In this document: piece after piece, positions 1 to 64,000 of the stretch
Layout: each line of letters starts with the position of its first letter
How positions within the stretch are numbered: position 1 is the stretch's first letter
Source: Paludibacteraceae bacterium
GTDB taxonomy: Bacteria; Bacteroidota; Bacteroidia; Bacteroidales; Paludibacteraceae
Assembly: GCA_024693065.1 (NCBI GenBank)
Contig: JAILLP010000004.1
Coordinates: 124,001-188,000, forward strand
Direction: 5' to 3'
DNA length: 64,000 bases
Notes under the pieces: model-generated
Databases searched by the model: none
Told to the model about the DNA's origin: nothing
What the model saw: the letters and a program-made list of their open reading frames with translations, nothing else
Position numbers and translations under genes: made by a program

Positions 1-1419
1 TTCGCGGCTGCGATCATTCCGTATTTTATTTTTTTCAGGAATAATTCGAAGCTGCAAAATCTATGGTTGTTTCTGGCCAGCTATTTCTTTTATGGATGGG
101 TTGACTGGAAAATGATTCCGTTGTTGCTGATTGTGACAGCTGTTTTTTATTTCCTTGGACGATTCATTAAGGCAAACAATCAGGAAAATCCGAAGCGGGC
201 TTCTCTCCTCACCACGGTAGGGGTAATCCTCGGTGTGGGCATGTTGGCCTATTTCAAGTATTTGGGCTTCTTCGTCCAGGAATTCGCTTCTTTGTTCGAG
301 TCGATAGGTCTGAATACTAATTTGAGCACTTTCAATATCATCATGCCGCTTGGTATCAGTTTCTTTACTTTTAAGCTGATGAGCTACGTGATTGAGGTGC
401 ACCGCGAGAATATCGAGCCGACTAAGGATTTTGTCCAGTTCGGTACGTATGTCGCATTCTTCCCTACTATCCTTTCCGGTCCGATCGATAGGCCCACAGG
501 CTTTTTGCCTCAGTTGTCCGTGCCCCGGAAATTTGATGAGCATGAGACATCCGAAGGGCTGAAGATGGTGCTGTGGGGCATGTTCTTGAAGATGTGCATA
601 GCCGATAGGATATCTCCATGGACGGATGCTGTGTTTGGCAACTATGAGCACCATAACGCGACGTCTATAATTGTGGCGGCCATCCTTTACCTGATCCAGA
701 TGTATGCCGACTTCTGTGGCTATTCGGACATGGCTATCGGAACGAGCAGAATAATGGGTTTGAAGGTTGTTCCCAACTTCAACAGGCCTTTCTTCGCCCA
801 AAATGTCGCGGAATATTGGCGCAGATGGCACATGAGTTTGACCACATGGATCACCGACTACGTGTTTATGCCTCTCAATGTCGCTTGGCGTGATTGGGGG
901 AAAACAGGACTCTATTTGGCGACTGTGGTGAACCTTGTCGTGATCGGCGTTTGGCATGGCGCCAATTGGACGTACGCCTTGTTCGGTTTGTATCACGGTC
1001 TTTTGCTTGTGATAACCATGATGGTTGAGAAGAAAAGGAAGAAACTGGAGAAACAGCATGATCTGAAAAAGAACGAGGTGTACAAATGGTCCCGTAGGGC
1101 GTTGACGTTCTGTCTGTTTGCCTTAGGTGCAGTTCTTTTCAGGGCCAATAGCGTGTCTGACTTCTTTGGAACATTAGCGCAGATTCCTAAGGGCTTCGGA
1201 CCGATGTTCACAGGAGGTTTCTTCGCGATCCTGACGTATGCGGTACCTGCTATCTTTGTGATGTTCTTTAGGGAATGGGTGCAGGAGTATAACCGTGACA
1301 TCCATTTCTTCCACTCGAAACATGTATGGATGCGTGTTATTAGCATTGCATTGATGATTAGTTATATTATCTATGCTGGTGAATTAGACGGTCATTCTTT
1401 CATTTATTTCCAATTCTGA
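1..1419 (+). CDS. MBOAT family O-acyltransferase (AlgI-like), 5' end outside window
   Basis: A polytopic membrane O-acyltransferase that transfers acyl groups, usually acetyl, to an extracytoplasmic polysaccharide or similar acceptor. The frame is open back to base 1 and reads as the usual MBOAT N-terminal region (LWLFLASYFFYGW), so the gene starts before the window and the TTG at 67 is not a real start. Family landmarks are WRRWHMSLTTWITDYVFMPL near in-window residues 272-291 and GVWHGANW near 317-324, which contains the conserved active-site His. Its TGA overlaps the ATG of the next gene by one base (TGATG), so the two are translationally coupled and probably form an AlgI/AlgJ-like acylation pair. 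The acceptor is unknown. Confidence 0.9.
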   Translation, partial: FAAAIIPYFIFFRNNSKLQNLWLFLASYFFYGWVDWKMIPLLLIVTAVFYFLGRFIKANNQENPKRASLLTTVGVILGVGMLAYFKYLGFFVQEFASLFESIGLNTNLSTFNIIMPLGISFFTFKLMSYVIEVHRENIEPTKDFVQFGTYVAFFPTILSGPIDRPTGFLPQLSVPRKFDEHETSEGLKMVLWGMFLKMCIADRISPWTDAVFGNYEHHNATSIIVAAILYLIQMYADFCGYSDMAIGTSRIMGLKVVPNFNRPFFAQNVAEYWRRWHMSLTTWITDYVFMPLNVAWRDWGKTGLYLATVVNLVVIGVWHGANWTYALFGLYHGLLLVITMMVEKKRKKLEKQHDLKKNEVYKWSRRALTFCLFALGAVLFRANSVSDFFGTLAQIPKGFGPMFTGGFFAILTYAVPAIFVMFFREWVQEYNRDIHFFHSKHVWMRVISIALMISYIIYAGELDGHSFIYFQF

Positions 1420-2321
1420 TGAGGCAATTTGTGTATAAAGGTTTAGCGGTTCTTGCGCTGGTCGTTCTGATAGATTTTGCTGTCGGGGTGATCTCGGATC
1501 GGGTGTTTACCTCTCTCCCTGACAAGAACTCCATGATAGCTACCATTCAGCAGTCTTTGTTCAATAAGAAGGCGGATTTGCTGGTTCTTGGACCTTCTAC
1601 GGCCAACCATCATTATGATGCGCAGCTAATGTCGGACTCATTAGGGGTGGATGTCTATAATGCAGGTCTTGACGGAAGGGATATGATTTATTTCGATGTG
1701 GTGCTGCAGTCTTATTTTGACAGGTGCGGGTTGAAATCGGTTATCTTGGATGTGGGGCCTACGCAGTTGGATGGCTCCTGGCTGGAGATGATCAACGACA
1801 CCAAACCCTATTATGGCATCAGCAAACCAGTTACTGAGTATTACGATAATGAGACAGACTGGCAACAACGTCTCAAATTATTTAGTTCTCTTTATCGGTA
1901 TAATAAAACCTTGAGTTATTGGATTCGGGTGCAGATAGATCCTGTGAATGACACGAAGGGGTATGTCCCTCTTTCGCGGGAGCTGGATGCGCTGGAATTG
2001 TCGGAAGCCAATGAGTTTACGGTGGATTCGACAGAGTACCGTCACTTGGTGAATATCGTCGATATGTGTAAAGAGCGTAACGCATCACTCGTCGTGGTAC
2101 AGTCTCCTACCGCAGACCGTAATCTGGCGTTTGAGCAATGGATCGCCTCTTTTTGCGAGAGGAATCATATCGTATGTATTCAGGAGATTGCCAACGGGGA
2201 ATATTACCTGCATCCGGAATGGTTCCAGGATGGTGCGCACCTGAATTCTACGGGAGCTTGTGTGTTTTCTCGTAAGATAGTACAAGCGTTGAAGCAAAAT
2301 GCTATGATTCCTGCGAATTAG
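1419..2321 (+). CDS. SGNH-hydrolase-like partner of the MBOAT acyltransferase
   Basis: This 300-residue protein has one N-terminal hydrophobic segment (about residues 8-26), so it is probably anchored with its domain outside the cytoplasmic membrane. LVLGPSTANHHYDA near residues 56-69 resembles the G-x-S nucleophile block of SGNH/GDSL enzymes. DGAHLNSTGA near residue 271 fits the C-terminal D-x-x-H element. Proteins of this fold often sit beside MBOAT genes and finish the acyl transfer or deacylate. The start overlaps the MBOAT stop by one base, which supports joint function. The acceptor polymer and reaction direction cannot be read from the sequence. Confidence 0.75.
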   Translation: MRQFVYKGLAVLALVVLIDFAVGVISDRVFTSLPDKNSMIATIQQSLFNKKADLLVLGPSTANHHYDAQLMSDSLGVDVYNAGLDGRDMIYFDVVLQSYFDRCGLKSVILDVGPTQLDGSWLEMINDTKPYYGISKPVTEYYDNETDWQQRLKLFSSLYRYNKTLSYWIRVQIDPVNDTKGYVPLSRELDALELSEANEFTVDSTEYRHLVNIVDMCKERNASLVVVQSPTADRNLAFEQWIASFCERNHIVCIQEIANGEYYLHPEWFQDGAHLNSTGACVFSRKIVQALKQNAMIPAN

Positions 2322-2495
2322 TGCTTCTTCCCAGGAAAAAACGATGGCTTCTGCTGTGGCGGTTTGGACGTTTCCTGTCTATACGGGACTTTGTTGGTCG
2401 GAGAAAACCTGAAAATGGAGTCGTGTGATTGCGAAGGACTGCTAATGTTGAAAAAAATATGTAGGTGGATTCGTTTTTTTTGCTTTCATTTGCAA

Positions 2496-2503
2496 TAAAT
2501 TTG
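2496..2503 (+). promoter_or_regulatory. Bacteroidota -7 box TAAATTTG upstream of porV
   Basis: TAAATTTG matches the Bacteroidota primary-sigma consensus TAnnTTTG exactly and lies 82 bases before the preferred porV start. No convincing -33 TTG at the usual spacing was found. Confidence 0.55.
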
Positions 2504-2584
2504 CGAAAGTGTTGTTATGTCATTGGATGCTTGTCATAAATGAGCACACTTTGGGAAAAATATAATGTTAGATATTTATATCAA

Positions 2585-3820
2585 ATGGGAAAATTAAATG
2601 TACGTGCGGTTCTTGTTTCCGCTGCTTTGTGTTCGTCTCTTACTGTCAGCGCCGTTAATGTGACTGATGGGGATGTAACTTATAATCCTCTGCAGACGGC
2701 TGTCCCGTCTTTGTCCATTGCACCAGACGCTGTTGGCGGGGGTATGGGTGATGTGGGTGCTGCCACTAAGCCGGACAACATGTCACAGTATTGGAACCCT
2801 GCCAAGTATGTGCAGGCTGAAAGTAAGGGCGGATTCTCTATTTCGTACACTCCGTGGCTGCGTAAGATTGTCAACGATATCGATTTGGTCTATCTCTCAG
2901 GATATTATAAAACGACTGATAGAACGGCGGTCGGTGCTTCCTTCCGCTATTTCTCTATGGGTGAAATCACATTGACGGGCCAGCCGAATTATAGTGGAGA
3001 ACCTACTAATTTGGGTACTGCGAAGCCTTACGAGTTCGCCGTGGATGGTAGTTTCTCCATGTTGCTTTCCGAATATTGGTCGGCGGGTGTCGCTCTTCGC
3101 TTCATCTTCTCCGACTTGTTCAATGGCGCATTTGATGAGGAGGAATATTCGTCCGCGAAAGCTATTGGTGCGGATATCTCCTTTTCTTACCGTCGCCCGT
3201 TGCAGATTGCCGCGAACACTTCATATGTGGGCTTGGGTATGTCCATCTCCAATATCGGTAACAAAGTTTCTTATGATAACGATCAGACGCAACAGTTTAT
3301 CCCTACCAACTTCAGGTTGGGTGCCTCTTTCGATTATGCGTTCGATGAGTACAACAGGTTGCAGTTCGCTGTCGATATGAACAAGTTGTTGGTGCCTACT
3401 CCTTATGGTAATTCTGATCAATATGCAACCGAGGATGAATTTAACGAGGCGGTGAGGGATTACGAGGAGACGACGGCAATTGGCGGTATTTTCAAGTCCT
3501 TGGGTGATGCTCCTGATGGCTTCAGGGAGGAATTGAGGGAGATTAACTTGTCTTTCGGCTTGGAATATTCTTACAATAACAAGTTCATGGTGAGAGGTGG
3601 TTACTTCAATGAAAACAAATATAAGGGTAACCGTAAATACTTCAATGTGGGTGCAGGTTTCAACCTGAGCATCTTCCAACTGAGTGCGGCTTATGTGATC
3701 GCGGTTGCTCAAAATAGCCCGTTGGATAACACATTGCGTTTCTCCCTAGGCTTTGATTTGGGCGGTTTGAAGGATATCTTCGGCGTGAATGCGGATAGTG
3801 GTGCTTCCACTAATGAGTAA
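2585..3820 (+). CDS. porV: Type IX secretion system outer-membrane protein PorV
   Basis: PorV (LptO) is a 14-stranded FadL-like outer-membrane barrel that binds the PorU sortase and shuttles T9SS cargo from the translocon. The mature N-terminus carries the family signature NPLQTAVPSLSIAPDAVGGG with MGDVGAATKPD, then QYWNPAKY and YTPWLRKIVNDIDLVYLSGYYK, all close to PorV. I chose the ATG at 2585 because MGKLNVRAVLVSAALCSS begins a normal signal peptide; an ATG at 2540 would add 15 residues in front of it. porU often lies directly upstream of porV in Bacteroidales, but here the upstream genes are the acyltransferase pair. Several proteins in this window carry possible T9SS sorting domains. Confidence 0.9.
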   Translation: MGKLNVRAVLVSAALCSSLTVSAVNVTDGDVTYNPLQTAVPSLSIAPDAVGGGMGDVGAATKPDNMSQYWNPAKYVQAESKGGFSISYTPWLRKIVNDIDLVYLSGYYKTTDRTAVGASFRYFSMGEITLTGQPNYSGEPTNLGTAKPYEFAVDGSFSMLLSEYWSAGVALRFIFSDLFNGAFDEEEYSSAKAIGADISFSYRRPLQIAANTSYVGLGMSISNIGNKVSYDNDQTQQFIPTNFRLGASFDYAFDEYNRLQFAVDMNKLLVPTPYGNSDQYATEDEFNEAVRDYEETTAIGGIFKSLGDAPDGFREELREINLSFGLEYSYNNKFMVRGGYFNENKYKGNRKYFNVGAGFNLSIFQLSAAYVIAVAQNSPLDNTLRFSLGFDLGGLKDIFGVNADSGASTNE

Positions 3821-3849
3821 TCTGAAAGTTTTTTATAACATAGATTGGG

Positions 3850-3876
3850 AAGGTGCGGTTTAATGCCGCACTTTTT
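3850..3876 (+). terminator. Rho-independent terminator after porV
   Basis: GTGCGG at 3853-3858 pairs with CCGCAC at 3866-3871 and is followed by a run of T. Confidence 0.8.
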
Positions 3877-3932
3877 GTTTTTGCCTTTCTGTTTTCTTGG
3901 CTGATGTGGTGCTAACTCTTCGGATTCTTTCG

Positions 3933-3940
3933 TAATTTCG
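3933..3940 (+). promoter_or_regulatory. -7 box TAATTTCG upstream of the MFS gene
   Basis: This is a one-base variant of TAnnTTTG placed 21 bases before the ATG of the transporter. Confidence 0.45.
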
Positions 3941-3960
3941 CGGTCTAATTGTATGGTTGA

Positions 3961-5169
3961 ATGGATTGCCCGAAAGATAGATTGTTCACGATGAGTTTCG
4001 TCTGCTCCTGCAGCGCGAATTTCCTCCTCTTCTTCTCCTTCTACCTGATCATGCCTATCTTAGCCATGTATCTGATAGAGGTCTTCACTGTGCCTGAGTC
4101 CACGGTGGGGGCGGTCCTTTCCTGCTATACGTTGGCTTGCCTGTTCGTCCGCCCCTTCTCGGGTTATCTGGTGGACACTTTCCAGCGCAAGCCGCTCTAT
4201 CTGATGGCCCTTTCGGTCTTTGTCCTCCTCTTTGCGGGATATCCTTGCGTGAAGACGGTCTTCCTCTTCGCCTTGCTCCGCGTGATGCACGGACTGGCCT
4301 TTGGTATGGTCTCCATATCGAGCAATACGATTGTGATTGACATCATGCCTTCCAGCCGCAGGGGCGAGGGCTTGGGCTACTTCGGACTTTCCAACAACTT
4401 CGCCATGGCGACGGGCCCGATGGTGGGCATGTGGCTCTTGGACCATTATAGCTACGAGACGATTTTCTACTCCTCCTTCTGCGTGAGCCTCTGCTCCTTC
4501 CTAATCGGTAGTCTGATCAAGACGAAGTACCGCCCGAAGACGGACGTGAAGGAGAAACTCTCGCTGGACCGTTTCTTCCTGAAGAAGGGGGTGCCTGCGG
4601 GTATCAATCTTTTCTTCCTCGCCATCCCTTATGGGGTCATGACCTCCTTCATCGCTTTGTATGCCAAGGAGTTGTCTGTTGAGGGGAATCCATCTTTCTT
4701 CTACCTCTTCCTGGCCTCGGGCATCGCCTTGTCGCGTATCTTCTCGGGCAAATTGGTGGATAGGGGCAAGATGTTGCTCGTGATCAAGGTGGGTATCGCC
4801 GCCGGCGGATTCGCCTACCTCTTGCTGGGTGCCTTGCCTTATTTGGGTATCCCTTCTGACTATATGCGTGCGACCTTCTTTGGTGTCGCGCTCTTGATAG
4901 GTATGGGTTACGGGACGATTTTCCCTGCCATGAACTCACTGTTCGTCGCGCTCGCACCGAACAACAAACGTGGTACGGCCACCTCCACCTACCTCACTTC
5001 GTGGGACATAGGGATCGGTGTGGGTCTGTTCGGGGGCGGTTGCCTGAGCGAGTGGACCTCTTTCTCCACCACCTTCTGCGTCGGCGGATTGCTGGACATG
5101 GTCGCCCTGACGCTCTTCGCCTCCTTTACGGCCTCGCATTTCTTGCGTAACCGTGTGCGGGAGTCTTGA
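3961..5169 (+). CDS. MFS transporter
   Basis: A 402-residue protein with about 12 hydrophobic segments and the general MFS layout. RPFSGYLVDTFQRKPLY near residues 62-78 is the motif A loop between TM2 and TM3, with a second copy (RIFSGKLVDRGK) near 260. It therefore belongs to the major facilitator superfamily, in the group of drug/arabinose-efflux-like exporters. The substrate cannot be inferred and the neighbours porV and miaA do not suggest one. The start is the ATG just after a plausible -7 box. Confidence 0.9.
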   Translation: MDCPKDRLFTMSFVCSCSANFLLFFSFYLIMPILAMYLIEVFTVPESTVGAVLSCYTLACLFVRPFSGYLVDTFQRKPLYLMALSVFVLLFAGYPCVKTVFLFALLRVMHGLAFGMVSISSNTIVIDIMPSSRRGEGLGYFGLSNNFAMATGPMVGMWLLDHYSYETIFYSSFCVSLCSFLIGSLIKTKYRPKTDVKEKLSLDRFFLKKGVPAGINLFFLAIPYGVMTSFIALYAKELSVEGNPSFFYLFLASGIALSRIFSGKLVDRGKMLLVIKVGIAAGGFAYLLLGALPYLGIPSDYMRATFFGVALLIGMGYGTIFPAMNSLFVALAPNNKRGTATSTYLTSWDIGIGVGLFGGGCLSEWTSFSTTFCVGGLLDMVALTLFASFTASHFLRNRVRES

Positions 5170-5227
5170 TGCCTTCCCTCGTTTTGATTATCTTTGGACG
5201 TTGATATGAACTTAAGAATAGCTCGTT

Positions 5228-6142
5228 ATGGCTTATGATATGCTGACGATATTGGGACCGACCGCTAGCGGGAAGACCACCTTGGCTGCTCATTTGGCTC
5301 GCCGCCTGGGGGCTGAGATCATCAGTGCGGACTCCCGCCAGATTTACCGTGGCATGGACATCGGCACGGGGAAGGACCTCTCCGACTATGTGGTCGATGG
5401 CGTCTCCATCCCTTACCACCTGATCGACATCGCCGATCCGGGGTACAAGTACAATCTTTTCGAGTACCAGCGTGATTTCTTGTCCGCATACCAGGATATC
5501 AAGGGGAGGGGAGTCTTCCCGATCCTCTGCGGGGGAACCGGCCTCTATATCGAGTCGGTCCTCAAGGCCTATAAGATGATGCCTGTCCCTCAGAACGAGG
5601 AGCTGAGGCGGTCGCTGGAGGGTAAATCGTTGGAGGAGCTGACGGCTATCCTCTCCACCTACAAGACGTTGCACAACACGACCGACGTGGACACCGCCAA
5701 GCGTGCGATACGTGCCATAGAGATTTGCGAGTATTACCGTAGCCACCCGCAGGACTTTGTCGATTTCCCAGACATCAATTGCCTTGTCGTGGGGGTGGAT
5801 ATCGCGCGTGACCTGCGTCGTGAGAAGATCTCCAAACGGTTGCGGGCTAGGCTGGACGAGGGCATGGTGGACGAGGTGCGGCGCATCTTGGATTCAGGTG
5901 TCTCCGCGGAGGATATGATCTACTATGGCTTGGAGTATAAGTATCTGACGAACTACGTGATCGGTAACCTCACGTACGAGCAGATGGTCTCCGAGTTGGA
6001 GATCGCCATCCACCAGTTCGCGAAACGGCAGATGACCTGGTTCAGGGGAATGGAGCGTCGTGGCTTCACCATCCATTGGGTGGACGCATGCTTGCCGATG
6101 GACGAGAAGGTGGAGGTTGTCTGCAAGCTGTTGCAGGCTTAG
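5228..6142 (+). CDS. miaA: tRNA dimethylallyltransferase MiaA
   Basis: MiaA transfers the dimethylallyl group from DMAPP to N6 of A37 in tRNAs that read UNN codons. The P-loop GPTASGKT is at residues 9-16, followed by AEIISADSRQIYRGMDIGTGK, a diagnostic block with the catalytic Asp. GGTGLYIESVL near 101-111 and KRQMTWFRG near 266-274 are further family motifs. The length of 304 residues is normal. It lies about 60 bases after the MFS gene and may be co-transcribed with it. Confidence 0.97.
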   Translation: MAYDMLTILGPTASGKTTLAAHLARRLGAEIISADSRQIYRGMDIGTGKDLSDYVVDGVSIPYHLIDIADPGYKYNLFEYQRDFLSAYQDIKGRGVFPILCGGTGLYIESVLKAYKMMPVPQNEELRRSLEGKSLEELTAILSTYKTLHNTTDVDTAKRAIRAIEICEYYRSHPQDFVDFPDINCLVVGVDIARDLRREKISKRLRARLDEGMVDEVRRILDSGVSAEDMIYYGLEYKYLTNYVIGNLTYEQMVSELEIAIHQFAKRQMTWFRGMERRGFTIHWVDACLPMDEKVEVVCKLLQA

Positions 6143-6974
6143 TGGGGAGATATCTTAACTATAATACTCCCCCAAATTTAGACAACGACAAAGGTACAGT
6201 TTTGAAGTCTGATGTCTTCAAAGTTACATTTGCCGTATGGTATCTTTTTCATTTTCTTTCCATCCATATGTTTTCGAATTGATTTACCTACAAAAATAGG
6301 ATTATTTTGTCGGATGAGGAAAAATTAGGGAGGTAAAAGAATGATAATTAGGATGGAAAGTTTGCTGCAATGATTTGTTAGCTAATATCATTGCTTTCTA
6401 AGTTTCATCTCCCTGTGATTTCTCTAATGCGACACCAAAACCTATACTTTTTTATTAAAGTTCTGTATCCAGTTCCGATAGATAGGTATTTCTGATTCCA
6501 TTTCCGAAAAGTAAGCCCCTCTGTCGCCTACATATCATTCATTTATAGCGGACAGCCGTTCTTATAGACGTTTCTGACAGTATTTTGAACTAATATCTCC
6601 TCATGCCCTATGGATCTGGGTATTCTAAAACAAAATATGATGCCTTATCCTTTGCGGGCCATTTTTAGCGGACGGCCTATGGAAACAGATGAATATCAGG
6701 CATTTAGAGAACTTACTTTTGGAAAAAGAAACTTATAACTGCATAAAATCAGTGATTGAAGGCCATTTCATATGCATTATAAAGTTTTAGCGGATACCAA
6801 TATTCTATTATATTATATTCTATTCATTCTCAATTTTATTCTTTGCAAAGTTCTTTTCGAAGTGTTCGTATTGTGTGTTCCCGTTCGCCTTTAACACTTT
6901 ATACATGTCCGATTTACTTTACTTTTTGTAATACAATCTTGAGAATTTTTATCTCTACATGCTTTAATTTCCAT
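6143..6974. other. Long non-coding, low-GC stretch
   Basis: About 830 bases between miaA and the convergent SH3-domain gene carry no convincing ORF. The only structure I see is three short AGCGGA-centred repeats, listed separately. No tRNA or terminator fold was recognised. Confidence 0.6.
6540..6800. repeat. Three degenerate direct repeats about 120 bp apart
   Basis: A T-rich run followed by AGCGGA occurs with AGCGGA at 6547, 6667 and 6789, so spacings are 120 and 122 bases. The first two copies extend to AGCGGAC(A/G)GCC. The intervening sequence is not obviously alike, so this may be a decayed insertion element or repeat family. Confidence 0.4.
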
Positions 6975-8033
6975 TTAATACCCAGAATAATCAATATTCT
7001 TTAAATCATCTATATTGACATTTTTTAATCTGCTAACATGTATATACCCAGAACCTTTATCAAACCAGTCTGATGTTTGTTTTATAACTTTTGCCCATTG
7101 GGAATCTTTAATCATTTTAACTCCTATCAACTTATTCGATGGCATTGTATATAAAATTTTTGATTGAGGATTCGGTTCTTTCCTAATATTAACAAAACCG
7201 TCATGATCTTCTATCATTACAATTTTTTCTCCACATAAAATCATTCGTTTATTACCCTCTTTGTCTATTTTGTATATAATATTCATTTGACATCTCTCCG
7301 AACCGCTATTCCCTTTATACACAAATTCCCCTCTAAGTTCTGTTGAGTCATTTATTGGTTCGACATAATATGTGTTTTCATCAAGATTATCCTCGATATA
7401 TTCATCTGGTCCATTGTATTCTCCTTCTGTTCGACCTTCTATCCACTCGAACTTTCCTATATCATTTAACTTATAGGTTGTATATGTATGAAATCCATAT
7501 TCATTAGAATGCCATTCTATTGTTAAATCGCGGTTGATTTTTGACTCTACAATTACTTCAGCATCATCTAATGAGGAAGAAGGTATATTTTTTTTCACAA
7601 AACCCAGACAAATATGGTTGATAGGAGTACTATTCTTAAAACTCCACAAATCCACTTTTAATGCCTCAAAAAGATCTTGTCTAATCAATAAACATTTATA
7701 ATCTGGGTGAAGGTTGACCGTCCCCAGGGATTGAACAGTTTGCTTATATGTCGTTTCTTTTTCTGGACCTGCGATACTATACACAAAATCATCTATTACA
7801 TATCTTGAAAAATAAGAAGGTGTAGCAGAAATGTTATCATCTATAGAATCAATTTTAACCAATTCATTAATTTCTGATTCATTTTTGAAAGAATAATTAA
7901 CTTTCAGTGAATTATAGTTTGAAATCGGTAAATCAATTTTTACCGAAAAATATTTTGACAAGTTAGGATTCTGAGCATATAATGTCATGTGACAAAATAT
8001 AAATATCAAAATAATTTTTTTCATTTTTTCCAT
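6975..8033 (-). CDS. Secreted hypothetical protein with C-terminal bacterial SH3 domain
   Basis: I do not recognise the N-terminal two thirds. The C-terminus (about residues 275-345) has the SH3b pattern GFVNIRKEPNPQSKILYTM followed by WAKV and SGYIHVSRL, a domain that usually binds peptidoglycan or protein partners outside the cytoplasm. A signal peptide is present (MKKIILIFIFCHMTLYAQ). I chose the ATG at 8033; the ATG at 8024 is almost as good, and a TTG extension to 8048 is unlikely. The gene is AT-rich compared with neighbouring housekeeping genes. Its start lies four bases after the stop of a gene remnant, so both may come from one acquired operon. Confidence 0.65.
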   Translation of the reverse strand: MEKMKKIILIFIFCHMTLYAQNPNLSKYFSVKIDLPISNYNSLKVNYSFKNESEINELVKIDSIDDNISATPSYFSRYVIDDFVYSIAGPEKETTYKQTVQSLGTVNLHPDYKCLLIRQDLFEALKVDLWSFKNSTPINHICLGFVKKNIPSSSLDDAEVIVESKINRDLTIEWHSNEYGFHTYTTYKLNDIGKFEWIEGRTEGEYNGPDEYIEDNLDENTYYVEPINDSTELRGEFVYKGNSGSERCQMNIIYKIDKEGNKRMILCGEKIVMIEDHDGFVNIRKEPNPQSKILYTMPSNKLIGVKMIKDSQWAKVIKQTSDWFDKGSGYIHVSRLKNVNIDDLKNIDYSGY

Positions 8034-8037
8034 TTTT

Positions 8038-8308
8038 TTATTTGCCAAATATGATAATACCTTTAAGTGTGATACCGTTTATTTCTTCCCATTCCCAGAG
8101 ATTGTGTTTCCCCTTGTTTGAGTTGCTATTATTATTAGTATCATATCCACCGCTACTACAATTTTCGCGCTGTTCAAAACCCGTCCGGGTATTATTCGCA
8201 TATGATTTCGTTCTATCAACATTTCCATATGGGTCATCAACAACTATTCCTTTTTCCGATGCTATTTTGTGAGTAAAAAAGAAACTGAGATGTGCTTTTA
8301 TACTTGTT
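8038..8308 (-). pseudogene. 5'-truncated gene remnant (C-terminal tail only)
   Basis: On the minus strand an open frame of about 85 codons reads SFFFTHKIASEKGIVVDDP, then a polar Asn/Gly-rich linker, then LWEWEEINGITLKGIIIFGK and a TAA at 8038-8040. The composition looks like real protein. There is no ATG, GTG or TTG start, and an in-frame stop is met close to the end of the toxin gene. I take it as the 3' end of a gene whose front was lost when the toxin-antitoxin pair or other DNA was joined here. The family is not recognised. Confidence 0.5.
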
Positions 8309-8317
8309 TATAACTCG

Positions 8318-8644
8318 TTACAAATTGTCCTTAACTAGTTGTTTCAGAAATGATATACTTATATCTTCCATGTCTGACTTGTCATAAACATAGAGCAGAA
8401 TCACATCCCTTTCCGTTTCATAAGACAAAACCTCATAAGTGATTATCCTTGCACCTCCGCTTTTTCCTTTCCCCTTTGATTCAATGCTAATACGGATTTT
8501 CCTAAATCCGCCACCCAAGTCAGCATAAGGCAAAGAATCATAGTTCGTCTTGAACTTAAGGAGGTCGTTTTTAAAAGACTTATATCGTTTCAGTAAGATT
8601 TTTGCAGAGCTCTGGAATGATTTGGTTACGACAAAATTCAACAT
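8318..8644 (-). CDS. RelE/ParE-like type II toxin
   Basis: A basic 108-residue protein whose opening (VVTKSFQSSAKILLKRYKSFKNDLLKF) and middle (GGFRKIRISIESKGKGKSGGARIITY) match the RelE/HigB toxin layout: helix pair, then strands with conserved Arg/Lys residues. Such toxins usually cleave mRNA on the ribosome. The ATG at 8644 overlaps the antitoxin TGA (TGATG), giving antitoxin-first coupling; a GTG one codon earlier is the alternative. Target specificity cannot be inferred. Confidence 0.8.
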   Translation of the reverse strand: MLNFVVTKSFQSSAKILLKRYKSFKNDLLKFKTNYDSLPYADLGGGFRKIRISIESKGKGKSGGARIITYEVLSYETERDVILLYVYDKSDMEDISISFLKQLVKDNL

Positions 8645-8862
8645 CACTCAACTTCCTCCAGAAAATCATCTAACGTCTTCAACTTCCCTCTATTCCCCTT
8701 CTTAATCTCTTTTTTAATTACGGATGCCTCCTTAAATGCCTTGCGCAATTCTTTCTCCGTATTGTTCTCCTTTTCTTTTATGATTCCAGACTCCAAAAGG
8801 AGTGATAGTATGTTTTTGACGTAAGTATTCCTTGCGTCGTATGTGATTGTCATTGTTGCCAT
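8644..8862 (-). CDS. Cognate antitoxin of the RelE-like toxin
   Basis: A 72-residue, highly charged protein directly upstream of and overlapping the toxin gene. The first 20 residues (MATMTITYDARNTYVKNILS) look like a short DNA-contact/dimerisation segment. The rest is a Lys/Glu-rich helix (residues 30-72) that could wrap the toxin. It does not match a named antitoxin family that I recognise; the call rests mainly on position, size and overlap. Confidence 0.7.
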   Translation of the reverse strand: MATMTITYDARNTYVKNILSLLLESGIIKEKENNTEKELRKAFKEASVIKKEIKKGNRGKLKTLDDFLEEVE

Positions 8863-9073
8863 ATTTTATTGCCTTTTTGTTTCAGACTACAAATATATTC
8901 AAAAAATATACATAACCTTCTGTCAGGGAGTGATCTTTTTGAGAAAGCACCCATGTCCCTGCGTTTTGAATGTTTTTTGCTTGTTGCCCCGTTTTTTTTG
9001 ATCTTTTATCTGTGAATTTTGTATTTTTCTAAAATTACCCCATAAAAATTGGGGGTGTAATCTGAAAATTATG

Positions 9074-9081
9074 TAATTTTG
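9074..9081 (+). promoter_or_regulatory. -7 box TAATTTTG upstream of glnN
   Basis: This is an exact TAnnTTTG match 69 bases before the ATG, leaving a leader of about 60 nucleotides. Confidence 0.6.
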
Positions 9082-9149
9082 CGCATCGAACCTCAGAAAA
9101 ATGAGGGGTTATTGTTTAGAGACGAATGTTATACTAAATTATATCTGTT

Positions 9150-11336
9150 ATGGCGATAATGAGATTCAACGCATTGAAGGAGTTGCAAAGCAGGCGACCA
9201 TTGCCGGTGCATATACCATCGGACAAGCTGTCTGACTATTTCGCGATCAATGTGTTTACGAAGGAGAAGATGCGCGAGTATCTTTCCAAGGATGCATTTA
9301 ATGCTTTTATTGCGGCGGTAGACCGTGGTGTGTTGTTCGACAGAAACGTGGCGGACCAGATCGCGACGGGCATGCGCAAGTGGGCGAGTGAACGTGGGGC
9401 GACCCATTACACGCACTGGTTCCAGCCTTTGACGGACGGTACGGCCGAGAAACATGACGGGTTCATCGATTTCGACGAGAACGGTGACATCATCGAACGC
9501 TTCTCCGGTAAGTTGCTGATCCAGCAGGAGCCTGACGCCTCTTCCTTCCCTAACGGAGGTATACGCAACACGTTCGAGGCGCGCGGTTATACGGCTTGGG
9601 ATCTCTCTTCGCCCGCTTTCGTGGTGGGCTCCACTCTCTGTATACCGACCATCTTCATCTCCTACACGGGTGAGGCGTTGGACTACAAGACGCCTTTGCT
9701 GAAGGCTATTTCGGCAGTGGATAAGGCTGCCGTGGCGGTCTGCCAGTATTTCGACAAGAATGTGACGAAGGTGAATACGAACCTAGGCTGGGAGCAGGAG
9801 TATTTCTTGGTGGACTCCGCCCTCTACAATGCGCGTCCTGACTTGTGCATGACGGGTAGAACCCTTATGGGACATGCCTCTGCCAAGGACCAGCAGTTGG
9901 ACGACCACTATTTCGGCTCCATCCCGGAGCGTGTCACCTCCTTCATGCGCGAAGTGGAGGTGGAGGCGCACAAACTGGGTATTCCTTTGAAAACCAGACA
10001 TAACGAGGTGGCTCCTAACCAATTCGAGTTCGCCCCGATTTACGAGGAGGCGAACCTGGCGAACGATCACAACCAGTTGATCATGGACGTGATGAAGCGT
10101 ATCGCCCGCAAGCACCATTTTCAGGTCTTGCTGCATGAGAAGCCTTTCGCAAGCGTGAATGGTTCCGGCAAGCACAATAACTGGTCTTTGACGACGGACA
10201 CGGGCATCAACCTGCTCTCTCCTGCCAAGAACCCTAAGGGGAACATGTTGTTCATCACCTTCCTCGTGAACGTGATGACGGCTGTCTACAAGCATCAGGA
10301 CCTGTTGCGCGCCTCCATCATGAGCGCTGGCAACACCTATAGATTGGGCGCCAATGAGGCACCTCCGGCCATCCTCTCCGTCTTCTTGGGCCGTACGCTC
10401 TCCAAGATGTTGGACGACTTGGCCACCCAAGTGGGTGATAACAAGATGACGCCGGAGGAGAAGACGGCCCTGAAGTTGGGTATCGCACGTATCCCGGACA
10501 TCATGCTAGATACCACCGACCGTAACCGAACCTCTCCGTTCGCCTTCACGGGTAACCGTTTCGAGTTCCGCGCTGTCGGCTCGTCCGCTAACTGTGCGGC
10601 CTCCATCATCGCCTTGGATGCGGCCGTCGCCCACCAGCTGAACGAGTTCCGTGCGGAGGTGGATGACCTGATCAACGCAGGAAAGGGTAAGGATGAGGCG
10701 ATCTTCCAAGTGCTGAAGAAACTGATCATAGAGTCCAAACCGGTGCGTTTCGAGGGAGACGGCTATTCCGAAGAGTGGAAGGCGGAGGCCAAGAAGCGCG
10801 GACTCACCAACATCACCAGCGCTCCTGAGGCCATCAGCAAGTACTTGGACAAGTCTTCCATGGATGTGCTGATCGGTGAGAATGTCTTCAACGAGGTGGA
10901 GCTGAAGGGACGTGTCGAGGTGGAGTACGAGAAGTTCTCGAAGAAGGTGCAGATCGAGTCGCGCATCTTGGGCGACATCGCCATCAACCATATCGTGCCT
11001 ACCGCGGTGGCTTACCAGAACCGTCTGATCGAAAACCTCTGCGGCTTGAAGCAGTTGTTCGACGCGAAGGAGTACGATGTGCTTTCGGAGGATAGGAAAG
11101 ACCTGATCCGTGAGATCTCCAGCCATGTCACCGCCATCAAGAAGTTGGTGAAGCGCATGACGGAGGAGCGCCACACCGCCAACACGGCGAAGAGCGAGCA
11201 TGAGACAGCCGTGGTGTACGACAGTGTGGTACGCCCGACGATGGAGGAGATCCGCTCCCACATCGATGACCTCGAATTGGTGATCGACGATGACTTCTGG
11301 CCGATGCCGAAGTACCGTGAGCTGTTGTTCTCTTGA
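9150..11336 (+). CDS. glnN: Glutamine synthetase type III
   Basis: Catalyses ATP-dependent amidation of glutamate with ammonium to give glutamine. The 728-residue length is typical of GSIII (type I is about 470). Visible blocks are EVAPNQFEFAPIYEEANLANDHNQ near residue 287 with metal-binding acidic residues, VNGSGKHNNWSL near 334 for ATP/glutamate binding, and NRTSPFAFTGNRFEFRAVGSSAN near 457. It is the main ammonium-assimilating enzyme of many Bacteroidales. It stands alone with its own promoter and a strong terminator. Nitrogen control is likely but no operator is visible. Confidence 0.97.
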   Translation: MAIMRFNALKELQSRRPLPVHIPSDKLSDYFAINVFTKEKMREYLSKDAFNAFIAAVDRGVLFDRNVADQIATGMRKWASERGATHYTHWFQPLTDGTAEKHDGFIDFDENGDIIERFSGKLLIQQEPDASSFPNGGIRNTFEARGYTAWDLSSPAFVVGSTLCIPTIFISYTGEALDYKTPLLKAISAVDKAAVAVCQYFDKNVTKVNTNLGWEQEYFLVDSALYNARPDLCMTGRTLMGHASAKDQQLDDHYFGSIPERVTSFMREVEVEAHKLGIPLKTRHNEVAPNQFEFAPIYEEANLANDHNQLIMDVMKRIARKHHFQVLLHEKPFASVNGSGKHNNWSLTTDTGINLLSPAKNPKGNMLFITFLVNVMTAVYKHQDLLRASIMSAGNTYRLGANEAPPAILSVFLGRTLSKMLDDLATQVGDNKMTPEEKTALKLGIARIPDIMLDTTDRNRTSPFAFTGNRFEFRAVGSSANCAASIIALDAAVAHQLNEFRAEVDDLINAGKGKDEAIFQVLKKLIIESKPVRFEGDGYSEEWKAEAKKRGLTNITSAPEAISKYLDKSSMDVLIGENVFNEVELKGRVEVEYEKFSKKVQIESRILGDIAINHIVPTAVAYQNRLIENLCGLKQLFDAKEYDVLSEDRKDLIREISSHVTAIKKLVKRMTEERHTANTAKSEHETAVVYDSVVRPTMEEIRSHIDDLELVIDDDFWPMPKYRELLFS

Positions 11337-11358
11337 TAACTCCTTAGGGGTAAAATAG

Positions 11359-11405
11359 AAGACGGGGAAGCAGTCGTGTTTGATCGCTTCCCCGTCTTTC
11401 TTTTC
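11359..11405 (+). terminator. Strong rho-independent terminator after glnN
   Basis: A 13-bp stem, 11359-11371 with 11386-11398 (AAGACGGGGAAGC and its complement), is followed by a T-rich tail. Confidence 0.9.
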
Positions 11406-11502
11406 TCGGGAGGAGGCACTAGGCGCCGTCACCCGAAATGTTATCTTAAGGAGTCTATCGGATCTTCGTTTTGTTTGTTAGCCCATGATGTGCGTGATGG
11501 TT

Positions 11503-12507
11503 TTAGTCCCACCAGAAATACCAGAATCTGGAGCCCTTTAATGAGTTGGCAAGGTTCTGTACCGTCTCGCAGCCTTGTGTGACGATGTCTGAGCAAAAAC
11601 CGAATTGCTGGAGTGCGAGGGCTTTCACCTCTCCTTCCTCTTCCACAGGTTGTTTCACGTAGAATTGCAGGACGTCGCCGGACATGAAGCATGGAACCGC
11701 TCCGTACTTTTCAAACCAATATTTCGCGATGCTTCGGTGTTCCATCGGTTCAGGGCTCTCGTCGCCTCCGAATGGCAGGTAGCAGAATACGTCGTAGACT
11801 GACTGTACTGGCACATCGACGAAGCATAGGATGTTATCGCTTTGGCTTAATATGATAGAGCTTAACTCATCACATTCAGCCGATTCCTTCCCCCAGGCGA
11901 TCATATCGTTGTCCCAATCTATGTCACCATCCGATGTGTAGATTTCCTTTGTCTCATCGAAACGGTTCTTGAGAATGGACTCCGCATCTTCGAGAGGCGT
12001 GTTCAGCTTGCTTTGAATGAAAGCATCCATGTCTGATAGGTGCTCTTCGTATTCTATCAGCAGATTATCGATCATTATGCTATCCAACTCCACTATGACA
12101 CGGACGAACCCTGGATTAGGTTGCTCAGCCATGCGCAGGTATGCGTTGGTCAACTGTTCTTCCGTGATGTTGTTGCAGCTGACTATGTGGGCGATTTTAC
12201 ATCCAGTCTTTTCGATGATGTTGATGGCTTTCCCCGCCTCGTCGCTCACCGTGATCTTCGCCTCTGTTTTGGGAGCCTCCATCGGCTTTTCGGATTCCTG
12301 CGTCTTCTCAGGTTCCTGCACCTTCCCTGATTCTTGTGGCTTTTCAGCGTTTTCAGGGCTTTGGGTGTTTTCTGGGGTTGTCTCCTGACTCTTCTCCTTT
12401 CCCTCCTCGGCAGTTTGTTTCAGCTTGAACTTGAGGTACGCTGCCGCAATGGGAGCTAAGGCTGCGACAGATAATTTTATTAATTTTTTTATTGTTTGTC
12501 GATCCAT
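11503..12507 (-). CDS. DUF4253 domain protein with N-terminal membrane anchor and PES-rich linker
   Basis: Residues 5-27 form a hydrophobic anchor (KKLIKLSVAALAPIAAAYLKF). Residues 30-80 are a low-complexity Pro/Glu/Ser/Lys/Gln linker with repeated (P/S)E(K/N) units. The rest is a globular domain. The end has the DUF4253 signature: KYGAVPCFMSGDVLQFYV, a block with FCSDIVTQG, and the terminal WYFWWD. The molecular role of DUF4253 is not established to my knowledge. The next gene downstream of it in the cluster is read in the same direction and separated by about 45 bases. Confidence 0.75.
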   Translation of the reverse strand: MDRQTIKKLIKLSVAALAPIAAAYLKFKLKQTAEEGKEKSQETTPENTQSPENAEKPQESGKVQEPEKTQESEKPMEAPKTEAKITVSDEAGKAINIIEKTGCKIAHIVSCNNITEEQLTNAYLRMAEQPNPGFVRVIVELDSIMIDNLLIEYEEHLSDMDAFIQSKLNTPLEDAESILKNRFDETKEIYTSDGDIDWDNDMIAWGKESAECDELSSIILSQSDNILCFVDVPVQSVYDVFCYLPFGGDESPEPMEHRSIAKYWFEKYGAVPCFMSGDVLQFYVKQPVEEEGEVKALALQQFGFCSDIVTQGCETVQNLANSLKGSRFWYFWWD

Positions 12508-12552
12508 ATTGCTTATGTTTTTATGCTTGGTGATTGTTTACTCCACATCTCC

Positions 12553-13182
12553 TCATTCATCGACGAAGATGGTGCACTTCGCTATCACATTTCCCACGGA
12601 GGCAGATATGGTTGTTTCCCCCTCAGCCATTGCGGTGACAGTGCCATCCGTTTCGACGGTCGCCACTGCGTTGTTGTCGGAACTCCAGACGATGGATCTT
12701 TGGGTTGATCCCTCAGGGTATACCGCGGCGTTGAGTCTCTTCTTGTCTCCGATGTTCAAGCGTAACTCGTTTTTATTCAGTAATATATTGTTGACTTTGG
12801 TAGCCTCCTCTGATTTGACGATGAAGCTATCCACCACATAGACGGTGTTGCCCCTCCAAGGCAGGGTGTGGAAGTACTCTTTGTAGTAGAGGTCCACGGT
12901 GCGGTTGCTCATTTTTGAGAGTTCCTGTGCCACGTTTTCGTCCTCGATGGAGAATACGAATTCGTTGGATTGTATGGTGCCGCCATTGGTTGGTGCGCTT
13001 TTCAGTCCGTTCTGGATGATTTTACCCTCATAGGTTTTGAAGACATAACCCTTCCTCATCACGTAGTTCAGGTCGCCGCTTTTGACGCCCTCACCGAAGA
13101 CATAGTAGTAACGGAAGTAGAAGAAGGCAGTCAAGCCTAAAATCACAAATAGGAATGTGAAGATGACAATTTTAATTTTCAT
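12553..13182 (-). CDS. Membrane-anchored protein with C-terminal Ig-like (BIG2) domain
   Basis: Residues 4-24 are a hydrophobic anchor. Residues 28-120 resemble a small Bacteroides family (FGEGVKSGDLNYVMRKGYVFKTYEGK ... YYKEYFHTLPWRG) that is often labelled 6-phosphogluconate dehydrogenase in databases; nothing here looks like that enzyme. Residues 132-209 form an Ig-like group 2 domain (LNIGDKKRLNAAVYPEG, IVWSSDNNAVATV, GTVTAMAEGETTISAS). The fusion of the small domain to BIG2 is not one I know. The name 6PGDH should not be propagated. Confidence 0.7.
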   Translation of the reverse strand: MKIKIVIFTFLFVILGLTAFFYFRYYYVFGEGVKSGDLNYVMRKGYVFKTYEGKIIQNGLKSAPTNGGTIQSNEFVFSIEDENVAQELSKMSNRTVDLYYKEYFHTLPWRGNTVYVVDSFIVKSEEATKVNNILLNKNELRLNIGDKKRLNAAVYPEGSTQRSIVWSSDNNAVATVETDGTVTAMAEGETTISASVGNVIAKCTIFVDE

Positions 13183-13255
13183 TTACTTCTAAATTTAAAC
13201 GAACTATATTTTTGTTTTTTGTTTTCTGAGTCGTTTGGGGGTGGTAAATATATTG

Positions 13256-14665
13256 TTAGAAATGATACCTGTTATTCTTCTTGTATCCGATGACGACGCC
13301 CATACCCAGTGTCACTCTTGTGTCTCGCACGTAGCAAGGTACTTTATGTCCGGACAAGGTGGCGTATCTGAGCGGGATATGGTCGATGGCGGCATAGAGG
13401 TTGATAGGTCCCGCATTGCCGTTCAATCCGATACCGATGTTGTTCCATCCGTCGAACAGGCTGTAGGTGAATGTTCCCGAGAAGAACTCTATAGGGCGGA
13501 AGTTAGCGGAGAGGACGAACTCTTCCCTTGTCGCTTTGCGGACGAAGTAGGTTTTAGAAAGAGCTCCGATGCTAAGCATGTCGTCCATGAAGGAATATTC
13601 GCCTGCCAAAAGAAGCTTAGTCGAGAGCCAAGTGGTATAGTTCTTCGGGTTGTCGTTCTTCTTCAACATACGTTTGAATCTTGTCTTGTAGGGTTGCCAC
13701 CATTGCTCTGTGGAGGCATCTTCGCCCACCTCGTATTCGAGTCCTTTATAGCTGAATTGTTCGCGCGGATTGAGTTCTTGTATGTTTCCGTTCCAAACGA
13801 GGAAGCCCAGATCCAGTACGCTGGCGGACACTTTCAGCTCTGGAGATATTTTGTAGCTCGCACCGGCGTCGATGGCGAATCCGTGTCCTTGGGATTGGTT
13901 GATTTTCTCTCCATTCGATTTGAGGCCGCTGACTCTGTCCGATTCCGCGACGGTGATTTCCCTCGTAGGGGTGGTGATGCGCAGGTTACCGCTTCCGGAG
14001 ACTTGCCATTCATCTTCGCTTGCGGTCATGTGCAAGTTCCTGAGGTTGGAGCTCACGTTCGCGTAGCCAACCAGTAATTTCGCCTTGGCACCCAATGTGA
14101 GGTCCTCGTCAATCTTTGCGGAGATACCGCCTCCGATTTCGTTGTAGATGGTTGCCGCGACAGACATTTTGTCGATTCCGAAGTCGTATTTTTCTCCGTT
14201 TTCCATGCCTTTGAAGAAGAATTGGAAGAACTCCTTCGGTATGGAAATGGATGATTCCATCTTGTTGCTGACGGTGAAGGAGACGAACAGTTTGTCGTTG
14301 ATACGGTAGCCCGCGTCGAACAAGTCTATTTCGTAGGCGGCATGCAGTTTCTCACGTCCGTGGATAGCGTCCAGGAATTCGTCAGAAGCCATGATGTTCT
14401 TGTCGCAGAAGAGCAGGGTCTTTTGTTCCCCGTTAATTTTCTTGGTCTTGAAGACGTCCGTTAGGGTGAGGTCGGTGTTACCTCCTCCTATGGCAATGGT
14501 GGATCCGATAGGCACGCCCACGTATAGTTTCCCCTCTGGTTGGAAGGCCGGGTTCAGATGATGTTGACGGTAGTTTTGTTTGTCGAAATAGAGTGTGTTG
14601 GAGATTTGTGCCGACAATGTGCCACAAATCACGCTAAGTAGTAGGGATAATACTGTCTTTTTCAT
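13256..14665 (-). CDS. DUF5723 family outer-membrane protein
   Basis: A secreted 469-residue protein; the chosen ATG gives the signal peptide MKKTVLSLLLSVICGTLSAQ. The mature part begins SNTLYFDKQNYRQHHLNPAFQPEGKLYVGVP, a pattern shared with FadL/PorV-like barrel proteins annotated as DUF5723. Alternating hydrophobic strands with aromatic ends continue to the C-terminus. It starts 13 bases after the lipoprotein gene, so the two are one operon and probably act together at the outer membrane. Function is unknown. Confidence 0.75.
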   Translation of the reverse strand: MKKTVLSLLLSVICGTLSAQISNTLYFDKQNYRQHHLNPAFQPEGKLYVGVPIGSTIAIGGGNTDLTLTDVFKTKKINGEQKTLLFCDKNIMASDEFLDAIHGREKLHAAYEIDLFDAGYRINDKLFVSFTVSNKMESSISIPKEFFQFFFKGMENGEKYDFGIDKMSVAATIYNEIGGGISAKIDEDLTLGAKAKLLVGYANVSSNLRNLHMTASEDEWQVSGSGNLRITTPTREITVAESDRVSGLKSNGEKINQSQGHGFAIDAGASYKISPELKVSASVLDLGFLVWNGNIQELNPREQFSYKGLEYEVGEDASTEQWWQPYKTRFKRMLKKNDNPKNYTTWLSTKLLLAGEYSFMDDMLSIGALSKTYFVRKATREEFVLSANFRPIEFFSGTFTYSLFDGWNNIGIGLNGNAGPINLYAAIDHIPLRYATLSGHKVPCYVRDTRVTLGMGVVIGYKKNNRYHF

Positions 14666-14678
14666 TGTGCACATTGTT

Positions 14679-15422
14679 TTAGAAATCATATTCGTTAATT
14701 AAAATGCCGCCCTTGAAGAAGCAAGCGATTTTCATCTTCATTGTATTCTTCTCGGTTATAATCGATTGATCATATTCATCCATCGAGAACGAGTATTCCA
14801 CATTGACCCGGTCCACCATGCTCAGTGGCGTCATATACTTTTTGTCGTATGTGATTTGGTGTTTCGTGACCTTGCTGGCAGCGGTCGTATGGTTCGACTC
14901 GTTGAGTGTGGCGGGAGCTGCGGTGAAGGATTGGTCCTTGCGCAGTTCTGGAATTTCCACCATTGTTTTTGTGATGGTATCCTTGTGGTAGAATCTAACC
15001 GTGTAGTCTATGGTCAATGGCAGACCATTCTCCACTTCAATCTTTAGTATGCATTGTTCCATGAGGTCTATCGCACGGCCTTCCCCCACTTTGTTGTCGA
15101 AATGAAGTCCGGGAAAAGAATCCATCTCTTCGATGAATGAACCTTTTTGGATTACTATAGGGAACTTGATGCTTTCCTTCTCGTTGCCTGTGAGGATATA
15201 AGTGGAATCAGGCGTGATGATGATGCCTTTGCTTTTCGTATGTTTTATGATCTCCTTCAGACTAGCTGTTACTTGTGCGACAGGTACGTCCAATGCTGTT
15301 TGCATATATAGACTGTCTGTGTCTAGATTGTCCAAGTCTAGGTCTTCGACAGTGCAGGACGGTTGTCCACATAATGCGGCAATAATTCCTAACGTGACGG
15401 ATAAATACTTGATTTTTCTCAT
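14679..15422 (-). CDS. Hypothetical lipoprotein, partner of the DUF5723 barrel
   Basis: A 247-residue protein with a lipoprotein signal (MRKIKYLSVTLGIIAALCGQ then PSC), so Cys23 is the likely lipidated residue. The mature protein is beta-rich without a recognised domain. It is the first gene of the two-gene operon with the DUF5723 protein, and its start lies about 20 bases from a good -7 box. An outer-membrane role with the barrel is an inference from the pairing. Confidence 0.7.
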   Translation of the reverse strand: MRKIKYLSVTLGIIAALCGQPSCTVEDLDLDNLDTDSLYMQTALDVPVAQVTASLKEIIKHTKSKGIIITPDSTYILTGNEKESIKFPIVIQKGSFIEEMDSFPGLHFDNKVGEGRAIDLMEQCILKIEVENGLPLTIDYTVRFYHKDTITKTMVEIPELRKDQSFTAAPATLNESNHTTAASKVTKHQITYDKKYMTPLSMVDRVNVEYSFSMDEYDQSIITEKNTMKMKIACFFKGGILINEYDF

Positions 15423-15444
15423 ATCTGTGCGTTTTTTTGTTTAA

Positions 15445-15452
15445 CAAAGGTA
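15445..15452 (-). promoter_or_regulatory. -7 box TACCTTTG for the lipoprotein/DUF5723 operon
   Basis: Exact TAnnTTTG match on the minus strand, about 23 bases before the start codon. Confidence 0.6.
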
Positions 15453-15531
15453 ATTATTTTTCTGGATAAATAACCAATTTGGTTTATGTATTTTAAATGC
15501 GCAAAAATTCTTTTCGTCCGTAAAGTTTTTG

Positions 15532-15539
15532 TATTTTTG
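15532..15539 (+). promoter_or_regulatory. -7 box TATTTTTG upstream of the DUF3127 gene
   Basis: Exact TAnnTTTG match 56 bases before the ATG, divergent from the lipoprotein operon promoter. Confidence 0.55.
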
Positions 15540-15594
15540 TGAAAAATATTTTAGTGGGGGTATTGCTTCCCCTTTTTATTAATGAATTATAACA

Positions 15595-15996
15595 ATGGAT
15601 TTTACTGGTAGAATTATCGCTATTTTGCCGAAGAGGACGGGAGAAGGCAAAAATGGACCTTGGATGAGTCAAGAGTATGTGATGGAGCATGATACGTCGA
15701 ACGCTCAATATCCTCGCCGCATGTGTTTCAACGTTTGGGGGGAGCAGAAGATTAATGAGTTCAATATTCAGGAAGGGCAGTTCTACACTGTCAGTGTAGA
15801 CATTGATTGCCGTGAGTGGCAAGGCCGTTGGTTCAATGATATCCGTGCTTGGAGGGTTACTCCTGCGGGTTCCCAGGCATCGCAGCCTGTTCCGCCGGCT
15901 CAGCCTGCCATGCCGGGCGGTATGCCTAACGTGCCTACGTTCGACGCACAGTCTAACGCATCGCAGGAGAACGAGGCTGACCAACTTCCTTTCTAA
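15595..15996 (+). CDS. DUF3127 (single-strand-binding-like OB-fold) protein
   Basis: A 133-residue protein. Residues 1-95 match DUF3127, a family with SSB-like OB-fold predictions: GRIIAILPKRTGEG, WMSQEYVMEHD, CFNVWGEQKINEF, and RWFNDIRAWRV. The tail is a Pro/Ala/Gln-rich linker ending in DQLPF, which resembles the acidic-hydrophobic tip of SSB proteins. DNA binding and tip-mediated recruitment are inferred from that likeness only. It is a single-gene unit with its own promoter and terminator. Confidence 0.8.
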   Translation: MDFTGRIIAILPKRTGEGKNGPWMSQEYVMEHDTSNAQYPRRMCFNVWGEQKINEFNIQEGQFYTVSVDIDCREWQGRWFNDIRAWRVTPAGSQASQPVPPAQPAMPGGMPNVPTFDAQSNASQENEADQLPF

Positions 15997-16065
15997 CAGA
16001 AAGTGGGAGAGCGGGTCTTCCCTTAAGGGTTGAGGAGTTTCCCTTCTCGGACTTCAGAAAAGAAT

Positions 16066-16103
16066 AGAGGGATGTCACATGAGTGGCATCCCTCTTCGTT
16101 TTG
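16066..16103 (+). terminator. Terminator hairpin after the DUF3127 gene
   Basis: AGAGGGATG at 16066-16074 pairs with CATCCCTCT at 16087-16095, followed by TTCGTTTTG. The converging GH5 gene ends 20 bases further on. Confidence 0.75.
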
Positions 16104-16122
16104 TTATATCCTAACCGTAGGC

Positions 16123-17274
16123 TTATTCTTTCCCGATGATGATGGCTGGCAATTCATTGGCGGAACCATCCTTGTTCACGATAGGGAAGTCTCCCTTGTA
16201 GCACCAGTGGCAGTTGGCGATGTTGTGCTCCTTGAAGATGCTGCAGATGTCCCTGTACCAGCGCAAACGAATCTCTTTGTCCACAAAGAATGGGTATGCG
16301 CCGAACTCTCCGCAGTAGAGTTGCAACCCGAGCGAGTCTGCCTTGTCGATGGCAAGCTTCATGTGCTCGTACATGATATCCTTGTTGTATTCACCGTTCA
16401 TTGAGGCGATCTTATCCTTCTGTTCCTGCGTGAGGGAGTCCAAAGCGAGGGAGTCCGTCACTTGGATGCCTGGGTAGTTGACCTTCCCCGCATAGAAAGA
16501 GTAGTCGGTCCAAGGGGCTTGGTGGTGCGTTACCAGGCTTGGCTCGTAGAAGTGGTAGCTCAACATGATGTACTTGTCGTTTTCAGGCACGCGGAGCGAG
16601 TCAAACGTCTGAGGGATTTGCCAGCGGTTTGAACCGAATATGATGGTTCTCTCTTTCTCTGTCTCTCTGATAGCGTTCACCATCTTCTCCACCAATAGGT
16701 TCCAGTCCTCGCAGGTAGGGGCGACAGGCTCGTTCATCAACTCGTAGGCCAACCGGTCGTTCGGATATTGATTCAGGTCTTTCTGGAGGTCTTTCCAGAT
16801 GTTGACGATCTTCTCCTGCTCCTTAGGGTCTTGGAAGAGCGTGTTCGGATGTCCGTTCTCGTTGTTGAAGTGGTGGGAGCGTACGATATGAAGGTCTACG
16901 ACGACGTTCATGCAGTTGCCCAACGCCCAATTGATGGCATTGTGCATCAAGGCGAATGTGCTGGAGTCTCTGTTCATGGCCTCGTCGTACAATTGCTCCT
17001 CGTCTACGGCAAGACGTACGAAGTCGAAGCCCATGGCGGCGATGGAATCGAAGTCCGCCTTCGTGATTTTGTTGGCTCTCGTTTCCCCTCTGTCGCCCGA
17101 CTGTGATAGCCAGTGGCTTATGTTCACACCGTTTTTGAGGTAAAGGGTCGCATACGAACTCTTTTTAGCCTCGCATATCTTCTCTTCGTTCAAATTCTGT
17201 TTCTGCTCTGCTGGTTTGTTGCAGGATAGCAACGCAAGCGCTAGAGCGGCAATGCTGATGATTCGTGTTTTCAT
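16123..17274 (-). CDS. Glycoside hydrolase family 5 lipoprotein (endoglucanase/mannanase-like)
   Basis: A 383-residue secreted enzyme with a lipoprotein signal (MKTRIISIAALALALLSC). GH5 landmarks are GVNISHWLSQ near residue 49, GFDFVRLAVDE near 83, the acid/base Glu in LAYELMNEP near 182, and the nucleophile Glu in CGEFGAY near 340. Retaining hydrolysis of a beta-linked glucan or mannan is the family rule; the exact substrate is not readable. No SusC/SusD genes lie nearby, so it is not in a classical utilisation locus. The chosen ATG is 50 bases from a good -7 box. Confidence 0.9.
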   Translation of the reverse strand: MKTRIISIAALALALLSCNKPAEQKQNLNEEKICEAKKSSYATLYLKNGVNISHWLSQSGDRGETRANKITKADFDSIAAMGFDFVRLAVDEEQLYDEAMNRDSSTFALMHNAINWALGNCMNVVVDLHIVRSHHFNNENGHPNTLFQDPKEQEKIVNIWKDLQKDLNQYPNDRLAYELMNEPVAPTCEDWNLLVEKMVNAIRETEKERTIIFGSNRWQIPQTFDSLRVPENDKYIMLSYHFYEPSLVTHHQAPWTDYSFYAGKVNYPGIQVTDSLALDSLTQEQKDKIASMNGEYNKDIMYEHMKLAIDKADSLGLQLYCGEFGAYPFFVDKEIRLRWYRDICSIFKEHNIANCHWCYKGDFPIVNKDGSANELPAIIIGKE

Positions 17275-17322
17275 AAAATATACTTTAGTTGTTTTTCCCA
17301 GTAAAACGTTTATACTTTTTTG

Positions 17323-17330
17323 CAAAAGTA
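17323..17330 (-). promoter_or_regulatory. -7 box TACTTTTG for the GH5 gene
   Basis: Exact TAnnTTTG match on the minus strand. Confidence 0.6.
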
Positions 17331-17443
17331 ATTATTTATAATATTCCAATAAAGAGGAATCGATTGGAACGGTTAGTCGTGCGATGAAAAACCTTTCGTG
17401 CCCCGTTTCGTGCTCCCTCCGTAATGTTTATGGTTCTCTATCC

Positions 17444-18373
17444 TTATTTCAGACTGATGATCGTGCGTTGGAATGTATCACCTTCTGTGGAGTGGAAAGT
17501 CTCTTTGGATTCGTAGGAGATCATCCAACCCGTTTTCGTGTCGTATATGGCGGTCTCTTCTAACTCTGCCCAAATCTTCGCCTTTTTATACTCCTTTACC
17601 GCCTTCTTTATCTCTTTCTTTATTGTAGGATCGTTCGTGTCCATGCCGGATTCTCTTGCTGTTTCTTTCAAGAAATTCTCCATCCATTGTTGGATTGCGC
17701 TTTGACTCTCCTTCTCGTTGAGTTTTGCGGTTGTGGTGATGGTCATTTTATCTCCACGTTTTTCCACTTTTGTGGAGGATTTCGCATCCGCCATTTTGAT
17801 TGCGTTGACGGTGATGTCTGTTGTGCCTTTCGTCTCTTTTTCCGTGTTGTATTCTTTCCCGAAATATTTATGTTGGGCGACAACCTCCTTCAGACTGATT
17901 TCCATGAAACTCTTTTCGTCGGATGCGAATAGGTTTTTTATGGCACTTGACATCATTCCGTTCATGATGGATGAGAAACCTTCCGATGTGTCTTTAGCGG
18001 ATTCGAAGATTTTTTGGTATTCGTCGAAGTTGTTGATTTTAAGGATTCCACCTTCTTTTGAGACCGTGTAGTGGGGGGAGTATGCCTTTATTTTATCGAA
18101 TTTTTCTTCCCCGATTATCATAGCGGCCATCTTTTCCATCCCTGTATAGTCCTGGTAGTTGGAATAGACGCATGACATCAGGTAATCGTCGCTGTTGTCC
18201 AGCACTTTGATCGTCATGTCACAGCTTATGGTCTTTGTGGTGTCTGTGTAATTTACCACGGAATAAGACATTGAGTCGCCTTTGCTCCAATTGGGTTTTA
18301 GAACGATTTTCTCCGCGAATGTTGTTGTTGCGATAGTAAGGCAGATCAATGCCAATAATCCTTTTTTGCTCAT
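17444..18373 (-). CDS. Secreted hypothetical protein
   Basis: A 309-residue protein with a signal peptide (MSKKGLLALICLTIATTTFA). The mature protein contains LKPNWSKGDSMSYSVVNYTDT, later charged Lys/Glu-rich helices, and a C-terminal strand region (YDTKTGWMISYESKETF). The pattern resembles periplasmic proteins that measure or bind hydrophobic ligands, but I do not recognise the family. The chosen ATG gives a clean signal peptide. It stands alone with its own -7 box. Confidence 0.65.
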   Translation of the reverse strand: MSKKGLLALICLTIATTTFAEKIVLKPNWSKGDSMSYSVVNYTDTTKTISCDMTIKVLDNSDDYLMSCVYSNYQDYTGMEKMAAMIIGEEKFDKIKAYSPHYTVSKEGGILKINNFDEYQKIFESAKDTSEGFSSIMNGMMSSAIKNLFASDEKSFMEISLKEVVAQHKYFGKEYNTEKETKGTTDITVNAIKMADAKSSTKVEKRGDKMTITTTAKLNEKESQSAIQQWMENFLKETARESGMDTNDPTIKKEIKKAVKEYKKAKIWAELEETAIYDTKTGWMISYESKETFHSTEGDTFQRTIISLK

Positions 18374-18412
18374 GTGTTTTTTTTTGTAATCTTTGACAAT
18401 AGTTTCTTTACG

Positions 18413-18420
18413 CAAACTTA
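18413..18420 (-). promoter_or_regulatory. -7 box TAAGTTTG for the secreted hypothetical gene
   Basis: Exact TAnnTTTG match on the minus strand, 40 bases before the ATG. Confidence 0.55.
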
Positions 18421-18533
18421 CGAAACGAGTATGTTATTGTCAAATATTTATCTTCTTTTTTCTTCGTGAATGCGCGGATTTTTCTTCTGACGAGCCCAAA
18501 GGCGATCGGACTCTTCTCTTCCCCTAAAATTGT

Positions 18534-18632
18534 AAATTGTAGATAGTTAAATCATAAAATGTTAAATAGTAAATTGTAAATAGCTAAATAGTAAATCATA
18601 GTGGGTAAATTGTAAATAGTTAAATAGTAAAT
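18534..18632. repeat. AT-rich heptanucleotide-type repeat (GTAAATT / GTTAAAT units)
   Basis: About 100 bases consist of imperfect 7-mer units such as GTAAATT, GTTAAAT and AGTAAAT. Similar tracts occur at 25096-25141, 53885-53925, 54050-54095 and 54225-54270. Confidence 0.75.
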
Positions 18633-18672
18633 GATCATAAGGCTCCATTGGGTTGGAAGGAAAACTTTTGAT

Positions 18673-18680
18673 TATCTTTG
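18673..18680 (+). promoter_or_regulatory. -7 box TATCTTTG upstream of the helicase gene
   Basis: Exact TAnnTTTG match with TTG at 18653-18655, 38 bases before the chosen ATG. It decides the start, because the longer frame from 18631 would begin upstream of the promoter. Confidence 0.65.
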
Positions 18681-18717
18681 TGCATGTCGCCTTGTCCGAC
18701 AGAATAAGTATTGTGCC

Positions 18718-21561
18718 ATGGGGAAAAACGAGTTGGTTAAAGATATTGTGTTGAGTCGTACGGAGGGAGAGTGGGCTTCGATGTCCCAATTCCCTGCGGA
18801 CGTCATGTTCCGTGGTCAATGGAGAAGCTATCAGCAAAGGGTGCTGGACGGACTAAGCAAGTATCTTTCGGACGACTGTCTGCACATCGTGGCGCCTCCC
18901 GGGTCGGGCAAGACCGTCCTGGGCTTGGAGGTGGCGCTCCGCCTGAACCGTCCGACCGTAGTGTTCTCTCCTACGATCGTGGTACGCGACCAATGGGTGC
19001 AACGCTTCTGCGAACTCTTCCTGCAGAACACCGGGAGGCCCGACTGGATCTCCGTGGACCTCCGCCATCCGGGCTTCCTTACCGTTGTCACGTACCAGGC
19101 TTTGTATGCCGTGGTGACGGGAGGGGAGAAGACCAAGGATCTCTATGTCTATGGTTCTGAAGACGAGACCCTTGCGGACGAGGATTTCTGTATCGACGTG
19201 CCGGTTTCAGTCACGGAACTGGCGGAGCGACTCAGCCATGTGGGCACGATCGTCTTGGACGAGGCCCACCATCTCAAGAAGGAGTGGGCGAGGACCCTGT
19301 TGTCGCTGAAGTCCGCATTGAAGGTGAAGACCGTCGCGTTGACGGCCACGCCTCCGTTTGATGTCACTCCGTCCGAGTGGCGTCGCTATATTGCCTTGAA
19401 TGGTGAGATCGACATGGAGATCTCCGTGCCGGAGTTGGTGCGGGCGAGGGAACTGTGTCCCCATCAGGATCTGCTGTTGCTCTCTATGCCTATGGAGGAT
19501 GAGTTGCAGACCATCGCCTCCCATCGTGAGAAGGCTGCCCATGCCTATGACGAGATGATGGAGGACCCGTTGGTGTTGAAGGAGATGCTGGCCCATCCGT
19601 ATGTGGCGGCCACCAAGGCGAATTGGGAAGCGATATGCAAGGACATGGTCCATTTCTGCGCTTTACTCTCCTTCCTGAAGGCGAAACAGGTGATGTTTCC
19701 CGATGAGCTCCTGAATGTGTTGAAAGACAATCTTTTGCGGAGGAAGGATGATTCGAAGAAAAAGAAAAATGGTCAATCGGAGGAGGTGGATCTTTCCATC
19801 CTGCCGCCTTTCGACATCGACCAGGCGGATATTCTGTTGGCCACCTATCTGAACGAGGAGGATCAGGACGAATGGCCACGCGACCCTGCGCATCTGCGTG
19901 CGTTGCGTGACCGGCTGAAGGTGAAGGGGTTGTTGGCGGATGGCTTGCCCGACCTCTCGTTGCGGAGTTGGGTGGGAGAGAAACTGCAGTATTCGAAGGG
20001 GAAGATGGACAGTATCGTTCGGATCGTGGAGACGGAGTATGCTTCCCTGCGACATCGCCTGCGCATGGTGATCCTCTCCGATTTCATACGGAAGGAGTAT
20101 ATGCCCAATAGTCCGGTGAATGACCTCCCCTTGGACAAGTTCGGTGTCTTGCCCATATTCGAGAAGTTGCGTCGACGCTCTTCCCACGATCTCTTGCTGG
20201 GTGTGTTGACGGGCTCTGTCATCATATTGCCACGTTCCTCGATGCCTCTTTTGCGGGAGCTTGCGGATGAGAAAGGTCTGCCGGAGGAAGCGCTTCAGGT
20301 TACACCTTTGCCCTACGACGAAGCCTATGTGCGGGTCTCCTTTGAGAACGTGGGCCAGCTCCGTTGTGTGGTCGGTATCGTCACGGAACTGTTCGAGCGG
20401 GGCGGTGTGGAGGTGCTTGTCGGCACGAAATCCCTCTTGGGGGAGGGGTGGGATGCGCCATTCGTCAACTCGTTGGTGATGGCCAGCCTGTCAGGCTCCT
20501 ATGTCGGTTCGAACCAGATGCGTGGGCGGGCGATCCGATGCTCCGCCTCCGATGTGAACAAGACGAGCAATATCTGGCACTTGGCCTGTGTGGACCCTTA
20601 TGGAAAGATGGGAGGGGAAGACTTGGCGTTGATGAGGCGTCGTTTCCGTTCCTTCGTGGGTGTCTCAATGACGGGTGAACCCCTTATCGAGAGCGGTATC
20701 GAGCGGCTATCCTTGCCCACCTCGTTCCTGCCGACGGAGGTGGAGCGATACAACGCCCGTGTGATGGAGGAGGCTAGTCAGAGGGATGCGTTGGGCGAGA
20801 AGTGGGGCGTGGCGCTGGACAAGGGCAAGGAGTTCGTCGAGATGGTGCGGGTGCCCTATCCGGAGGAGAACTTTAAATATAGACGATTCATGACGATAAC
20901 CCGCTGGCTCTTCATCTCTGATATTTTTTCCAAATGGGTTGGGATAGGTACCATTGTTGTAAACGCTTTAGTTTTGCTTTGTTCGGTGGAGTTCCCCAAA
21001 GTGATCTGTTGGATGGCAGGTGTTGCTTCCATTCTCCTTCTTTTAAGCCATTTTTTTGTCCTTCGGCGGGTGTATGAAAAGCGTATATCCAGGCATGGGA
21101 ACATCACTATGTTGTTCAGTCCGATCGCGAAGTCTTTGCTCTCCACGATGACGAAGTATGGCTTGCTGGAGACCCCCAATGTCACCCTCCACGAGCATTT
21201 GGATCGGTACGGAAATTTCGAGTGTTGCTTGAGGAATGCCTCCATGTCGGATCAGAAGAAGTTCACCCAAGCCTTCGAGGAGGCTGTTTCGAACACGGGT
21301 AACGTCCGCTATTATATCGTCCCTAGAGGAGATTCCGTCTCCCTTGGGGATTATGAACGGATATGTTATGCCGTCCCGGAAGTGCTCGGGCAGAAAGAGA
21401 TGGCCTCCGAATACCTCAACCAGTTGAAGGAGGATTTGGGCCCGCTGAAGTTGGTCTATTCACGCTATAAGGAGGGTGTGGAGTTGGACGCGACCTCCCG
21501 TTTTGAGCTGATGCGGAAGAAATACGGAGATGGAGCCTCGGCGTGTGGACATTGGATTTGA
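18718..21561 (+). CDS. SF2 DEAH helicase with two C-terminal membrane segments
   Basis: A 947-residue superfamily 2 helicase. Motif I APPGSGKT is near residue 61, motif II VLDEAHH near 180, motif III ALTATPP near 204. The second RecA domain includes VLVGTKSLLGEGWDAPFVNSLV near 570 and motif VI NQMRGRAIR near 600. Two hydrophobic segments follow near residues 737-756 and 762-782, separated by a short loop, then a 165-residue soluble tail. Membrane segments are unusual in this class. The DNA coding for them (about 20860-21080) is more AT-rich than the rest. No nuclease or methylase domain is visible. Role unknown; DNA repair or defence are both possible. Confidence 0.85.
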   Translation: MGKNELVKDIVLSRTEGEWASMSQFPADVMFRGQWRSYQQRVLDGLSKYLSDDCLHIVAPPGSGKTVLGLEVALRLNRPTVVFSPTIVVRDQWVQRFCELFLQNTGRPDWISVDLRHPGFLTVVTYQALYAVVTGGEKTKDLYVYGSEDETLADEDFCIDVPVSVTELAERLSHVGTIVLDEAHHLKKEWARTLLSLKSALKVKTVALTATPPFDVTPSEWRRYIALNGEIDMEISVPELVRARELCPHQDLLLLSMPMEDELQTIASHREKAAHAYDEMMEDPLVLKEMLAHPYVAATKANWEAICKDMVHFCALLSFLKAKQVMFPDELLNVLKDNLLRRKDDSKKKKNGQSEEVDLSILPPFDIDQADILLATYLNEEDQDEWPRDPAHLRALRDRLKVKGLLADGLPDLSLRSWVGEKLQYSKGKMDSIVRIVETEYASLRHRLRMVILSDFIRKEYMPNSPVNDLPLDKFGVLPIFEKLRRRSSHDLLLGVLTGSVIILPRSSMPLLRELADEKGLPEEALQVTPLPYDEAYVRVSFENVGQLRCVVGIVTELFERGGVEVLVGTKSLLGEGWDAPFVNSLVMASLSGSYVGSNQMRGRAIRCSASDVNKTSNIWHLACVDPYGKMGGEDLALMRRRFRSFVGVSMTGEPLIESGIERLSLPTSFLPTEVERYNARVMEEASQRDALGEKWGVALDKGKEFVEMVRVPYPEENFKYRRFMTITRWLFISDIFSKWVGIGTIVVNALVLLCSVEFPKVICWMAGVASILLLLSHFFVLRRVYEKRISRHGNITMLFSPIAKSLLSTMTKYGLLETPNVTLHEHLDRYGNFECCLRNASMSDQKKFTQAFEEAVSNTGNVRYYIVPRGDSVSLGDYERICYAVPEVLGQKEMASEYLNQLKEDLGPLKLVYSRYKEGVELDATSRFELMRKKYGDGASACGHWI

Positions 21562-21650
21562 TTGTCCTCTCAACCTTCCTTTTCGATGAAAAATTATGTT
21601 TTTTCCTTGAAATGAGCCTAGAGGGGTGTGGCTCATCCAAAAATAATATG

Positions 21651-21658
21651 TAAATTTG
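21651..21658 (+). promoter_or_regulatory. -7 box TAAATTTG upstream of the Na/Pi cotransporter gene
   Basis: Exact TAnnTTTG match. A hairpin (21612-21618 with 21630-21636, ATGAGCC/GGCTCAT) lies just upstream and may end helicase transcription, though it lacks a T-tail. Confidence 0.6.
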
Positions 21659-21747
21659 CGGTGATCTTTTCGATGACGTGTATTAGGTTTTCAAGCGTGT
21701 CGATCGGAACTGTCATTTGAAGAAATAGTGTTTCTTATTACATATTT

Positions 21748-23442
21748 ATGGATTACTTGCCATTATTAGTTCTTGCGGGTTCTGTGGCTTTGCTCATGTA
21801 CGGTATGAAAGTGATGAGCGAGGGGTTGCAGAAGATGGCCGGCAGCAAATTGCGCCAAGTCCTCGGCAAGATGACAACCAATCGTTTCACTGGTCTTTTG
21901 ACGGGTGCGTTCATAACGACATCTATCCAGTCTTCCACCGCCACGACTGTCATGACGGTCAGCTTCGTGAGCGCAGGTTTGCTCACGCTGACGCAGGCGA
22001 TCTCGGTCATCATGGGTGCCAACATCGGTACGACCGCCACCGCTTGGATCATGGTCTTGGGAGGCAGTGGCAATTACATGCAGTATGTGGTCTATGCGGC
22101 CATCGTGGTGGGTATCGCCTGCATCTACTCCAATAAGCGGAGGAACTTGGGCGAGTTCATCATGGGTCTCGCGTTGTTGCTCCTCGGACTGACGACGCTG
22201 AGTGCGAACGCTAAGGGCATGCACCTCGACCAGAACGTGGCGGTGCAGGAGTTTTTCGGAAAATTAAGCAGCTGGGGGTACGGTTCGTATCTCCTTTTTT
22301 TATTCATCGGAGGCGTGTTGACATGCTCCGTGCAGAGCTCTGCGGCCATCATGGCCATCACCATGACGCTTTGTTCGGCGGGTGTGCTGGACATCTACAT
22401 GGGTATCGCCTTGGTGATGGGTGAGAACATCGGTACGACGGTCACCTCTAATGTGGTGGCGCTCTCGGCTTCCACGCAGGCTAGACGTGCCGCCATGGCG
22501 CACATGGTCTTCAACGTGTTCGGTGTGATCTGGATTTTCTCCATATTCCCTCATTTCGTGGATTTCGTCTGCTGGATGGTGGGTTGCGACCCTCATTCGC
22601 AAACGCAGGATAAGTCTATCCTGACGGTCGTGCTGGCCGCCTTCCATACTTCCTTTAACGTATGTAACGTGTTGATCCTGATATGGTTCATCAAGCCGTT
22701 GGAGCGTTTGGTGTGCAAGATCATTTCTCCGAAGGCGAACACGGAGGAGGACGAGTCCCGCCTCACCTACATCGGCGGCGGTTTGCTCTCCACGGCCGAG
22801 CTCTCCATTTTGGAGGCCAAGAAGGAGGTGAACGTATTCGCCACCCGTTGCCACAAGATGTTCCGCTTCGTGCCGGAGTTGTTGCACACGGAGAAGGGTG
22901 AGGATTTCAATAAGCTCTTCACACGCATCGAGAAGTACGAGAACATCACGGACAACATGGAGGTGCAGATCGCGGACTACCTGAACAAGGTCTCCGAGGG
23001 ACGTTTGAGTGCGGAGAGTAAGACGGAGATCCAGCACATGATGAAGCAGGTGTCTGAGTTGGAGAGCATCGGTGACAGTTGCTACAACCTGGCGCGCACC
23101 ATCCGCCGTAGGAGGCAGAACTCGCCGAACGAGGATTTCACGGAGAAACAGTATGAGCATGTGCATAACATGTTCGAGTTGGTGGACCAGTCCCTGACGC
23201 AGATGGAGCACATCGTGAAGTCGCCGGACGCTAGCGTGGCGGATGTGAACAAGTCCATGAATGTGGAGAATGAAATCAACAACTACCGCAAGCAACTGAA
23301 GAACCAGAACGTGGATGACATCAATAACCGCTTGTATAATTACCAACTGGGTGTCTACTATATGGACTTGATCTCCGAGTGTGAGAAGTTGGGCGACTAT
23401 GTGGTGAATGTGATCGAGTGCACGGGCTTGCTTAAAAAGTAA
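21748..23442 (+). CDS. Na/Pi cotransporter family protein with PhoU-like tail
   Basis: A 564-residue NptA/PNaS-type protein. Its membrane half has the duplicated QSS signature, SIQSSTATTVMTVSF near residue 53 and SVQSSAAIMAITM near 195, each followed by a GANIGTT or GENIGTT block. Residues 340-564 are soluble, helical and PhoU-like. It likely imports phosphate with sodium. nth begins eight bases after its stop, so the two are probably one transcript. Confidence 0.92.
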   Translation: MDYLPLLVLAGSVALLMYGMKVMSEGLQKMAGSKLRQVLGKMTTNRFTGLLTGAFITTSIQSSTATTVMTVSFVSAGLLTLTQAISVIMGANIGTTATAWIMVLGGSGNYMQYVVYAAIVVGIACIYSNKRRNLGEFIMGLALLLLGLTTLSANAKGMHLDQNVAVQEFFGKLSSWGYGSYLLFLFIGGVLTCSVQSSAAIMAITMTLCSAGVLDIYMGIALVMGENIGTTVTSNVVALSASTQARRAAMAHMVFNVFGVIWIFSIFPHFVDFVCWMVGCDPHSQTQDKSILTVVLAAFHTSFNVCNVLILIWFIKPLERLVCKIISPKANTEEDESRLTYIGGGLLSTAELSILEAKKEVNVFATRCHKMFRFVPELLHTEKGEDFNKLFTRIEKYENITDNMEVQIADYLNKVSEGRLSAESKTEIQHMMKQVSELESIGDSCYNLARTIRRRRQNSPNEDFTEKQYEHVHNMFELVDQSLTQMEHIVKSPDASVADVNKSMNVENEINNYRKQLKNQNVDDINNRLYNYQLGVYYMDLISECEKLGDYVVNVIECTGLLKK

Positions 23443-23450
23443 TAACATAG

Positions 23451-24089
23451 ATGACGGTCTCCGAACGGTATGCGAAGGTGCTCGCATGGTTCCAAGCGAA
23501 CATGCGGGATGCGGAGAGCGAACTGAACTTCCGGAACCCTTACGAATTACTGGTGGCGGTGATGCTTTCCGCCCAGTGCACGGACAAGCGGGTGAACATG
23601 GTCACCCCCGCCTTCTTTGAACGTTTCCCGGATGCTTTCGCCTTGTCGGAAGGCACGTTTGACGAGGTGTTGTCGTTGGTGAAGAGCATATCATACCCTA
23701 ATTCCAAGGCTGAACATATTTTGTCGATGGCAAAGATGGTCGTTTCCGACTTCAAGGGGGAGATCCCCTGCACGATGGAGGAGTTGACCCGCCTGCCGGG
23801 TGTGGGTCGGAAGACGGCCAATGTGATGTTGACTGTGGCCTTCGGTCAGCCCGCCATGCCTGTTGATACGCACGTCTTCCGTGTCTCCAACCGTATCGGG
23901 TTGACGAACCAATCCAAGACGCCGGAGCAGATCGAGAAGATCCTTGTGAAGCATATCCCGCATGATATCCTAGGCAACGCTCATCATTGGCTGCTGTTGC
24001 ACGGACGGTATGTCTGCACGGCCAAGAACCCCAAGTGCGCTGAATGTGGAATCAGGGAGTGGTGTAAGAGCAAGGGGAAATTCTCCTGA
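23451..24089 (+). CDS. nth: Endonuclease III
   Basis: A bifunctional DNA glycosylase/AP lyase that removes oxidised pyrimidines. The helix-hairpin-helix LPGVGRKTANVML is near residues 114-126, with the catalytic Lys in SAQCTDKRVN near 42 and the catalytic Asp in PVDTHVFR near 140. The C-terminal [4Fe-4S] ligands have the C-x6-C-x2-C-x5-C pattern (CTAKNPKCAECGIREWC). At 212 residues it has normal length. It shares a transcript with the phosphate transporter and ends in a terminator shared with rpoD. Confidence 0.97.
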   Translation: MTVSERYAKVLAWFQANMRDAESELNFRNPYELLVAVMLSAQCTDKRVNMVTPAFFERFPDAFALSEGTFDEVLSLVKSISYPNSKAEHILSMAKMVVSDFKGEIPCTMEELTRLPGVGRKTANVMLTVAFGQPAMPVDTHVFRVSNRIGLTNQSKTPEQIEKILVKHIPHDILGNAHHWLLLHGRYVCTAKNPKCAECGIREWCKSKGKFS

Positions 24090-24096
24090 AAAAAAT

Positions 24097-24130
24097 AAAC
24101 CCAGCAACCGGGAAGGCGCTGGGTTTTTAT
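24097..24130. terminator. Bidirectional terminator between nth and rpoD
   Basis: AAACCCAGC at 24097-24105 pairs with GCTGGGTTT at 24118-24126. An A-run lies on the left and a T-run on the right, so it can serve both converging genes. Confidence 0.9.
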
Positions 24131-24147
24131 TTGTCGTGAAATCTCTA

Positions 24148-25008
24148 TTATCCCAAATAAGACTTCAGCAATTTGCTTCTTGAATTTTGTCTGAGGCGGC
24201 GGATAGCCTTCTCCTTGATTTGGCGAACACGCTCGCGGGTCAGACCGAAGTTCTCACCGATCTCCTCGAGGGTCATCTCCTGATAACCGATACCGAAGAA
24301 CATCTTGATGATTTCGCTCTCCCTTTCCGTAAGGGTGGAGAGGGCTCTGTCGATCTCTCTGGACAAAGACTCGTTGATGAGGGTCTTGTCGGCGATAGGA
24401 GAATCGTCGTTCACCAGCACGTCCAAGAGACTGTTGTCCTCGCCCTCCACGAATGGAGCGTCCACGGAGATGTGACGGCCGGAGATCTTCATGGCGTCGG
24501 AGATCTTGTCCACCGGCATGTCCAAAAGTCCGGCCACCTCTTCGGTGGAAGGACGTCTCTCGTTCTCCTGCTCGAATTGTGAGAGCGCCTTGTTGATTTT
24601 ATTGAGTGAGCCCACCTGGTTGAGTGGCAGGCGGACGATTCTAGACTGTTCAGCCAATGCCTGAAGGATGGATTGGCGGATCCACCACACGGCGTACGAG
24701 ATGAACTTGAAACCCCTTGTCTCGTCGAATTTCTCGGCGGCTTTGATCAAACCCAGGTTACCCTCGTTGATGAGGTCAGGCAAACTCAATCCTTGGTTTT
24801 GGTACTGCTTAGCAACAGAAACCACGAAACGGAGGTTGGCGCGTGTCAGTTTCTCCAATGCGCGGCGGTCACCTTTCTTGATCCTTTGCGCTAACTCGAC
24901 TTCCTCCTCGACGGTGATCAGGTCTTCACGTCCGATTTCCTGAAGGTACTTGTCCAGGGAGGCACTCTCTCTGTTCGTGATTGATTTTGTAATCTTTAAC
25001 TGTCTCAT
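24148..25008 (-). CDS. rpoD: Primary RNA polymerase sigma factor RpoD (short Bacteroidota type)
   Basis: The housekeeping sigma factor, 286 residues, lacking the long region 1.1 of proteobacterial sigma-70, as in Bacteroides. Region 1.2 starts at [16 protein letters not shown] (17-32). Region 2 contains [14 protein letters not shown] and [13 protein letters not shown] (2.4). Region 4.2 is [29 protein letters not shown] near 243-271. It recognises TAnnTTTG promoters such as those listed here. Its own -7 box is at 25047-25054. Confidence 0.97.
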
Positions 25009-25046
25009 TTAGCTTTTCTCCTCACTTAAATGAAAATTTCGGAACG

Positions 25047-25054
25047 CAAAGATA
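25047..25054 (-). promoter_or_regulatory. -7 box TATCTTTG for rpoD
   Basis: Exact TAnnTTTG match on the minus strand, about 39 bases before the rpoD start. Confidence 0.65.
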
Positions 25055-25095
25055 CGAAAAAAAATGGATTGTTCATCTTTTGGAGGAGAAAATTT

Positions 25096-25141
25096 GGGGG
25101 ATTTACTATTTGACTATTTACGATTTACTATTTCCTATTTG
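25096..25141. repeat. AT-rich heptanucleotide tract at the 3' end of the ATPase gene
   Basis: Imperfect units of ATTTACT/ATTTGACT type run through the stop codon (25128) of the DUF4143 ATPase gene, so the last codons lie in simple repeat. Confidence 0.55.
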
Positions 25142-26477
25142 GTTGTTGGGGATTTACTGTGTAGCCATTGTTTTCGCTCATGATTTTTTCGAAATAGGGG
25201 GCTGTGGCGCAAAGGGGAATGTTTTCCATCCAATCTTGTTCGATGTGTTGTTTCATTGATATGCGTAGTCCTTTCCCTTCGTTCATGTGGTTGTCCACGA
25301 ATGTGTGTAGTGATTTGCTTTTCACGTTTTCCTCCGACTTAACTTCGACGGGGATGATCCGTCCCGCACATTGTAGGAGGAAGTCTATCTCCAGTTGTGA
25401 GTTGTCTTTGCTGAAGTAGTATGTGTTAACCCCGCTAATGGGCTTAAGTTGCTGTAATACATAGTTTTCCGAGAATGCTCCTTTGAATTCCGAGAAGACT
25501 TTGTTGCCGAGCAAGATGTCTTTGGGCTCGGTTTGAGACATGGCCGCAAGCAATCCCACGTCGAGCAGGTATATCTTGAATGCGGCATTGTCCACATAGA
25601 ATTTGAGGGGTAGTTCGGGCGCTTTGCATCGTTCCACCTTGTAGATGAGTCCGGCGTCTACGAGCCATTGCACCGCCATTTCGAATTGTGCCGCCCTTGC
25701 CCCTTTCTTTATGATCCCGAAAATGAATTTTTTGTTCTCTTTGGCCAATTGCGCAGGAATGCTTTCCCATACCTGATGTATGCGTTGTGCCTCTGTTTTG
25801 GTGTGTTTGCTGATGTCTCTGCTGTATGCGTCGATGATGTTCAACTGGATTTGCCTCGTTTTTTTTGTGTTTCCTGTTCGGATGAATTCACCGACCGCCT
25901 CAGGCATTCCCCCCGTGAAATAATATTCCCGTAGTCGGTTTTCCAAGTACTCTCGTTCTAACTCTATCGCGCGCCAGTCGTTTTCCCTGAGTGCGTTGAT
26001 TATCGCTGGTTTCCCGCAGGCTTTCAGATATTCCATGAAGGTCATCGGATACATGAACAGCATGTCTACTTTCCCGACAGGGAAACTTTCCCCTTGGTGC
26101 ATGGTTAATCCTAACAGAGAGCCTGCTACCGCTACGTGTAACCCCGGCTTGTCCTCGCAAAAATATTTTAGGGAAGCGATTCCGTTGTATACTTCTTGTA
26201 TCTCGTCGAAAATAAGTAGAGTTTTTCCTTCCTCGATATGTTTGTCTGTGTGTCTTTCGATGTCGGTGATAATCCTGTCTATGTCGAATGAACGGAATAT
26301 TGAGGCTGCGAATTCGTTGTTGTGGCAGTTGATGTATATACAGCTGTCGAATGCTTGCTGCCCAAATTGCTTGAGAATATATGTTTTTCCTACTTGCCTA
26401 GCGCCAAGTAGTATGAGTGGTTTCCTGTCTTCGCTTTCTTTCCACTGCAGTAATTCATTGTAAATGAGCCTCTCCAT
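25128..26477 (-). CDS. AAA-family ATPase with C-terminal DUF4143 (first copy)
   Basis: A 449-residue P-loop ATPase. Walker A is GARQVGKT near residues 25-32 and Walker B is LLIFDEIQE near 89. The C-terminal third has the DUF4143 arrangement: KIYLLDVGLLAAM, then an FSEFKGAFSENYVLQQL segment, then nuclease-like IDFLLQCAGRIIPVEVKSEENVKSKSL near 370-395, whose D-E-x-K layout recalls a PD-(D/E)xK fold. The start is the ATG at 26477; the longer frame needs a TTG. It is related to but distinct from the copy at 32.7-34.1 kb. The biological role of these ATPases is unclear. The promoter carries a five-unit tandem array. Confidence 0.88.
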   Translation of the reverse strand: MERLIYNELLQWKESEDRKPLILLGARQVGKTYILKQFGQQAFDSCIYINCHNNEFAASIFRSFDIDRIITDIERHTDKHIEEGKTLLIFDEIQEVYNGIASLKYFCEDKPGLHVAVAGSLLGLTMHQGESFPVGKVDMLFMYPMTFMEYLKACGKPAIINALRENDWRAIELEREYLENRLREYYFTGGMPEAVGEFIRTGNTKKTRQIQLNIIDAYSRDISKHTKTEAQRIHQVWESIPAQLAKENKKFIFGIIKKGARAAQFEMAVQWLVDAGLIYKVERCKAPELPLKFYVDNAAFKIYLLDVGLLAAMSQTEPKDILLGNKVFSEFKGAFSENYVLQQLKPISGVNTYYFSKDNSQLEIDFLLQCAGRIIPVEVKSEENVKSKSLHTFVDNHMNEGKGLRISMKQHIEQDWMENIPLCATAPYFEKIMSENNGYTVNPQQPNRK

Positions 26478-26503
26478 ATTCTTTCTTGTCAATTAATGCG
26501 ATG

Positions 26504-26511
26504 TAAAATTA
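26504..26511 (-). promoter_or_regulatory. -7-like box TAATTTTA for the first DUF4143 ATPase gene
   Basis: One-base variant of TAnnTTTG on the minus strand, 27 bases before the ATG. It overlaps the gene-proximal edge of the tandem array. Confidence 0.5.
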
Positions 26512-26656
26512 CACTTTTATGAGGGAATAAACAAAAAATATTACACTTTTATGATGGAATAATTTTGAAAACATACACTTTTATTAGGGAATGTTTGTGA
26601 AAAACTACACTTTTATGAGGGAATAATTTTAAAAAACTACATTTTTATGAGGGAAT
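26510..26656 (-). repeat. Tandem array, 5 units of exactly 32 bp, in the ATPase promoter
   Basis: The 19-base core TACACTTTTATGAGGGAAT (plus-strand reading, with one or two changes in some units) begins at 26510, 26542, 26574, 26606 and 26638, so the period is 32 bases each time. The 13-base spacers are AT-rich and variable. The array begins at the -7 box and runs about 150 bases upstream. Thirty-two bases is about three helical turns, so bound proteins would line up on one DNA face. It is too short and too regular in spacer composition to be a CRISPR. Confidence 0.9.
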
Positions 26657-26689
26657 GGCTGATGAAGGTCTTTTGCCATTGTGGTTTGA

Positions 26690-26960
26690 ATGTGCTCCAA
26701 TCCTTTTGCCCTTACAGGGCGCATGTTCGTGTGTTTGCGCATGACCCAGGGTGTTGCCCTGGGCTATATTATGGGGCTGGCCTTGCAGGCCGATAGGGCT
26801 GTGCGTTAATATTGCGGAATAAATGTTCCTGGATGCGATTCGGGACGGTTTTTGTGGCCTGAAGGGCCAATCTCTTTACATAGCCCAGGGCAACACCCTG
26901 GGATGAGGACGGATGATGAAAGTGCGCCCCCGGAGGGGGCAAAAGGTTTTCCCTGGTGTG
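26690..26960. repeat. Paired inverted REP-like elements (REPIN-like)
   Basis: The left half reads TTTTGCCC, AGGGCGCA, CCCAGGG-GTT-GCCCTGGG-CTAT (26745-26767) and then GGCCTTGCAGGCC. The right half carries the same modules in reverse order and complement: GGCCTGAAGGGCC near 26856, TAGCCCAGGGCAACACCCTGGG near 26881-26903 and GGGGGCAAAAGG near 26935. No gene is present. Members of the same family lie at 36.9, 48.6, 52.3, 53.9-54.2, 56.0 and 62.2 kb. Confidence 0.8.
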
Positions 26961-27206
26961 GTATAACGTGAATTTATTGATATTACATGATCTAAAATAT
27001 AGGTGGTGCGTTTTTTTATAAAGCTTCAATTATTTGAGTAATTAACCGAAAATTTATACATTTGTGCAGATGTAGATAAAGGTCACTTTTATGACTGATA
27101 TTTAATGTGCTTTAATTTAAGAGATTTAATAACTAAAAAAATTAAAAGAAGAAGAAAGTAGAATTTTTCTAACATATTAACTAACAAGCGTTTGCTTATT
27201 ATTCGG

Positions 27207-27360
27207 TAACTGCTCTGAAACCTCGAAAACTTTAGACTGATGTTACAACTCGAATAAGTCAAGTGGATGCCTGCGCTGTATGGCGTGGGCTTGACTTATC
27301 TGTTGTAACGGGCAGTTCGAGGGCCTCAGAGCGTGGATAATGTTGAGTCCACGTTTTTTT
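27207..27360 (+). ncRNA. Structured RNA with 6S-like rod fold
   Basis: A long interrupted hairpin can be drawn. GCTCTGA (27212-27218) pairs with TCAGAGC (27326-27332), CCTCGAA (27221-27227) with TTCGAGG (27316-27322), GTTACAAC (27242-27249) with GTTGTAAC (27302-27309), and ATAAGTCAAG (27254-27263) with CTTGACTTAT (27290-27299). An asymmetric central bubble (27232-27241 against 27310-27313) divides the closing and apical stems. A rod with a central bubble is the hallmark of 6S RNA, which binds RNA polymerase; the Bacteroidales-1 RNA motif is an alternative name to test. The unit is followed at once by a terminator, so it is probably an independent transcript. Confidence 0.6.
27332..27360 (+). 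terminator. Terminator of the structured RNA
   Basis: CGTGGA at 27332-27337 pairs with TCCACG at 27348-27353, followed by seven T. Confidence 0.85.
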
Positions 27361-27434
27361 GTGCCCCTACGAATTGCTCGTTTGCCGAAAAATGGTGAGG
27401 ATATTTATTGGGATTGATGTGCATCTACGTCCGT

Positions 27435-27458
27435 AGAGACGATGTGTACATTGTCTCT
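27435..27458. repeat. 24-base GAGACGATGT palindrome
   Basis: AGAGACGATGTG followed by its near-complement TACATTGTCTCT. Sister copies lie at 50299-50322, 56104-56125 and 62097-62118. It precedes the restriction operon and decides that the true start of that gene is downstream of it. Confidence 0.7.
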
Positions 27459-27509
27459 TATCAATCGTCCCCTCCGCAGATAGGTCAGGCGCGCAAATCA
27501 TCAGCGCAG

Positions 27510-28565
27510 ATGGTAGAACCGACAGACATTCCCGAGAATGACCTTCTCGCCTTGTCGCCCGATGTGCTGCGTGTATTGCTCAAGGATCATTCCGTCAGTC
27601 ATCACTTCAAGACGGAACGCAACATATTTTGGGCAACCGCAGACTATGAATCGTTGGGCGAGGGCTACGGTTATCTCGACCCCATAACCCCCGAACGCAT
27701 CACAGGCGAACGTGGCCTGCTGATTCAACCCCGTGCCAAGAAGAGTCGCGAGGTGCAGCAGCAACGCATTCAGGAGAAGGCGGAAGTCTTCACACCCGCT
27801 TGGATCTGCAACAAGCAAAACAACCTTGTGGATAGCGCATGGTTCGGACGAGAGAATGTCTTTAACACAGAAATCGACGACCATAACGGACACACATGGC
27901 AACCTATCGAAGAAAAAATCCAATTCCCCGACACCAAAGGCAAATCATGGGAGGAGTATGTATGTGCTCCGAGGCTCGAAGTGGCTTGCGGAGAAGCACC
28001 TTACCTCACAAGCCGTTACGATGCCGTTACGTGCGACGGTGTCATTCCCATCAAAAAACGCATCGGTCTGTTGGATCGTAAACTACGTATCGTGGGCGAG
28101 AACACCACTACGCCTGACGAATGGCTCGTCTGGGCCTTCAATGCCCTGCATGCCACCTATGGCTTCGAGTGGCAGGGCGATAATCTACTACTCGCCCGCG
28201 AGGCTGTGCTCTACACCTTTATGGAGCATTACGAAGAAAAATTCCACCAATCCATCGATAAAAAGACACTTGAGAACGCCGCCTATATCATCAGCTGGAA
28301 CCTCTGGCAGATGGACGGCGTGAAGTGCGTCGTGCCGCTGTCGTGCGAGTGGGCGGCACCCGAAGAACCCTCTCTTAGCCTTTTCGAAGACGAACCTAAA
28401 CGGATGGAATGCCCGGCTTGTAAAAAAGATACACAGACAGGGCATATCGGTATCCACTGCGAAGTGGTGGAGTGGCGCAAGGTCACAGAGAAGGAACCAC
28501 ACCGCACGGGGTCAAAACGCAACGTGTTCTATTACCCGAACATATCCATTCCTTTAAAAAGGTAA
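27510..28565 (+). CDS. DNA methyltransferase-like protein of the restriction operon (no NPPY motif)
   Basis: A 351-residue protein of the type often annotated as restriction endonuclease subunit M. EVFTPAWICNKQNNLVD near residues 91-107 resembles MTase motif X. LEVACGEAPYLTSRYD near 154-169 resembles the SAM-binding motif I. I find no NPPY/DPPY catalytic motif IV, so it may not methylate by itself. The C-terminus has a CxxC pair (ECPACKKD). The ATG at 27510 is chosen because the longer frame from 27408 reads through a dispersed palindrome. The next gene starts 44 bases downstream. Confidence 0.7.
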   Translation: MVEPTDIPENDLLALSPDVLRVLLKDHSVSHHFKTERNIFWATADYESLGEGYGYLDPITPERITGERGLLIQPRAKKSREVQQQRIQEKAEVFTPAWICNKQNNLVDSAWFGRENVFNTEIDDHNGHTWQPIEEKIQFPDTKGKSWEEYVCAPRLEVACGEAPYLTSRYDAVTCDGVIPIKKRIGLLDRKLRIVGENTTTPDEWLVWAFNALHATYGFEWQGDNLLLAREAVLYTFMEHYEEKFHQSIDKKTLENAAYIISWNLWQMDGVKCVVPLSCEWAAPEEPSLSLFEDEPKRMECPACKKDTQTGHIGIHCEVVEWRKVTEKEPHRTGSKRNVFYYPNISIPLKR

Positions 28566-28609
28566 AATATCCAACATATTGAATAATAGATAATTAGAAC
28601 TACTTTACC

Positions 28610-31600
28610 ATGGAATACACAGCAACATTCAAGAACAGTCTGATTTACATTTTCCGCATCAACGATGCGAAGCATGCGAAATGTTTAAAAATCGGTGAGG
28701 CAACCGCCCCCGATGGACTGACTTTCGTTCCCAACTGCAAGGAACTCAACGAAGCCGCTAAAAAACGTATTGATTCATATACGAAGACAGCTGGCGTACA
28801 GTATGAGTTATTGCACACCGAGATGACCACTTACAGCAAAGGTGGTAAAATCATGGGGTTCAATGACAAGCAGGTTCATGACGTCCTGTTACGTTCAGGC
28901 ATCAAGAAAGAAAAGTTTGGTACAAACGCTGATGAGTGGTTTCGTTGCGACCTTGAAACGGCAAAGAATGCTATTGCGGCCGTGAAGAACGGGCAAACCA
29001 GCCTAACTCCCGACCAAAAGTCGGAAGGTAAATCACCAGTGGCATTCCGTCCTGAACAATTGAAAGCCATCGAGCAGACGAAAAAGGTGCTGAAGAATGG
29101 TGACAAAATGCTATGGAACGCCAAGATGCGTATGGGTAAGACGCTCACCTCGCTCGAAGTGGTGAGACAAATGGGCTTCCATCGAACCATCATCGTCACA
29201 CACCGTCCCGTGGTGGATGAGGGTTGGTATGAGGATTACAACAAAATATTTTATGTGGAAAGCGACAAATGGCTATATGGCTCGAAAAACAGAGGTGTGA
29301 ACAACATCAAAAAACTCGAACAATCCGGCAAGAAATATATTTATTTCGCCTCCATGCAAGACCTTCGTGGGTCAAAATTGGTGGGCGGCAATTTCGATAA
29401 GAATGAAGAGGTTTTCAGCATTGATTGGGACCTACTCATCATCGACGAGGCGCACGAAGGCACGCAAACCGAGTTGGGCAAACGGGTGTTCGAGACACTG
29501 GATACGGAGCACACGAAGGTGCTGAACCTTTCGGGAACGCCTTTCAACCTGCTTGAATCGGGCGATTTTGACGAGACCAACACCTTCACATGGGACTATG
29601 TGATGGAACAGCGCGCCAAACAAGAGTGGGCTGTCAGTCACCCCGGTGACCATAACCCATACGAGGAACTGCCGAAACTTAATATCCTGACATTCAACCT
29701 CGGAGACCTCGCCGTCCATTATCAGGACGAGGACAAGGCCTTCAACTTCACAGAGTTTTTCAAGACGGACGATAAAGGCCAATTCGTCTATAAAAAGGAT
29801 ATCGCCAACTTCCTCGACATCATCTCATCGAACAAGGGCGAAACGCTCTATCCGTTCAGTAGTGCCGAATACCGTGAATTCTTCCACCACACCTTTTGGA
29901 TTGTGCCGGGTGTGAAAGAGGGGAAGGCATTGGCGGAGATGTTGCGCACGCACAGCGTGTTTGGCTCGTACAAAGTGGTGAACGTATGCGGCAACGAGGA
30001 CGAGGAGACCACGGGCGATCCGTTGGAAGAGGTGCGCAGTGCCATAGGCGACCATCCAGAAGACACCTACACCATCACCCTCTCGTGTGGCAAGCTCACC
30101 ACAGGTGTCACTGTACGTGAGTGGACAGCGGTGCTCTATTTGGCAGGTAGCAAAAACACTTCGCCGGCATCGTATATGCAGACCATCTTCCGTGTACAGA
30201 GCCCCGGCCGGATAGGGGGACGTATGAAGACAGATTGCTATGTTTTTGATTTCGCACCCGACCGCACTTTGAAGATGGTGGCTGAAACGGCTAAGGTATC
30301 TGCCAAAGCCGGAGAGACGGGTCAAGAGGATAAAATAATCCTTGGAAACTTCCTCAACTTCTGTCCGATTATCTCCTACGACGGAACAGAAATGAAGCCA
30401 TACAACGTAGATCAGATGATGCAACAGCTCAAAAGAGTCTATGTGGACAGAGTGGTGAATTCAGGCTTCGAGGATGGACATCTTTACAGCAAAAAACTAT
30501 ATGACCTGAGCGATGTGGAACTTGAAAGATTCGCTGACCTTCGAGAAATCATTGGTCAGACTAAGGCCAACAAGCAATCCAAGGACATTAAAATCAACAA
30601 CCAGAAATTCGATAAGGAGGATATAGAAAAGGCAAAACGGGAGGCAAAGAAAAGTGGCAAACAAATCACGCAAGAGGAGTTAGAGCAGATGGCGGAGCAA
30701 CTAAAGAAACGCCGCCAAAGGGATATTGCAGTCTCTATTTTGCGAGGAATCTCCATCCGTATGCCTCTTTTACTTTTTGGTGCTAAGCTCGACAACGAGG
30801 AGGAAGATATTTCGCTCGACCGCTTTGTGGAGTTGGTGGACGATCAGTCATGGGCAGAGTTCATGCCGCTCGGCGTCAGCAAAGACAAGTTCGCAGCCTA
30901 TAAGAAATATTACGATGAGGACATCTTTTCGGCTGCAGGAAGACAGATTCGCCAACTTGCCCTTGCGGCGGACAAAATGCCTATATTACAACGCATTCAA
31001 CATATTACGCAGATCTTCGAATCATTCCGCAATCCAGATAAGGAGACCGTATTAACCCCATGGCGGGTGGTGAACATGCACCTATCGGACACTGTAGGTG
31101 GATATTGTTTTTACAATGATGGATTTGAAACGGTTGCCACAGAACCGCACATGGTGGACCGTGGCATTGTGACGCAACGCCTATTCGAAAACGCCAACGT
31201 GCGAATTTTAGAAATTAACTCCAAATCAGGACTTTATCCGTTGTACATGGCCTATAGTATTTTCCGTCATCGTCTACGTGTCATGAAAGAGGGCAAACGC
31301 TCATTGTTCAAGGAGGTTAGCCTCGAAGAGGAACAGTATGTATGGCGTGAGGTATTAGCGGAGAACATATTCATCATTTGCAAGACCGAGATGGCGCGTT
31401 GTATCACACAACGCACTCTTGCCGGTTTCACAGGAGCTAAAGTTAACACCCATGTATATGACGATCTTCTGAATCAAATCACCAACAAACAACCCGAATT
31501 TATTAAACGTCTGCTTTCGGGCAGCATTTTTTCTCAAATAAAAAACAATATGAAATTTGACGCTATAGTAGGAAATCCTCCGTATCAGGTAAACGATGGA

Positions 31601-32587
31601 AGTGGAGCTTCGAGTGATGCCGCAATGCCTGTGTATAACAAATTTGTAGATGTAGCACGACAAATAAAACCTCAATATCTAACTTTGATTATGCCATCAA
31701 AATGGATGATAGGAGGACGTGGTTTACAAAAATTCCGCGAAGATTTTATGAACGATAGGCACATTGAACTTTTGTTTGATTACGAAGATTCATCCGAATG
31801 CTTTACTAATCAACATATTGACGGTGGAATATGCTACTTCCGTTGGAATAAGGATTATAATGGAATGGTTGATTATTCATATAAGGACGCTAGCGGTCAA
31901 ATAAAACGAAGCAAGCGCTTTTTGAAAGATAAAAATACAAATATTGTCATTCGTGACATTCAGCGTATTTCCTTGATCAACAAGGTTTCTAATGAAAAAT
32001 CGTTTGCTGATATAGTGTCTTCTACTCAACCATTTGGAATTAGGAAAGATTTGTTCAATAATCCAGAGAAATATATCAATGTAAAAACCGCAGATGTTCA
32101 ATTCAAAGATTCGGTTGAAATTTGGGGTGTTAAAGGAATAAAAGGAGGTGCAAGACGTACAAGTTGTTTTATTGAAAATAAAGCTGTCACAAAGAATAGG
32201 GAATGGATTACGAAGAATAAAATACTATTTACAACTTCATATTCTACAAATGCAACAGTACCACCAGAACCTATTTTGGCAGGGCCAAATGTTATAGGAA
32301 CAGAGACATTCCTTGTGATAGGTCCTTATGAAACTGCCGAAGAAATGAACAATTGCAATAAGTACATTAGAACAAAGTTTTTCCGATTGTATTTGTATTT
32401 CGGTAAAGGAACAATGCAAGTATCAAAAGAAGTCTTCCAATTTGCTCCATTACAGGACTTCACAGAAAAATCAGATATCGACTGGAGCAAAAGCATCAAG
32501 GAGATAGATGAGCAGTTGTACAAGAAGTATGGATTGACGGAAGAGGAGGTGAAGTTTGTGGAAGGAATGGTGAAGGAGATGGAGTAA
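28610..32587 (+). CDS. Single-polypeptide restriction enzyme: GIY-YIG-like nuclease, SF2 helicase, Eco57I-type adenine methylase
   Basis: A 1325-residue fusion. Residues 10-125 resemble a T5orf172/GIY-YIG-type nuclease (LIYIFRIN, KCLKIGEAT, DEWFRC). The helicase follows: RPEQLKAIEQT near 145, Walker A AKMRMGKT near 171-178, LIIDEAHEG near 275, LNLSGTPFNL near 305 and a second RecA domain to about 560. The methylase part has a motif-X-like TPWRVVNMHLSD near 820, a degenerate motif I (ILEINSKSGLYP near 866) and motif IV IVGNPPYQ near 985-992, typical of N6-adenine methylases. The rest (about 1000-1310) should be target recognition. The layout recalls type ISP/IIG systems. Base composition falls sharply in AT-rich direction from about 31.5 kb, covering motif IV and recognition. 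Confidence 0.85.
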   Translation: MEYTATFKNSLIYIFRINDAKHAKCLKIGEATAPDGLTFVPNCKELNEAAKKRIDSYTKTAGVQYELLHTEMTTYSKGGKIMGFNDKQVHDVLLRSGIKKEKFGTNADEWFRCDLETAKNAIAAVKNGQTSLTPDQKSEGKSPVAFRPEQLKAIEQTKKVLKNGDKMLWNAKMRMGKTLTSLEVVRQMGFHRTIIVTHRPVVDEGWYEDYNKIFYVESDKWLYGSKNRGVNNIKKLEQSGKKYIYFASMQDLRGSKLVGGNFDKNEEVFSIDWDLLIIDEAHEGTQTELGKRVFETLDTEHTKVLNLSGTPFNLLESGDFDETNTFTWDYVMEQRAKQEWAVSHPGDHNPYEELPKLNILTFNLGDLAVHYQDEDKAFNFTEFFKTDDKGQFVYKKDIANFLDIISSNKGETLYPFSSAEYREFFHHTFWIVPGVKEGKALAEMLRTHSVFGSYKVVNVCGNEDEETTGDPLEEVRSAIGDHPEDTYTITLSCGKLTTGVTVREWTAVLYLAGSKNTSPASYMQTIFRVQSPGRIGGRMKTDCYVFDFAPDRTLKMVAETAKVSAKAGETGQEDKIILGNFLNFCPIISYDGTEMKPYNVDQMMQQLKRVYVDRVVNSGFEDGHLYSKKLYDLSDVELERFADLREIIGQTKANKQSKDIKINNQKFDKEDIEKAKREAKKSGKQITQEELEQMAEQLKKRRQRDIAVSILRGISIRMPLLLFGAKLDNEEEDISLDRFVELVDDQSWAEFMPLGVSKDKFAAYKKYYDEDIFSAAGRQIRQLALAADKMPILQRIQHITQIFESFRNPDKETVLTPWRVVNMHLSDTVGGYCFYNDGFETVATEPHMVDRGIVTQRLFENANVRILEINSKSGLYPLYMAYSIFRHRLRVMKEGKRSLFKEVSLEEEQYVWREVLAENIFIICKTEMARCITQRTLAGFTGAKVNTHVYDDLLNQITNKQPEFIKRLLSGSIFSQIKNNMKFDAIVGNPPYQVNDGSGASSDAAMPVYNKFVDVARQIKPQYLTLIMPSKWMIGGRGLQKFREDFMNDRHIELLFDYEDSSECFTNQHIDGGICYFRWNKDYNGMVDYSYKDASGQIKRSKRFLKDKNTNIVIRDIQRISLINKVSNEKSFADIVSSTQPFGIRKDLFNNPEKYINVKTADVQFKDSVEIWGVKGIKGGARRTSCFIENKAVTKNREWITKNKILFTTSYSTNATVPPEPILAGPNVIGTETFLVIGPYETAEEMNNCNKYIRTKFFRLYLYFGKGTMQVSKEVFQFAPLQDFTEKSDIDWSKSIKEIDEQLYKKYGLTEEEVKFVEGMVKEME

Positions 32588-32729
32588 GGTTTTCTTTTTT
32601 TCAACATGAGGATGTATTAAAATTCAATTTTTGATACACCCTCTTTGTGAGGGCTTCGTTGTTACATATTTGCCCGTGACGAACCATGGGGAATATATAT
32701 TTCCATCCTTCTTTCATACACTTCATGTA

Positions 32730-34079
32730 TTATGAACAGTTGTCACTTATTATTGGCAACATATATACGGGAAGTAAAATGGTCTCCGCATCGAACCGCA
32801 AGTCTTTTGTATAAGCAAGGTACCGATTGGCGATGCGTGATGAGAACTTGAGGCAGAAGGCATCCAGCGAGGCATGTGTTTTGTAGCCGGACGACTTCAC
32901 CTCTATGGGGCATATCTTATTGCCTTTCGACAACAGGAAGTCAACCTCGTAATAATGTTTCTCATCCTTTGGGAACGTGTGGTAAAACAATTCGTTGCCT
33001 GCCGTAGCGAGCATCTGCGCCACGAGGTTTTCATACACATACCCTAAATTAGCTTCCAACTTGTCACTCAACAATTTATCGTAAATCACATTGTCCGTAT
33101 AACGTTTGTCCCAAAAACATAATGTGACAAACAATCCCGTGTCTGCCAAAAACAACTTGTAGCGGTTCATGTCCTTGCTCAATGACATACCCACATTGGG
33201 GTCTGTACAGTGATGACAAAACAGAACTGTTTTGCTCTGCTCCAGATCCTGAAGCAACTCGGCCATTTTGGTCTCCGTTTGCTGTCCGACCACTGGATAT
33301 GGCTGATAACGAGAAGCATTGCTGCTCAATTGCGCCGGAATGTTTTTAAAAAGCCGTTCTGCATTCCCCGTGGCGTCAATCTTCTGAAAGTCTTCCAAGT
33401 ACAATTTTATAATTCCTCGCTTGGTTTTATCAACCAAACTCAAATTATTAGTGTCCAAATAAGTATTTACGGCTTGTGGCATTCCTCCCACCAACATATA
33501 GAGTCTTAAATCCCTCATTTTCAAACGCGCCGCAGCATCACCCATCGACAGTTTCATTTCAAACTGTTGCCTAAGCAGAGGAATAGTGGCAGTATCGCCC
33601 AACGCCCAACGAAATTCCTCAAAGTCCATTGGATACATCGTTATGCGGTCCTCCTCACTGGGTATAGTGATGTCTTTGGTGTTTTTGCGAATGCTAATGA
33701 GCGATCCTGTTTCAATGTAATCGTAGCGTCCGTCTTGCACTAAGTACTTAATGGCCTGGCGGGCTTTCGGGCATTTCTGCACCTCGTCGAAAATTATGAC
33801 AGACTTGCGCTTGTGCAACACCACTTGGTGTGCTTGTTGCAGTTTGAAGAAAATCATATTCAAATCGCTCAAGTCATCCCATAGTGCAATTGACTCCTTG
33901 CCGGCTTTGTTGAAGTCTATGAGAATGTAGGATTCGTATTCCTGCTTGGCAAAAAGTTCCACAACCGTTGACTTTCCAACACGTCGTGCACCTTCTACCA
34001 ATACGGCTGTCCGTCCATCCTCAGACCGTTTCCAGTCCAATAATCGTTGATATATTTTTCTCTTGAAAATTCTATCCAT
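32730..34079 (-). CDS. AAA-family ATPase with C-terminal DUF4143 (second copy)
   Basis: A 449-residue P-loop ATPase. Walker A is EGARRVGKSTVV near residues 26-37 and Walker B VIIFDEVQKCP near 92. Sensor-like SLISIRKNTKD follows. The DUF4143 part includes YKLFLADTGLFVTL, LGYVYENLVAQML and the nuclease-like block YEVDFLLSKGNKICPIEVKSSGYK near 398-420. The ATG at 34079 is preferred because the -7 box at 34103-34110 leaves almost no leader for the ATG at 34091. It lies convergent to the restriction operon. It shares architecture but limited sequence with the copy at 25-26.5 kb, and its promoter also carries a tandem array. Confidence 0.88.
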   Translation of the reverse strand: MDRIFKRKIYQRLLDWKRSEDGRTAVLVEGARRVGKSTVVELFAKQEYESYILIDFNKAGKESIALWDDLSDLNMIFFKLQQAHQVVLHKRKSVIIFDEVQKCPKARQAIKYLVQDGRYDYIETGSLISIRKNTKDITIPSEEDRITMYPMDFEEFRWALGDTATIPLLRQQFEMKLSMGDAAARLKMRDLRLYMLVGGMPQAVNTYLDTNNLSLVDKTKRGIIKLYLEDFQKIDATGNAERLFKNIPAQLSSNASRYQPYPVVGQQTETKMAELLQDLEQSKTVLFCHHCTDPNVGMSLSKDMNRYKLFLADTGLFVTLCFWDKRYTDNVIYDKLLSDKLEANLGYVYENLVAQMLATAGNELFYHTFPKDEKHYYEVDFLLSKGNKICPIEVKSSGYKTHASLDAFCLKFSSRIANRYLAYTKDLRFDAETILLPVYMLPIISDNCS

Positions 34080-34102
34080 GCTAATTCCCATTTAATCAGT
34101 AA

Positions 34103-34110
34103 CAAATATA
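34103..34110 (-). promoter_or_regulatory. -7 box TATATTTG for the second DUF4143 ATPase gene
   Basis: Exact TAnnTTTG match on the minus strand, 24 bases before the chosen ATG, with a tandem array starting 16 bases further upstream. Confidence 0.6.
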
Positions 34111-34125
34111 GCATATTTTCACGTG

Positions 34126-34210
34126 TCCCGCAATTATATTTATCCAAAATTCATAGTTTCCCGCAAATTTATTTTGGCAAAATTCGTTGTTTCCCGCAAA
34201 TTTAAAAAAG
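34126..34210 (-). repeat. Tandem array, 3 units of exactly 33 bp, in the second ATPase promoter
   Basis: TCCCGCAA (plus-strand reading) begins at 34126, 34159 and 34192, a period of 33 bases. The second and third units share TTTCCCGCAAATTTA, and the first two units share AAAATTC at the same internal position. Placement relative to the -7 box mirrors the 32-bp array of the other ATPase gene, but the core sequence is different. Confidence 0.85.
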
Positions 34211-34406
34211 AAACATTATTGCGCATGGTACAGTGTGATCAGGCTTTGCTTTTCCTTCAGACATTTTCCCGCCATTCCTCACAGTATTGGGCCGCTTTCA
34301 GCAATCTCGTCAGTCGGTTCCTCTAGGCTGGTCAACCTATATTTGTTTATTTCTTCTTCCGACATAATTTTAGTTCTTGCTGATTATGCAAGTACAAATA
34401 TAGGAA

Positions 34407-34450
34407 TTTAAGAATTAAGAATTAAGCGTTAGGAGTTAAGAATTAATTAA
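34407..34450. repeat. TTAAGAA heptanucleotide repeat
   Basis: Tandem units of TTAAGAA/TTAAGCG/TTAGGAG. The same heptamer recurs at 48.5, 48.79, 52.36-52.40 and 54.29-54.34 kb. Confidence 0.7.
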
Positions 34451-34518
34451 AAGTCATCGAAAAGGTGAAACTGTCGGGTTAGCCTTGCCACCCGACTACA
34501 TTCTTTCTGCGAATCGAT

Positions 34519-34549
34519 TGGATTTTACAAGAAAACGATGTATCTTTGT
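34519..34549 (+). promoter_or_regulatory. Promoter of the radical SAM operon (TTG-N20-TATCTTTG)
   Basis: TTG at 34519-34521 and TATCTTTG at 34542-34549 are 20 bases apart, the best-spaced Bacteroidota promoter in the window. It leaves a leader of about 175 bases before the first ATG; a small hairpin (34474-34480 with 34491-34497) lies upstream of it. Confidence 0.65.
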
Positions 34550-34732
34550 ACGATGTTCATAAACTCGATTGGACATGATTGCTGGTGATTCGTGTTTACA
34601 TTATGGGGGAATGAATTGAGAGAATAGGGGTAGAATGGCACAATCCGGTAGAGTCACCATGGGGTAATTAATGCGCAATTTGTGTTTTGACTTCGGTTGA
34701 AATTAACTTATGTGTTTTAAAAAATTGTTGTT

Positions 34733-35533
34733 ATGAAGAAAATTTCACTACAAGCAAGATCAATTATCAGAAGAGCCATCGTCTCTTTGTTGTCGTCTAT
34801 GGGTTTTATCACCGTGCATGGACAAGCGACGGGGAAAGAGGTGGATAGGAGTAGCCGTATAAATGACTTTGAAACTGTGGAGGAGTATAATCCTGAAAGA
34901 GATTTAATTGCGCTTTACGGATGTCCTTCCGCGGATTTCAGGTTCAGAGGTAATGTCACGGACAAGTACGGCAACCCGCTGAAAGATGTGAGTGTGCAAG
35001 TCACTCATTGCCGGAACGGCGCATTCCCGCCTGTGATGACGGACGAGGATGGAAATTTTGTGTTTGAATATAAGACAGCTCCATGGTGCGATATTAGGAT
35101 ATCGGCTACGAATGACATATCTTCCGCTTGTGACACTATCCTGGAAGAACAGTACGAAAAAGAGTTCGTTATGCCTGAGAATCCGAACGGTGATCCGTTT
35201 TACCGTGGCGTATATGATAAAGAAATGACCATCGTCCTTGGGGATGAGGGAGAGACTGGCCACATCATATTCGGTCGCCCGACGGGCGTGGAGGATGGAG
35301 TGGCGGAGAAGATCCTTCTGTTCTCTAATCCGGTGGAGAATTATTTGTGGTTCAACTTGACAGGTGTGGAAAGCGCCAATGTCACCATCTATAATCTGAG
35401 CGGCGAACAGGTGTTGACCGCCTCTGTCCCGAACGGAGAGAGCCTTTACGTGGGCAATCTGAAGAGCGGAAATTACTTGTTGACCGTCGTCTCAGGAGAT
35501 AAGAAACTGGCTGCCCGTTTCTTGAAGAAATAG
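34733..35533 (+). CDS. Radical SAM-associated secreted protein with T9SS type A sorting domain
   Basis: A 266-residue secreted protein. LYGCPSADFRFRGNVTDKYG near residues 60-79 and the following beta-sandwich match the family of putative lipoproteins that pairs with a radical SAM enzyme (TIGR04134-type, from memory). Four Cys follow the signal region (near residues 62, 88, 113, 126). Unlike that family, the signal region (ends near HGQ) has no lipobox Cys. Residues 195-266 look like a T9SS type A sorting domain: ILLFSNPVENYLWFN, VTIYNLSGEQVLTA, LKSGNYLLTV. The radical SAM gene starts 154 bases downstream. It is probably the modified substrate. Confidence 0.75.
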   Translation: MKKISLQARSIIRRAIVSLLSSMGFITVHGQATGKEVDRSSRINDFETVEEYNPERDLIALYGCPSADFRFRGNVTDKYGNPLKDVSVQVTHCRNGAFPPVMTDEDGNFVFEYKTAPWCDIRISATNDISSACDTILEEQYEKEFVMPENPNGDPFYRGVYDKEMTIVLGDEGETGHIIFGRPTGVEDGVAEKILLFSNPVENYLWFNLTGVESANVTIYNLSGEQVLTASVPNGESLYVGNLKSGNYLLTVVSGDKKLAARFLKK

Positions 35534-35687
35534 TGCGGCACATCTCCTTTTGAGAGCTTATTTTGTATGTTTAATAAAACGTCGAATTATTAGCACGTAC
35601 CATCGCATCAGTCACCCGAACCTTTGGATGACTGATGTTTTTTTGCCATGAAGGCAGTTAGGTGGGGTGGCTGGTTAAATAAAAAGA

Positions 35688-36779
35688 GTGGATATGGATA
35701 ATCCGAAAAAGATTCCATTGAAGAAGAGACTCGCTTTCAGGTTGTTCGATATGTATCGGCATAGTGTGGCGAAGGATCATAAACTGACCTATATTTTCTG
35801 GGAATGCACGCTGCGTTGCACGTTGAACTGCCTGCATTGCGGTAGTGATTGCCGGCAGATGTCCGACATCAAAGATATGCCTGTGGAGGATTTCCTCAAG
35901 GCCATCAAACAGATCGTCCCTATTGTTGAGCCGAACCATACCCAGATCGTCTTCACGGGCGGGGAGGCTCTCGTCCGCAAGGACCTGGAGCAGGCCGGAA
36001 TTGAGTTGTACAAGCTCGGTTTCCCTTGGGGCATCGTCACCAACGGCTATCTGCTGACGGAAGAACGGCTGGAATCCCTGCTCCGGGCGGGTATGCGCTC
36101 GTGCACGGTCAGCCTTGACGGACTGAAGGATTCGCACAACTGGCTGCGGCAAAACGACCTCTCCTATGACCGTGCCGTCAACGCTATCAGGATGCTCCCG
36201 CGGACGGACCTCAAGTTTGATGTGCTGACGTGCGTCAACAACCGGAACTTCGATGAACTCCCTCAAATCAAGCAGTTGCTGATCGATTGTGGCGTGAGGA
36301 ATTGGAGGGTCGCGACGATCTTCCCTATCGGACGGGCCGCGGATAATCCGGGGCTGCAGTTGCCTGACGATAAATTCAAGGCGGTCTTCGATTTTATCGA
36401 GGAGACGAGGAAGGAGGGGAAGATAAGGGCTAACTACGGTTGCGAAGGTTTCCTGGGCGATTATGAAAGCCGTGTCAGGGACAACATGTTCTTCTGCCGG
36501 GCTGGAATCAATATAGGCTCCATCCTTGTGGATGGAAGCATATCCGCCTGCCCTGACCTGCGGGACCGTTTTATCCAAGGTAACATCTATACGGACAATT
36601 TCGCGGAGGTGTGGCAAAACCGATACCAGATCATGAGAGACCGTTCGTGGACAAAGACGGGTATCTGCAAGGATTGTGAATTCTTCAGCCATTGCGAAGG
36701 AAACGGACTGCATCTTCGGAACACGGAGACCAACGAGGTCGCATTTTGCCACCTGAAAAGGATGACGGGAGGAAAGTAG
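35688..36779 (+). CDS. Radical SAM/SPASM enzyme of the rSAM/lipoprotein system (TIGR04133-like)
   Basis: A 363-residue radical SAM enzyme. The cluster motif CTLNCLHC (C-x3-C-x2-C) is near residues 44-51, with a preceding extra Cys pair region (ECTLRC). GGEALVRKDL near 88 is the GGE SAM-binding motif. The C-terminal SPASM domain holds Cys near 265, 284, 325, 328, 334 and 350 for two auxiliary clusters (e.g. ICKDCEFFSHCEGNG). Such enzymes usually modify peptides or proteins post-translationally. The partner gene directly upstream is the likely substrate. It matches TIGR04133 from memory. Confidence 0.85.
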   Translation: MDMDNPKKIPLKKRLAFRLFDMYRHSVAKDHKLTYIFWECTLRCTLNCLHCGSDCRQMSDIKDMPVEDFLKAIKQIVPIVEPNHTQIVFTGGEALVRKDLEQAGIELYKLGFPWGIVTNGYLLTEERLESLLRAGMRSCTVSLDGLKDSHNWLRQNDLSYDRAVNAIRMLPRTDLKFDVLTCVNNRNFDELPQIKQLLIDCGVRNWRVATIFPIGRAADNPGLQLPDDKFKAVFDFIEETRKEGKIRANYGCEGFLGDYESRVRDNMFFCRAGINIGSILVDGSISACPDLRDRFIQGNIYTDNFAEVWQNRYQIMRDRSWTKTGICKDCEFFSHCEGNGLHLRNTETNEVAFCHLKRMTGGK

Positions 36780-36817
36780 TTCTTTTTCCCTCACTGAGGC
36801 GTGGTTTTCTCACGGAG

Positions 36818-36920
36818 TTCTTTGTGGGCTTTCTCACGGAGGAGCGGAGGACACGGAGATTTTTTGTGGGTTTTCTCACGGAGGTGCGGATGGCACGGAG
36901 ATTTTTTGTGGAATTATTCT
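36818..36920. repeat. 42-bp tandem repeat, about 2.5 copies
   Basis: Units at 36818-36859 and 36860-36901 differ at a few positions, and a partial third follows. Each contains TTTTGTGGG, TTTCTCACGGAGG and CACGGAGA. It follows the radical SAM stop codon at 36779, and fragments of the unit are seen just before. Confidence 0.85.
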
Positions 36921-36942
36921 CTGTGTGGGTTTATAAAAAATA

Positions 36943-36973
36943 AATAGCCCAAGGCATGACGCCCTGGGCTATT
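36943..36973 (-). terminator. REP-like palindrome acting as htrA terminator
   Basis: AATAGCCCAAGGC (36943-36955) pairs with GCCCTGGGCTATT (36961-36973). On the minus strand it is followed by TATTTATTTTTTATAA. It is both a member of the dispersed TAGCCCAGGGC family and a plausible terminator for htrA. Confidence 0.7.
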
Positions 36974-37022
36974 CACATCACGTTGTTTTGATATGTAGTT
37001 TATAAAAAGCTATTTCTACCGC

Positions 37023-38477
37023 TTAGTTCATATCCACCGCATAATAGACCACCTTTCCGTTCGGGAGGATACCTGAGATGAAGAGCGCTTTCTCCTCTTG
37101 CTTGGAGATGTTGCTGACGATCCTATCCACATCCGCCTGACTGTTTACATCCAAGTTGTTGATCCTCACGATGATGTAGCCGTTCGGGATGCCCGCACGG
37201 TTGAATTTACCGCCTCTCATCACCTTGGAGACCTCCAGTCCGTTGTTGAGTCCGTACTGCTGCAGCTTCTGTTTGCTCAGAGGGGTGAGCGTAGCGCCCA
37301 ATTCGTTGGCGGATACCTGTTTGATCATCTCGGTGTCACCGTTCACGTTCTTGAGGGTCACTGTAGCCTTCTTGGACTTGTTATCCCTGAGGTAGATGAT
37401 CTCCACCTTGTCTCCCGGTCTGAATCGGCTGATCTGGTCTTGCGTTTCCGAAACGCTCTTCACCTTGTTGCCATTGATGTGGGTGATGATATCTCCCTTC
37501 TTGATGCCTGCCTCTTCTGCCGCGCTGTTCTCGCTGACGGCGGCCACGTAGGCGCCCTCCAGTACCTCCAAGCCCTTCTCCTTGGCGAATTCAGCGTTGA
37601 TGTCTTGGATCTGCACGCCGAGGAGCGCCCTCTGCACGGTGCCGAACTCCTTCAGGTCGGCCACCACCTTGCTCATGATGCTGGTAGGGATGGCGAAGGA
37701 GTAGCCCGAGTAGGAGCCGGTCTGGGAGGCGATGGCCGCGTTGATGCCGACCAGTTCGCCACGGGTGTTCACCAAGGCGCCGCCACTGTTGCCAGGGTTG
37801 ACCGCCGCATCCGTCTGGATGAACGACTCGATCTTCATGTCGGAGGTGAGGATGTTGATGTTACGCGCTTTGGCGCTGACGATACCGGCTGTGACGGTGG
37901 AGGTCAGGTTGAACGGGTTGCCCACCGCCAAGACCCATTCGCCCACCTTCAGGTCGTCCGAGTTGCCCACGGTGAGGGTAGGGAGGTCCTTCGCGTCTAT
38001 CTTCAGCAAGGCGAGGTCCGTGTTCGGGTCCGTGCCCACGATGGTAGCCTTGAACTCACGCTTGTCGTTGAGGACGACCGTCACGTTGTCCGAACCGTCC
38101 ACCACGTGGTTGTTGGTCACGATGTAGCCATCCTGCGAGAGGATGACGCCCGAGCCAGAGCCCATCTGGTGTTGCCGAGGCTGTTGGCGTTGGTTGCCGC
38201 GTTCGCCGAAGAAGAACTCCAGGAACGGGTCGTAGTTGTAGCTGGTCTGTTTGGTCTCGATGACGGTCATCACGTGGACCACAGCGTTGACGGAAGTCTC
38301 GGCCGCCTCGGTGAAGTCCACCATGCCCCCCTTGTTGTAGGAAGCGTGTTGTGCGGGTGTCTGTTTTTCCACGACGATGGTCTCTTGTGGACCGAACTTC
38401 TTGTAGCAGAAGCAAGAGACCCCTGCGCTTAGAGCGGTCACCGCCAATACGGTGCCAATTGTTTTCAAGTGTTTCAT
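37023..38477 (-). CDS. htrA: Periplasmic serine protease of the DegP/HtrA family
   Basis: A 484-residue trypsin-like protease for envelope protein quality control. An N-terminal signal/anchor is at residues 5-24. The catalytic triad is His in VTNNHVVDG near 119, Asp in TDLALLKID near 150, and Ser in NPGNSGGALV near 228. Two PDZ domains follow (about 290-380 and 400-480); the first contains ALLGVQIQDI. A Gln/Arg-rich loop near 92-104 is the usual LA loop region. It is transcribed away from rnpB. The C-terminus ends in the second PDZ domain, as normal. Confidence 0.95.
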   Translation of the reverse strand: MKHLKTIGTVLAVTALSAGVSCFCYKKFGPQETIVVEKQTPAQHASYNKGGMVDFTEAAETSVNAVVHVMTVIETKQTSYNYDPFLEFFFGERGNQRQQPRQHQMGSGSGVILSQDGYIVTNNHVVDGSDNVTVVLNDKREFKATIVGTDPNTDLALLKIDAKDLPTLTVGNSDDLKVGEWVLAVGNPFNLTSTVTAGIVSAKARNINILTSDMKIESFIQTDAAVNPGNSGGALVNTRGELVGINAAIASQTGSYSGYSFAIPTSIMSKVVADLKEFGTVQRALLGVQIQDINAEFAKEKGLEVLEGAYVAAVSENSAAEEAGIKKGDIITHINGNKVKSVSETQDQISRFRPGDKVEIIYLRDNKSKKATVTLKNVNGDTEMIKQVSANELGATLTPLSKQKLQQYGLNNGLEVSKVMRGGKFNRAGIPNGYIIVRINNLDVNSQADVDRIVSNISKQEEKALFISGILPNGKVVYYAVDMN

Positions 38478-38553
38478 ATCCTTAAGTTTTTATTACGTTT
38501 TATAATCCATTTGGAGGGAAGAAAATCAACTCCCGCTCCGTTGAAATAACGTA

Positions 38554-38562
38554 CAAATATTA
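38554..38562 (-). promoter_or_regulatory. Possible -7 box (TAATATTTG) for htrA
   Basis: The minus strand reads TAATATTTG, a TAnnTTTG-like box with one extra base, about 77 bases before the htrA start. Confidence 0.35.
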
Positions 38563-38688
38563 TGCAATTTTATGCGAGTCGGTAGGTATTTAAACTGATT
38601 TAACATCAGGCCTTTATTTTTAACGTTTGATGATGAATAAATCTGTATAAAATGTGAAAAATTGTCAGTGTGAAAGGAAAAAAATGCT

Positions 38689-38696
38689 TACTTTTG
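38689..38696 (+). promoter_or_regulatory. -7 box TACTTTTG for rnpB
   Basis: Exact TAnnTTTG match seven bases before the expected 5' end of RNase P RNA, which fixes that end. Confidence 0.75.
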
Positions 38697-38702
38697 CGGA
38701 GT

Positions 38703-39050
38703 AGAGTAGGAGGGTTTGTCGCTGGCGGCAACGTCAGAGGAAAGTCCGGGCAACAGAGGGCGCCGCGCTTCCTAACGGAAAGTCGTTCGTGAGGGCGAAC
38801 TATCGCAGAAGAGAATGACCGCCTGCTTGCAGGTAAGGGTGAGAAGGTGGGGTAAGAGCCCACCAGTCCCGCTGGTGACAGTGGGAGCTGTGCGAGTCGC
38901 GGGTTGTAAGATCGAATATACCGACGCATGTAGGGCTGCCCGTCCGATGTCGGGGGGTAGATTGCTTGAGGCTTATGGTGACATAAGTCCTAGATTAATG
39001 ACAAACGCCCGTCCGCGGGTACAGAACTCGGCTTATACGCCTACTCTCTT
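38703..39050 (+). ncRNA. rnpB: RNase P RNA (class A)
   Basis: The catalytic RNA of RNase P. The universal core block GAGGAAAGTCCGGGC is at about 38739-38753 and the 3' partner ACAGAACTCGGCTTATA at about 39020-39036. The closing helix P1 is AGAGTAGG (38703-38710) with CCTACTCT (39040-39047). A T-run follows and serves as terminator. Its length of about 348 nt is normal. No protein is encoded here. Confidence 0.97.
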
Positions 39051-39129
39051 TTTTTGTGTAACACCATGATGTGACGATTTGTCAGTCTCTGTGACAGATC
39101 TCCATCGTGCATAGATATGCTAATTGCGT

Positions 39130-40449
39130 ATGAAAAAAATCATACGGTTTATTGTGAATCAGGTGAAGTTCGTCACCATTGATATCTGGCGGACCACCAT
39201 ACACGACGAGCAGGGCAAGCGAGGATACCTTATGCTCTTCGCGAAGACGCTCGTCCTCTCCATCCAGAATTTCATCAAAGGGAAGATGCCGGTCCGCGCC
39301 TCCGCGTTGACCTACTACTCCGTCTTCGCCCTGGTGCCGTTGCTCGCCTTCGTGTTCGGTATGGCGAGGGGCTTCGGGCTCGACACATACGTGGTCGACA
39401 TGTTGCACAACCGCTACGCCTCCCATCAGGAGCTGGTGCAGGTGGTGCTGAATTTTGTGGAGAACTATCTGAGCAATGCCACGGGCGGCGCCTTCGTCGG
39501 CATCGGTATCTGCGTGTTGCTATGGTCCGTCATGAAGGTCTTTTCGCAGATTGAGATGTCGTTCAATGAGATCTGGTACATCACCAAGAACAGGAACTAC
39601 ATCCGTCGTTTCACCGACTACATCTCCCTGCTGTTGGTCATCCCGATCTTCGTGCTGGTCTCCAATGGTGTCTCGTTCTATTTCAACCATGCGCTGGGTG
39701 TCTTTGATGGTTCGTATATCATCTCGCCGACGCTGAAGGTCGTGTTGGCCGTGATGCCTTACTTGGTGTCGTGGGTGGTCTTCACGATGATCTACGTGGT
39801 GATGCCTAACACGAAGGTGAGGTTCACTGCGGCCATGGTGGCGGGTGCCTTTTCCTGCATCACCTTCTTCGCGTTCAAGTGGGTCTACGTCTATTTGCAG
39901 ACGATGATGACCTCCTACAACGCCGTGTATGGTGGTTTGGCGGCCATACCGTTCGCCCTGTTGTTCATCCAGACGACGTGGATGATCGTGCTCTTCGGGG
40001 CGGAGATCTCCTTCGCTTTGCAGAATGTCCGTAACTTCGAGTTCGAGAAGGATGTGAAATCCATCAGTCACCGCTATTTCGAGTTCGTGCTTTTGTCCGT
40101 CACCAAGATCGTGGCGAAACGGTTCCGGGACGGTGAGGCGCCTATGACACTGAATGAGATGTCTGATAAATACCGTATCCCTTTGCGTTTGGCCTCCGTC
40201 ATCGTGCGTCGGTTGTGCAAGGCGGGAATCCTTACGGAGGTGCGGATAGACGAGCGGGACGCGTACATGCCGGCCATGGATGTCAATCGTATCACGGTCG
40301 CCACGTTCTTCGACATGGTGGACCGAGCAGGGCAGGAGACGTTCAAGTTGGAGCAGCTCGATGAGTTCGCTTCCGTGTGGGAATATACCCTGAACATACG
40401 TGAGTCGTTGATGAGCGTGTCGGGCGATAAATTGGTGATGGATCTATGA
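39130..40449 (+). CDS. YihY/BrkB family inner-membrane protein
   Basis: A 439-residue membrane protein with about six hydrophobic segments between residues 50 and 300. RASALTYYSVFALVPLLAF near 56-74 is the family signature, and AVYGGLAAIPFALLFIQTTWMIVLFGAEIS near 268-297 closes the domain. These proteins were once called RNase BN; that activity is not supported. The C-terminal 140 residues contain a winged-helix-like stretch (MTLNEMSDKYRIPLRLASVIVRRLCKAGILTE). The ATG at 39130 is preferred over a TTG at 39124. Its stop overlaps the next start (ATGA), so it is coupled to the peptidase. Confidence 0.88.
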   Translation: MKKIIRFIVNQVKFVTIDIWRTTIHDEQGKRGYLMLFAKTLVLSIQNFIKGKMPVRASALTYYSVFALVPLLAFVFGMARGFGLDTYVVDMLHNRYASHQELVQVVLNFVENYLSNATGGAFVGIGICVLLWSVMKVFSQIEMSFNEIWYITKNRNYIRRFTDYISLLLVIPIFVLVSNGVSFYFNHALGVFDGSYIISPTLKVVLAVMPYLVSWVVFTMIYVVMPNTKVRFTAAMVAGAFSCITFFAFKWVYVYLQTMMTSYNAVYGGLAAIPFALLFIQTTWMIVLFGAEISFALQNVRNFEFEKDVKSISHRYFEFVLLSVTKIVAKRFRDGEAPMTLNEMSDKYRIPLRLASVIVRRLCKAGILTEVRIDERDAYMPAMDVNRITVATFFDMVDRAGQETFKLEQLDEFASVWEYTLNIRESLMSVSGDKLVMDL

Positions 40450-42602
40450 TGGGACACTTAATGATTACAAGGATCGGTGAAGTGGGGAAGAGGTTGGTCA
40501 TGGCCTCTGCCGTATGTGCGTTGCCCCTCCTCTCATCGTGTGATGTGAAAGAAAATAAAACAGAGATGATAGATAATATTTTTTTGAAGGCGGAGTATGG
40601 TACTCCGCATGAGACCTTCCCTTTCGACAAGGTCAAGCTGGATGATTATTTACCTGCGGTGAAAGAGGCGATTCGTCTTCATGACGAGGAGATCGACGCT
40701 ATTGTGAAGAACCCCGAGGCGCCCACGTTCGAGAACACGATCGTGGCGTTGGAGCGCTCCGGCAAGTATTTGACCCGTATCCAATATGTTTTCTACAATC
40801 TGTTGGAGGCCGAGACCTGCGCCAAAATGGACAGTCTCTCCGAGGAGATCTCTCCGTTGGAGACGGAGCACTCCAATAACGTGACGTTGAACGCTCCCCT
40901 GTTCGAGCGGGTCAAGGCGGTTTACCAGCAAAAGGATTCGTTGGGGCTGACGGCGGAGCAGCAGATGTTGCTGACGAAGACCTACGAATCGTTCGAGAAG
41001 AACGGCGCGACGCTCTCGGAAGAGGGCAAGGAGAAGTTCCGCGAGCTCAGCAAGCGCTTGTCCCTCCTGACGTTGAAGTACGGACAGAATGTCTTGAACG
41101 CCACGAACGCCTATAAACTGACCATCACCGATTCTGCGGATCTGGCCGGCTTGCCTCCTGCCATCGTTGAGGCTGCGGCGAAGAAGGCGAAGGACAACAA
41201 CGTGACGGGTTGGATCTTCGACCTGACCTACCCAAGCTACGCCCCTTTCATGAAGTATGCCGAGAACCGCGAGTTGCGCAAGCAGCTCTATATGGCCTAC
41301 AACACCAAAGCCACGGAGGGTGATTTGGACAACCGTCAGGTGGTGAAGGATATCGTGAACGCACGCCTGGAGTTGGCGAACCTGATGGGCTACGAGGACT
41401 ATGCGGCCCGTGTGTTGCGCTACCGTATGGCGGAGAACAAGGAGAACGTCTACAAACTGCTGAATGACCTTTTGGAGGCCTATAAGCCTACGGCGAAGGC
41501 GGAGATCGCGGAGGTGCAGGCCTATGCCAAAGCGCATGGCGCCGACTTCGAGATCATGCCTTGGGACTGGTCCTTCTACTCAGAGAAACTACGTGACGAG
41601 AAGTATAGCATCAACGACGAACTGCTCCGCCCATACTTCGAGCTGGAGCATGTGAAGAAGGGTGTGTTCGGCTTGGCCACCAAGCTCTACGGCTTGACCT
41701 TCAAGAAGAACGAGAGCATCCCTGTCTACCACGATGAGGTGGAGGCTTTCGATGTCTATGACAAGGACGGATCCTTCTTGGCGGTGCTTTATACCGACTT
41801 CCATCCGCGTGACGGAAAGCGGGGAGGCGCATGGATGACAGAGTTCCTCTGCCAGCATGTGGACGAGAAGGGTGTGGATGTGCGTCCGCATATCTCCATC
41901 GTCATGAACTTCACCCGTCCGACCGATTCGTTGCCGTCCCTGCTCACGTTCGACGAGCTGACCACCTTCATCCATGAGTTCGGGCACTCCATCCATGGCA
42001 TGGTCTCCAAGTGCCACTACGAGAGCCTGGCGGGTACGAACGTATACCGTGATTTCGTAGAGTTGCCATCCCAGATGATGGAGAACTGGGCGTTCGAGAA
42101 GGAGTACTTGGATGGATTCGCCGTGCATTACAAGACCGGTGAGCCTATCCCTGCCGAGCTGATCGAGCGGATCAGGAAGGCCGCCAACTTCAACATCGGC
42201 TACGCCACGTTGCGTCAGCTGAGCTTCGGTCTGTTGGACATGGGTTGGCATACGATCCAGAAGCCATTCGACGGAGATGTGAAACAGTTTGAGAACGAGG
42301 CGTGGAGCGCAGCGCAGACGCTTCCTCCGGTGGAGGGCACGCTGATGAGCACGCAGTTCAACCATATCTTCTCGGGAGGATATTCCGCAGGCTATTACAG
42401 CTACAAATGGGCGGAGGTGTTGGATGCGGACGCCTTCTCGGTGTTCCAGGAGCATGGCATATTCGACCAAGAGACGGCGGGACGCTTCCGTCATGAGGTG
42501 TTGGAGAAGGGAGGCAGCGAGCATCCGATGACCCTCTACAAACGGTTCAGGGGGCAAGAGCCTACGATATTACCATTGTTGAAGAGACATGGGGTACGTT
42601 AA
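40446..42602 (+). CDS. M3 family zinc metallopeptidase (peptidyl-dipeptidase Dcp-like), lipoprotein
   Basis: A 718-residue M3 oligopeptidase. The zinc site is FIHEFGHSIHGM near residues 508-519 (HExGH). Further family blocks are GKRGGAWMTEFL near 457 and FSGGYSAGYYSYKWAEVLDADAF near 641. It cleaves short peptides, often removing C-terminal dipeptides. The N-terminus ends in LLSSC near residue 34, a good lipobox, so the enzyme is probably anchored in the envelope. It overlaps the BrkB-like gene by four bases. A shorter start at a second Met (residue 6) is possible. Confidence 0.93.
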   Translation: MMGHLMITRIGEVGKRLVMASAVCALPLLSSCDVKENKTEMIDNIFLKAEYGTPHETFPFDKVKLDDYLPAVKEAIRLHDEEIDAIVKNPEAPTFENTIVALERSGKYLTRIQYVFYNLLEAETCAKMDSLSEEISPLETEHSNNVTLNAPLFERVKAVYQQKDSLGLTAEQQMLLTKTYESFEKNGATLSEEGKEKFRELSKRLSLLTLKYGQNVLNATNAYKLTITDSADLAGLPPAIVEAAAKKAKDNNVTGWIFDLTYPSYAPFMKYAENRELRKQLYMAYNTKATEGDLDNRQVVKDIVNARLELANLMGYEDYAARVLRYRMAENKENVYKLLNDLLEAYKPTAKAEIAEVQAYAKAHGADFEIMPWDWSFYSEKLRDEKYSINDELLRPYFELEHVKKGVFGLATKLYGLTFKKNESIPVYHDEVEAFDVYDKDGSFLAVLYTDFHPRDGKRGGAWMTEFLCQHVDEKGVDVRPHISIVMNFTRPTDSLPSLLTFDELTTFIHEFGHSIHGMVSKCHYESLAGTNVYRDFVELPSQMMENWAFEKEYLDGFAVHYKTGEPIPAELIERIRKAANFNIGYATLRQLSFGLLDMGWHTIQKPFDGDVKQFENEAWSAAQTLPPVEGTLMSTQFNHIFSGGYSAGYYSYKWAEVLDADAFSVFQEHGIFDQETAGRFRHEVLEKGGSEHPMTLYKRFRGQEPTILPLLKRHGVR

Positions 42603-42633
42603 ATGTAAGTAATTAATTATTAATGATATAAAA

Positions 42634-43245
42634 ATGGGACTGTCTGAAGTACTAAAAGCGAGAAAACAGAAGAAAGAGGAGTTCGTCAAAGAGAAGGTGC
42701 AGAACTTCATCACGTTGATCAACGTCTACATACAAGCATCTTCCGCCGCCACATTGGGCATCATGAACCTGCAGCAATTGCCTCAGTTGAAGGTGTTGAA
42801 GCAGAAGTTCAAGATCCCTACGGAGGGACGTCTAGGCGTTGCGGAGAAGAAGTTCGTGGCCGCGAAGATGAAGGAGGAGTATAAGTTGTCGGACTCGTTC
42901 TTCGCGGAGATAGACAATTCGATCAAGAGGTGTTGCAAGAAGGTGATGGACCTGCAGCCATTCGGTATTTGGTTCCAGACCCTGATGCAGGAAATCATGA
43001 CAGCGGTATCTTTGGACGTGCAAGTAGGTCTGCGTCTGCCGTTGTTCCTGCGCAAATGGATGAAGTCTATGATCGACGAATCAGTGCATAAGATTTGCAC
43101 GTCAAGCGATTTCAAGAACCCTGACGTGATCAAGTCGGCCGCTAATGTGCGCGCTTACAAGGAGAAGCTTCATTTGTCGGAAGACTGGCTCTCCACCGTA
43201 TGCTATGTCTATATCATATTGGCGAGAGGTTCTAAAATGAAATGA
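42634..43245 (+). CDS. Conserved-looking hypothetical protein
   Basis: I do not recognise this 203-residue protein. It is basic, largely helical and has no signal or membrane segment. It contains KARKQKKEEFVKEKVQNFI near the start and two adjacent Cys (KRCCKK) near residue 110. It lies 31 bases after the peptidase gene and 13 before the RelA/SpoT gene, so it probably belongs to one long transcript with them. Codon use is like the neighbours, which supports a real gene. Confidence 0.65.
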   Translation: MGLSEVLKARKQKKEEFVKEKVQNFITLINVYIQASSAATLGIMNLQQLPQLKVLKQKFKIPTEGRLGVAEKKFVAAKMKEEYKLSDSFFAEIDNSIKRCCKKVMDLQPFGIWFQTLMQEIMTAVSLDVQVGLRLPLFLRKWMKSMIDESVHKICTSSDFKNPDVIKSAANVRAYKEKLHLSEDWLSTVCYVYIILARGSKMK

Positions 43246-43258
43246 TAATGAGGGGTTT

Positions 43259-45370
43259 ATGACGGACAATTGTTTGCAGTTGATGGATACGTACGACCTG
43301 CTTCCACAGGAGCGGGAGGAGTTGTCACGTCTGTTCGCTACGGACCATCCTTTGATGAAAAGGGGATGTGACATCGTCCGCATCATCAAGGAGGAGGTGG
43401 ATTTGGGCAAGGTGCCGGTGGTCGGTGTCCTGCTCTACGAGGCAGTGCTTGCCGAGCTGACCACCCCCGAGGCTGTCCAGACCCTATTCGGTGAGCAGGT
43501 CGCCACGTTTGTCAACTCCTTGCTCAAGGTGGGCGAGTTGTACAGGAACCATCCCCCGGTGGAGTCGGATGCCTTCAGGCGTCTATTGCTCTCCATGGCG
43601 GAGGATATCCGTGTGGTGATCGTGCTGATTTGTAGCCAATTATACCAAATCCGCAATTTGAGTCAGTACGACGAGGAGAGCCGCAACCGCATCGCCAAGG
43701 AGGCATCCTTCCTCTATTCGCCTTTGGCCCATCGTCTGGGTCTCTACAAGGTGAAGTCGGAGTTGGAGGACCTCTCCCTGAAACAAACCAATCCCGCCAT
43801 CTACGAGGATATCGTCAACAAACTACATGATACGAAGCAACAGCGCGACGCCTACATCAAGGCCTTCATCGAGCCGGTGCAGAAACGGTTGGAGGAGGCT
43901 GGTTTCACCTTCACGATGAAAGGGCGCACGAAGTCGGTCTATTCGATATGGAACAAGATGAAGAAGCAGAATACTGTCTTTGAGAATATCTACGACATCT
44001 TCGCCATCCGTATCATTTTAGATACTCCGTTGGAGAAGGAGAAGGCGGCTTGTTGGCAAGTCTATTCCATCGTCACGGACATGTACCAACCCAACCCGAA
44101 GCGTTTGCGGGATTGGTTATCTATACCAAAATCAAATGGTTACGAATCGCTCCACACCACCGTGATGGGTCCGGAGGGCAAGTGGGTGGAGGTGCAGATA
44201 CGCACGCAACGCATGGACGAAATCGCCGAGAAGGGATTCGCCGCCCACTTCAAGTACAAGGGTGTGAAGGGGGAAGCCCTCTTCGACGATTGGCTCGCCA
44301 ATGTGCGTGACCTGTTGCAACACCCTAACGTGGACGGTTTGGAATACATGGACGATTTCAAGCTGGATCTCTACGACAAGGAGGTGTTCGTCTTCACCCC
44401 TTCCGGCGAGTTGAAGCAGTTGCCGAAGGGCGCCACGTTGTTGGACTTCGCCTTCATGATCCATTCAGGCTTGGGCTCCAAGTGCATAGGCGGTAAGGTG
44501 AACGGTAAGAACGTGCCGATCCGTTACCAACTGAGTAGCGGTGACCAGGTGGAGATCATGACCGCTTCGAACCAGACGGTTCACAAGGAGTGGTTGGAGT
44601 TCGTGCAGACGACCAAGGCGCGGACGCACATCAAACGCATACTCAAGGAACAAGAGTCTGCCAACGTCGAGTTGGGCAAAGAACTGTTCAAACGTAGGCT
44701 GAAGAACTGGAAGCTCGAGTACGACGAGCGGGTCGCCGCTAAGTTGGCGAAGAAAATAGGCTGTGCCACGATACAGATATTCTACCAACGTTTGGCGGAG
44801 GATAGTATAGACTTCTCAAAGATAAAAGACCTCTATGTGGAGTGCTCCACGGACGCCAAGCCCGACGAGGTGCGTACCGCGGATGGTTTCGAGCATATCT
44901 CTTCATCCTCCACGGATCCGGACAAGGAGGATGTCTTGGTGATAGACGATCATCTGCAGGGCATACTCTATACGCTCTCGAAGTGTTGCAACCCGATCTA
45001 TGGCGACGACATCTTCGGGTTCGTCTCCGTGAGGGGAACCATCAAGATACACAAGAAGGATTGCCCGAATGCGCCGCAGATGCTCTCCCGCTTCGGCTAT
45101 CGTTTCATCAAGGCGAGGTGGGCCGGCAAGTCAGGCACGCAGTACAACTGCACCCTGCATGTCACCGGTACGGACGATATAGGCATTGTCACGAACATCT
45201 CCTCGTTGATACAAAAGGAGACGAACGTGTCGTTACGGGCCATGTCCGTGGATTCGTCCGACGGCCTCTTCCGTGGCACCCTCACCGTCACTGTTTCGGA
45301 CACGCATGTGTTGGAGGATGTGATCAAGAAGATCAAGGCGATCAGAGGCGTGAAGAGCGTGGAGCGTTAG
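43259..45370 (+). CDS. RelA/SpoT family (p)ppGpp synthetase with degenerate hydrolase domain
   Basis: A 703-residue long RSH protein. The synthetase domain is intact: MKGRTKSVYSIWNKMKKQ near 219-236, IYDIFAIRII near 242, WLSIPKSNGYESLHTTVMGPEG near 284. TGS (VFVFTPSGELKQLPKGATLLDFAF, about 380-440) and a C-terminal ACT domain (LHVTGTDDIGIVTNISSLI, about 630-703) follow. In the N-terminal HD region the expected HDxxEDT motif is absent; VVGVLLYEAVLAELTT stands in its place. It therefore looks like a RelA-type enzyme with synthesis only, and a second RSH should supply hydrolysis. ribE follows about 40 bases downstream. Confidence 0.92.
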   Translation: MTDNCLQLMDTYDLLPQEREELSRLFATDHPLMKRGCDIVRIIKEEVDLGKVPVVGVLLYEAVLAELTTPEAVQTLFGEQVATFVNSLLKVGELYRNHPPVESDAFRRLLLSMAEDIRVVIVLICSQLYQIRNLSQYDEESRNRIAKEASFLYSPLAHRLGLYKVKSELEDLSLKQTNPAIYEDIVNKLHDTKQQRDAYIKAFIEPVQKRLEEAGFTFTMKGRTKSVYSIWNKMKKQNTVFENIYDIFAIRIILDTPLEKEKAACWQVYSIVTDMYQPNPKRLRDWLSIPKSNGYESLHTTVMGPEGKWVEVQIRTQRMDEIAEKGFAAHFKYKGVKGEALFDDWLANVRDLLQHPNVDGLEYMDDFKLDLYDKEVFVFTPSGELKQLPKGATLLDFAFMIHSGLGSKCIGGKVNGKNVPIRYQLSSGDQVEIMTASNQTVHKEWLEFVQTTKARTHIKRILKEQESANVELGKELFKRRLKNWKLEYDERVAAKLAKKIGCATIQIFYQRLAEDSIDFSKIKDLYVECSTDAKPDEVRTADGFEHISSSSTDPDKEDVLVIDDHLQGILYTLSKCCNPIYGDDIFGFVSVRGTIKIHKKDCPNAPQMLSRFGYRFIKARWAGKSGTQYNCTLHVTGTDDIGIVTNISSLIQKETNVSLRAMSVDSSDGLFRGTLTVTVSDTHVLEDVIKKIKAIRGVKSVER

Positions 45371-45408
45371 TCTAATTGTTTGAATATAAAAGAAATAGAT
45401 ATATAATT

Positions 45409-46014
45409 ATGTTTTCAGGAATAGTAGAGACGGCGGCCAAGGTGGTCGCGTTACGAAAAGATCAGGAGAATCTGCACATCACGATGACCTGTCCTTTCGT
45501 GTCAGAATTGAAAATAGACCAGAGTGTGGCGCATAACGGTGTGTGCCTGACGGTGGTGGAGAAGACGGCCGACACCTATACGGTGACCGCCATCCAAGAG
45601 ACGCTTCGTCGCTCGAACCTTGGGCTCCTCAAAGAGGGTAGCCTCGTCAATCTGGAGCGCAGCATGGTGATGAACGGGCGGTTGGACGGGCACATCGTGC
45701 AGGGACATGTGGACCAGGTGGCGAAGTGCGTCGGCAAGAAATCCGAGGAGGGCAGTTGGTATTTCACCTTCCAATACGACATGGACGCCGAGATGGCCAA
45801 GAAGGGCTATGTGACGGTCGAGAAGGGATCCGTGACGGTGAACGGAGTCAGCCTGACGGTCTGTGACTCCAAGAAGGACGGGTTCTCCGTGGCCATCATT
45901 CCGTACACCTACGAGCACACGAACTTCTGCCAGATCGAGGTGGGAAGCGTCGTGAACATCGAGTTCGACATCGTCGGCAAGTACATCAGCCGCATGTTGG
46001 AGTTCCGCGGATGA
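45409..46014 (+). CDS. ribE: Riboflavin synthase, alpha subunit
   Basis: Forms riboflavin by dismutation of two 6,7-dimethyl-8-ribityllumazine molecules. The N-terminal MFSGIVETAAKV is diagnostic and fixes the start at 45409; the longer frame from 45376 adds an unrelated leader. The two homologous barrels are visible: HNGVCLTVVEKTADTYTVTAI near 47 and VNGVSLTVCDSKKDGFSVAIIPYT near 145. DGHIVQGHVDQV near 95 is also conserved. At 201 residues it has normal length. No FMN riboswitch was seen and no other rib gene is adjacent. Confidence 0.95.
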   Translation: MFSGIVETAAKVVALRKDQENLHITMTCPFVSELKIDQSVAHNGVCLTVVEKTADTYTVTAIQETLRRSNLGLLKEGSLVNLERSMVMNGRLDGHIVQGHVDQVAKCVGKKSEEGSWYFTFQYDMDAEMAKKGYVTVEKGSVTVNGVSLTVCDSKKDGFSVAIIPYTYEHTNFCQIEVGSVVNIEFDIVGKYISRMLEFRG

Positions 46015-46057
46015 CGCATTCGGGGCGGGAACGTTTGTCTTTCCACCCGAAAAACAT

Positions 46058-46065
46058 TAATTTTG
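46058..46065 (+). promoter_or_regulatory. -7 box TAATTTTG upstream of iorA
   Basis: Exact TAnnTTTG match 48 bases before the ATG. Confidence 0.6.
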
Positions 46066-46112
46066 TGGTTAGATTTATTCTTTACTAATTGGATATTAAA
46101 GGAAACTAGATA

Positions 46113-47702
46113 ATGAAACAATTGTTATTGGCTGATGAGGCCATTGCCCAGGGGGCGATAGATGGTGGACTTTCAGGTGTTTACGCATATCCAGGAACAC
46201 CTTCCACCGAGATCACGGAGTATATCCAGAACTCCAAGCAAGCGAAGGAACGTAATATCCACAGCCATTGGTCATCCAATGAGAAGACAGCCATGGAGGC
46301 TGCCCTTGGTATGTCATACGGAGGCAAGCGTTCGTTGGTTTGCATGAAGCATGTGGGTATGAACGTGGCGGCGGACTGTTTCGTGAACACCGCCATCACG
46401 GGTGTGAACGGAGGTATGATGGTGCTGGCGGCGGACGATCCGTCGATGCACTCCTCTCAGAACGAGCAGGACTCCCGCTTCTATGGCAACTTCGCCATGA
46501 TCCCTATCCTGGAGCCATCCAATCAGCAAGAGGCATACGATATGGCCTACAATGGTTTTGACCTCTCCGAGAAGTTGGGCTACCCTGTCCTGATGCGCAT
46601 CGTCACCCGTTTGGCGCACTCCCGCTCAGGCGTGGAGCGCAAGGAGGTGCGGCCGGAGAACGGTAACAGCGTACCTGCGGACCCACGTCAGTTCGTGTTG
46701 TTGCCAGCCATCGCGCGCCGCCGTTACCAACACTTGTTGGACATGCAGGGCGAGATATTGTCCGCTTCCGAGAACTCACCATACAACCGTTACATCGACG
46801 GAAACAACAAGAAGATCGGTGTGGTGGCTTGCGGAATCGGTATCAACTACTTGAACGAGGTTTACCCGGAGGGTTGCGAATACCCTGTTGTCAAGGTTTC
46901 CCAATACCCGTTGCCTAAGAAGATGATCGACAAGCTGGCTTCAGAGTGTGAGTCCCTCTTGGTGATCGAGGACGGTTATCCGTTCGTGGAGAACCAGTTG
47001 AAGGGCTTCTTCGAGGCGAAGAAGGTGATGGGCCGCTTGGACGGCACGTTGCCGCGCACGGGCGAATTGGATCCGGACAGCGTGGGCAAGGCCTTCGGAA
47101 GAGAGCATAAGTCTGTTTACAGCATACCATCCGTCGTGAAGATGCGTCCACCGCAGATGTGCCAGGGATGTGGCCACCGTGACATGTACGAGGCCCTGAA
47201 CGAGGTGCTCCGCGGCTATGAGCACAGCAAGGTGTTCGGCGACATCGGTTGCTACACGTTGGGTGCGTTGCCTCCATACCAGGCGATCAACTCCTGCGTG
47301 GACATGGGCGCCTCCATCACCATGGCGAAGGGTGCGGCGGATGCAGGCATCTACCCGGCTGTGGCAGTGATCGGAGACTCCACCTTCACGCACTCCGGTA
47401 TGACCGGTCTCTTGGATGCGGTGGATGAGAACGCTAACATCACGGTTGTGATTTCAGACAATGAGACGACCGCCATGACGGGTGGTCAGGACTCCCAAGG
47501 TACGGGTAAGATCGAGAGTATCTGCCTCGGCTTGGGCGTGGATCCTGCGCACCTCCGTGTGTTCGTTCCGTTGAAGAAGAACTATGACGAGATGATAAAG
47601 ATCATCAAGGAGGAGGTCGATTACAAGGGACTCTCCGTCATCATCCCTCGTCGTGAGTGCATCCAGACGCTCACGCGCAAGATGAAGGCCAAGAAGAAAT
47701 AA
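46113..47702 (+). CDS. iorA: Indolepyruvate:ferredoxin oxidoreductase alpha subunit (thiamine diphosphate-dependent)
   Basis: Oxidatively decarboxylates aryl pyruvates such as indolepyruvate to aryl-acyl-CoA. The N-terminal pyruvate-binding half begins with the expected YAYPGTPSTEI near residue 21 and HVGMNVAADCF near 79. The thiamine diphosphate half has CQGCGHRDMYEAL near 350, GDIGCYTLGA near 376 and GDSTFTHSGMTGL followed by VISDNETTAMTGG near 424-455. At 529 residues it lacks the C-terminal two-cluster ferredoxin domain common in IorA. No iorB gene is adjacent; the next gene is an exonuclease. Its beta subunit must be elsewhere. Confidence 0.9.
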   Translation: MKQLLLADEAIAQGAIDGGLSGVYAYPGTPSTEITEYIQNSKQAKERNIHSHWSSNEKTAMEAALGMSYGGKRSLVCMKHVGMNVAADCFVNTAITGVNGGMMVLAADDPSMHSSQNEQDSRFYGNFAMIPILEPSNQQEAYDMAYNGFDLSEKLGYPVLMRIVTRLAHSRSGVERKEVRPENGNSVPADPRQFVLLPAIARRRYQHLLDMQGEILSASENSPYNRYIDGNNKKIGVVACGIGINYLNEVYPEGCEYPVVKVSQYPLPKKMIDKLASECESLLVIEDGYPFVENQLKGFFEAKKVMGRLDGTLPRTGELDPDSVGKAFGREHKSVYSIPSVVKMRPPQMCQGCGHRDMYEALNEVLRGYEHSKVFGDIGCYTLGALPPYQAINSCVDMGASITMAKGAADAGIYPAVAVIGDSTFTHSGMTGLLDAVDENANITVVISDNETTAMTGGQDSQGTGKIESICLGLGVDPAHLRVFVPLKKNYDEMIKIIKEEVDYKGLSVIIPRRECIQTLTRKMKAKKK

Positions 47703-47712
47703 TATCATAGCG

Positions 47713-47752
47713 AGGGGGAATGCAGGTTTGCTGGCATTCCCCCTTTCCTTTC
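47713..47752 (+). terminator. Terminator after iorA
   Basis: AGGGGGAATGC at 47713-47723 pairs with GCATTCCCCCT at 47734-47744, followed by a T-rich tail. Confidence 0.9.
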
Positions 47753-47791
47753 AATCATACCTGTTTATTAAAATTTTAAAACTGAGAAATT

Positions 47792-48511
47792 ATGCCTGAT
47801 TTGAAAAACATTCTGTTTTTGGACATTGAGACGGCCCCTATGACGGCCACGTTGAGTGAATTGGACCCCGCTTTGGCGCATCTGTGGAAAGAGAAGGTGG
47901 AGCAGATGAGGCGACGGGTGCCGGAGCGTTACACGGACGATTGCACGGCCGAGAGCATGTACCATGAGGCGGGTATCTTCGCTGAATTCGGACGTGTGGT
48001 CTGTATCTCCGTAGGGTTCGCCTACGAGGAGGAGGGCGCGCTCCTTTTCAGGGAGAAATCCTTCTACGGGGAGGATGAACGGCAGTTGTTGCTCGACTTC
48101 GCCGACCTGCTGAACCACTCCTACCAGACACCGAACCATTACCTTTGCGGACACAACGCGAAGGAGTTCGATTTCCCCTTCATTGCCCGTCGGATGCTTA
48201 TCCATGGTATTCAATTGCCTGAAATATTGAATGTTGCGGGAAGGAAGCCGTGGGAGGTCCGCCTATTGGACACGATGGATATGTGGAAGTTCGGGGACTA
48301 CAAGCATTACACCTCGCTGAAGCTCCTATGCGCCGTGTTTAACATCCCCACGCCGAAGGATGATATCGATGGCAGCCAGGTGGCGGGTGTCTTCTACGAG
48401 GAGCGAGATCTGAAGCGCATCGCGGTCTATTGCGAGAAGGATGTGTTGGCGATGGCGAGGGCGTATTTGCGGATGCGAGGAGAGGGGAGAGAGTTAAGAG
48501 TTAAGAATTAA
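47792..48511 (+). CDS. DEDD-family 3'-5' exonuclease (PolB-like predicted exonuclease)
   Basis: A 239-residue ribonuclease H-like exonuclease. Exo I is ILFLDIETAP near residues 7-16, Exo II CGHNAKEFDFPFIARRM near 117, and Exo III YCEKDVLAMARAYLRM near 213, so the D-E-D-D residues are present. Such stand-alone proteins trim single-stranded DNA or RNA ends. The last eight residues (GRELRVKN) are encoded by a run of TTAAGAA-type heptamers, so the natural C-terminus may have been altered by that repeat. It is a single gene after the iorA terminator. Confidence 0.85.
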   Translation: MPDLKNILFLDIETAPMTATLSELDPALAHLWKEKVEQMRRRVPERYTDDCTAESMYHEAGIFAEFGRVVCISVGFAYEEEGALLFREKSFYGEDERQLLLDFADLLNHSYQTPNHYLCGHNAKEFDFPFIARRMLIHGIQLPEILNVAGRKPWEVRLLDTMDMWKFGDYKHYTSLKLLCAVFNIPTPKDDIDGSQVAGVFYEERDLKRIAVYCEKDVLAMARAYLRMRGEGRELRVKN

Positions 48512-48528
48512 GAATTAAGAATTAAGAG
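48492..48528. repeat. TTAAGAA heptamer array through the exonuclease stop codon
   Basis: Five tandem units of TTAAGAG/TTAAGAA. The gene stop at 48509-48511 lies inside it. Because seven is not a multiple of three, a change in copy number would shift the end of the protein. Confidence 0.8.
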
Positions 48529-48534
48529 GACTAT

Positions 48535-48745
48535 GCGGTTCAATGTCCGCCCTGAAAGGGCATCACATTATCTAGCCCAGGGCAGCGCCCTGGGGGAATG
48601 GTCGGGGTGTTTTATTGCGCCCTGAAGGGGCAAAACATTATGGGTTATTTAACCCACACGGGTTTACACCACCCACCCAGGGCGATGCCCCGGGCTATAT
48701 CTGTTAAGGCCTTCCAGGCCTATGCGCACACCCTCGATGAACGCA
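48535..48745. repeat. REP-like cluster downstream of the exonuclease gene
   Basis: It contains CGCCCTGAAAGGGC near 48550, TAGCCCAGGGCAGCGCCCTGGG near 48573-48594, CGCCCTGAAGGGGC near 48621, CCCAGGGCGATGCCCCGGGCTAT near 48679 and GGCCTTCCAGGCC near 48710. No ORF is present. Confidence 0.75.
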
Positions 48746-48747
48746 TA

Positions 48748-48786
48748 ATTCAAAATTGACTACGTCGAACTAACGTTTCAAAATTC
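48748..48786. repeat. Left 39-bp inverted repeat of the first LRR cassette
   Basis: It is the reverse complement of 50242-50280 at 37 of 39 positions and abuts the LRR gene stop at 48787. A third copy is at 56723-56761. Confidence 0.85.
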
Positions 48787-50178
48787 TTAATTCTTAATTA
48801 TCTTCCATCCTTCCGGTATCCTATTTTGTCCGAACTCTTTCGGCAGGGCCTTCGGGCAGATGAAGGCGCCGTCAGGTGCGACGTTGTCGAGCCATAGGTC
48901 ATTGTCCCAGTATGCATGCTCCTCCGTTCCGCGTCTCTCGCCCCATTTGGTTAGTCCGACCTTGATCGTGTCGATGCGGTGGCAGTCGGCGAACATCTCC
49001 TTGTAGCAGTTGTAGTACATGGTCGAGGCGGGTAGTTCGGGCGCTTTCTCCAGCAACATGCAGCCGGCGAACATTCTCGTGTAGCAATAGTCCTTCAGCT
49101 TAGGGGCGGGTAGTTCAGGGGCTTGCCTGAGCGAATCGCAATCCTTGAACATCTCCTCGTAGCAGCCGTTGGAGAGGTGTATGGCGGGCAGTTCGGGTGC
49201 CTCTTCCAGGGCGGTGCAGTTCGTGAACATGGCGCGGTAGCACTCGTTGCTCAACTTGGTGGCGGGTAGGCGAGGCGCTTTCTTCAGACTGGAGCAGTTT
49301 TGGAACATGCTTCTGTAACACTCCACCGTCAATTTCGTGGCGGGTAGTTGTTCGGGCGCTTGCGTGAGTAGGGCGCAGTCGGAGAACATCGACACGTAGC
49401 AGTAATCCGCCAGGAGGGTTGCGGGCAGTTCGGGTGCTTGGACCAGTTTGGCGCACTCCATGAACATCTCCTTGTAGCAGCCCGACTTCAGGTCTGTGGC
49501 GGGCAGCTTGGGCGCTTGTTTCAGGTTGGCGCACTTCGAGAACATCTCCCAGTAGCAGTCTTGGGCTAATTGGGTAGCGGGCAGTTCGGGCGCTTCCTTT
49601 AGCCGGATGCAGTTCTTGAACATGCCCGAGTAGCATCCTTCCTTCAGGTCCGTGGCGGGAAGTTGCGGTGCTCGGGTCAGGCTGGCGCAGTCGACGAACA
49701 GTTCCCTGAAACAATCGTCGCAAGGGATGACCTTCGTCTTACCTAATCCGTCGATGAGGCTCATCACGCTACCGCTGGCGGCGATGCGACCCGTCATGGA
49801 GAAGTAGGCTGTGTTGTAGCTGCGAGAGAATCCGTTGGGATTTTCCCCTCTCAGCAGGACGCTGTCGCCTTTGTGCTCCAGGGTGACCGTCTCGTTGTTC
49901 CTGAGGGGTCTCCATGTCTTCCCTCCGTTTATCGAATATTGGACGTAAGGGGTGGTTTCCGTCACTCTTTTTTTGAGACGTTTTTTGAGTTTATCCCTCT
50001 TCCTGTATTCGTGGGATGAGGGTCTGTTGATGTGGAACGTGGAGTTGTCAGCCTCCGCCTTGAAGGAGAGGTAGTTGGCGTCTTTGGGGGTCTCGGTGGT
50101 GCATTGCGGCATCAGGAAGAGGAGAAGGCATTGCGCCACCATGAGTGTCAGAAGATGTACGAATCTGTTTCTTTTCAT
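48787..50178 (-). CDS. LRR-like surface lipoprotein, paralogue 1 (10 repeats)
   Basis: A 463-residue lipoprotein (signal ends LFLMPQC). A head domain of about 140 residues begins ANYLSFKAEADNSTFHI and contains the family hallmark GRIAASGSVMSLIDGLGKT. Ten copies of a 26-residue repeat follow, consensus C-Y-x2-M-F-x2-C-x2-L-x2-A-P-x-L-P-A-T-x-L, the first with CF in place of CY. One unit has an extra residue (APEQLPATKL). The C-terminal cap reads VAPDGAFICPKALPKEFGQ and GWKIIKN. The repeat is LRR-like; ligand unknown. The gene and its -7 box (50203-50210) sit between 39-bp inverted repeats. Confidence 0.8.
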   Translation of the reverse strand: MKRNRFVHLLTLMVAQCLLLFLMPQCTTETPKDANYLSFKAEADNSTFHINRPSSHEYRKRDKLKKRLKKRVTETTPYVQYSINGGKTWRPLRNNETVTLEHKGDSVLLRGENPNGFSRSYNTAYFSMTGRIAASGSVMSLIDGLGKTKVIPCDDCFRELFVDCASLTRAPQLPATDLKEGCYSGMFKNCIRLKEAPELPATQLAQDCYWEMFSKCANLKQAPKLPATDLKSGCYKEMFMECAKLVQAPELPATLLADYCYVSMFSDCALLTQAPEQLPATKLTVECYRSMFQNCSSLKKAPRLPATKLSNECYRAMFTNCTALEEAPELPAIHLSNGCYEEMFKDCDSLRQAPELPAPKLKDYCYTRMFAGCMLLEKAPELPASTMYYNCYKEMFADCHRIDTIKVGLTKWGERRGTEEHAYWDNDLWLDNVAPDGAFICPKALPKEFGQNRIPEGWKIIKN

Positions 50179-50202
50179 ATTGGTTCGATAGGTATTATAA
50201 TA

Positions 50203-50210
50203 CAAATATA
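50203..50210 (-). promoter_or_regulatory. -7 box TATATTTG of LRR paralogue 1
   Basis: Exact TAnnTTTG match. The same box lies at a similar distance upstream of paralogues 4 and 5 (53843-53850 and 55907-55914) but not of the two paralogues at 50.3-52.2 kb. Confidence 0.6.
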
Positions 50211-50241
50211 TGTTTTTTGTGTGATAAAATTAGAGAATTTT

Positions 50242-50280
50242 GAATTATGAAACGCTAGTTCGACGTAGTCAATTTTGAAT
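50242..50280. repeat. Right 39-bp inverted repeat of the first LRR cassette
   Basis: Pairs with 48748-48786. The same orientation recurs at 56723-56761, and in both the sequence continues with GGCCATCCGGTTCAT. Confidence 0.85.
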
Positions 50281-50298
50281 GGCCATCCGGTTCATCGT

Positions 50299-50322
50299 AG
50301 AGACGCATGATTATGCGTCTCT
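50299..50322. repeat. GAGACGCAT palindrome
   Basis: AGAGACGCAT and ATGCGTCTCT flank a four-base centre. It is related to the GAGACGATGT palindromes elsewhere and stands at the broken end of the adjoining pseudogene. Confidence 0.7.
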
Positions 50323-50339
50323 GCAACGGCCGTGCGTCT

Positions 50340-50579
50340 CTACTGAACATTTCTCCGTAACAATCCATTGCCAGTGTTGTGGCGGGTAGTGTCGTTTGTG
50401 AGTTTTTTCCATGTCTTCCCGCCATCTAAGGAGTATTGCACGTCTGGGCCGTTCCCCCCTGCGTTAGAGATGCCGAACGCCGAACTGTCCGTCTCCGCCG
50501 TGAAGGTGAGGTAGTTGGCGGCACTTGTTGTGCCGAGGAAAGAGAGGAGAAGTATGAAGAGGAAAAGAATTTGTCGCAT
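50340..50579 (-). pseudogene. Broken LRR paralogue 2 (head domain joined out of frame to one repeat)
   Basis: The signal peptide (MRQILFLFILLLSFLGTTSA) and the first 40 residues of the head domain (ANYLTFTAETDSSAFGIS ... SLDGGKTWKKLTNDT) are intact. The sequence then passes directly to DNA that encodes LPATTLAMDCYGEMF in another frame, i.e. a piece of the 26-residue repeat. It then ends at a dispersed palindrome. The rest of the head, most repeats and the cap are missing. It is best read as a deletion by recombination, frameshifted and dead. Confidence 0.8.
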
Positions 50580-50647
50580 AGGGATTAAGCGTTGAGAGTC
50601 GTTGGGATGTGAAGAGTCATGTTTGATGATATATTCGTTGAATGGGG

Positions 50648-52243
50648 CTATTCCACGGTGCGAATTTCTTCCACCCTTTTGACCTCATTTGTTGGGACGT
50701 TGGGGCAATTATCGAACATACCCAAGATATAATCAAAGGGGTTTTCCTCCGCAGGTATTTTGGGAAGTACGGGCGGTTGAGACAGATGGGTGCAGTTCGC
50801 GAACATGTAGTGGTAGCATTCTTCTGCCAGTTCCGTGGCGGGTAGTTGTGGGGCTTGGATCAGGCTGGCGCAACCTTCGAACATGGATCTGTAGCAAGTC
50901 GGGGCTAATTTTTTTGCGGGTAATTGCGGGGCTTGCGTCAATTTAGAACATCCACTGAACATCTCGGCGTAGCACTTCTTTTTTAGTTGTGTGGCGGGCA
51001 GTTGCGGTGCCTTAGTCAGGTTGGCGCAATTCGCGAACATGGAACGATAGCAATCAGATGCCAGGGTCTGAGCGGGCAGTTGCGGGGCCTGCATCAGTTG
51101 AGTGCAGTTCTCGAACATGGATTTGTAACATAATTCAGTCATTTCTGTGGCGGGCAGTTGCGGTGCCTTTTTGAGGCTGGTACATCCGCTGAACATGCCT
51201 TGGTAGCACCAACCTGCTAATTGGGTGGCGGGTAGATCGGGCGCTTCTGTTAATCTTTCACAACCAGCGAACATTTCTCCGTAGCATCCTTCGGTTAATG
51301 TGGTGGCGGGTAATGCAGGCGCTTTCTCCAATTTCGTACATTCGTAAAACATATACATGTAGCATCCTTCTTCCAGCGTTGTGGCGGGCAGTTTTGGCGC
51401 TTGTGTGAGGCTGGCGCAACCGCTGAACATGAATTCGTAGCATCCTATCGTCAGTGTTGTGGCGGGCAGTTCGGGTGCTTGCGCCAGAATGGTGCAATCC
51501 TCAAACATTGTACTGTAGCAGTCGGTGGCCAACGCTTTGGCGGGCAGTTCAGGCGCTTGCGTCAGACTGTGGCATCGCCTGAACATCGCGGTGTAGCAAC
51601 TGTCAGCCATGGAGGTGGCGGGGAGTTCGGGGGCTTGCGTCAGGCTGGCGCAATCAGAGAACATCCGCAAGTAGCATTTCCTGCTCAGTTCGATGGCAGG
51701 TAGTCGCGGCGCTTGTGTGAGACCGGTGCAACCTTCGAACATCCATGCGTAACAACCCTCGGTAGTCTTTAGGGCAGGCAGTTCGGGTGCCTGTGTCAGA
51801 CTGGTGCAGTTTAAGAACAGACTGTTGAAGCAGTAGTTGCTCGGCATTTCCGTCGCTTTCCCTTTCCCGTCGATCAGGCTCATCACGCTACCGCTGGCGG
51901 CGATGGATCCTCTCATGATGAATGTGGTGTAGCTTTTTTCTCCTTTCGAGAACCCTTCGGGATTTATGCCTTTCAGCAACACTTTGCTCTCCTTACCCGC
52001 TAAGGGAATGAGAACCTTCTCCTCTAATTTTGTCCATGTGCTTCCACCATCCATTGAGTAATGAATATCCGTGATGTTGCCTATGTTCCTGATGCCGAAG
52101 GCGGATCCATTCGTTTTTGCCGTGAAGGTGAGGTAGTTCTCCTTCGAACCGTTGTTGTCCGGTGTGCTTCTCATCGCCATGACGGTGGAGAAGCATAGAA
52201 TCGACATAAATGTCAGCACTGTTTTTTTTATGGTTATTGTCAT
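50648..52243 (-). CDS. LRR-like surface protein, paralogue 3 (14 repeats, aberrant C-terminus)
   Basis: A 531-residue secreted protein (signal MTITIKKTVLTFMSILCFSTVMA). The head begins ENYLTFTAKTNGSAFGIRN and includes GSIAASGSVMSLIDGKGKA. Fourteen 26-residue repeats follow, the most of any paralogue. The end differs from its relatives: after CTHLSQPPVLPKIPAEENPFDYI it stops at EEIRTVE, without the GTFICPK...GWKVIKN cap. No TAnnTTTG box is seen directly upstream, so it may depend on another promoter or be silent. The longer frame from 52276 is possible but spoils the signal peptide. Confidence 0.8.
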   Translation of the reverse strand: MTITIKKTVLTFMSILCFSTVMAMRSTPDNNGSKENYLTFTAKTNGSAFGIRNIGNITDIHYSMDGGSTWTKLEEKVLIPLAGKESKVLLKGINPEGFSKGEKSYTTFIMRGSIAASGSVMSLIDGKGKATEMPSNYCFNSLFLNCTSLTQAPELPALKTTEGCYAWMFEGCTGLTQAPRLPAIELSRKCYLRMFSDCASLTQAPELPATSMADSCYTAMFRRCHSLTQAPELPAKALATDCYSTMFEDCTILAQAPELPATTLTIGCYEFMFSGCASLTQAPKLPATTLEEGCYMYMFYECTKLEKAPALPATTLTEGCYGEMFAGCERLTEAPDLPATQLAGWCYQGMFSGCTSLKKAPQLPATEMTELCYKSMFENCTQLMQAPQLPAQTLASDCYRSMFANCANLTKAPQLPATQLKKKCYAEMFSGCSKLTQAPQLPAKKLAPTCYRSMFEGCASLIQAPQLPATELAEECYHYMFANCTHLSQPPVLPKIPAEENPFDYILGMFDNCPNVPTNEVKRVEEIRTVE

Positions 52244-52279
52244 GCCTATTTGTTGATTGATAAGTTTTTGACGCATTTT

Positions 52280-52400
52280 ATAATTCCCCAGAGCGTTGCC
52301 CCGGGCTATGTTTGTATAGGCCCTTCAGGCTTATAAGGCGCTGTTCCCGACGAATCCTTAATCCTTAACTCTTAACTCTTAATTCTTAATTCTTAATTAC
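52280..52400. repeat. REP-like palindrome plus TTAAGAA heptamer tract
   Basis: CCCCAGAGCGTTGCCCCGGGCTATG near 52287 is REP-like, followed by GGCCCTTCAGGC. From 52357 heptamers (CTTAATC, CTTAACT, CTTAATT) run through the stop of paralogue 4 at 52386. Confidence 0.75.
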
Positions 52401-53822
52401 CTTCCATCCCTCTGGTATCCTGCTCTCCCCGAACTCCTTCGGCAACCGTTTCGGGCAGATGAATGTACCTTTGGGGGCGACGTCGAAGAGCCAGTTGTAG
52501 GTGCTTTGTGTCTCATGCGTATCATTGTCCCATCTTGTGAATCGCACTCTGATTTCAGTGAGGCTGGAGCATCCTTCGAACATATTTTCGTAGCAACCCT
52601 TTGCCAGTGTTGTGGCGGGTAATTCCGGGGCTTTTGTCAAGTTGGTGCACTTGCTGAACATTGACGAGTAGCACTTGTCAGTCAGTTGGGTGGCGGGCAG
52701 TTCGGGTGCTTGCTTGAGGCTTGTACACTCTCTGAACATCTGTGAGTAACATCCATCTGTCAGTTTTGTGGCGGGTAGTTCCGGGGCTTGCGTCAAGTTG
52801 GCGCACATGCCGAACATTGCCGCATAGCACTCGTCAGCTAGTGTTGTGGCTGGTAGTTGCGGTGCTTGTGCGAGACTGGTGCATCCGGCGAACATTCCCA
52901 TGTAGCAATCCTCAGCCAGTGTTGTGGCGGGTAGTTGTGGCGCCTGTGTGAGGCTGGCGCAATTGTTGAACATTCCTGCGTAGCAGTTCTTTACTAGTGT
53001 TGTGGCGGGTAATTCTGGGGCTTGTGTCAAGTTGTCGCACATGCCGAACATTGATGCGTAGCACCCCTCGGCCAGTGTTGTGGCGGGTAGTTTGGGGGCT
53101 TGTGTTAAGTTGGCGCAATTCCTGAACATTCCTGCGTAGCAGCTCTTTGCCAGTGTTGTGGCGGGTAATTTTGGGGCTTGTGTCAAGTTGATGCACATGC
53201 CGAACATTAATGCGTAGCACTCCTCAGCCAGTGTTGTGGCGGGTAATTCATGTGCTTGTGTGATGTTGGCGCACTCGCCGAACATTAATGCATAGCACTC
53301 CTCAGCCAGTGTTGTGGCGGGTAACTCAGGCGTTTCTTTGAGGCTGGCACAATCTGCGAACATCAATTTGTAGCATCCCTTCCCCAAACTGCGTGCGGGT
53401 AGTTGTGGCGCTTGTGTCAGACTGGTGCATCCCTTAAATAGATGGTAGAAACAGTATTCTCCCGGGATGACCAAACTTTCGCCCTTTCCATCGATGAGGC
53501 TCATCACGCTACCGCTGGCGGCGATGGAACCTTCCATGATGAACTTAGAGCAAATATCTTCATCTTTTGAGAAACCTTTAGGGTTCATCCCCTTCAGCAA
53601 AGCATTGTCTCCCTTCCTCACCAGGCGGATAAGCGTGTCGTTTTTAAGCTTTGTCCACGTCTTCCCTCCGTCCAGGGAGTATTGCACGTCGGGGTCGTTC
53701 CCCACCTCGTTATGGATGCCGAACGCTGAACTGTCCGCCTCCGCCGTGAAGGTGAGGTAGTTGGCAGCATGGAGGGCGCTGCTGACGCACAAGAAGAGCA
53801 AGAAGAGTAGTTTCTTTATCAT
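52386..53822 (-). CDS. LRR-like surface protein, paralogue 4 (12 repeats)
   Basis: A 478-residue secreted protein (signal MIKKLLFLLFLCVSSALHA). The head is ANYLTFTAEADSSAFGIHN with GSIAASGSVMSLIDGKGES. Twelve 26-residue repeats follow, several almost identical to one another at DNA level (GTTGTGGCGGGTA recurs), which favours unequal crossing over. The cap is VAPKGTFICPKRLPKEFGE and GWKVIKN. Its -7 box TATATTTG is at 53843-53850. The last codons and the stop lie in a TTAAGAA heptamer tract. Confidence 0.82.
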   Translation of the reverse strand: MIKKLLFLLFLCVSSALHAANYLTFTAEADSSAFGIHNEVGNDPDVQYSLDGGKTWTKLKNDTLIRLVRKGDNALLKGMNPKGFSKDEDICSKFIMEGSIAASGSVMSLIDGKGESLVIPGEYCFYHLFKGCTSLTQAPQLPARSLGKGCYKLMFADCASLKETPELPATTLAEECYALMFGECANITQAHELPATTLAEECYALMFGMCINLTQAPKLPATTLAKSCYAGMFRNCANLTQAPKLPATTLAEGCYASMFGMCDNLTQAPELPATTLVKNCYAGMFNNCASLTQAPQLPATTLAEDCYMGMFAGCTSLAQAPQLPATTLADECYAAMFGMCANLTQAPELPATKLTDGCYSQMFRECTSLKQAPELPATQLTDKCYSSMFSKCTNLTKAPELPATTLAKGCYENMFEGCSSLTEIRVRFTRWDNDTHETQSTYNWLFDVAPKGTFICPKRLPKEFGESRIPEGWKVIKN

Positions 53823-53842
53823 ATATTCAATTGTTGATTTTA

Positions 53843-53850
53843 CAAATATA
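53843..53850 (-). promoter_or_regulatory. -7 box TATATTTG of LRR paralogue 4
   Basis: Exact TAnnTTTG match on the minus strand, 21 bases before the ATG. Confidence 0.6.
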
Positions 53851-53870
53851 GATTTTTTTTGCGATCTTCT

Positions 53871-54270
53871 CAATCGTGAATCGCGTGCATCTAAATCGTA
53901 AATTGTAAATTGTCAAATCGTAAATCTGTTAAGGCCTTTCAGGCCTATGAGGTGCGGTCTCCGGTGAAATTCCTAACCCAGGGCGATGCCCCGGGCTATA
54001 TCTGTTAAGGCCCTTCAGGCCTATGCGCAACCTCCCTCAATCGTGAATCGCGTGCATTTAAATCGTAAATTGTAAATTGTTAAATCGTAAATTTGTTAAG
54101 GCCTTTCAGGCCTATAATGCACCGTATCCGATGAATTTCCTAACCCAGGGCGATGCCCCGGGCTATATCTGTTTAGGCCTTTCAGGCCTATGCGCAACCT
54201 CCCTCAATCATGAATCGCGTGCATCTAAATCGTAAATCGTAAATTGTAAATTGTCAAATCGTAAATCAAA
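53871..54270. repeat. 167-bp tandem repeat between LRR paralogues 4 and 5
   Basis: CAATCGTGAATCGCGTGCAT or a one-base variant begins at 53871, 54038 and 54205, so the period is exactly 167. Each full unit contains a GTAAATT heptamer tract, GGCCTTTCAGGCC and the palindrome CCCAGGGCGATGCCCCGGG. The third unit is partial. No ORF is present. Confidence 0.9.
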
Positions 54271-54335
54271 ATTGGTTCCATCGAACCGCCATTCCTAATT
54301 CTTAACTCTTAACTCTTAACTCTTAATTCTCAATT
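54267..54335. repeat. Diverged cassette-end repeat and TTAAGAA heptamers
   Basis: TCAAAATTG then TCGAAC near 54266-54286 resembles part of the 39-bp repeat. It is followed by heptamers (CTTAACT/CTTAATT) that reach the stop of paralogue 5. Confidence 0.55.
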
Positions 54336-55879
54336 ACCTTCCACCTTGGGGGTATTCCGCTCGCCCCGAACTTCTTCGGCAACTCTTTCGGGCAGATGAA
54401 GGTGCCAGTGGGGGCGACGGAGGAGAGCCATTCGGTGGTGGCGTCATCCTCCCATTCCGTGAATGAAACCCTGACTTTCGTTAGACTGGTACATCCGCTG
54501 AACATCCTATAGTAACATCCTTTCTCCGACGTTGGGGTTGGACGTTTTATATTTATCTCTAGCTTCCGTTGCTCATGATGACTGCAGACGCCGATAGGGT
54601 GAGATGGACGTTTTTTATGTGGTTTGTTGTCGGAAAAACTGGGGGAGGGAATGTTGGCTGATTGGTCTTTGAATTTAGAGGACCACTTCCCGTCTTTTGA
54701 GATTGTTTCATTGAGGGTGGGGGAGGGGGCTTTCATCTCGACTCCGGGGAATTGGACATGGTCGAGGTCGGCGCTGTTCACGGAGGTCCTCTCGTGATAG
54801 ACCTTTAAAGGATTAGTGTGTAGGTGCGGAGCCTGTGTGAGGCTGGTGCATTCCCGGAACATTTCGGCGTAACATCGTTCAGCCAGTGAGGTGGCGGGCA
54901 GCTCGGGGGCTTGGGTTAGGCTTTTGCATCCGCCGAACATGTTGTCGTAGCATCCTTTTGTCAACGAGGTGGCGGGCAGTTGCGGTGCCTGTCGTAGACT
55001 TGAACAGAATTTGAACATGGATTTATAACAATCCTCCGACAGGGTTGTGGCGGGTAGTTCGGGTGCCTGTGTGAGGCTGGTGCACTCCCTGAACATTCCC
55101 TCATAGCAAGACGAGGCCAGTTGGGTGGCGGGCAATTGCGGTGCTTGCGTGAGGCTAGTACATCCGCTGAACATGCCAACGTAGCAATAGTCTTCCAACG
55201 CTGTGGCGGGTAGTTCCGGCGCTTGGGTCAGGTCGGTGCATCCGCCGAACATGTTTTCGTAGCAGAATAGGGCCAATGATGTGGCTGGCAGTTGCGGTGC
55301 CTGCGTCAGGCTGCTGTCACCTAGGAACATCTCTCGGTAGCACCTGATCTCCAATTTTTGGGCGGGCAGTTGTGGCGCCTGTGTGAGGCAGGTGCACCCC
55401 TTGAACATTTCACAGTAGCAGAGTCCTTTTAAGGTGGTGGCAGGCAGTTCGGGTGCCTGCGTCAGGCTCTTACATCTGTGGAACAATCGGAAAAAACAGT
55501 ACATGCTCGGTATGGCCGTTGTCTCACCCTTCCCGTCGAGTAGGCTCATCACGTTACCGCTGGCGGCGATGCTGCCGGTCATGACGAAGTAGGTGTAGGC
55601 AGTCTCCTTCGTTCGCCCTTTTCGTGAAAAACCTTCAGGGTTCATGCCCCTCAGCAATGCCTTTTTACCTTTTCGCCGTAGGCTGATGAGTGTGTCGGCT
55701 TTTAGGCTTTTCCAGCTCTTCCCTTTGTTCAGGGAGTATTCTATTTGGGGGTCGTTTCCCCCTTCGTTTTTTATGCCGAACGCCGAATTGTCCGCCTCCG
55801 CCGTGAAGGTGAGGTAGTTGGCGGCATGCAGGGCGCTGGTGGCGCACAAGAGGAGAAGTATGAGGAGTTTTTTGAACAT
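54323..55879 (-). CDS. LRR-like surface protein, paralogue 5 (10 repeats with a 95-residue insert)
   Basis: A 518-residue secreted protein (signal MFKKLLILLLLCATSALHA). The head is ANYLTFTAEADNSAFGIKN with GSIAASGNVMSLLDGKGET. Ten repeats are visible. Between the ninth (SLTQAPHLHTNP) and the last (GCYYRMFSGC) lies an unrelated in-frame stretch of about 95 residues rich in Pro, Ser and Lys (from about 54535 to 54815). The cap is VAPTGTFICPKELPKKFGA and WKVIEN. The -7 box TATATTTG is at 55907-55914. The longer upstream frame from 55996 is not used. Confidence 0.82.
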   Translation of the reverse strand: MFKKLLILLLLCATSALHAANYLTFTAEADNSAFGIKNEGGNDPQIEYSLNKGKSWKSLKADTLISLRRKGKKALLRGMNPEGFSRKGRTKETAYTYFVMTGSIAASGNVMSLLDGKGETTAIPSMYCFFRLFHRCKSLTQAPELPATTLKGLCYCEMFKGCTCLTQAPQLPAQKLEIRCYREMFLGDSSLTQAPQLPATSLALFCYENMFGGCTDLTQAPELPATALEDYCYVGMFSGCTSLTQAPQLPATQLASSCYEGMFRECTSLTQAPELPATTLSEDCYKSMFKFCSSLRQAPQLPATSLTKGCYDNMFGGCKSLTQAPELPATSLAERCYAEMFRECTSLTQAPHLHTNPLKVYHERTSVNSADLDHVQFPGVEMKAPSPTLNETISKDGKWSSKFKDQSANIPSPSFSDNKPHKKRPSHPIGVCSHHEQRKLEINIKRPTPTSEKGCYYRMFSGCTSLTKVRVSFTEWEDDATTEWLSSVAPTGTFICPKELPKKFGASGIPPRWKVIEN

Positions 55880-55906
55880 GTTATTTGCATTGTTTGGGTT
55901 GTGTTG

Positions 55907-55914
55907 CAAATATA
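55907..55914 (-). promoter_or_regulatory. -7 box TATATTTG of LRR paralogue 5
   Basis: Exact TAnnTTTG match on the minus strand, 28 bases before the ATG. Confidence 0.6.
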
Positions 55915-55956
55915 AATATTTTCTGGCGATGGAAACCGATGAGGAGTTAAGAGTTT

Positions 55957-56130
55957 TGCCATCCGGTTCATTGTTCGCCCTGAAAGGGCAACACATTATC
56001 TAGCCCAGGGCAACGCCCTGGGCTAGATAATGTGAGGAGGTTAAATACGCCCTGAAGGGGCAAAAGGATGTGGATGGTTGGTTGTTTGTTGCATTCCACC
56101 ATAGAGACGATGTGCACATCGTCTCCACCA
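55957..56130. repeat. REP-like cluster left of the BspA gene, with 58-bp direct repeat and palindrome
   Basis: It contains GCCATCCGGTTCAT, CGCCCTGAAAGGGC, TAGCCCAGGGCAACGCCCTGGG near 56001-56022, then 56029-56086, which is identical over 58 bases to 62229-62286. A perfect 22-base palindrome (GAGACGATGTG and its complement) is at 56104-56125. Confidence 0.85.
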
Positions 56131-56186
56131 CCAACCCATCACCTCGCCCAAGACATACCCCCTGGGGAATTCTGAATTGTCTCTTC

Positions 56187-56702
56187 TCAAAAGGTCAATT
56201 TCCACGAAGAGACCGACTGAATAGGCTCTTCCTTTAAAAAATCTTTTAAATGATTTATTAACCTATTTTTGTCAATCACAAAGAATAGATGTACCAATAA
56301 TTTCAACGCCGCAAATAAAATCAACACTACTTTCATAATGGACAGGAAATCCTCTTTGAAACAGATACCGATGAAAAAGAACATCAATGGAGGGAATATA
56401 ATGAGGAAACGAGTAAAAGTGCAATGGGAACATTCCACAACAAGTTGATCGGATGAAGAATTGGAAATGTAAACATCCATCACGTCCCTGCCACTGCAAT
56501 TCCCCACATAAAGCAAATCACTCGTCCTCTCTTCTAAATATGGCGAGTAAAGTATCTTTTCCTTTGTGCCATCCTGCTCTGATTTCCTGATCCAATAACA
56601 ATTATAACCGCTGAAGGTCAAACTACGTTGTATGGAATCAAGATAATTAGCTATGGCCTTTAAATCTCCCGAAGGATAAATAGTTTTATAATAATTTTTC
56701 AT
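56187..56702 (-). CDS. Hypothetical membrane protein
   Basis: A 171-residue protein of unknown family. It has two hydrophobic segments near residues 99-115 (FLIIFPPLMFFFIGICF) and 120-143 (FLSIMKVVLILFAALKLLVHLFFV), with a soluble N-terminal part containing several Cys (GNCSGRD, CSHC). It is more AT-rich than its neighbours and lies inside the 58-bp direct repeats with the BspA gene, so it may have arrived with that segment. Confidence 0.55.
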   Translation of the reverse strand: MKNYYKTIYPSGDLKAIANYLDSIQRSLTFSGYNCYWIRKSEQDGTKEKILYSPYLEERTSDLLYVGNCSGRDVMDVYISNSSSDQLVVECSHCTFTRFLIIFPPLMFFFIGICFKEDFLSIMKVVLILFAALKLLVHLFFVIDKNRLINHLKDFLKEEPIQSVSSWKLTF

Positions 56703-56722
56703 GTTCTAACCAATGTTTATGG

Positions 56723-56776
56723 GAATTATGAAACGTTAGTTCGACGTAGTCAATTTTGAATGGCCATCCGGTTCAT
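56723..56776. repeat. Third copy of the 39-bp repeat, extending into the BspA stop codon
   Basis: Matches 50242-50295, including the continuation GGCCATCCGGTTCAT. The last bases supply the TGA of the BspA-like gene (56773-56775), as the left copy abuts the stop of LRR paralogue 1. Confidence 0.8.
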
Positions 56777-59700
56777 TTGCCCCTACGTACGATCACCTTA
56801 ACCCCGCACACGATGTACACGCCTTCCCGTAGGCCATCCACCGTGGTGAGCCCCTCCTTGTAGGCGACGCTCGCGACCGCCTTGCCGTGTAGGTCGTAGA
56901 GGGTGGCTTTCCCTGCGTGTGTCGAGCGGATGTAAATGGTTCCGTCTACCGCATAGACGGAGATTCCGTCAGGTGTGGTGTGGCGCACGTCTGGAAGGCT
57001 GGACGACGTGTGGGTAGGTTGTAGTTTAGGGTATCCGTCCACCTCGTCGCGCACCCAACGGGCGAAGACGATCTCAGACTGTGCGGCGTTCATGGAGTCT
57101 ACCCAAGCATTCATGTCCGCCAGAAATGCATCCGACTTGATGTAGTCCGTCGAGGTTTTGGTCACGCCTTCCCTCTCATAATTAAAATTGCATATCTCAG
57201 AATCTGTGAAACAACGGACACAATGTTCGACTTGGCAGAAAGGACCGGTTTCTTCATTTTCAGATCTGTAATTCAATGTTATGATGGCGGAGGAATAACA
57301 GTTCACCAATTCCGGATTGCCATAGGCATCGCAGGCAATAGCGGCAGCCTGATATTCGCCTCCCACCACTCCGAGGTTGTAGCAATTTATGACTTTTGTG
57401 TTTCTTTCCATAATTGCACACATTGATGCCGCCCCATGATCGGAGTAGCCGTACAGTTCCGCTTCACTTCCGCAGTTCACGATGGTTGTATTCTCGGCCG
57501 AGGCCACAATGGCGGAAACGCAAAAACCAGTGATACGGGAATTCTTCACCACGACATTCTGTATGGTGGCATTTTTTGTATTTCCGAACAATCCTCTATA
57601 CCAATGGGTGGACTCCCCTTGATATGGTGAATCTGTTATGTTATATAAATGCTCGATTGAATGCCCGGCACCATCAAAAACTCCTTCGAAAGCTATATAA
57701 TCTCTCCCGTTTTTATTGAATCCGATAGGAATCCAAACGCTATCCTTGCACTCTTGGCTGAGGTCGATGTCGTTCGCCAGACGTCCGTTGATGGCTACTG
57801 CTCCTTCGTTCACCATATCACGGAATTGTGCCAGTTCCGCTCCGTTGTGGATGAGGTAGAAGCCATCGCCGTCCTGCTTCAGGGGACCTCCATTTTCTAT
57901 TTTCGAAACGGTGACGGTGGTGTCGCTCACGATGTTCTTTCCGTCGAAGTCGTTCGAGAAGGCATAGGTGTATCCATCGACTGGACAAACCGGCAAGTTG
58001 ATGGTGCCATCCAACGAAACGTCTATGTCGTTCACCTCACCCTTGAAGCGTACTGCATAGCCCTGCGTCGGTTGCAAATTCACCCCTTCGAAGCGAGGAA
58101 ATCCGTCCTCACCCTGCACCCATGAAAGCAATGGAACTGAATCGTGCGAGTGCATCCAATCATATGTTTTCTGATTCTGCGAAACAAATTGGTTCAGCGA
58201 ATCGGTCACCGCTCCTGAAAGGAATGCGCTGGAATCCATTTCTTGGATGTTTTCTTCATTAATCAGACTTACACCTTCTATTTTTAGGTTGAAACAATTA
58301 TTGTAAGCTTCAAATATGGAATAGGCTACCTTTGCTGTAATTGCCCCAGCATTATAGCAATTTGTTGGTGAGTCACAGCAATACATTCCGATTCCATGCG
58401 CTTCCCCTTCCCAGTTGACGATTCTTCCTCTATTGTAACAATTGATAGGTTCTTGAGCATATATTCCTACTCCGTATGATTGTTTCACATCTCCAGAGGA
58501 AATTACCAATCCATAATTGCTACAATTGACTAGAATGCCGCCTTTCCCATACAAATTTAATCCCCCTGCAAATACGGAGCCAATAACAACACCTTCAAAG
58601 TGACAGTTGCTAAGGAAAGGACAGGAGGTGCTGGATGTTATTCCAGTGGCATAAGTTCCTTTTACATAGGCATTCCTCACTATTAGATTTTCTATATGCC
58701 AACCGTTTATCAATGCCACATAGCCAGTTGATTGGTTGATATAGAGGTTGGAGATGGTATGATTTCCTCCATCGAACATGGCATTGCCGTCGATGGCTAT
58801 AGTCTCCCAACTGATCGATTCGCCATTGATGATGCCGCAGACAGGGCTGAGGTCGATGTCGGCGTCAAGTCTTGCGCTCGGACCTCCTCCTTTGCGGCAC
58901 ATATCCCTATATGTCAAGAGCTCTTGGAGGTTGTGGATGTTATAGAAATCTTTGATGATGAGGATGGTGTCAGTTCCCATCAGATAATATACAGTGTCAA
59001 TGCCCCTGAATGCTTCTGTCCCGATTCTGGTAACTGAGTTGGGAACAGTCAGCGATGATAGGCCTGTGCAGTTCTTGAATGATGTGGCTCCGATGACGGT
59101 GATGGAGTCTGGGAGGGTGACGGAGGTCATTTTTGTGTTTCCGAAGAATGCGCTGTCACCGATGACTTTCACATGCTCAGGGATGACGACGACAGAGTCA
59201 GTCCCCGTGTATTTAAGCAAGCATTCCTTCTCCAAATCCGCATATGCGAAATCCCCATCAAGATGGTATCCCCTGTATTTGGCTCCCCATAATCTGCCTC
59301 CCCAATTGGCATATGGCGCAGGACCTCCATAGTAGAGGGTGTCTATGCCTTGGAACGCATATTCATCTATGGATGTGACGGAGTTGGGAATGGTGATGGA
59401 CTTTAGGCTTGTACAGCCATCGAACGCATAATATCCTATGGACGTGACGGTCTCCGGTATGGTGGCGGATGTCAGGCTTGTACATCCCTGGAACGTGTTG
59501 TCTTCTATGGATGTGACGGCCTCCGGTATGGTGATGGACTTTAGACTTGTACATCCATTGAACGCAGAGTTTTCTATGGAGACGACAGAGCTCGGGATGG
59601 TAACCGTGGTCAATTTGGTGTTTTTAACAAACACACTTTTCCCGAGGATTTCTACTTGGTCGGGGATGATGACGGTGGTGTCAGAACCGATGTAGTCGGC

Positions 59701-61731
59701 CAACTTTGTTTTCTGTTCGTCTGAATATACAAAGTCCCCATCGAAAAAGGAGCCTTTGATGTGCCTTTTCGCCCTCCATGGGCTTCTGGCTGCGGGCCCG
59801 TCATAGTATATAGTGTCCGCTCCAAGAAATGCGTTATCTGATATCGAGATGACGGATTTGGGGATCTTGACGTTGTTCAGACTTGTACATTCCCTAAATG
59901 CGTCGGTTTCAATCTTGGTGACGGATGTCGGGATAATGACGCTCTTCAAATTCTCACAATAGGAGAATGATTCGCTGGAAATCACTTCTAATGCGCTTGG
60001 AAGGGTCACGTGGGTTAGACTTGTGCATCTCCTGAATGCATTCGCTAGTATGGTTGTGACAGATTCTGGAATCTCTATGGCGGTTAACCCACTGCATCCT
60101 TCGAATGCTCCGTTCTTGATGGTGGTGACGGATGCTGGGATGGTGACTGACTTCAATCTTGTTTTTTGGTAAAAAGCTCGTGACCCGATGATTTTTACCT
60201 GCTCAGGGATGACAACTGCGGTGTCCCAACCAATATAGCCTTCCAGCTCTGTTTTCTGTTCGTCCGCATAGATGAAATCACCGTCAAAGAGCTCTCCATT
60301 AAAGCGTCTCCCCGCTCTCCATGGACTTCCTGTGGCGGATCCTTTATAGATGATGGTGTTTACGCCATAGAATGCAACTTTGCCAATATTTGTGACTGAT
60401 TCCGGAATGGTGACCATCTCCACTTTCGTGTTGTTGTAAAATGCGCTGTCGTCGATGATTTTCACGTGCTCAGGGATGACGACGAGAGAATCCGACCCGA
60501 TATATCTATACAAGTATTCCTTCTCCAAGTCCGCATACGTGAAATCTCCATCAACATGGTATCCCCTATGCTTGGCTCCCCATAGAGCTCCTGTGGCTAT
60601 GCCTGCATAGTGGAGGGTATCTACGCCTTTAAACGCTTTTTCTTCTATGGATGTGACGGATTTTGGGATGGAGACGGATGCCAGACTTGTGCAATAGTAG
60701 AACGCATAACTTTCTATGATGGTGACGGACTCCGGAATGGTGACGGATGTCAGGCTTGTACAGTAAGAGAATGTAGAATTTCCTATGGATGTGATGGACT
60801 CCGGAATGGTGACGGATGTCAGGCTTGTACAATTGTTGAACGCTGAAACTCCTATGGATGTGACGGATTTCGGGATGGAGACGGATGCCAGGCTTTTACA
60901 GTAAGAGAACGCTAAACCTCCTATGGATGTGACGGATGCTGGGATGGTGACGGATTTCAATCTTGTTTTTTTGTAAAAAGCTCGTGACCCGATGGTCTTC
61001 ACCTGTTCGGGGATGACAACTGCGGTGTCCCAACCAATATAGCCTTCCAGTTCTGTTTTCTGTTCGTCCGCATAGATGAAATCACCGTCAAAGAACTCTC
61101 CAATAAAGCGTCTCCCCGCTCTCCATGGACTTCCTGTGGCGGATCCTTTATAGATGATGGTGTTTACGCCATAGAATGCATCTCGGCCGATATTTGTGAC
61201 TGATTCCGGAATGGTGACCATCTCCACTTTCGTGTTGTTGTAGAATGCGCTGTCACCGATGATTTTCACGTGCTCAGGGATGACGACGACAGAGTCCGAC
61301 CCTGTATATTTAAGCAAGTATTCCTCCTCCAAGTCCGCATACGTGAAGTCTCCGTCAACAATGCTTCCCCTACGCTTGGCTCCCCATAGAGCTCCTGTGG
61401 CAGGACCTCCATAGTAGAGGGTATCTATGCCTAAGAACGCATATTTTCCAATGGATGTGACGGAATTTGGGATGGTGATGGATGTCAGGCTTGTGCATTT
61501 GGCGAATGCGGAGTCCCCGATGGAGGTGACGGTATACGTCGTACTTCCGTGTTCCACCTCTTGCGGAATTGTGATGTTTCCCGCAACGCTTGTCTCTTTT
61601 GCTGCTACGGATATGGTTAGCGCTGTTGAGTCTGTTACTGTGTACTCCAAGTCTCCGATGGTGAAGCTGCCCGCCATTGTAGGCATAGCCATGAAGCATA
61701 GGCATGCCAGCCAGCAGAATAGGTGGCGCAT
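56773..61731 (-). CDS. BspA-like leucine-rich repeat surface protein (1652 residues)
   Basis: A large secreted protein with signal MRHLFCWLACLCFMAMPTMAG. Residues 30 to about 970 are BspA-type LRR_5 repeats (SLTSITIPNSVTSIGKYAF). These proteins often mediate adhesion. Residues 1000-1580 hold GLUG-like segments with NCYN/NCYS elements. The last 70 residues (GTIYIRSTHAGKATLYDLHGKAVASV ... GLREGVYIVCG) resemble a T9SS sorting domain. A block of about 500 bases (near 60130-60620) is repeated almost unchanged about 810 bases upstream in the gene (near 60940-61440), which shows internal duplication. The ATG at 61731 is chosen over 61791. Its stop lies in a dispersed repeat. Confidence 0.85.
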   Translation of the reverse strand: MRHLFCWLACLCFMAMPTMAGSFTIGDLEYTVTDSTALTISVAAKETSVAGNITIPQEVEHGSTTYTVTSIGDSAFAKCTSLTSITIPNSVTSIGKYAFLGIDTLYYGGPATGALWGAKRRGSIVDGDFTYADLEEEYLLKYTGSDSVVVIPEHVKIIGDSAFYNNTKVEMVTIPESVTNIGRDAFYGVNTIIYKGSATGSPWRAGRRFIGEFFDGDFIYADEQKTELEGYIGWDTAVVIPEQVKTIGSRAFYKKTRLKSVTIPASVTSIGGLAFSYCKSLASVSIPKSVTSIGVSAFNNCTSLTSVTIPESITSIGNSTFSYCTSLTSVTIPESVTIIESYAFYYCTSLASVSIPKSVTSIEEKAFKGVDTLHYAGIATGALWGAKHRGYHVDGDFTYADLEKEYLYRYIGSDSLVVIPEHVKIIDDSAFYNNTKVEMVTIPESVTNIGKVAFYGVNTIIYKGSATGSPWRAGRRFNGELFDGDFIYADEQKTELEGYIGWDTAVVIPEQVKIIGSRAFYQKTRLKSVTIPASVTTIKNGAFEGCSGLTAIEIPESVTTILANAFRRCTSLTHVTLPSALEVISSESFSYCENLKSVIIPTSVTKIETDAFRECTSLNNVKIPKSVISISDNAFLGADTIYYDGPAARSPWRAKRHIKGSFFDGDFVYSDEQKTKLADYIGSDTTVIIPDQVEILGKSVFVKNTKLTTVTIPSSVVSIENSAFNGCTSLKSITIPEAVTSIEDNTFQGCTSLTSATIPETVTSIGYYAFDGCTSLKSITIPNSVTSIDEYAFQGIDTLYYGGPAPYANWGGRLWGAKYRGYHLDGDFAYADLEKECLLKYTGTDSVVVIPEHVKVIGDSAFFGNTKMTSVTLPDSITVIGATSFKNCTGLSSLTVPNSVTRIGTEAFRGIDTVYYLMGTDTILIIKDFYNIHNLQELLTYRDMCRKGGGPSARLDADIDLSPVCGIINGESISWETIAIDGNAMFDGGNHTISNLYINQSTGYVALINGWHIENLIVRNAYVKGTYATGITSSTSCPFLSNCHFEGVVIGSVFAGGLNLYGKGGILVNCSNYGLVISSGDVKQSYGVGIYAQEPINCYNRGRIVNWEGEAHGIGMYCCDSPTNCYNAGAITAKVAYSIFEAYNNCFNLKIEGVSLINEENIQEMDSSAFLSGAVTDSLNQFVSQNQKTYDWMHSHDSVPLLSWVQGEDGFPRFEGVNLQPTQGYAVRFKGEVNDIDVSLDGTINLPVCPVDGYTYAFSNDFDGKNIVSDTTVTVSKIENGGPLKQDGDGFYLIHNGAELAQFRDMVNEGAVAINGRLANDIDLSQECKDSVWIPIGFNKNGRDYIAFEGVFDGAGHSIEHLYNITDSPYQGESTHWYRGLFGNTKNATIQNVVVKNSRITGFCVSAIVASAENTTIVNCGSEAELYGYSDHGAASMCAIMERNTKVINCYNLGVVGGEYQAAAIACDAYGNPELVNCYSSAIITLNYRSENEETGPFCQVEHCVRCFTDSEICNFNYEREGVTKTSTDYIKSDAFLADMNAWVDSMNAAQSEIVFARWVRDEVDGYPKLQPTHTSSSLPDVRHTTPDGISVYAVDGTIYIRSTHAGKATLYDLHGKAVASVAYKEGLTTVDGLREGVYIVCGVKVIVRRGK

Positions 61732-62289
61732 TGCCCTTTTTGTAACAGTATCCTTCCTATTGAACCATGTAATCGTGAAAATATGTTTCATACCATTCGT
61801 TTTTTGACAGGCCCTGAATTTTTATCCTTCCCGGCAACCGCTGGAACCTACATGCCCATTGCCGAAATCCGTCCATATATTGAATCGACTCGACAAATGT
61901 ATCATTATTTCGATTTGTTTGCAAAAATATGGTGTATAAATTTCACCTTACGGGGTAATTGTTGATTGTTGATAATTATATTTTGGGGTGAAAAGGTTGT
62001 CGATTGTGTCGCCCCGATTAAAAGAAAACTCTTACGGGGAGGGGATGTGCGTGTTTGGGGCGGATGTTCGTTTCACTATAGAGATGATGTACACAAGAGA
62101 CGATGTACACATTGTCTCCACCGCCAACGAATTTGCATCCATTGTCCGTGCGGATATTGAGGCGGGGTGTTAATTGTCCGCCCTGGAAGGGCATATCATT
62201 ACCTAGCCCAGGGCAACGCCCTGGGGAAAATGTGAGGAGGTTAAATACGCCCTGAAGGGGCAAAAGGATGTGGATGGTTGGTTGTTGTG
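61732..62289. repeat. REP-like cluster right of the BspA gene
   Basis: No ORF is supported here apart from a remnant at the right edge. A possible -7 box TATTTTTG for the BspA gene is at 61922-61929 (minus). The palindrome GAGACGATGTACACATTGTC lies at 62097-62116, CGCCCTGGAAGGGC at 62182, TAGCCCAGGGCAACGCCCTGGG near 62203-62224, and the 58-bp direct repeat at 62229-62286. Confidence 0.8.
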
Positions 62290-62387
62290 CCCCGATTTGG
62301 CGTTTCTCCTGCTTTGCCCAGAAATCCTCGCCACTCTGCATGAATTTCAGGTCTTTCTGCACCGTCCGCCTGATCAATGGATAGAAG
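62290..62387 (-). pseudogene. Truncated gene remnant at the repeat boundary
   Basis: On the minus strand a frame reads DFYPLIRRTVQKDLKFMQSGEDFW then AKQEKRQIGA, which has normal protein composition, and then runs into the 58-bp repeat where it loses protein character. The only start in frame is a TTG at 62377. I read it as the 5' part of a gene cut by the repeat element. Family unknown. Confidence 0.4.
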
Positions 62388-62549
62388 TCACCTCACCAAC
62401 ATCCTGTTCACTTCCTCCACCAGGTCCTCGAGGTGGTAGTAGCGCACCCTGTCGCGCAGACAGCAATCCTGCATCAGATACTGCGACCGCTCTATCACCG
62501 TTGGTAATGCCGTCCTGCTCCTGTGCTTCTTCTCAGTTTCTGTTATCAC
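62388..62549 (-). CDS. Tiny ORF overlapping the PLD-like gene
   Basis: A 53-codon ORF starting with GTG at 62549, overlapping the TGA of the upstream gene (GTGA). The product begins MITETEKKHRSRTALPTVIE and ends HLEDLVEEVNRMLVR, basic then acidic and probably helical. The overlap and composition suggest a real small partner gene. I do not recognise it. Its stop is directly followed by the truncated remnant. Confidence 0.5.
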   Translation of the reverse strand: MITETEKKHRSRTALPTVIERSQYLMQDCCLRDRVRYYHLEDLVEEVNRMLVR

Positions 62550-64000
62550 CGCAGCTTCGCTTCATCGTAATCCAAATACCTCCCTTCCACTTTCGGTACC
62601 ATATTTTGGAAAAATCTTGTCCATAGTTTGTTGGCTGATGCAATGTCATCGTCGTTCAGCTCGCTTACCTCTGTTATTCTGTTACCCATCGTACTCACCG
62701 ATGCCATCCGCAATCCCACGGCTTCATCGCTTTCCGTATCCTGCAACACCCACCAGCGGTCATGGAAAGGAGCATTCCTTTTGTCTTGCCTATAGCAGCA
62801 TGACTTCACTTCAATACGACCAAGTAATTCAGACGCCCATCGGTTCCATCCATTTTGGAAGACATCATCCAGCGACTCGTTCTTATGTGCATCCACATCC
62901 TTGCAGGTCAGTATCGAACAGTTCAACCCATTGTTCACATCCATCAGCTTCTTTACAATATAAAGGTCTTCTGCATGGAAATATGGATCTATAATATGCA
63001 GCACGTCGTATGGATGATTCTTGTACCAGTCCAAAATCCTCTCTACCCACTTGTCTTTCTCTCCGATATGCACAAAGTCGCCGTTCTCATCCCTGCGCTC
63101 GCTCATAATGCGATCCACCCGTTCCAGTTTCTCCTTCGTGCCACTGGCAATGGCAAGAACGATTTTCAGATTATCGATGATGGCCTGATGCATATCCCTC
63201 AGCAATGTGTGGTACTTCTTGTTGGCTTGATTCTTCTTGTACAGATTTTCCATGAAGTACAGCACCGCATCTTGCGTGTCGGTGATAGGATGAAGGTACA
63301 CCTGCTTCAACACATTCTGCGTTGTGTCAAAATCCCTTGCTATCGTTTTATTCTTCACCAGATACTCCATCTGTTTTTCGAAAAACCTCACCTGCTCATC
63401 ATTGTTTAGGAGCGACACCTGCACAAGGTCGTTCTTTGCCGCCTCAATCTTCCGGTTCGACTGCATACGCAGTCTCAGTCGTTTCTTGTATTGCATGCGA
63501 GCAGGGTCATCGTCCACCATCTCCAACATTGTGTCTGCCAACTGCTCATCGTGGTCTCTCACCAAGTCCAGCATCCGCTGATAGTCGCTGTATGACCCAT
63601 TGCCGTCGCTCTTAAGAGAGTCCATCACCTTCTTGCCAATCTCCTTTACTTTCGATTTCGCTGCCACAAACGAGTCTTGCATACACAGCGCAAATCGGTT
63701 GAACTTGTCAAACGTATAGTCGATGCCCTCCGTCTTCTGCACGGCCAGCTCAATAAATTCACTCTTTTGAGCTGTGTTTGACATATAGCAGGCCACATGA
63801 GCATACAGGAAGGCCTGGTCGGCTCGGTTTCCAATGGCTTCTATCTCTTGTTTAAGCTGATCGGCATCCAGTTTACCACCCGGTTTCGAGCCGTCTATCA
63901 TCGCCACACACGCAATCTTGTATCCGTTGTGCTGTATGCTACCCGCCATTGGCAGCTGGTCATTCACCACATCTGCCATCTCACTCCACAACGCACGCTG
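62546..64000 (-). CDS. Large protein with PLD-like C-terminus, 5' end outside window
   Basis: The frame is open to the last base (QRALWSEMADV), so the gene starts beyond the window; 484 codons are visible. Most is helical and charged. The C-terminal 130 residues resemble a PLD-like domain: VLHIIDPYFHAEDLYIVKKLM, then NAPFHDRWWVLQD with an HD pair, then GLRMASVSTMGNRITEVSELNDDD. Similar C-termini occur in accessory proteins of unknown role in Bacteroidota defence islands, but I do not name the system. It overlaps a tiny ORF at its 3' end. Confidence 0.65.
   Translation of the reverse strand, partial: QRALWSEMADVVNDQLPMAGSIQHNGYKIACVAMIDGSKPGGKLDADQLKQEIEAIGNRADQAFLYAHVACYMSNTAQKSEFIELAVQKTEGIDYTFDKFNRFALCMQDSFVAAKSKVKEIGKKVMDSLKSDGNGSYSDYQRMLDLVRDHDEQLADTMLEMVDDDPARMQYKKRLRLRMQSNRKIEAAKNDLVQVSLLNNDEQVRFFEKQMEYLVKNKTIARDFDTTQNVLKQVYLHPITDTQDAVLYFMENLYKKNQANKKYHTLLRDMHQAIIDNLKIVLAIASGTKEKLERVDRIMSERRDENGDFVHIGEKDKWVERILDWYKNHPYDVLHIIDPYFHAEDLYIVKKLMDVNNGLNCSILTCKDVDAHKNESLDDVFQNGWNRWASELLGRIEVKSCCYRQDKRNAPFHDRWWVLQDTESDEAVGLRMASVSTMGNRITEVSELNDDDIASANKLWTRFFQNMVPKVEGRYLDYDEAKLR

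Follow-up and report, generated by a model that had tools for sequence, protein, structure and literature searches.

Promoter repeat arrays of paralogous DUF4143 ATPase genes change together with the proteins and may serve as private, self-addressed operators

We identified, in a 64,000-nucleotide stretch of the genome of a Paludibacteraceae bacterium (at its full length referred to as the window), two DUF4143 ATPase genes that each have their own array of direct repeats upstream. The repeated word differs between the two genes and, among related genes, it changes together with the protein sequence. The reading that we favor, and regard as rather probable from comparisons of proteins and upstream regions, is that each ATPase binds a private operator array in front of its own gene and represses itself.

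The first gene, L010, encodes a protein in which both Pfam domains score above the curated cut-off: AAA_14 (E-value 3.1e-24, 85.9 vs 27 bits) and DUF4143 (E-value 4.8e-17, 62.6 vs 28.1 bits). A sequence-only reading of the window had placed the word TCCCGCAA upstream of this gene at 34126, 34159 and 34192, next to a promoter box CAAATATA. The word was found exactly at these three positions, and the box was found as well; along the gene strand it reads TATATTTG and we take it to be the -7 box of a Bacteroidota promoter. The proposed array of three copies at 33 bp is real, as none of 2000 dinucleotide-preserving shuffles of the 200-bp upstream region equaled its score or contained an 8-mer in three identical copies with a 33-bp step. 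Tandem Repeats Finder (TRF) reported a period of 33 with 2.4 copies and a score of 109. On the gene strand two copies read AATTTGCGGGAAAC, and the promoter-proximal third copy has diverged to AATTGCGGGACAC; it lies 21 bp, as counted, from the -7 box and extends into the expected -33 region. A 14-mer of the L010 repeat has two exact matches in the genome, both inside its own array, and three isolated one-mismatch sites elsewhere. At up to two mismatches there are 43 matches compared to 14 for the reversed control, and no second cluster was seen in the genome list. No Rfam match above the gathering score was found in window positions 24000-36000, and a CRISPR or structured RNA was rejected on this ground. 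Further upstream, at 34386-34446, there are AT-rich 7-mer runs (TTAAGAA) with many short DNA matches in the same and related genomes.

The reading had counted L010 as one of two cases, and the second, L002, is also real, with five copies at 32 bp upstream of a DUF4143 ATPase gene (Table 1). With up to one mismatch, the 18-bp L002 core has only five matches in its own genome, which are the five array copies. The same pattern gave 24 matches in 16 genomes of the genus, all of them within a single array in each of six genomes, and its reversed version gave none in the same 16 genomes. The idea that the array marks a genome-wide regulon was rejected for L002, as the core is found only in arrays.

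Table 1. Features of the L010 and L002 genes and their upstream regions (window positions)
Feature	Coordinates	Strand	Basis
L010: AAA_14 ATPase + winged helix + DUF4143 (PD-(D/E)XK-like), 453 aa, PDC-S01	32730..34091	-	
PD-(D/E)XK site of L010, codons 384-399 with D384, E397, K399, conserved	32895..32942	-	
Hypervariable hairpin turn of DUF4143, codons 374-379, proposed reader of core 1	32955..32972	-	covariation and model
N-terminal end of winged helix-turn-helix recognition helix (H273-285), codons 266-276, proposed reader of core 2	33264..33296	-	
Presumed -7 box of L010, TATATTTG	34103..34110	-	position; preferred array distances of the subfamily
Repeat copy 3 of L010, promoter-proximal, diverged, reaching the expected -33 region	34123..34138	-	gapless copy
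Repeat copy 2 of L010, core AATTTGCGGGAAAC	34156..34171	-	gapless copy
Repeat copy 1 of L010, core AATTTGCGGGAAAC	34189..34204	-	gapless copy
Whole 33-bp array of L010	34126..34204	-	TRF and shuffles
L002: second DUF4143 ATPase of the window, same architecture as L010, 454 aa, PDC-S01	25128..26492	-	
Private array of L002, 5 x 32 bp, gene-strand core TTCCCTCATAAAAGTGTA	26505..26656	-	TRF

Upstream regions of related genes were compared with those of other genes. At least three copies with a score of 4 or more were present in 92 of the 161 ATPase upstream regions and in 5 of 230 control upstream regions, 34 of which are from the window and 196 from the surroundings of named relatives. The relatives are part of the matches listed, taken best-scoring first; loci without a recognized gene or start were skipped, and among the 165 genes of the repeat scan (161 in the control comparison) the L005 gene is counted a second time, as a truncated reading in locus L013. 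Two subfamilies were followed in genomes of the family, the relatives of L010 (first subfamily, 107 usable genes) and those of L002 (second subfamily, 98 genes, with ten earlier loci included). An array score of 44 was passed by 89/107 and 82/98 genes, respectively, and by none of 321 shuffled first-subfamily upstream regions. One of the 89 passing genes (L131) was judged spurious and removed, and a divergent clade, L158 (misaligned) and L098 were left out of the remaining 88, giving a discovery set of 76 genes. L098 was left out because its best array is distant and has the code of another clade. About 60-190 bp upstream of L098, near boxes GTATTTGATATAAT are followed farther out by copies of that other code, TTTTGCGCTCAGGG, possibly reflecting a replaced array. 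For the second subfamily, 75 of the 82 genes also passed the motif score. A new set of 127 genes was drawn from a search across the order, contigs of named genomes and additional stretches; 32 were dropped for being at least 90% identical, and 68 of the 95 left passed the array and motif thresholds (test set). Test genes are less than 90% identical to the earlier genes and to each other, and because the discovery set contains a relative of about 65-85% identity for most of them, agreement between the sets is replication in other genes and not in other lineages.

The arrays are regular in both subfamilies. The scorer for the second subfamily favors 32 and 33 bp and that for the first 33 bp, and both scan only 31-35 bp; an open scan of 16-60 bp also gave mostly 32-33 bp. 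Among aligned genes the spacing was 33 bp in 148 of 157 first-subfamily intervals, and 179 of the 180 second-subfamily intervals measured 33 or 32 bp. Identity between copies of first-subfamily arrays peaks at 0.98 in the box and is approximately 0.4 at the box edges, within-array values that are biased upward since array windows were chosen for similarity. The spacers differ between array copies, so the copies do not resemble fresh duplications. The first-subfamily box consists of AAAATTT followed by a variable core 1 and a variable core 2, and the second-subfamily box of a variable half and a nearly constant half, AAAA[AG]TGT[AG].

The window's genome contains 14 DUF4143 ATPase genes. Upstream repeats scored above all 20 shuffles of the same region for 13 of them, the exception being L007, and 10 of the 14 upstream regions contain at least three copies with a score of 4 or more; scores were modest for L003 (4), L011 (4), L012 (3) and L014 (4). 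By eye the repeated word differs from paralogue to paralogue. The proposal that each ATPase has its own cognate repeat is supported, with corrections: private cores exist and change together with the protein, but L007 is arrayless and only two of 27 genes in one phylum-wide subfamily sample had arrays. That sample consists of genes closest to L001, for which at least three copies were found in 7/29 genes within the family; the corresponding counts are 4/12 for genes closest to L003 and 5/5 for genes closest to L005. All of these samples are led by the best-scoring DUF4143 matches. The array is a trait of some DUF4143 subfamilies and is rare in one large subfamily. By eye, the upstream regions of L003, L012 and L014 resemble small groups of palindromic boxes more than arrays with a 33-bp step.

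The position of the arrays relative to the promoter was examined using the motif TAnnTTTG. In the first subfamily it occurs at or after the last copy in 68/76 genes, with none in the other 8/76. The distance from the last core 1 to the motif was 20-22 bp in 15 genes and 52-55 bp in 35 genes, with 18 scattered (n = 68). Hence 50/68 arrays are at one of two preferred distances, and these two classes are one repeat period apart. In the second subfamily the motif overlaps a copy in 30/75 genes, which is no excess over a mean of 26.3 with shifted arrays; 24 of the 30 overlaps fall at one column, where the TA is supplied by TGTA of the constant half.

If the ATPases read their own repeats, residues that determine specificity should co-vary with the repeat core, as the sequence-only reading had proposed. 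Such an analysis was carried out, and the cores indeed change with the protein, most strongly at two hypervariable elements; tests based on trees or matched pairs gave a much weaker signal. Among the 76 discovery genes (effective number 49), residue 375 and motif column 11 gave the top coupling between a residue and a base, and the same pair was again at the top in the test set of 68 other genes. Over the 144 genes, K375 occurs with G in 56 genes, C in 7, A in 1 and an undetermined base in 1, R375 with G in 6/6 and D375 with C in 15/17. T375 goes with A (18), C (9), G (6) or T (1), and S375 with C (4) or G (4). L010 itself has K375 and a G at column 11.

The coupling is concentrated in two blocks of the protein, each with its own half of the box. 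Coupling of the hairpin (374-379) with core 1 was matched by 0/424 other residue windows, and that of the end of the recognition helix (266-276) with core 2 by 0/409 residue windows, in the discovery, test and combined sets alike. These two regions were picked after the discovery set had been seen. The A/T columns 3-8 that adjoin core 1 are also coupled to the hairpin, with 0, 7 and 3 of 424 residue windows as high in the three sets. The crossed combinations were weaker: 171, 27 and 203 of 424 residue windows were as high as the hairpin with core 2, and 32, 236 and 136 of 409 as high as the helix with core 1. In the second subfamily, coupling of the homologous hairpin with the variable half was matched by 0/406 residue windows. 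For the helix of this subfamily, which was placed by sequence, 374/394 residue windows were as high with the variable half and 24/394 with the constant half. The first-subfamily helix is hypervariable, with 2.4-3.7 bits at 270-277 against a protein mean of 1.2, while residues 259-262 of the second-subfamily helix are conserved (0.1-0.6 bit vs a protein mean of 1.6) and residues 263, 264 and 267 vary. The weak coupling of the second-subfamily helix fits these conserved residues together with the nearly constant DNA half AAAARTGTR. Taken with both subfamilies, the covariation argues for sequence-specific self-recognition by these ATPases, which we consider well supported.

Other candidate readers were also considered. 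The loop after the E-x-K motif was rejected as a third reader. It was equaled by 5/403 residue windows in the second subfamily, but in the first by 405, 298 and 320 of 421. C107 was also rejected; its pair with column 11 is high in both sets but its block is not clean (20, 44 and 37 of 427 residue windows as high). For residues 79-90 and core 1, 17, 40 and 14 of 406 residue windows were as high, and the value was also high in the first permutation; a coupling of this region to core 1 is suggestive.

The L010 protein was modeled with AlphaFold together with 61 relatives from named contigs (pLDDT 90, pTM 0.90). In the model, the turn 375-379 connects strands 368-374 and 380-383, shortly before D384, and by our own reading of the order of helices and strands the winged helix spans roughly 243-295, with a helix at 273-285. 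Among solved structures, no sequence relatives of L010 were found at E <= 1. The putative nuclease residues are conserved, with D384 in 144/144, E397 in 143/144 and K399 in 144/144 genes of the L010 subfamily and D365 in 72/75, E378 in 74/75 and K380 in 73/75 of the second subfamily; the predicted nuclease site of the L010 subfamily is probably functional. L010 and L002 match the PADLOC models of PDC-S01 over nearly their full length (3.4e-92 over residues 9-448 and 2.8e-170 over residues 6-432, respectively).

In the mechanism that we propose, each ATPase would be a sequence-specific DNA binder, with the private operator array of its own promoter as the main target. A single bipartite box of approximately 20 bp would be occupied by one protomer, with the recognition helix of the winged helix reading one half and the hypervariable DUF4143 hairpin reading the other, about one helical turn away. 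Steps of 32-33 bp, which are about three turns, would place the protomers on one face of the DNA and in register with the promoter. An occupied array would then block RNA polymerase and repress the gene, with the ATP state perhaps acting as the switch, and distinct codes would prevent cross-regulation among the dozen paralogues of a cell. Autorepression would be the simplest use of an operator that is in register with the promoter. An intact nuclease site in an autorepressor sits awkwardly with this explanation and is left unexplained by it. Also counting against it are the weak tests based on trees or matched pairs, the scarcity of arrays in one large DUF4143 subfamily, the two arrays that lack a close ATPase and, in the second subfamily, the partly variable helix and a motif overlap that does not exceed that of shifted arrays.

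A second explanation accepts self-recognition but sees in the array a sink or self-mark by which an otherwise active nuclease-ATPase is kept inactive on the DNA, or is licensed, with control of transcription being secondary; release upon an attack on host DNA would then trigger defense. The near-complete conservation of the PD-(D/E)XK residues is in line with this, as are the hairpin that would track the DNA, which directly precedes D384, the status of PDC-S01 as a defense candidate and the presence of restriction-modification (R-M) genes in the same hotspot, where L010 and L002 flank an Eco57I-like R-M gene. On the other hand, the E-x-K motif has been lost, by eye, in 5/14 paralogues (L008 and L011-L014), and the upstream regions of these genes still have repeats above their shuffles. 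A sink also has no need of a promoter register. We consider this explanation unlikely.

A third explanation is that the covariation reflects shared descent only, and that the arrays serve another factor and drift with the lineage. In its favor, the tests that correct for ancestry were weak or noisy. The branch co-change test for residue 375 and column 11 gave 9 observed vs 4.3 expected events (z 2.5, rank 86/7464), and in the tree test residue 375 leads all residues when its best core 1 columns are summed. In the pair-matched test the same pair ranked 11/7523 overall and 18/7329 in the test set; in the full set, eight of the ten pairs ranked above it involve columns that are at least 90% conserved. 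The discovery and test sets have clades in common, their z-scores correlate at only 0.10 overall, and many discovery couplings outside the hairpin and helix blocks failed to repeat and should not be trusted. When arrays were swapped among close relatives in the test set, 0/1000 (helix) and 2/1000 (hairpin) shuffles reached the observed value. Residues elsewhere also slightly exceed this null, by approximately 5% (1/1000), compared to 18-20% for the hairpin and helix blocks. The signal thus exceeds what swaps among close relatives produce, and shared descent hardly accounts for a coupling that is concentrated in two hypervariable elements, half to half, in both sets, and that recurs for the hairpin in the second subfamily. 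Nor would another factor readily account for paralogues of a single genome each having a core of their own. We consider this explanation quite improbable.

The L002 locus lies in a variable hotspot, the comparison of which rests on draft assemblies. In one relative (L408:2865-4457) gene and array, corresponding to window positions 25104-26696, are inverted relative to the flanks, with approximately 310 bp missing alongside, and a fourth relative has other content between the same flanks. Two of the six L002-type arrays lack a close ATPase. At L405:16416-16509 a three-copy array adjoins a remnant of the 3' end of an ATPase gene that is otherwise mostly deleted. At L404:13357-13473 a four-copy array occupies the gap separating an hsdS-like from an hsdR-like gene and lies immediately upstream of the latter; by eye, the open reading frames are those of a type I R-M system. 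Among the 4/10 candidates scored in this genome, none was reported as a close L002 ATPase. The L404 array is possibly an operator that was left behind or borrowed. In the gap that separates the L002 array from its neighboring gene (window 26740-26910), an inverted pair, CCCAGGGTGTTGCCCTGGGC / CCCAGGGCAACACCCTGGG, was noted by eye. A repeat search of 33900-34500, near L010, gave short inverted pairs but none that bounds gene and array, and ends of a mobile element were recognized neither in this region nor, by eye, at the L002 inversion ends. The inversion, the two geneless arrays and the other content of the fourth relative could suggest that a mobile cassette uses the array for recognition or as its end (in recombination, homing or excision) and the ATPase as its mobility factor, which we think very improbable, as neither end point of the inversion falls within array or gene and no end repeats are visible there by eye, the copies differ in their spacers, unlike a transposed unit, and the array keeps its preferred distances to the -7 box.

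The proposed self-binding of the ATPases can be compared with several known systems. Orc1/Cdc6 proteins use an AAA+ domain and a winged helix on DNA boxes that are repeated, in many cases next to the genes encoding them, and to our knowledge they have no PD-(D/E)XK domain. The top Foldseek match of the L010 model in the PDB is archaeal Cdc6/Orc1 on origin DNA (2qby, E 8.7e-6), a resemblance with a low TM-score (0.30/0.35) and an rmsd of 12.4. Unlike those of Orc1/Cdc6, the arrays described here are at a promoter, and nothing examined suggests replication. Plasmid iteron-initiator systems have short, helically phased direct repeats beside the gene of the binding protein, which is autoregulated. 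Helically phased repeats that adjoin the gene of a putative binder are also a feature of the ATPases, but iterons differ in that many paralogues per genome have private codes here. RptR is reported to repress a defense island and to bind its own promoter at three direct repeats (PMC12255303). It thus has in common with the ATPases that a defense locus carries direct repeats at its promoter, and also autorepression, which is proposed for the ATPases. The RptR protein is described as a small homodimer encoded separately as a regulator, and its repeats of 9 bp have a single conserved site, TAGCTA (PMC12255303); by contrast, here the putative effector would itself be the binder, the boxes of approximately 20 bp recur every 32-33 bp, and the codes are specific to each paralogue.

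PDC-S01 is described, in the accessible parts of two reports, as a PADLOC candidate family of single-gene phage defense in which an ATPase is fused to PD-(D/E)XK (PMC12988326; PMC13356809). In those parts of the first report it is called the fourth most common defense system across prokaryotes, and most comparable systems are said to await validation (PMC12988326). The same accessible parts do not mention an operator array or a DNA-reading code for PDC-S01 (PMC12988326; PMC13356809), whose models L010 and L002 match. No report linking DUF4143 or PDC-S01 with promoter repeats was found among the literature matches listed, which come mostly from outside subscription journals and preprints.

If each copy reads its own promoter, this would be a first handle on the function of a PDC-S01 protein and would provide a ready set of natural protein-operator pairs, and the PD-(D/E)XK domain may then serve recognition besides cutting. 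Paralogous codes would be a natural experiment in the evolution of orthogonal regulators inside one genome, and an explicit code makes it testable why some bacteria carry a dozen or more such ATPases. More tentatively, a very common candidate defense gene could be, in at least two subfamilies, a self-addressed machine for reading DNA. Its nuclease domain might have become, or always have been, a base-reading module (K/R with G, D with C, T with A at one position), paired with a winged helix for the second half-site, and every copy in these subfamilies might have its own fast-diversifying promoter address, which would keep the many copies orthogonal. Each array would then set the level of its copy and hold or license a nuclease that is kept intact for another target.

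Elsewhere in the window, long tandem arrays of 69- and 78-bp repeats occur at 51359-53419 and 59353-61015; we presume, as a guess, that they resemble the repeats of leucine-rich surface proteins.
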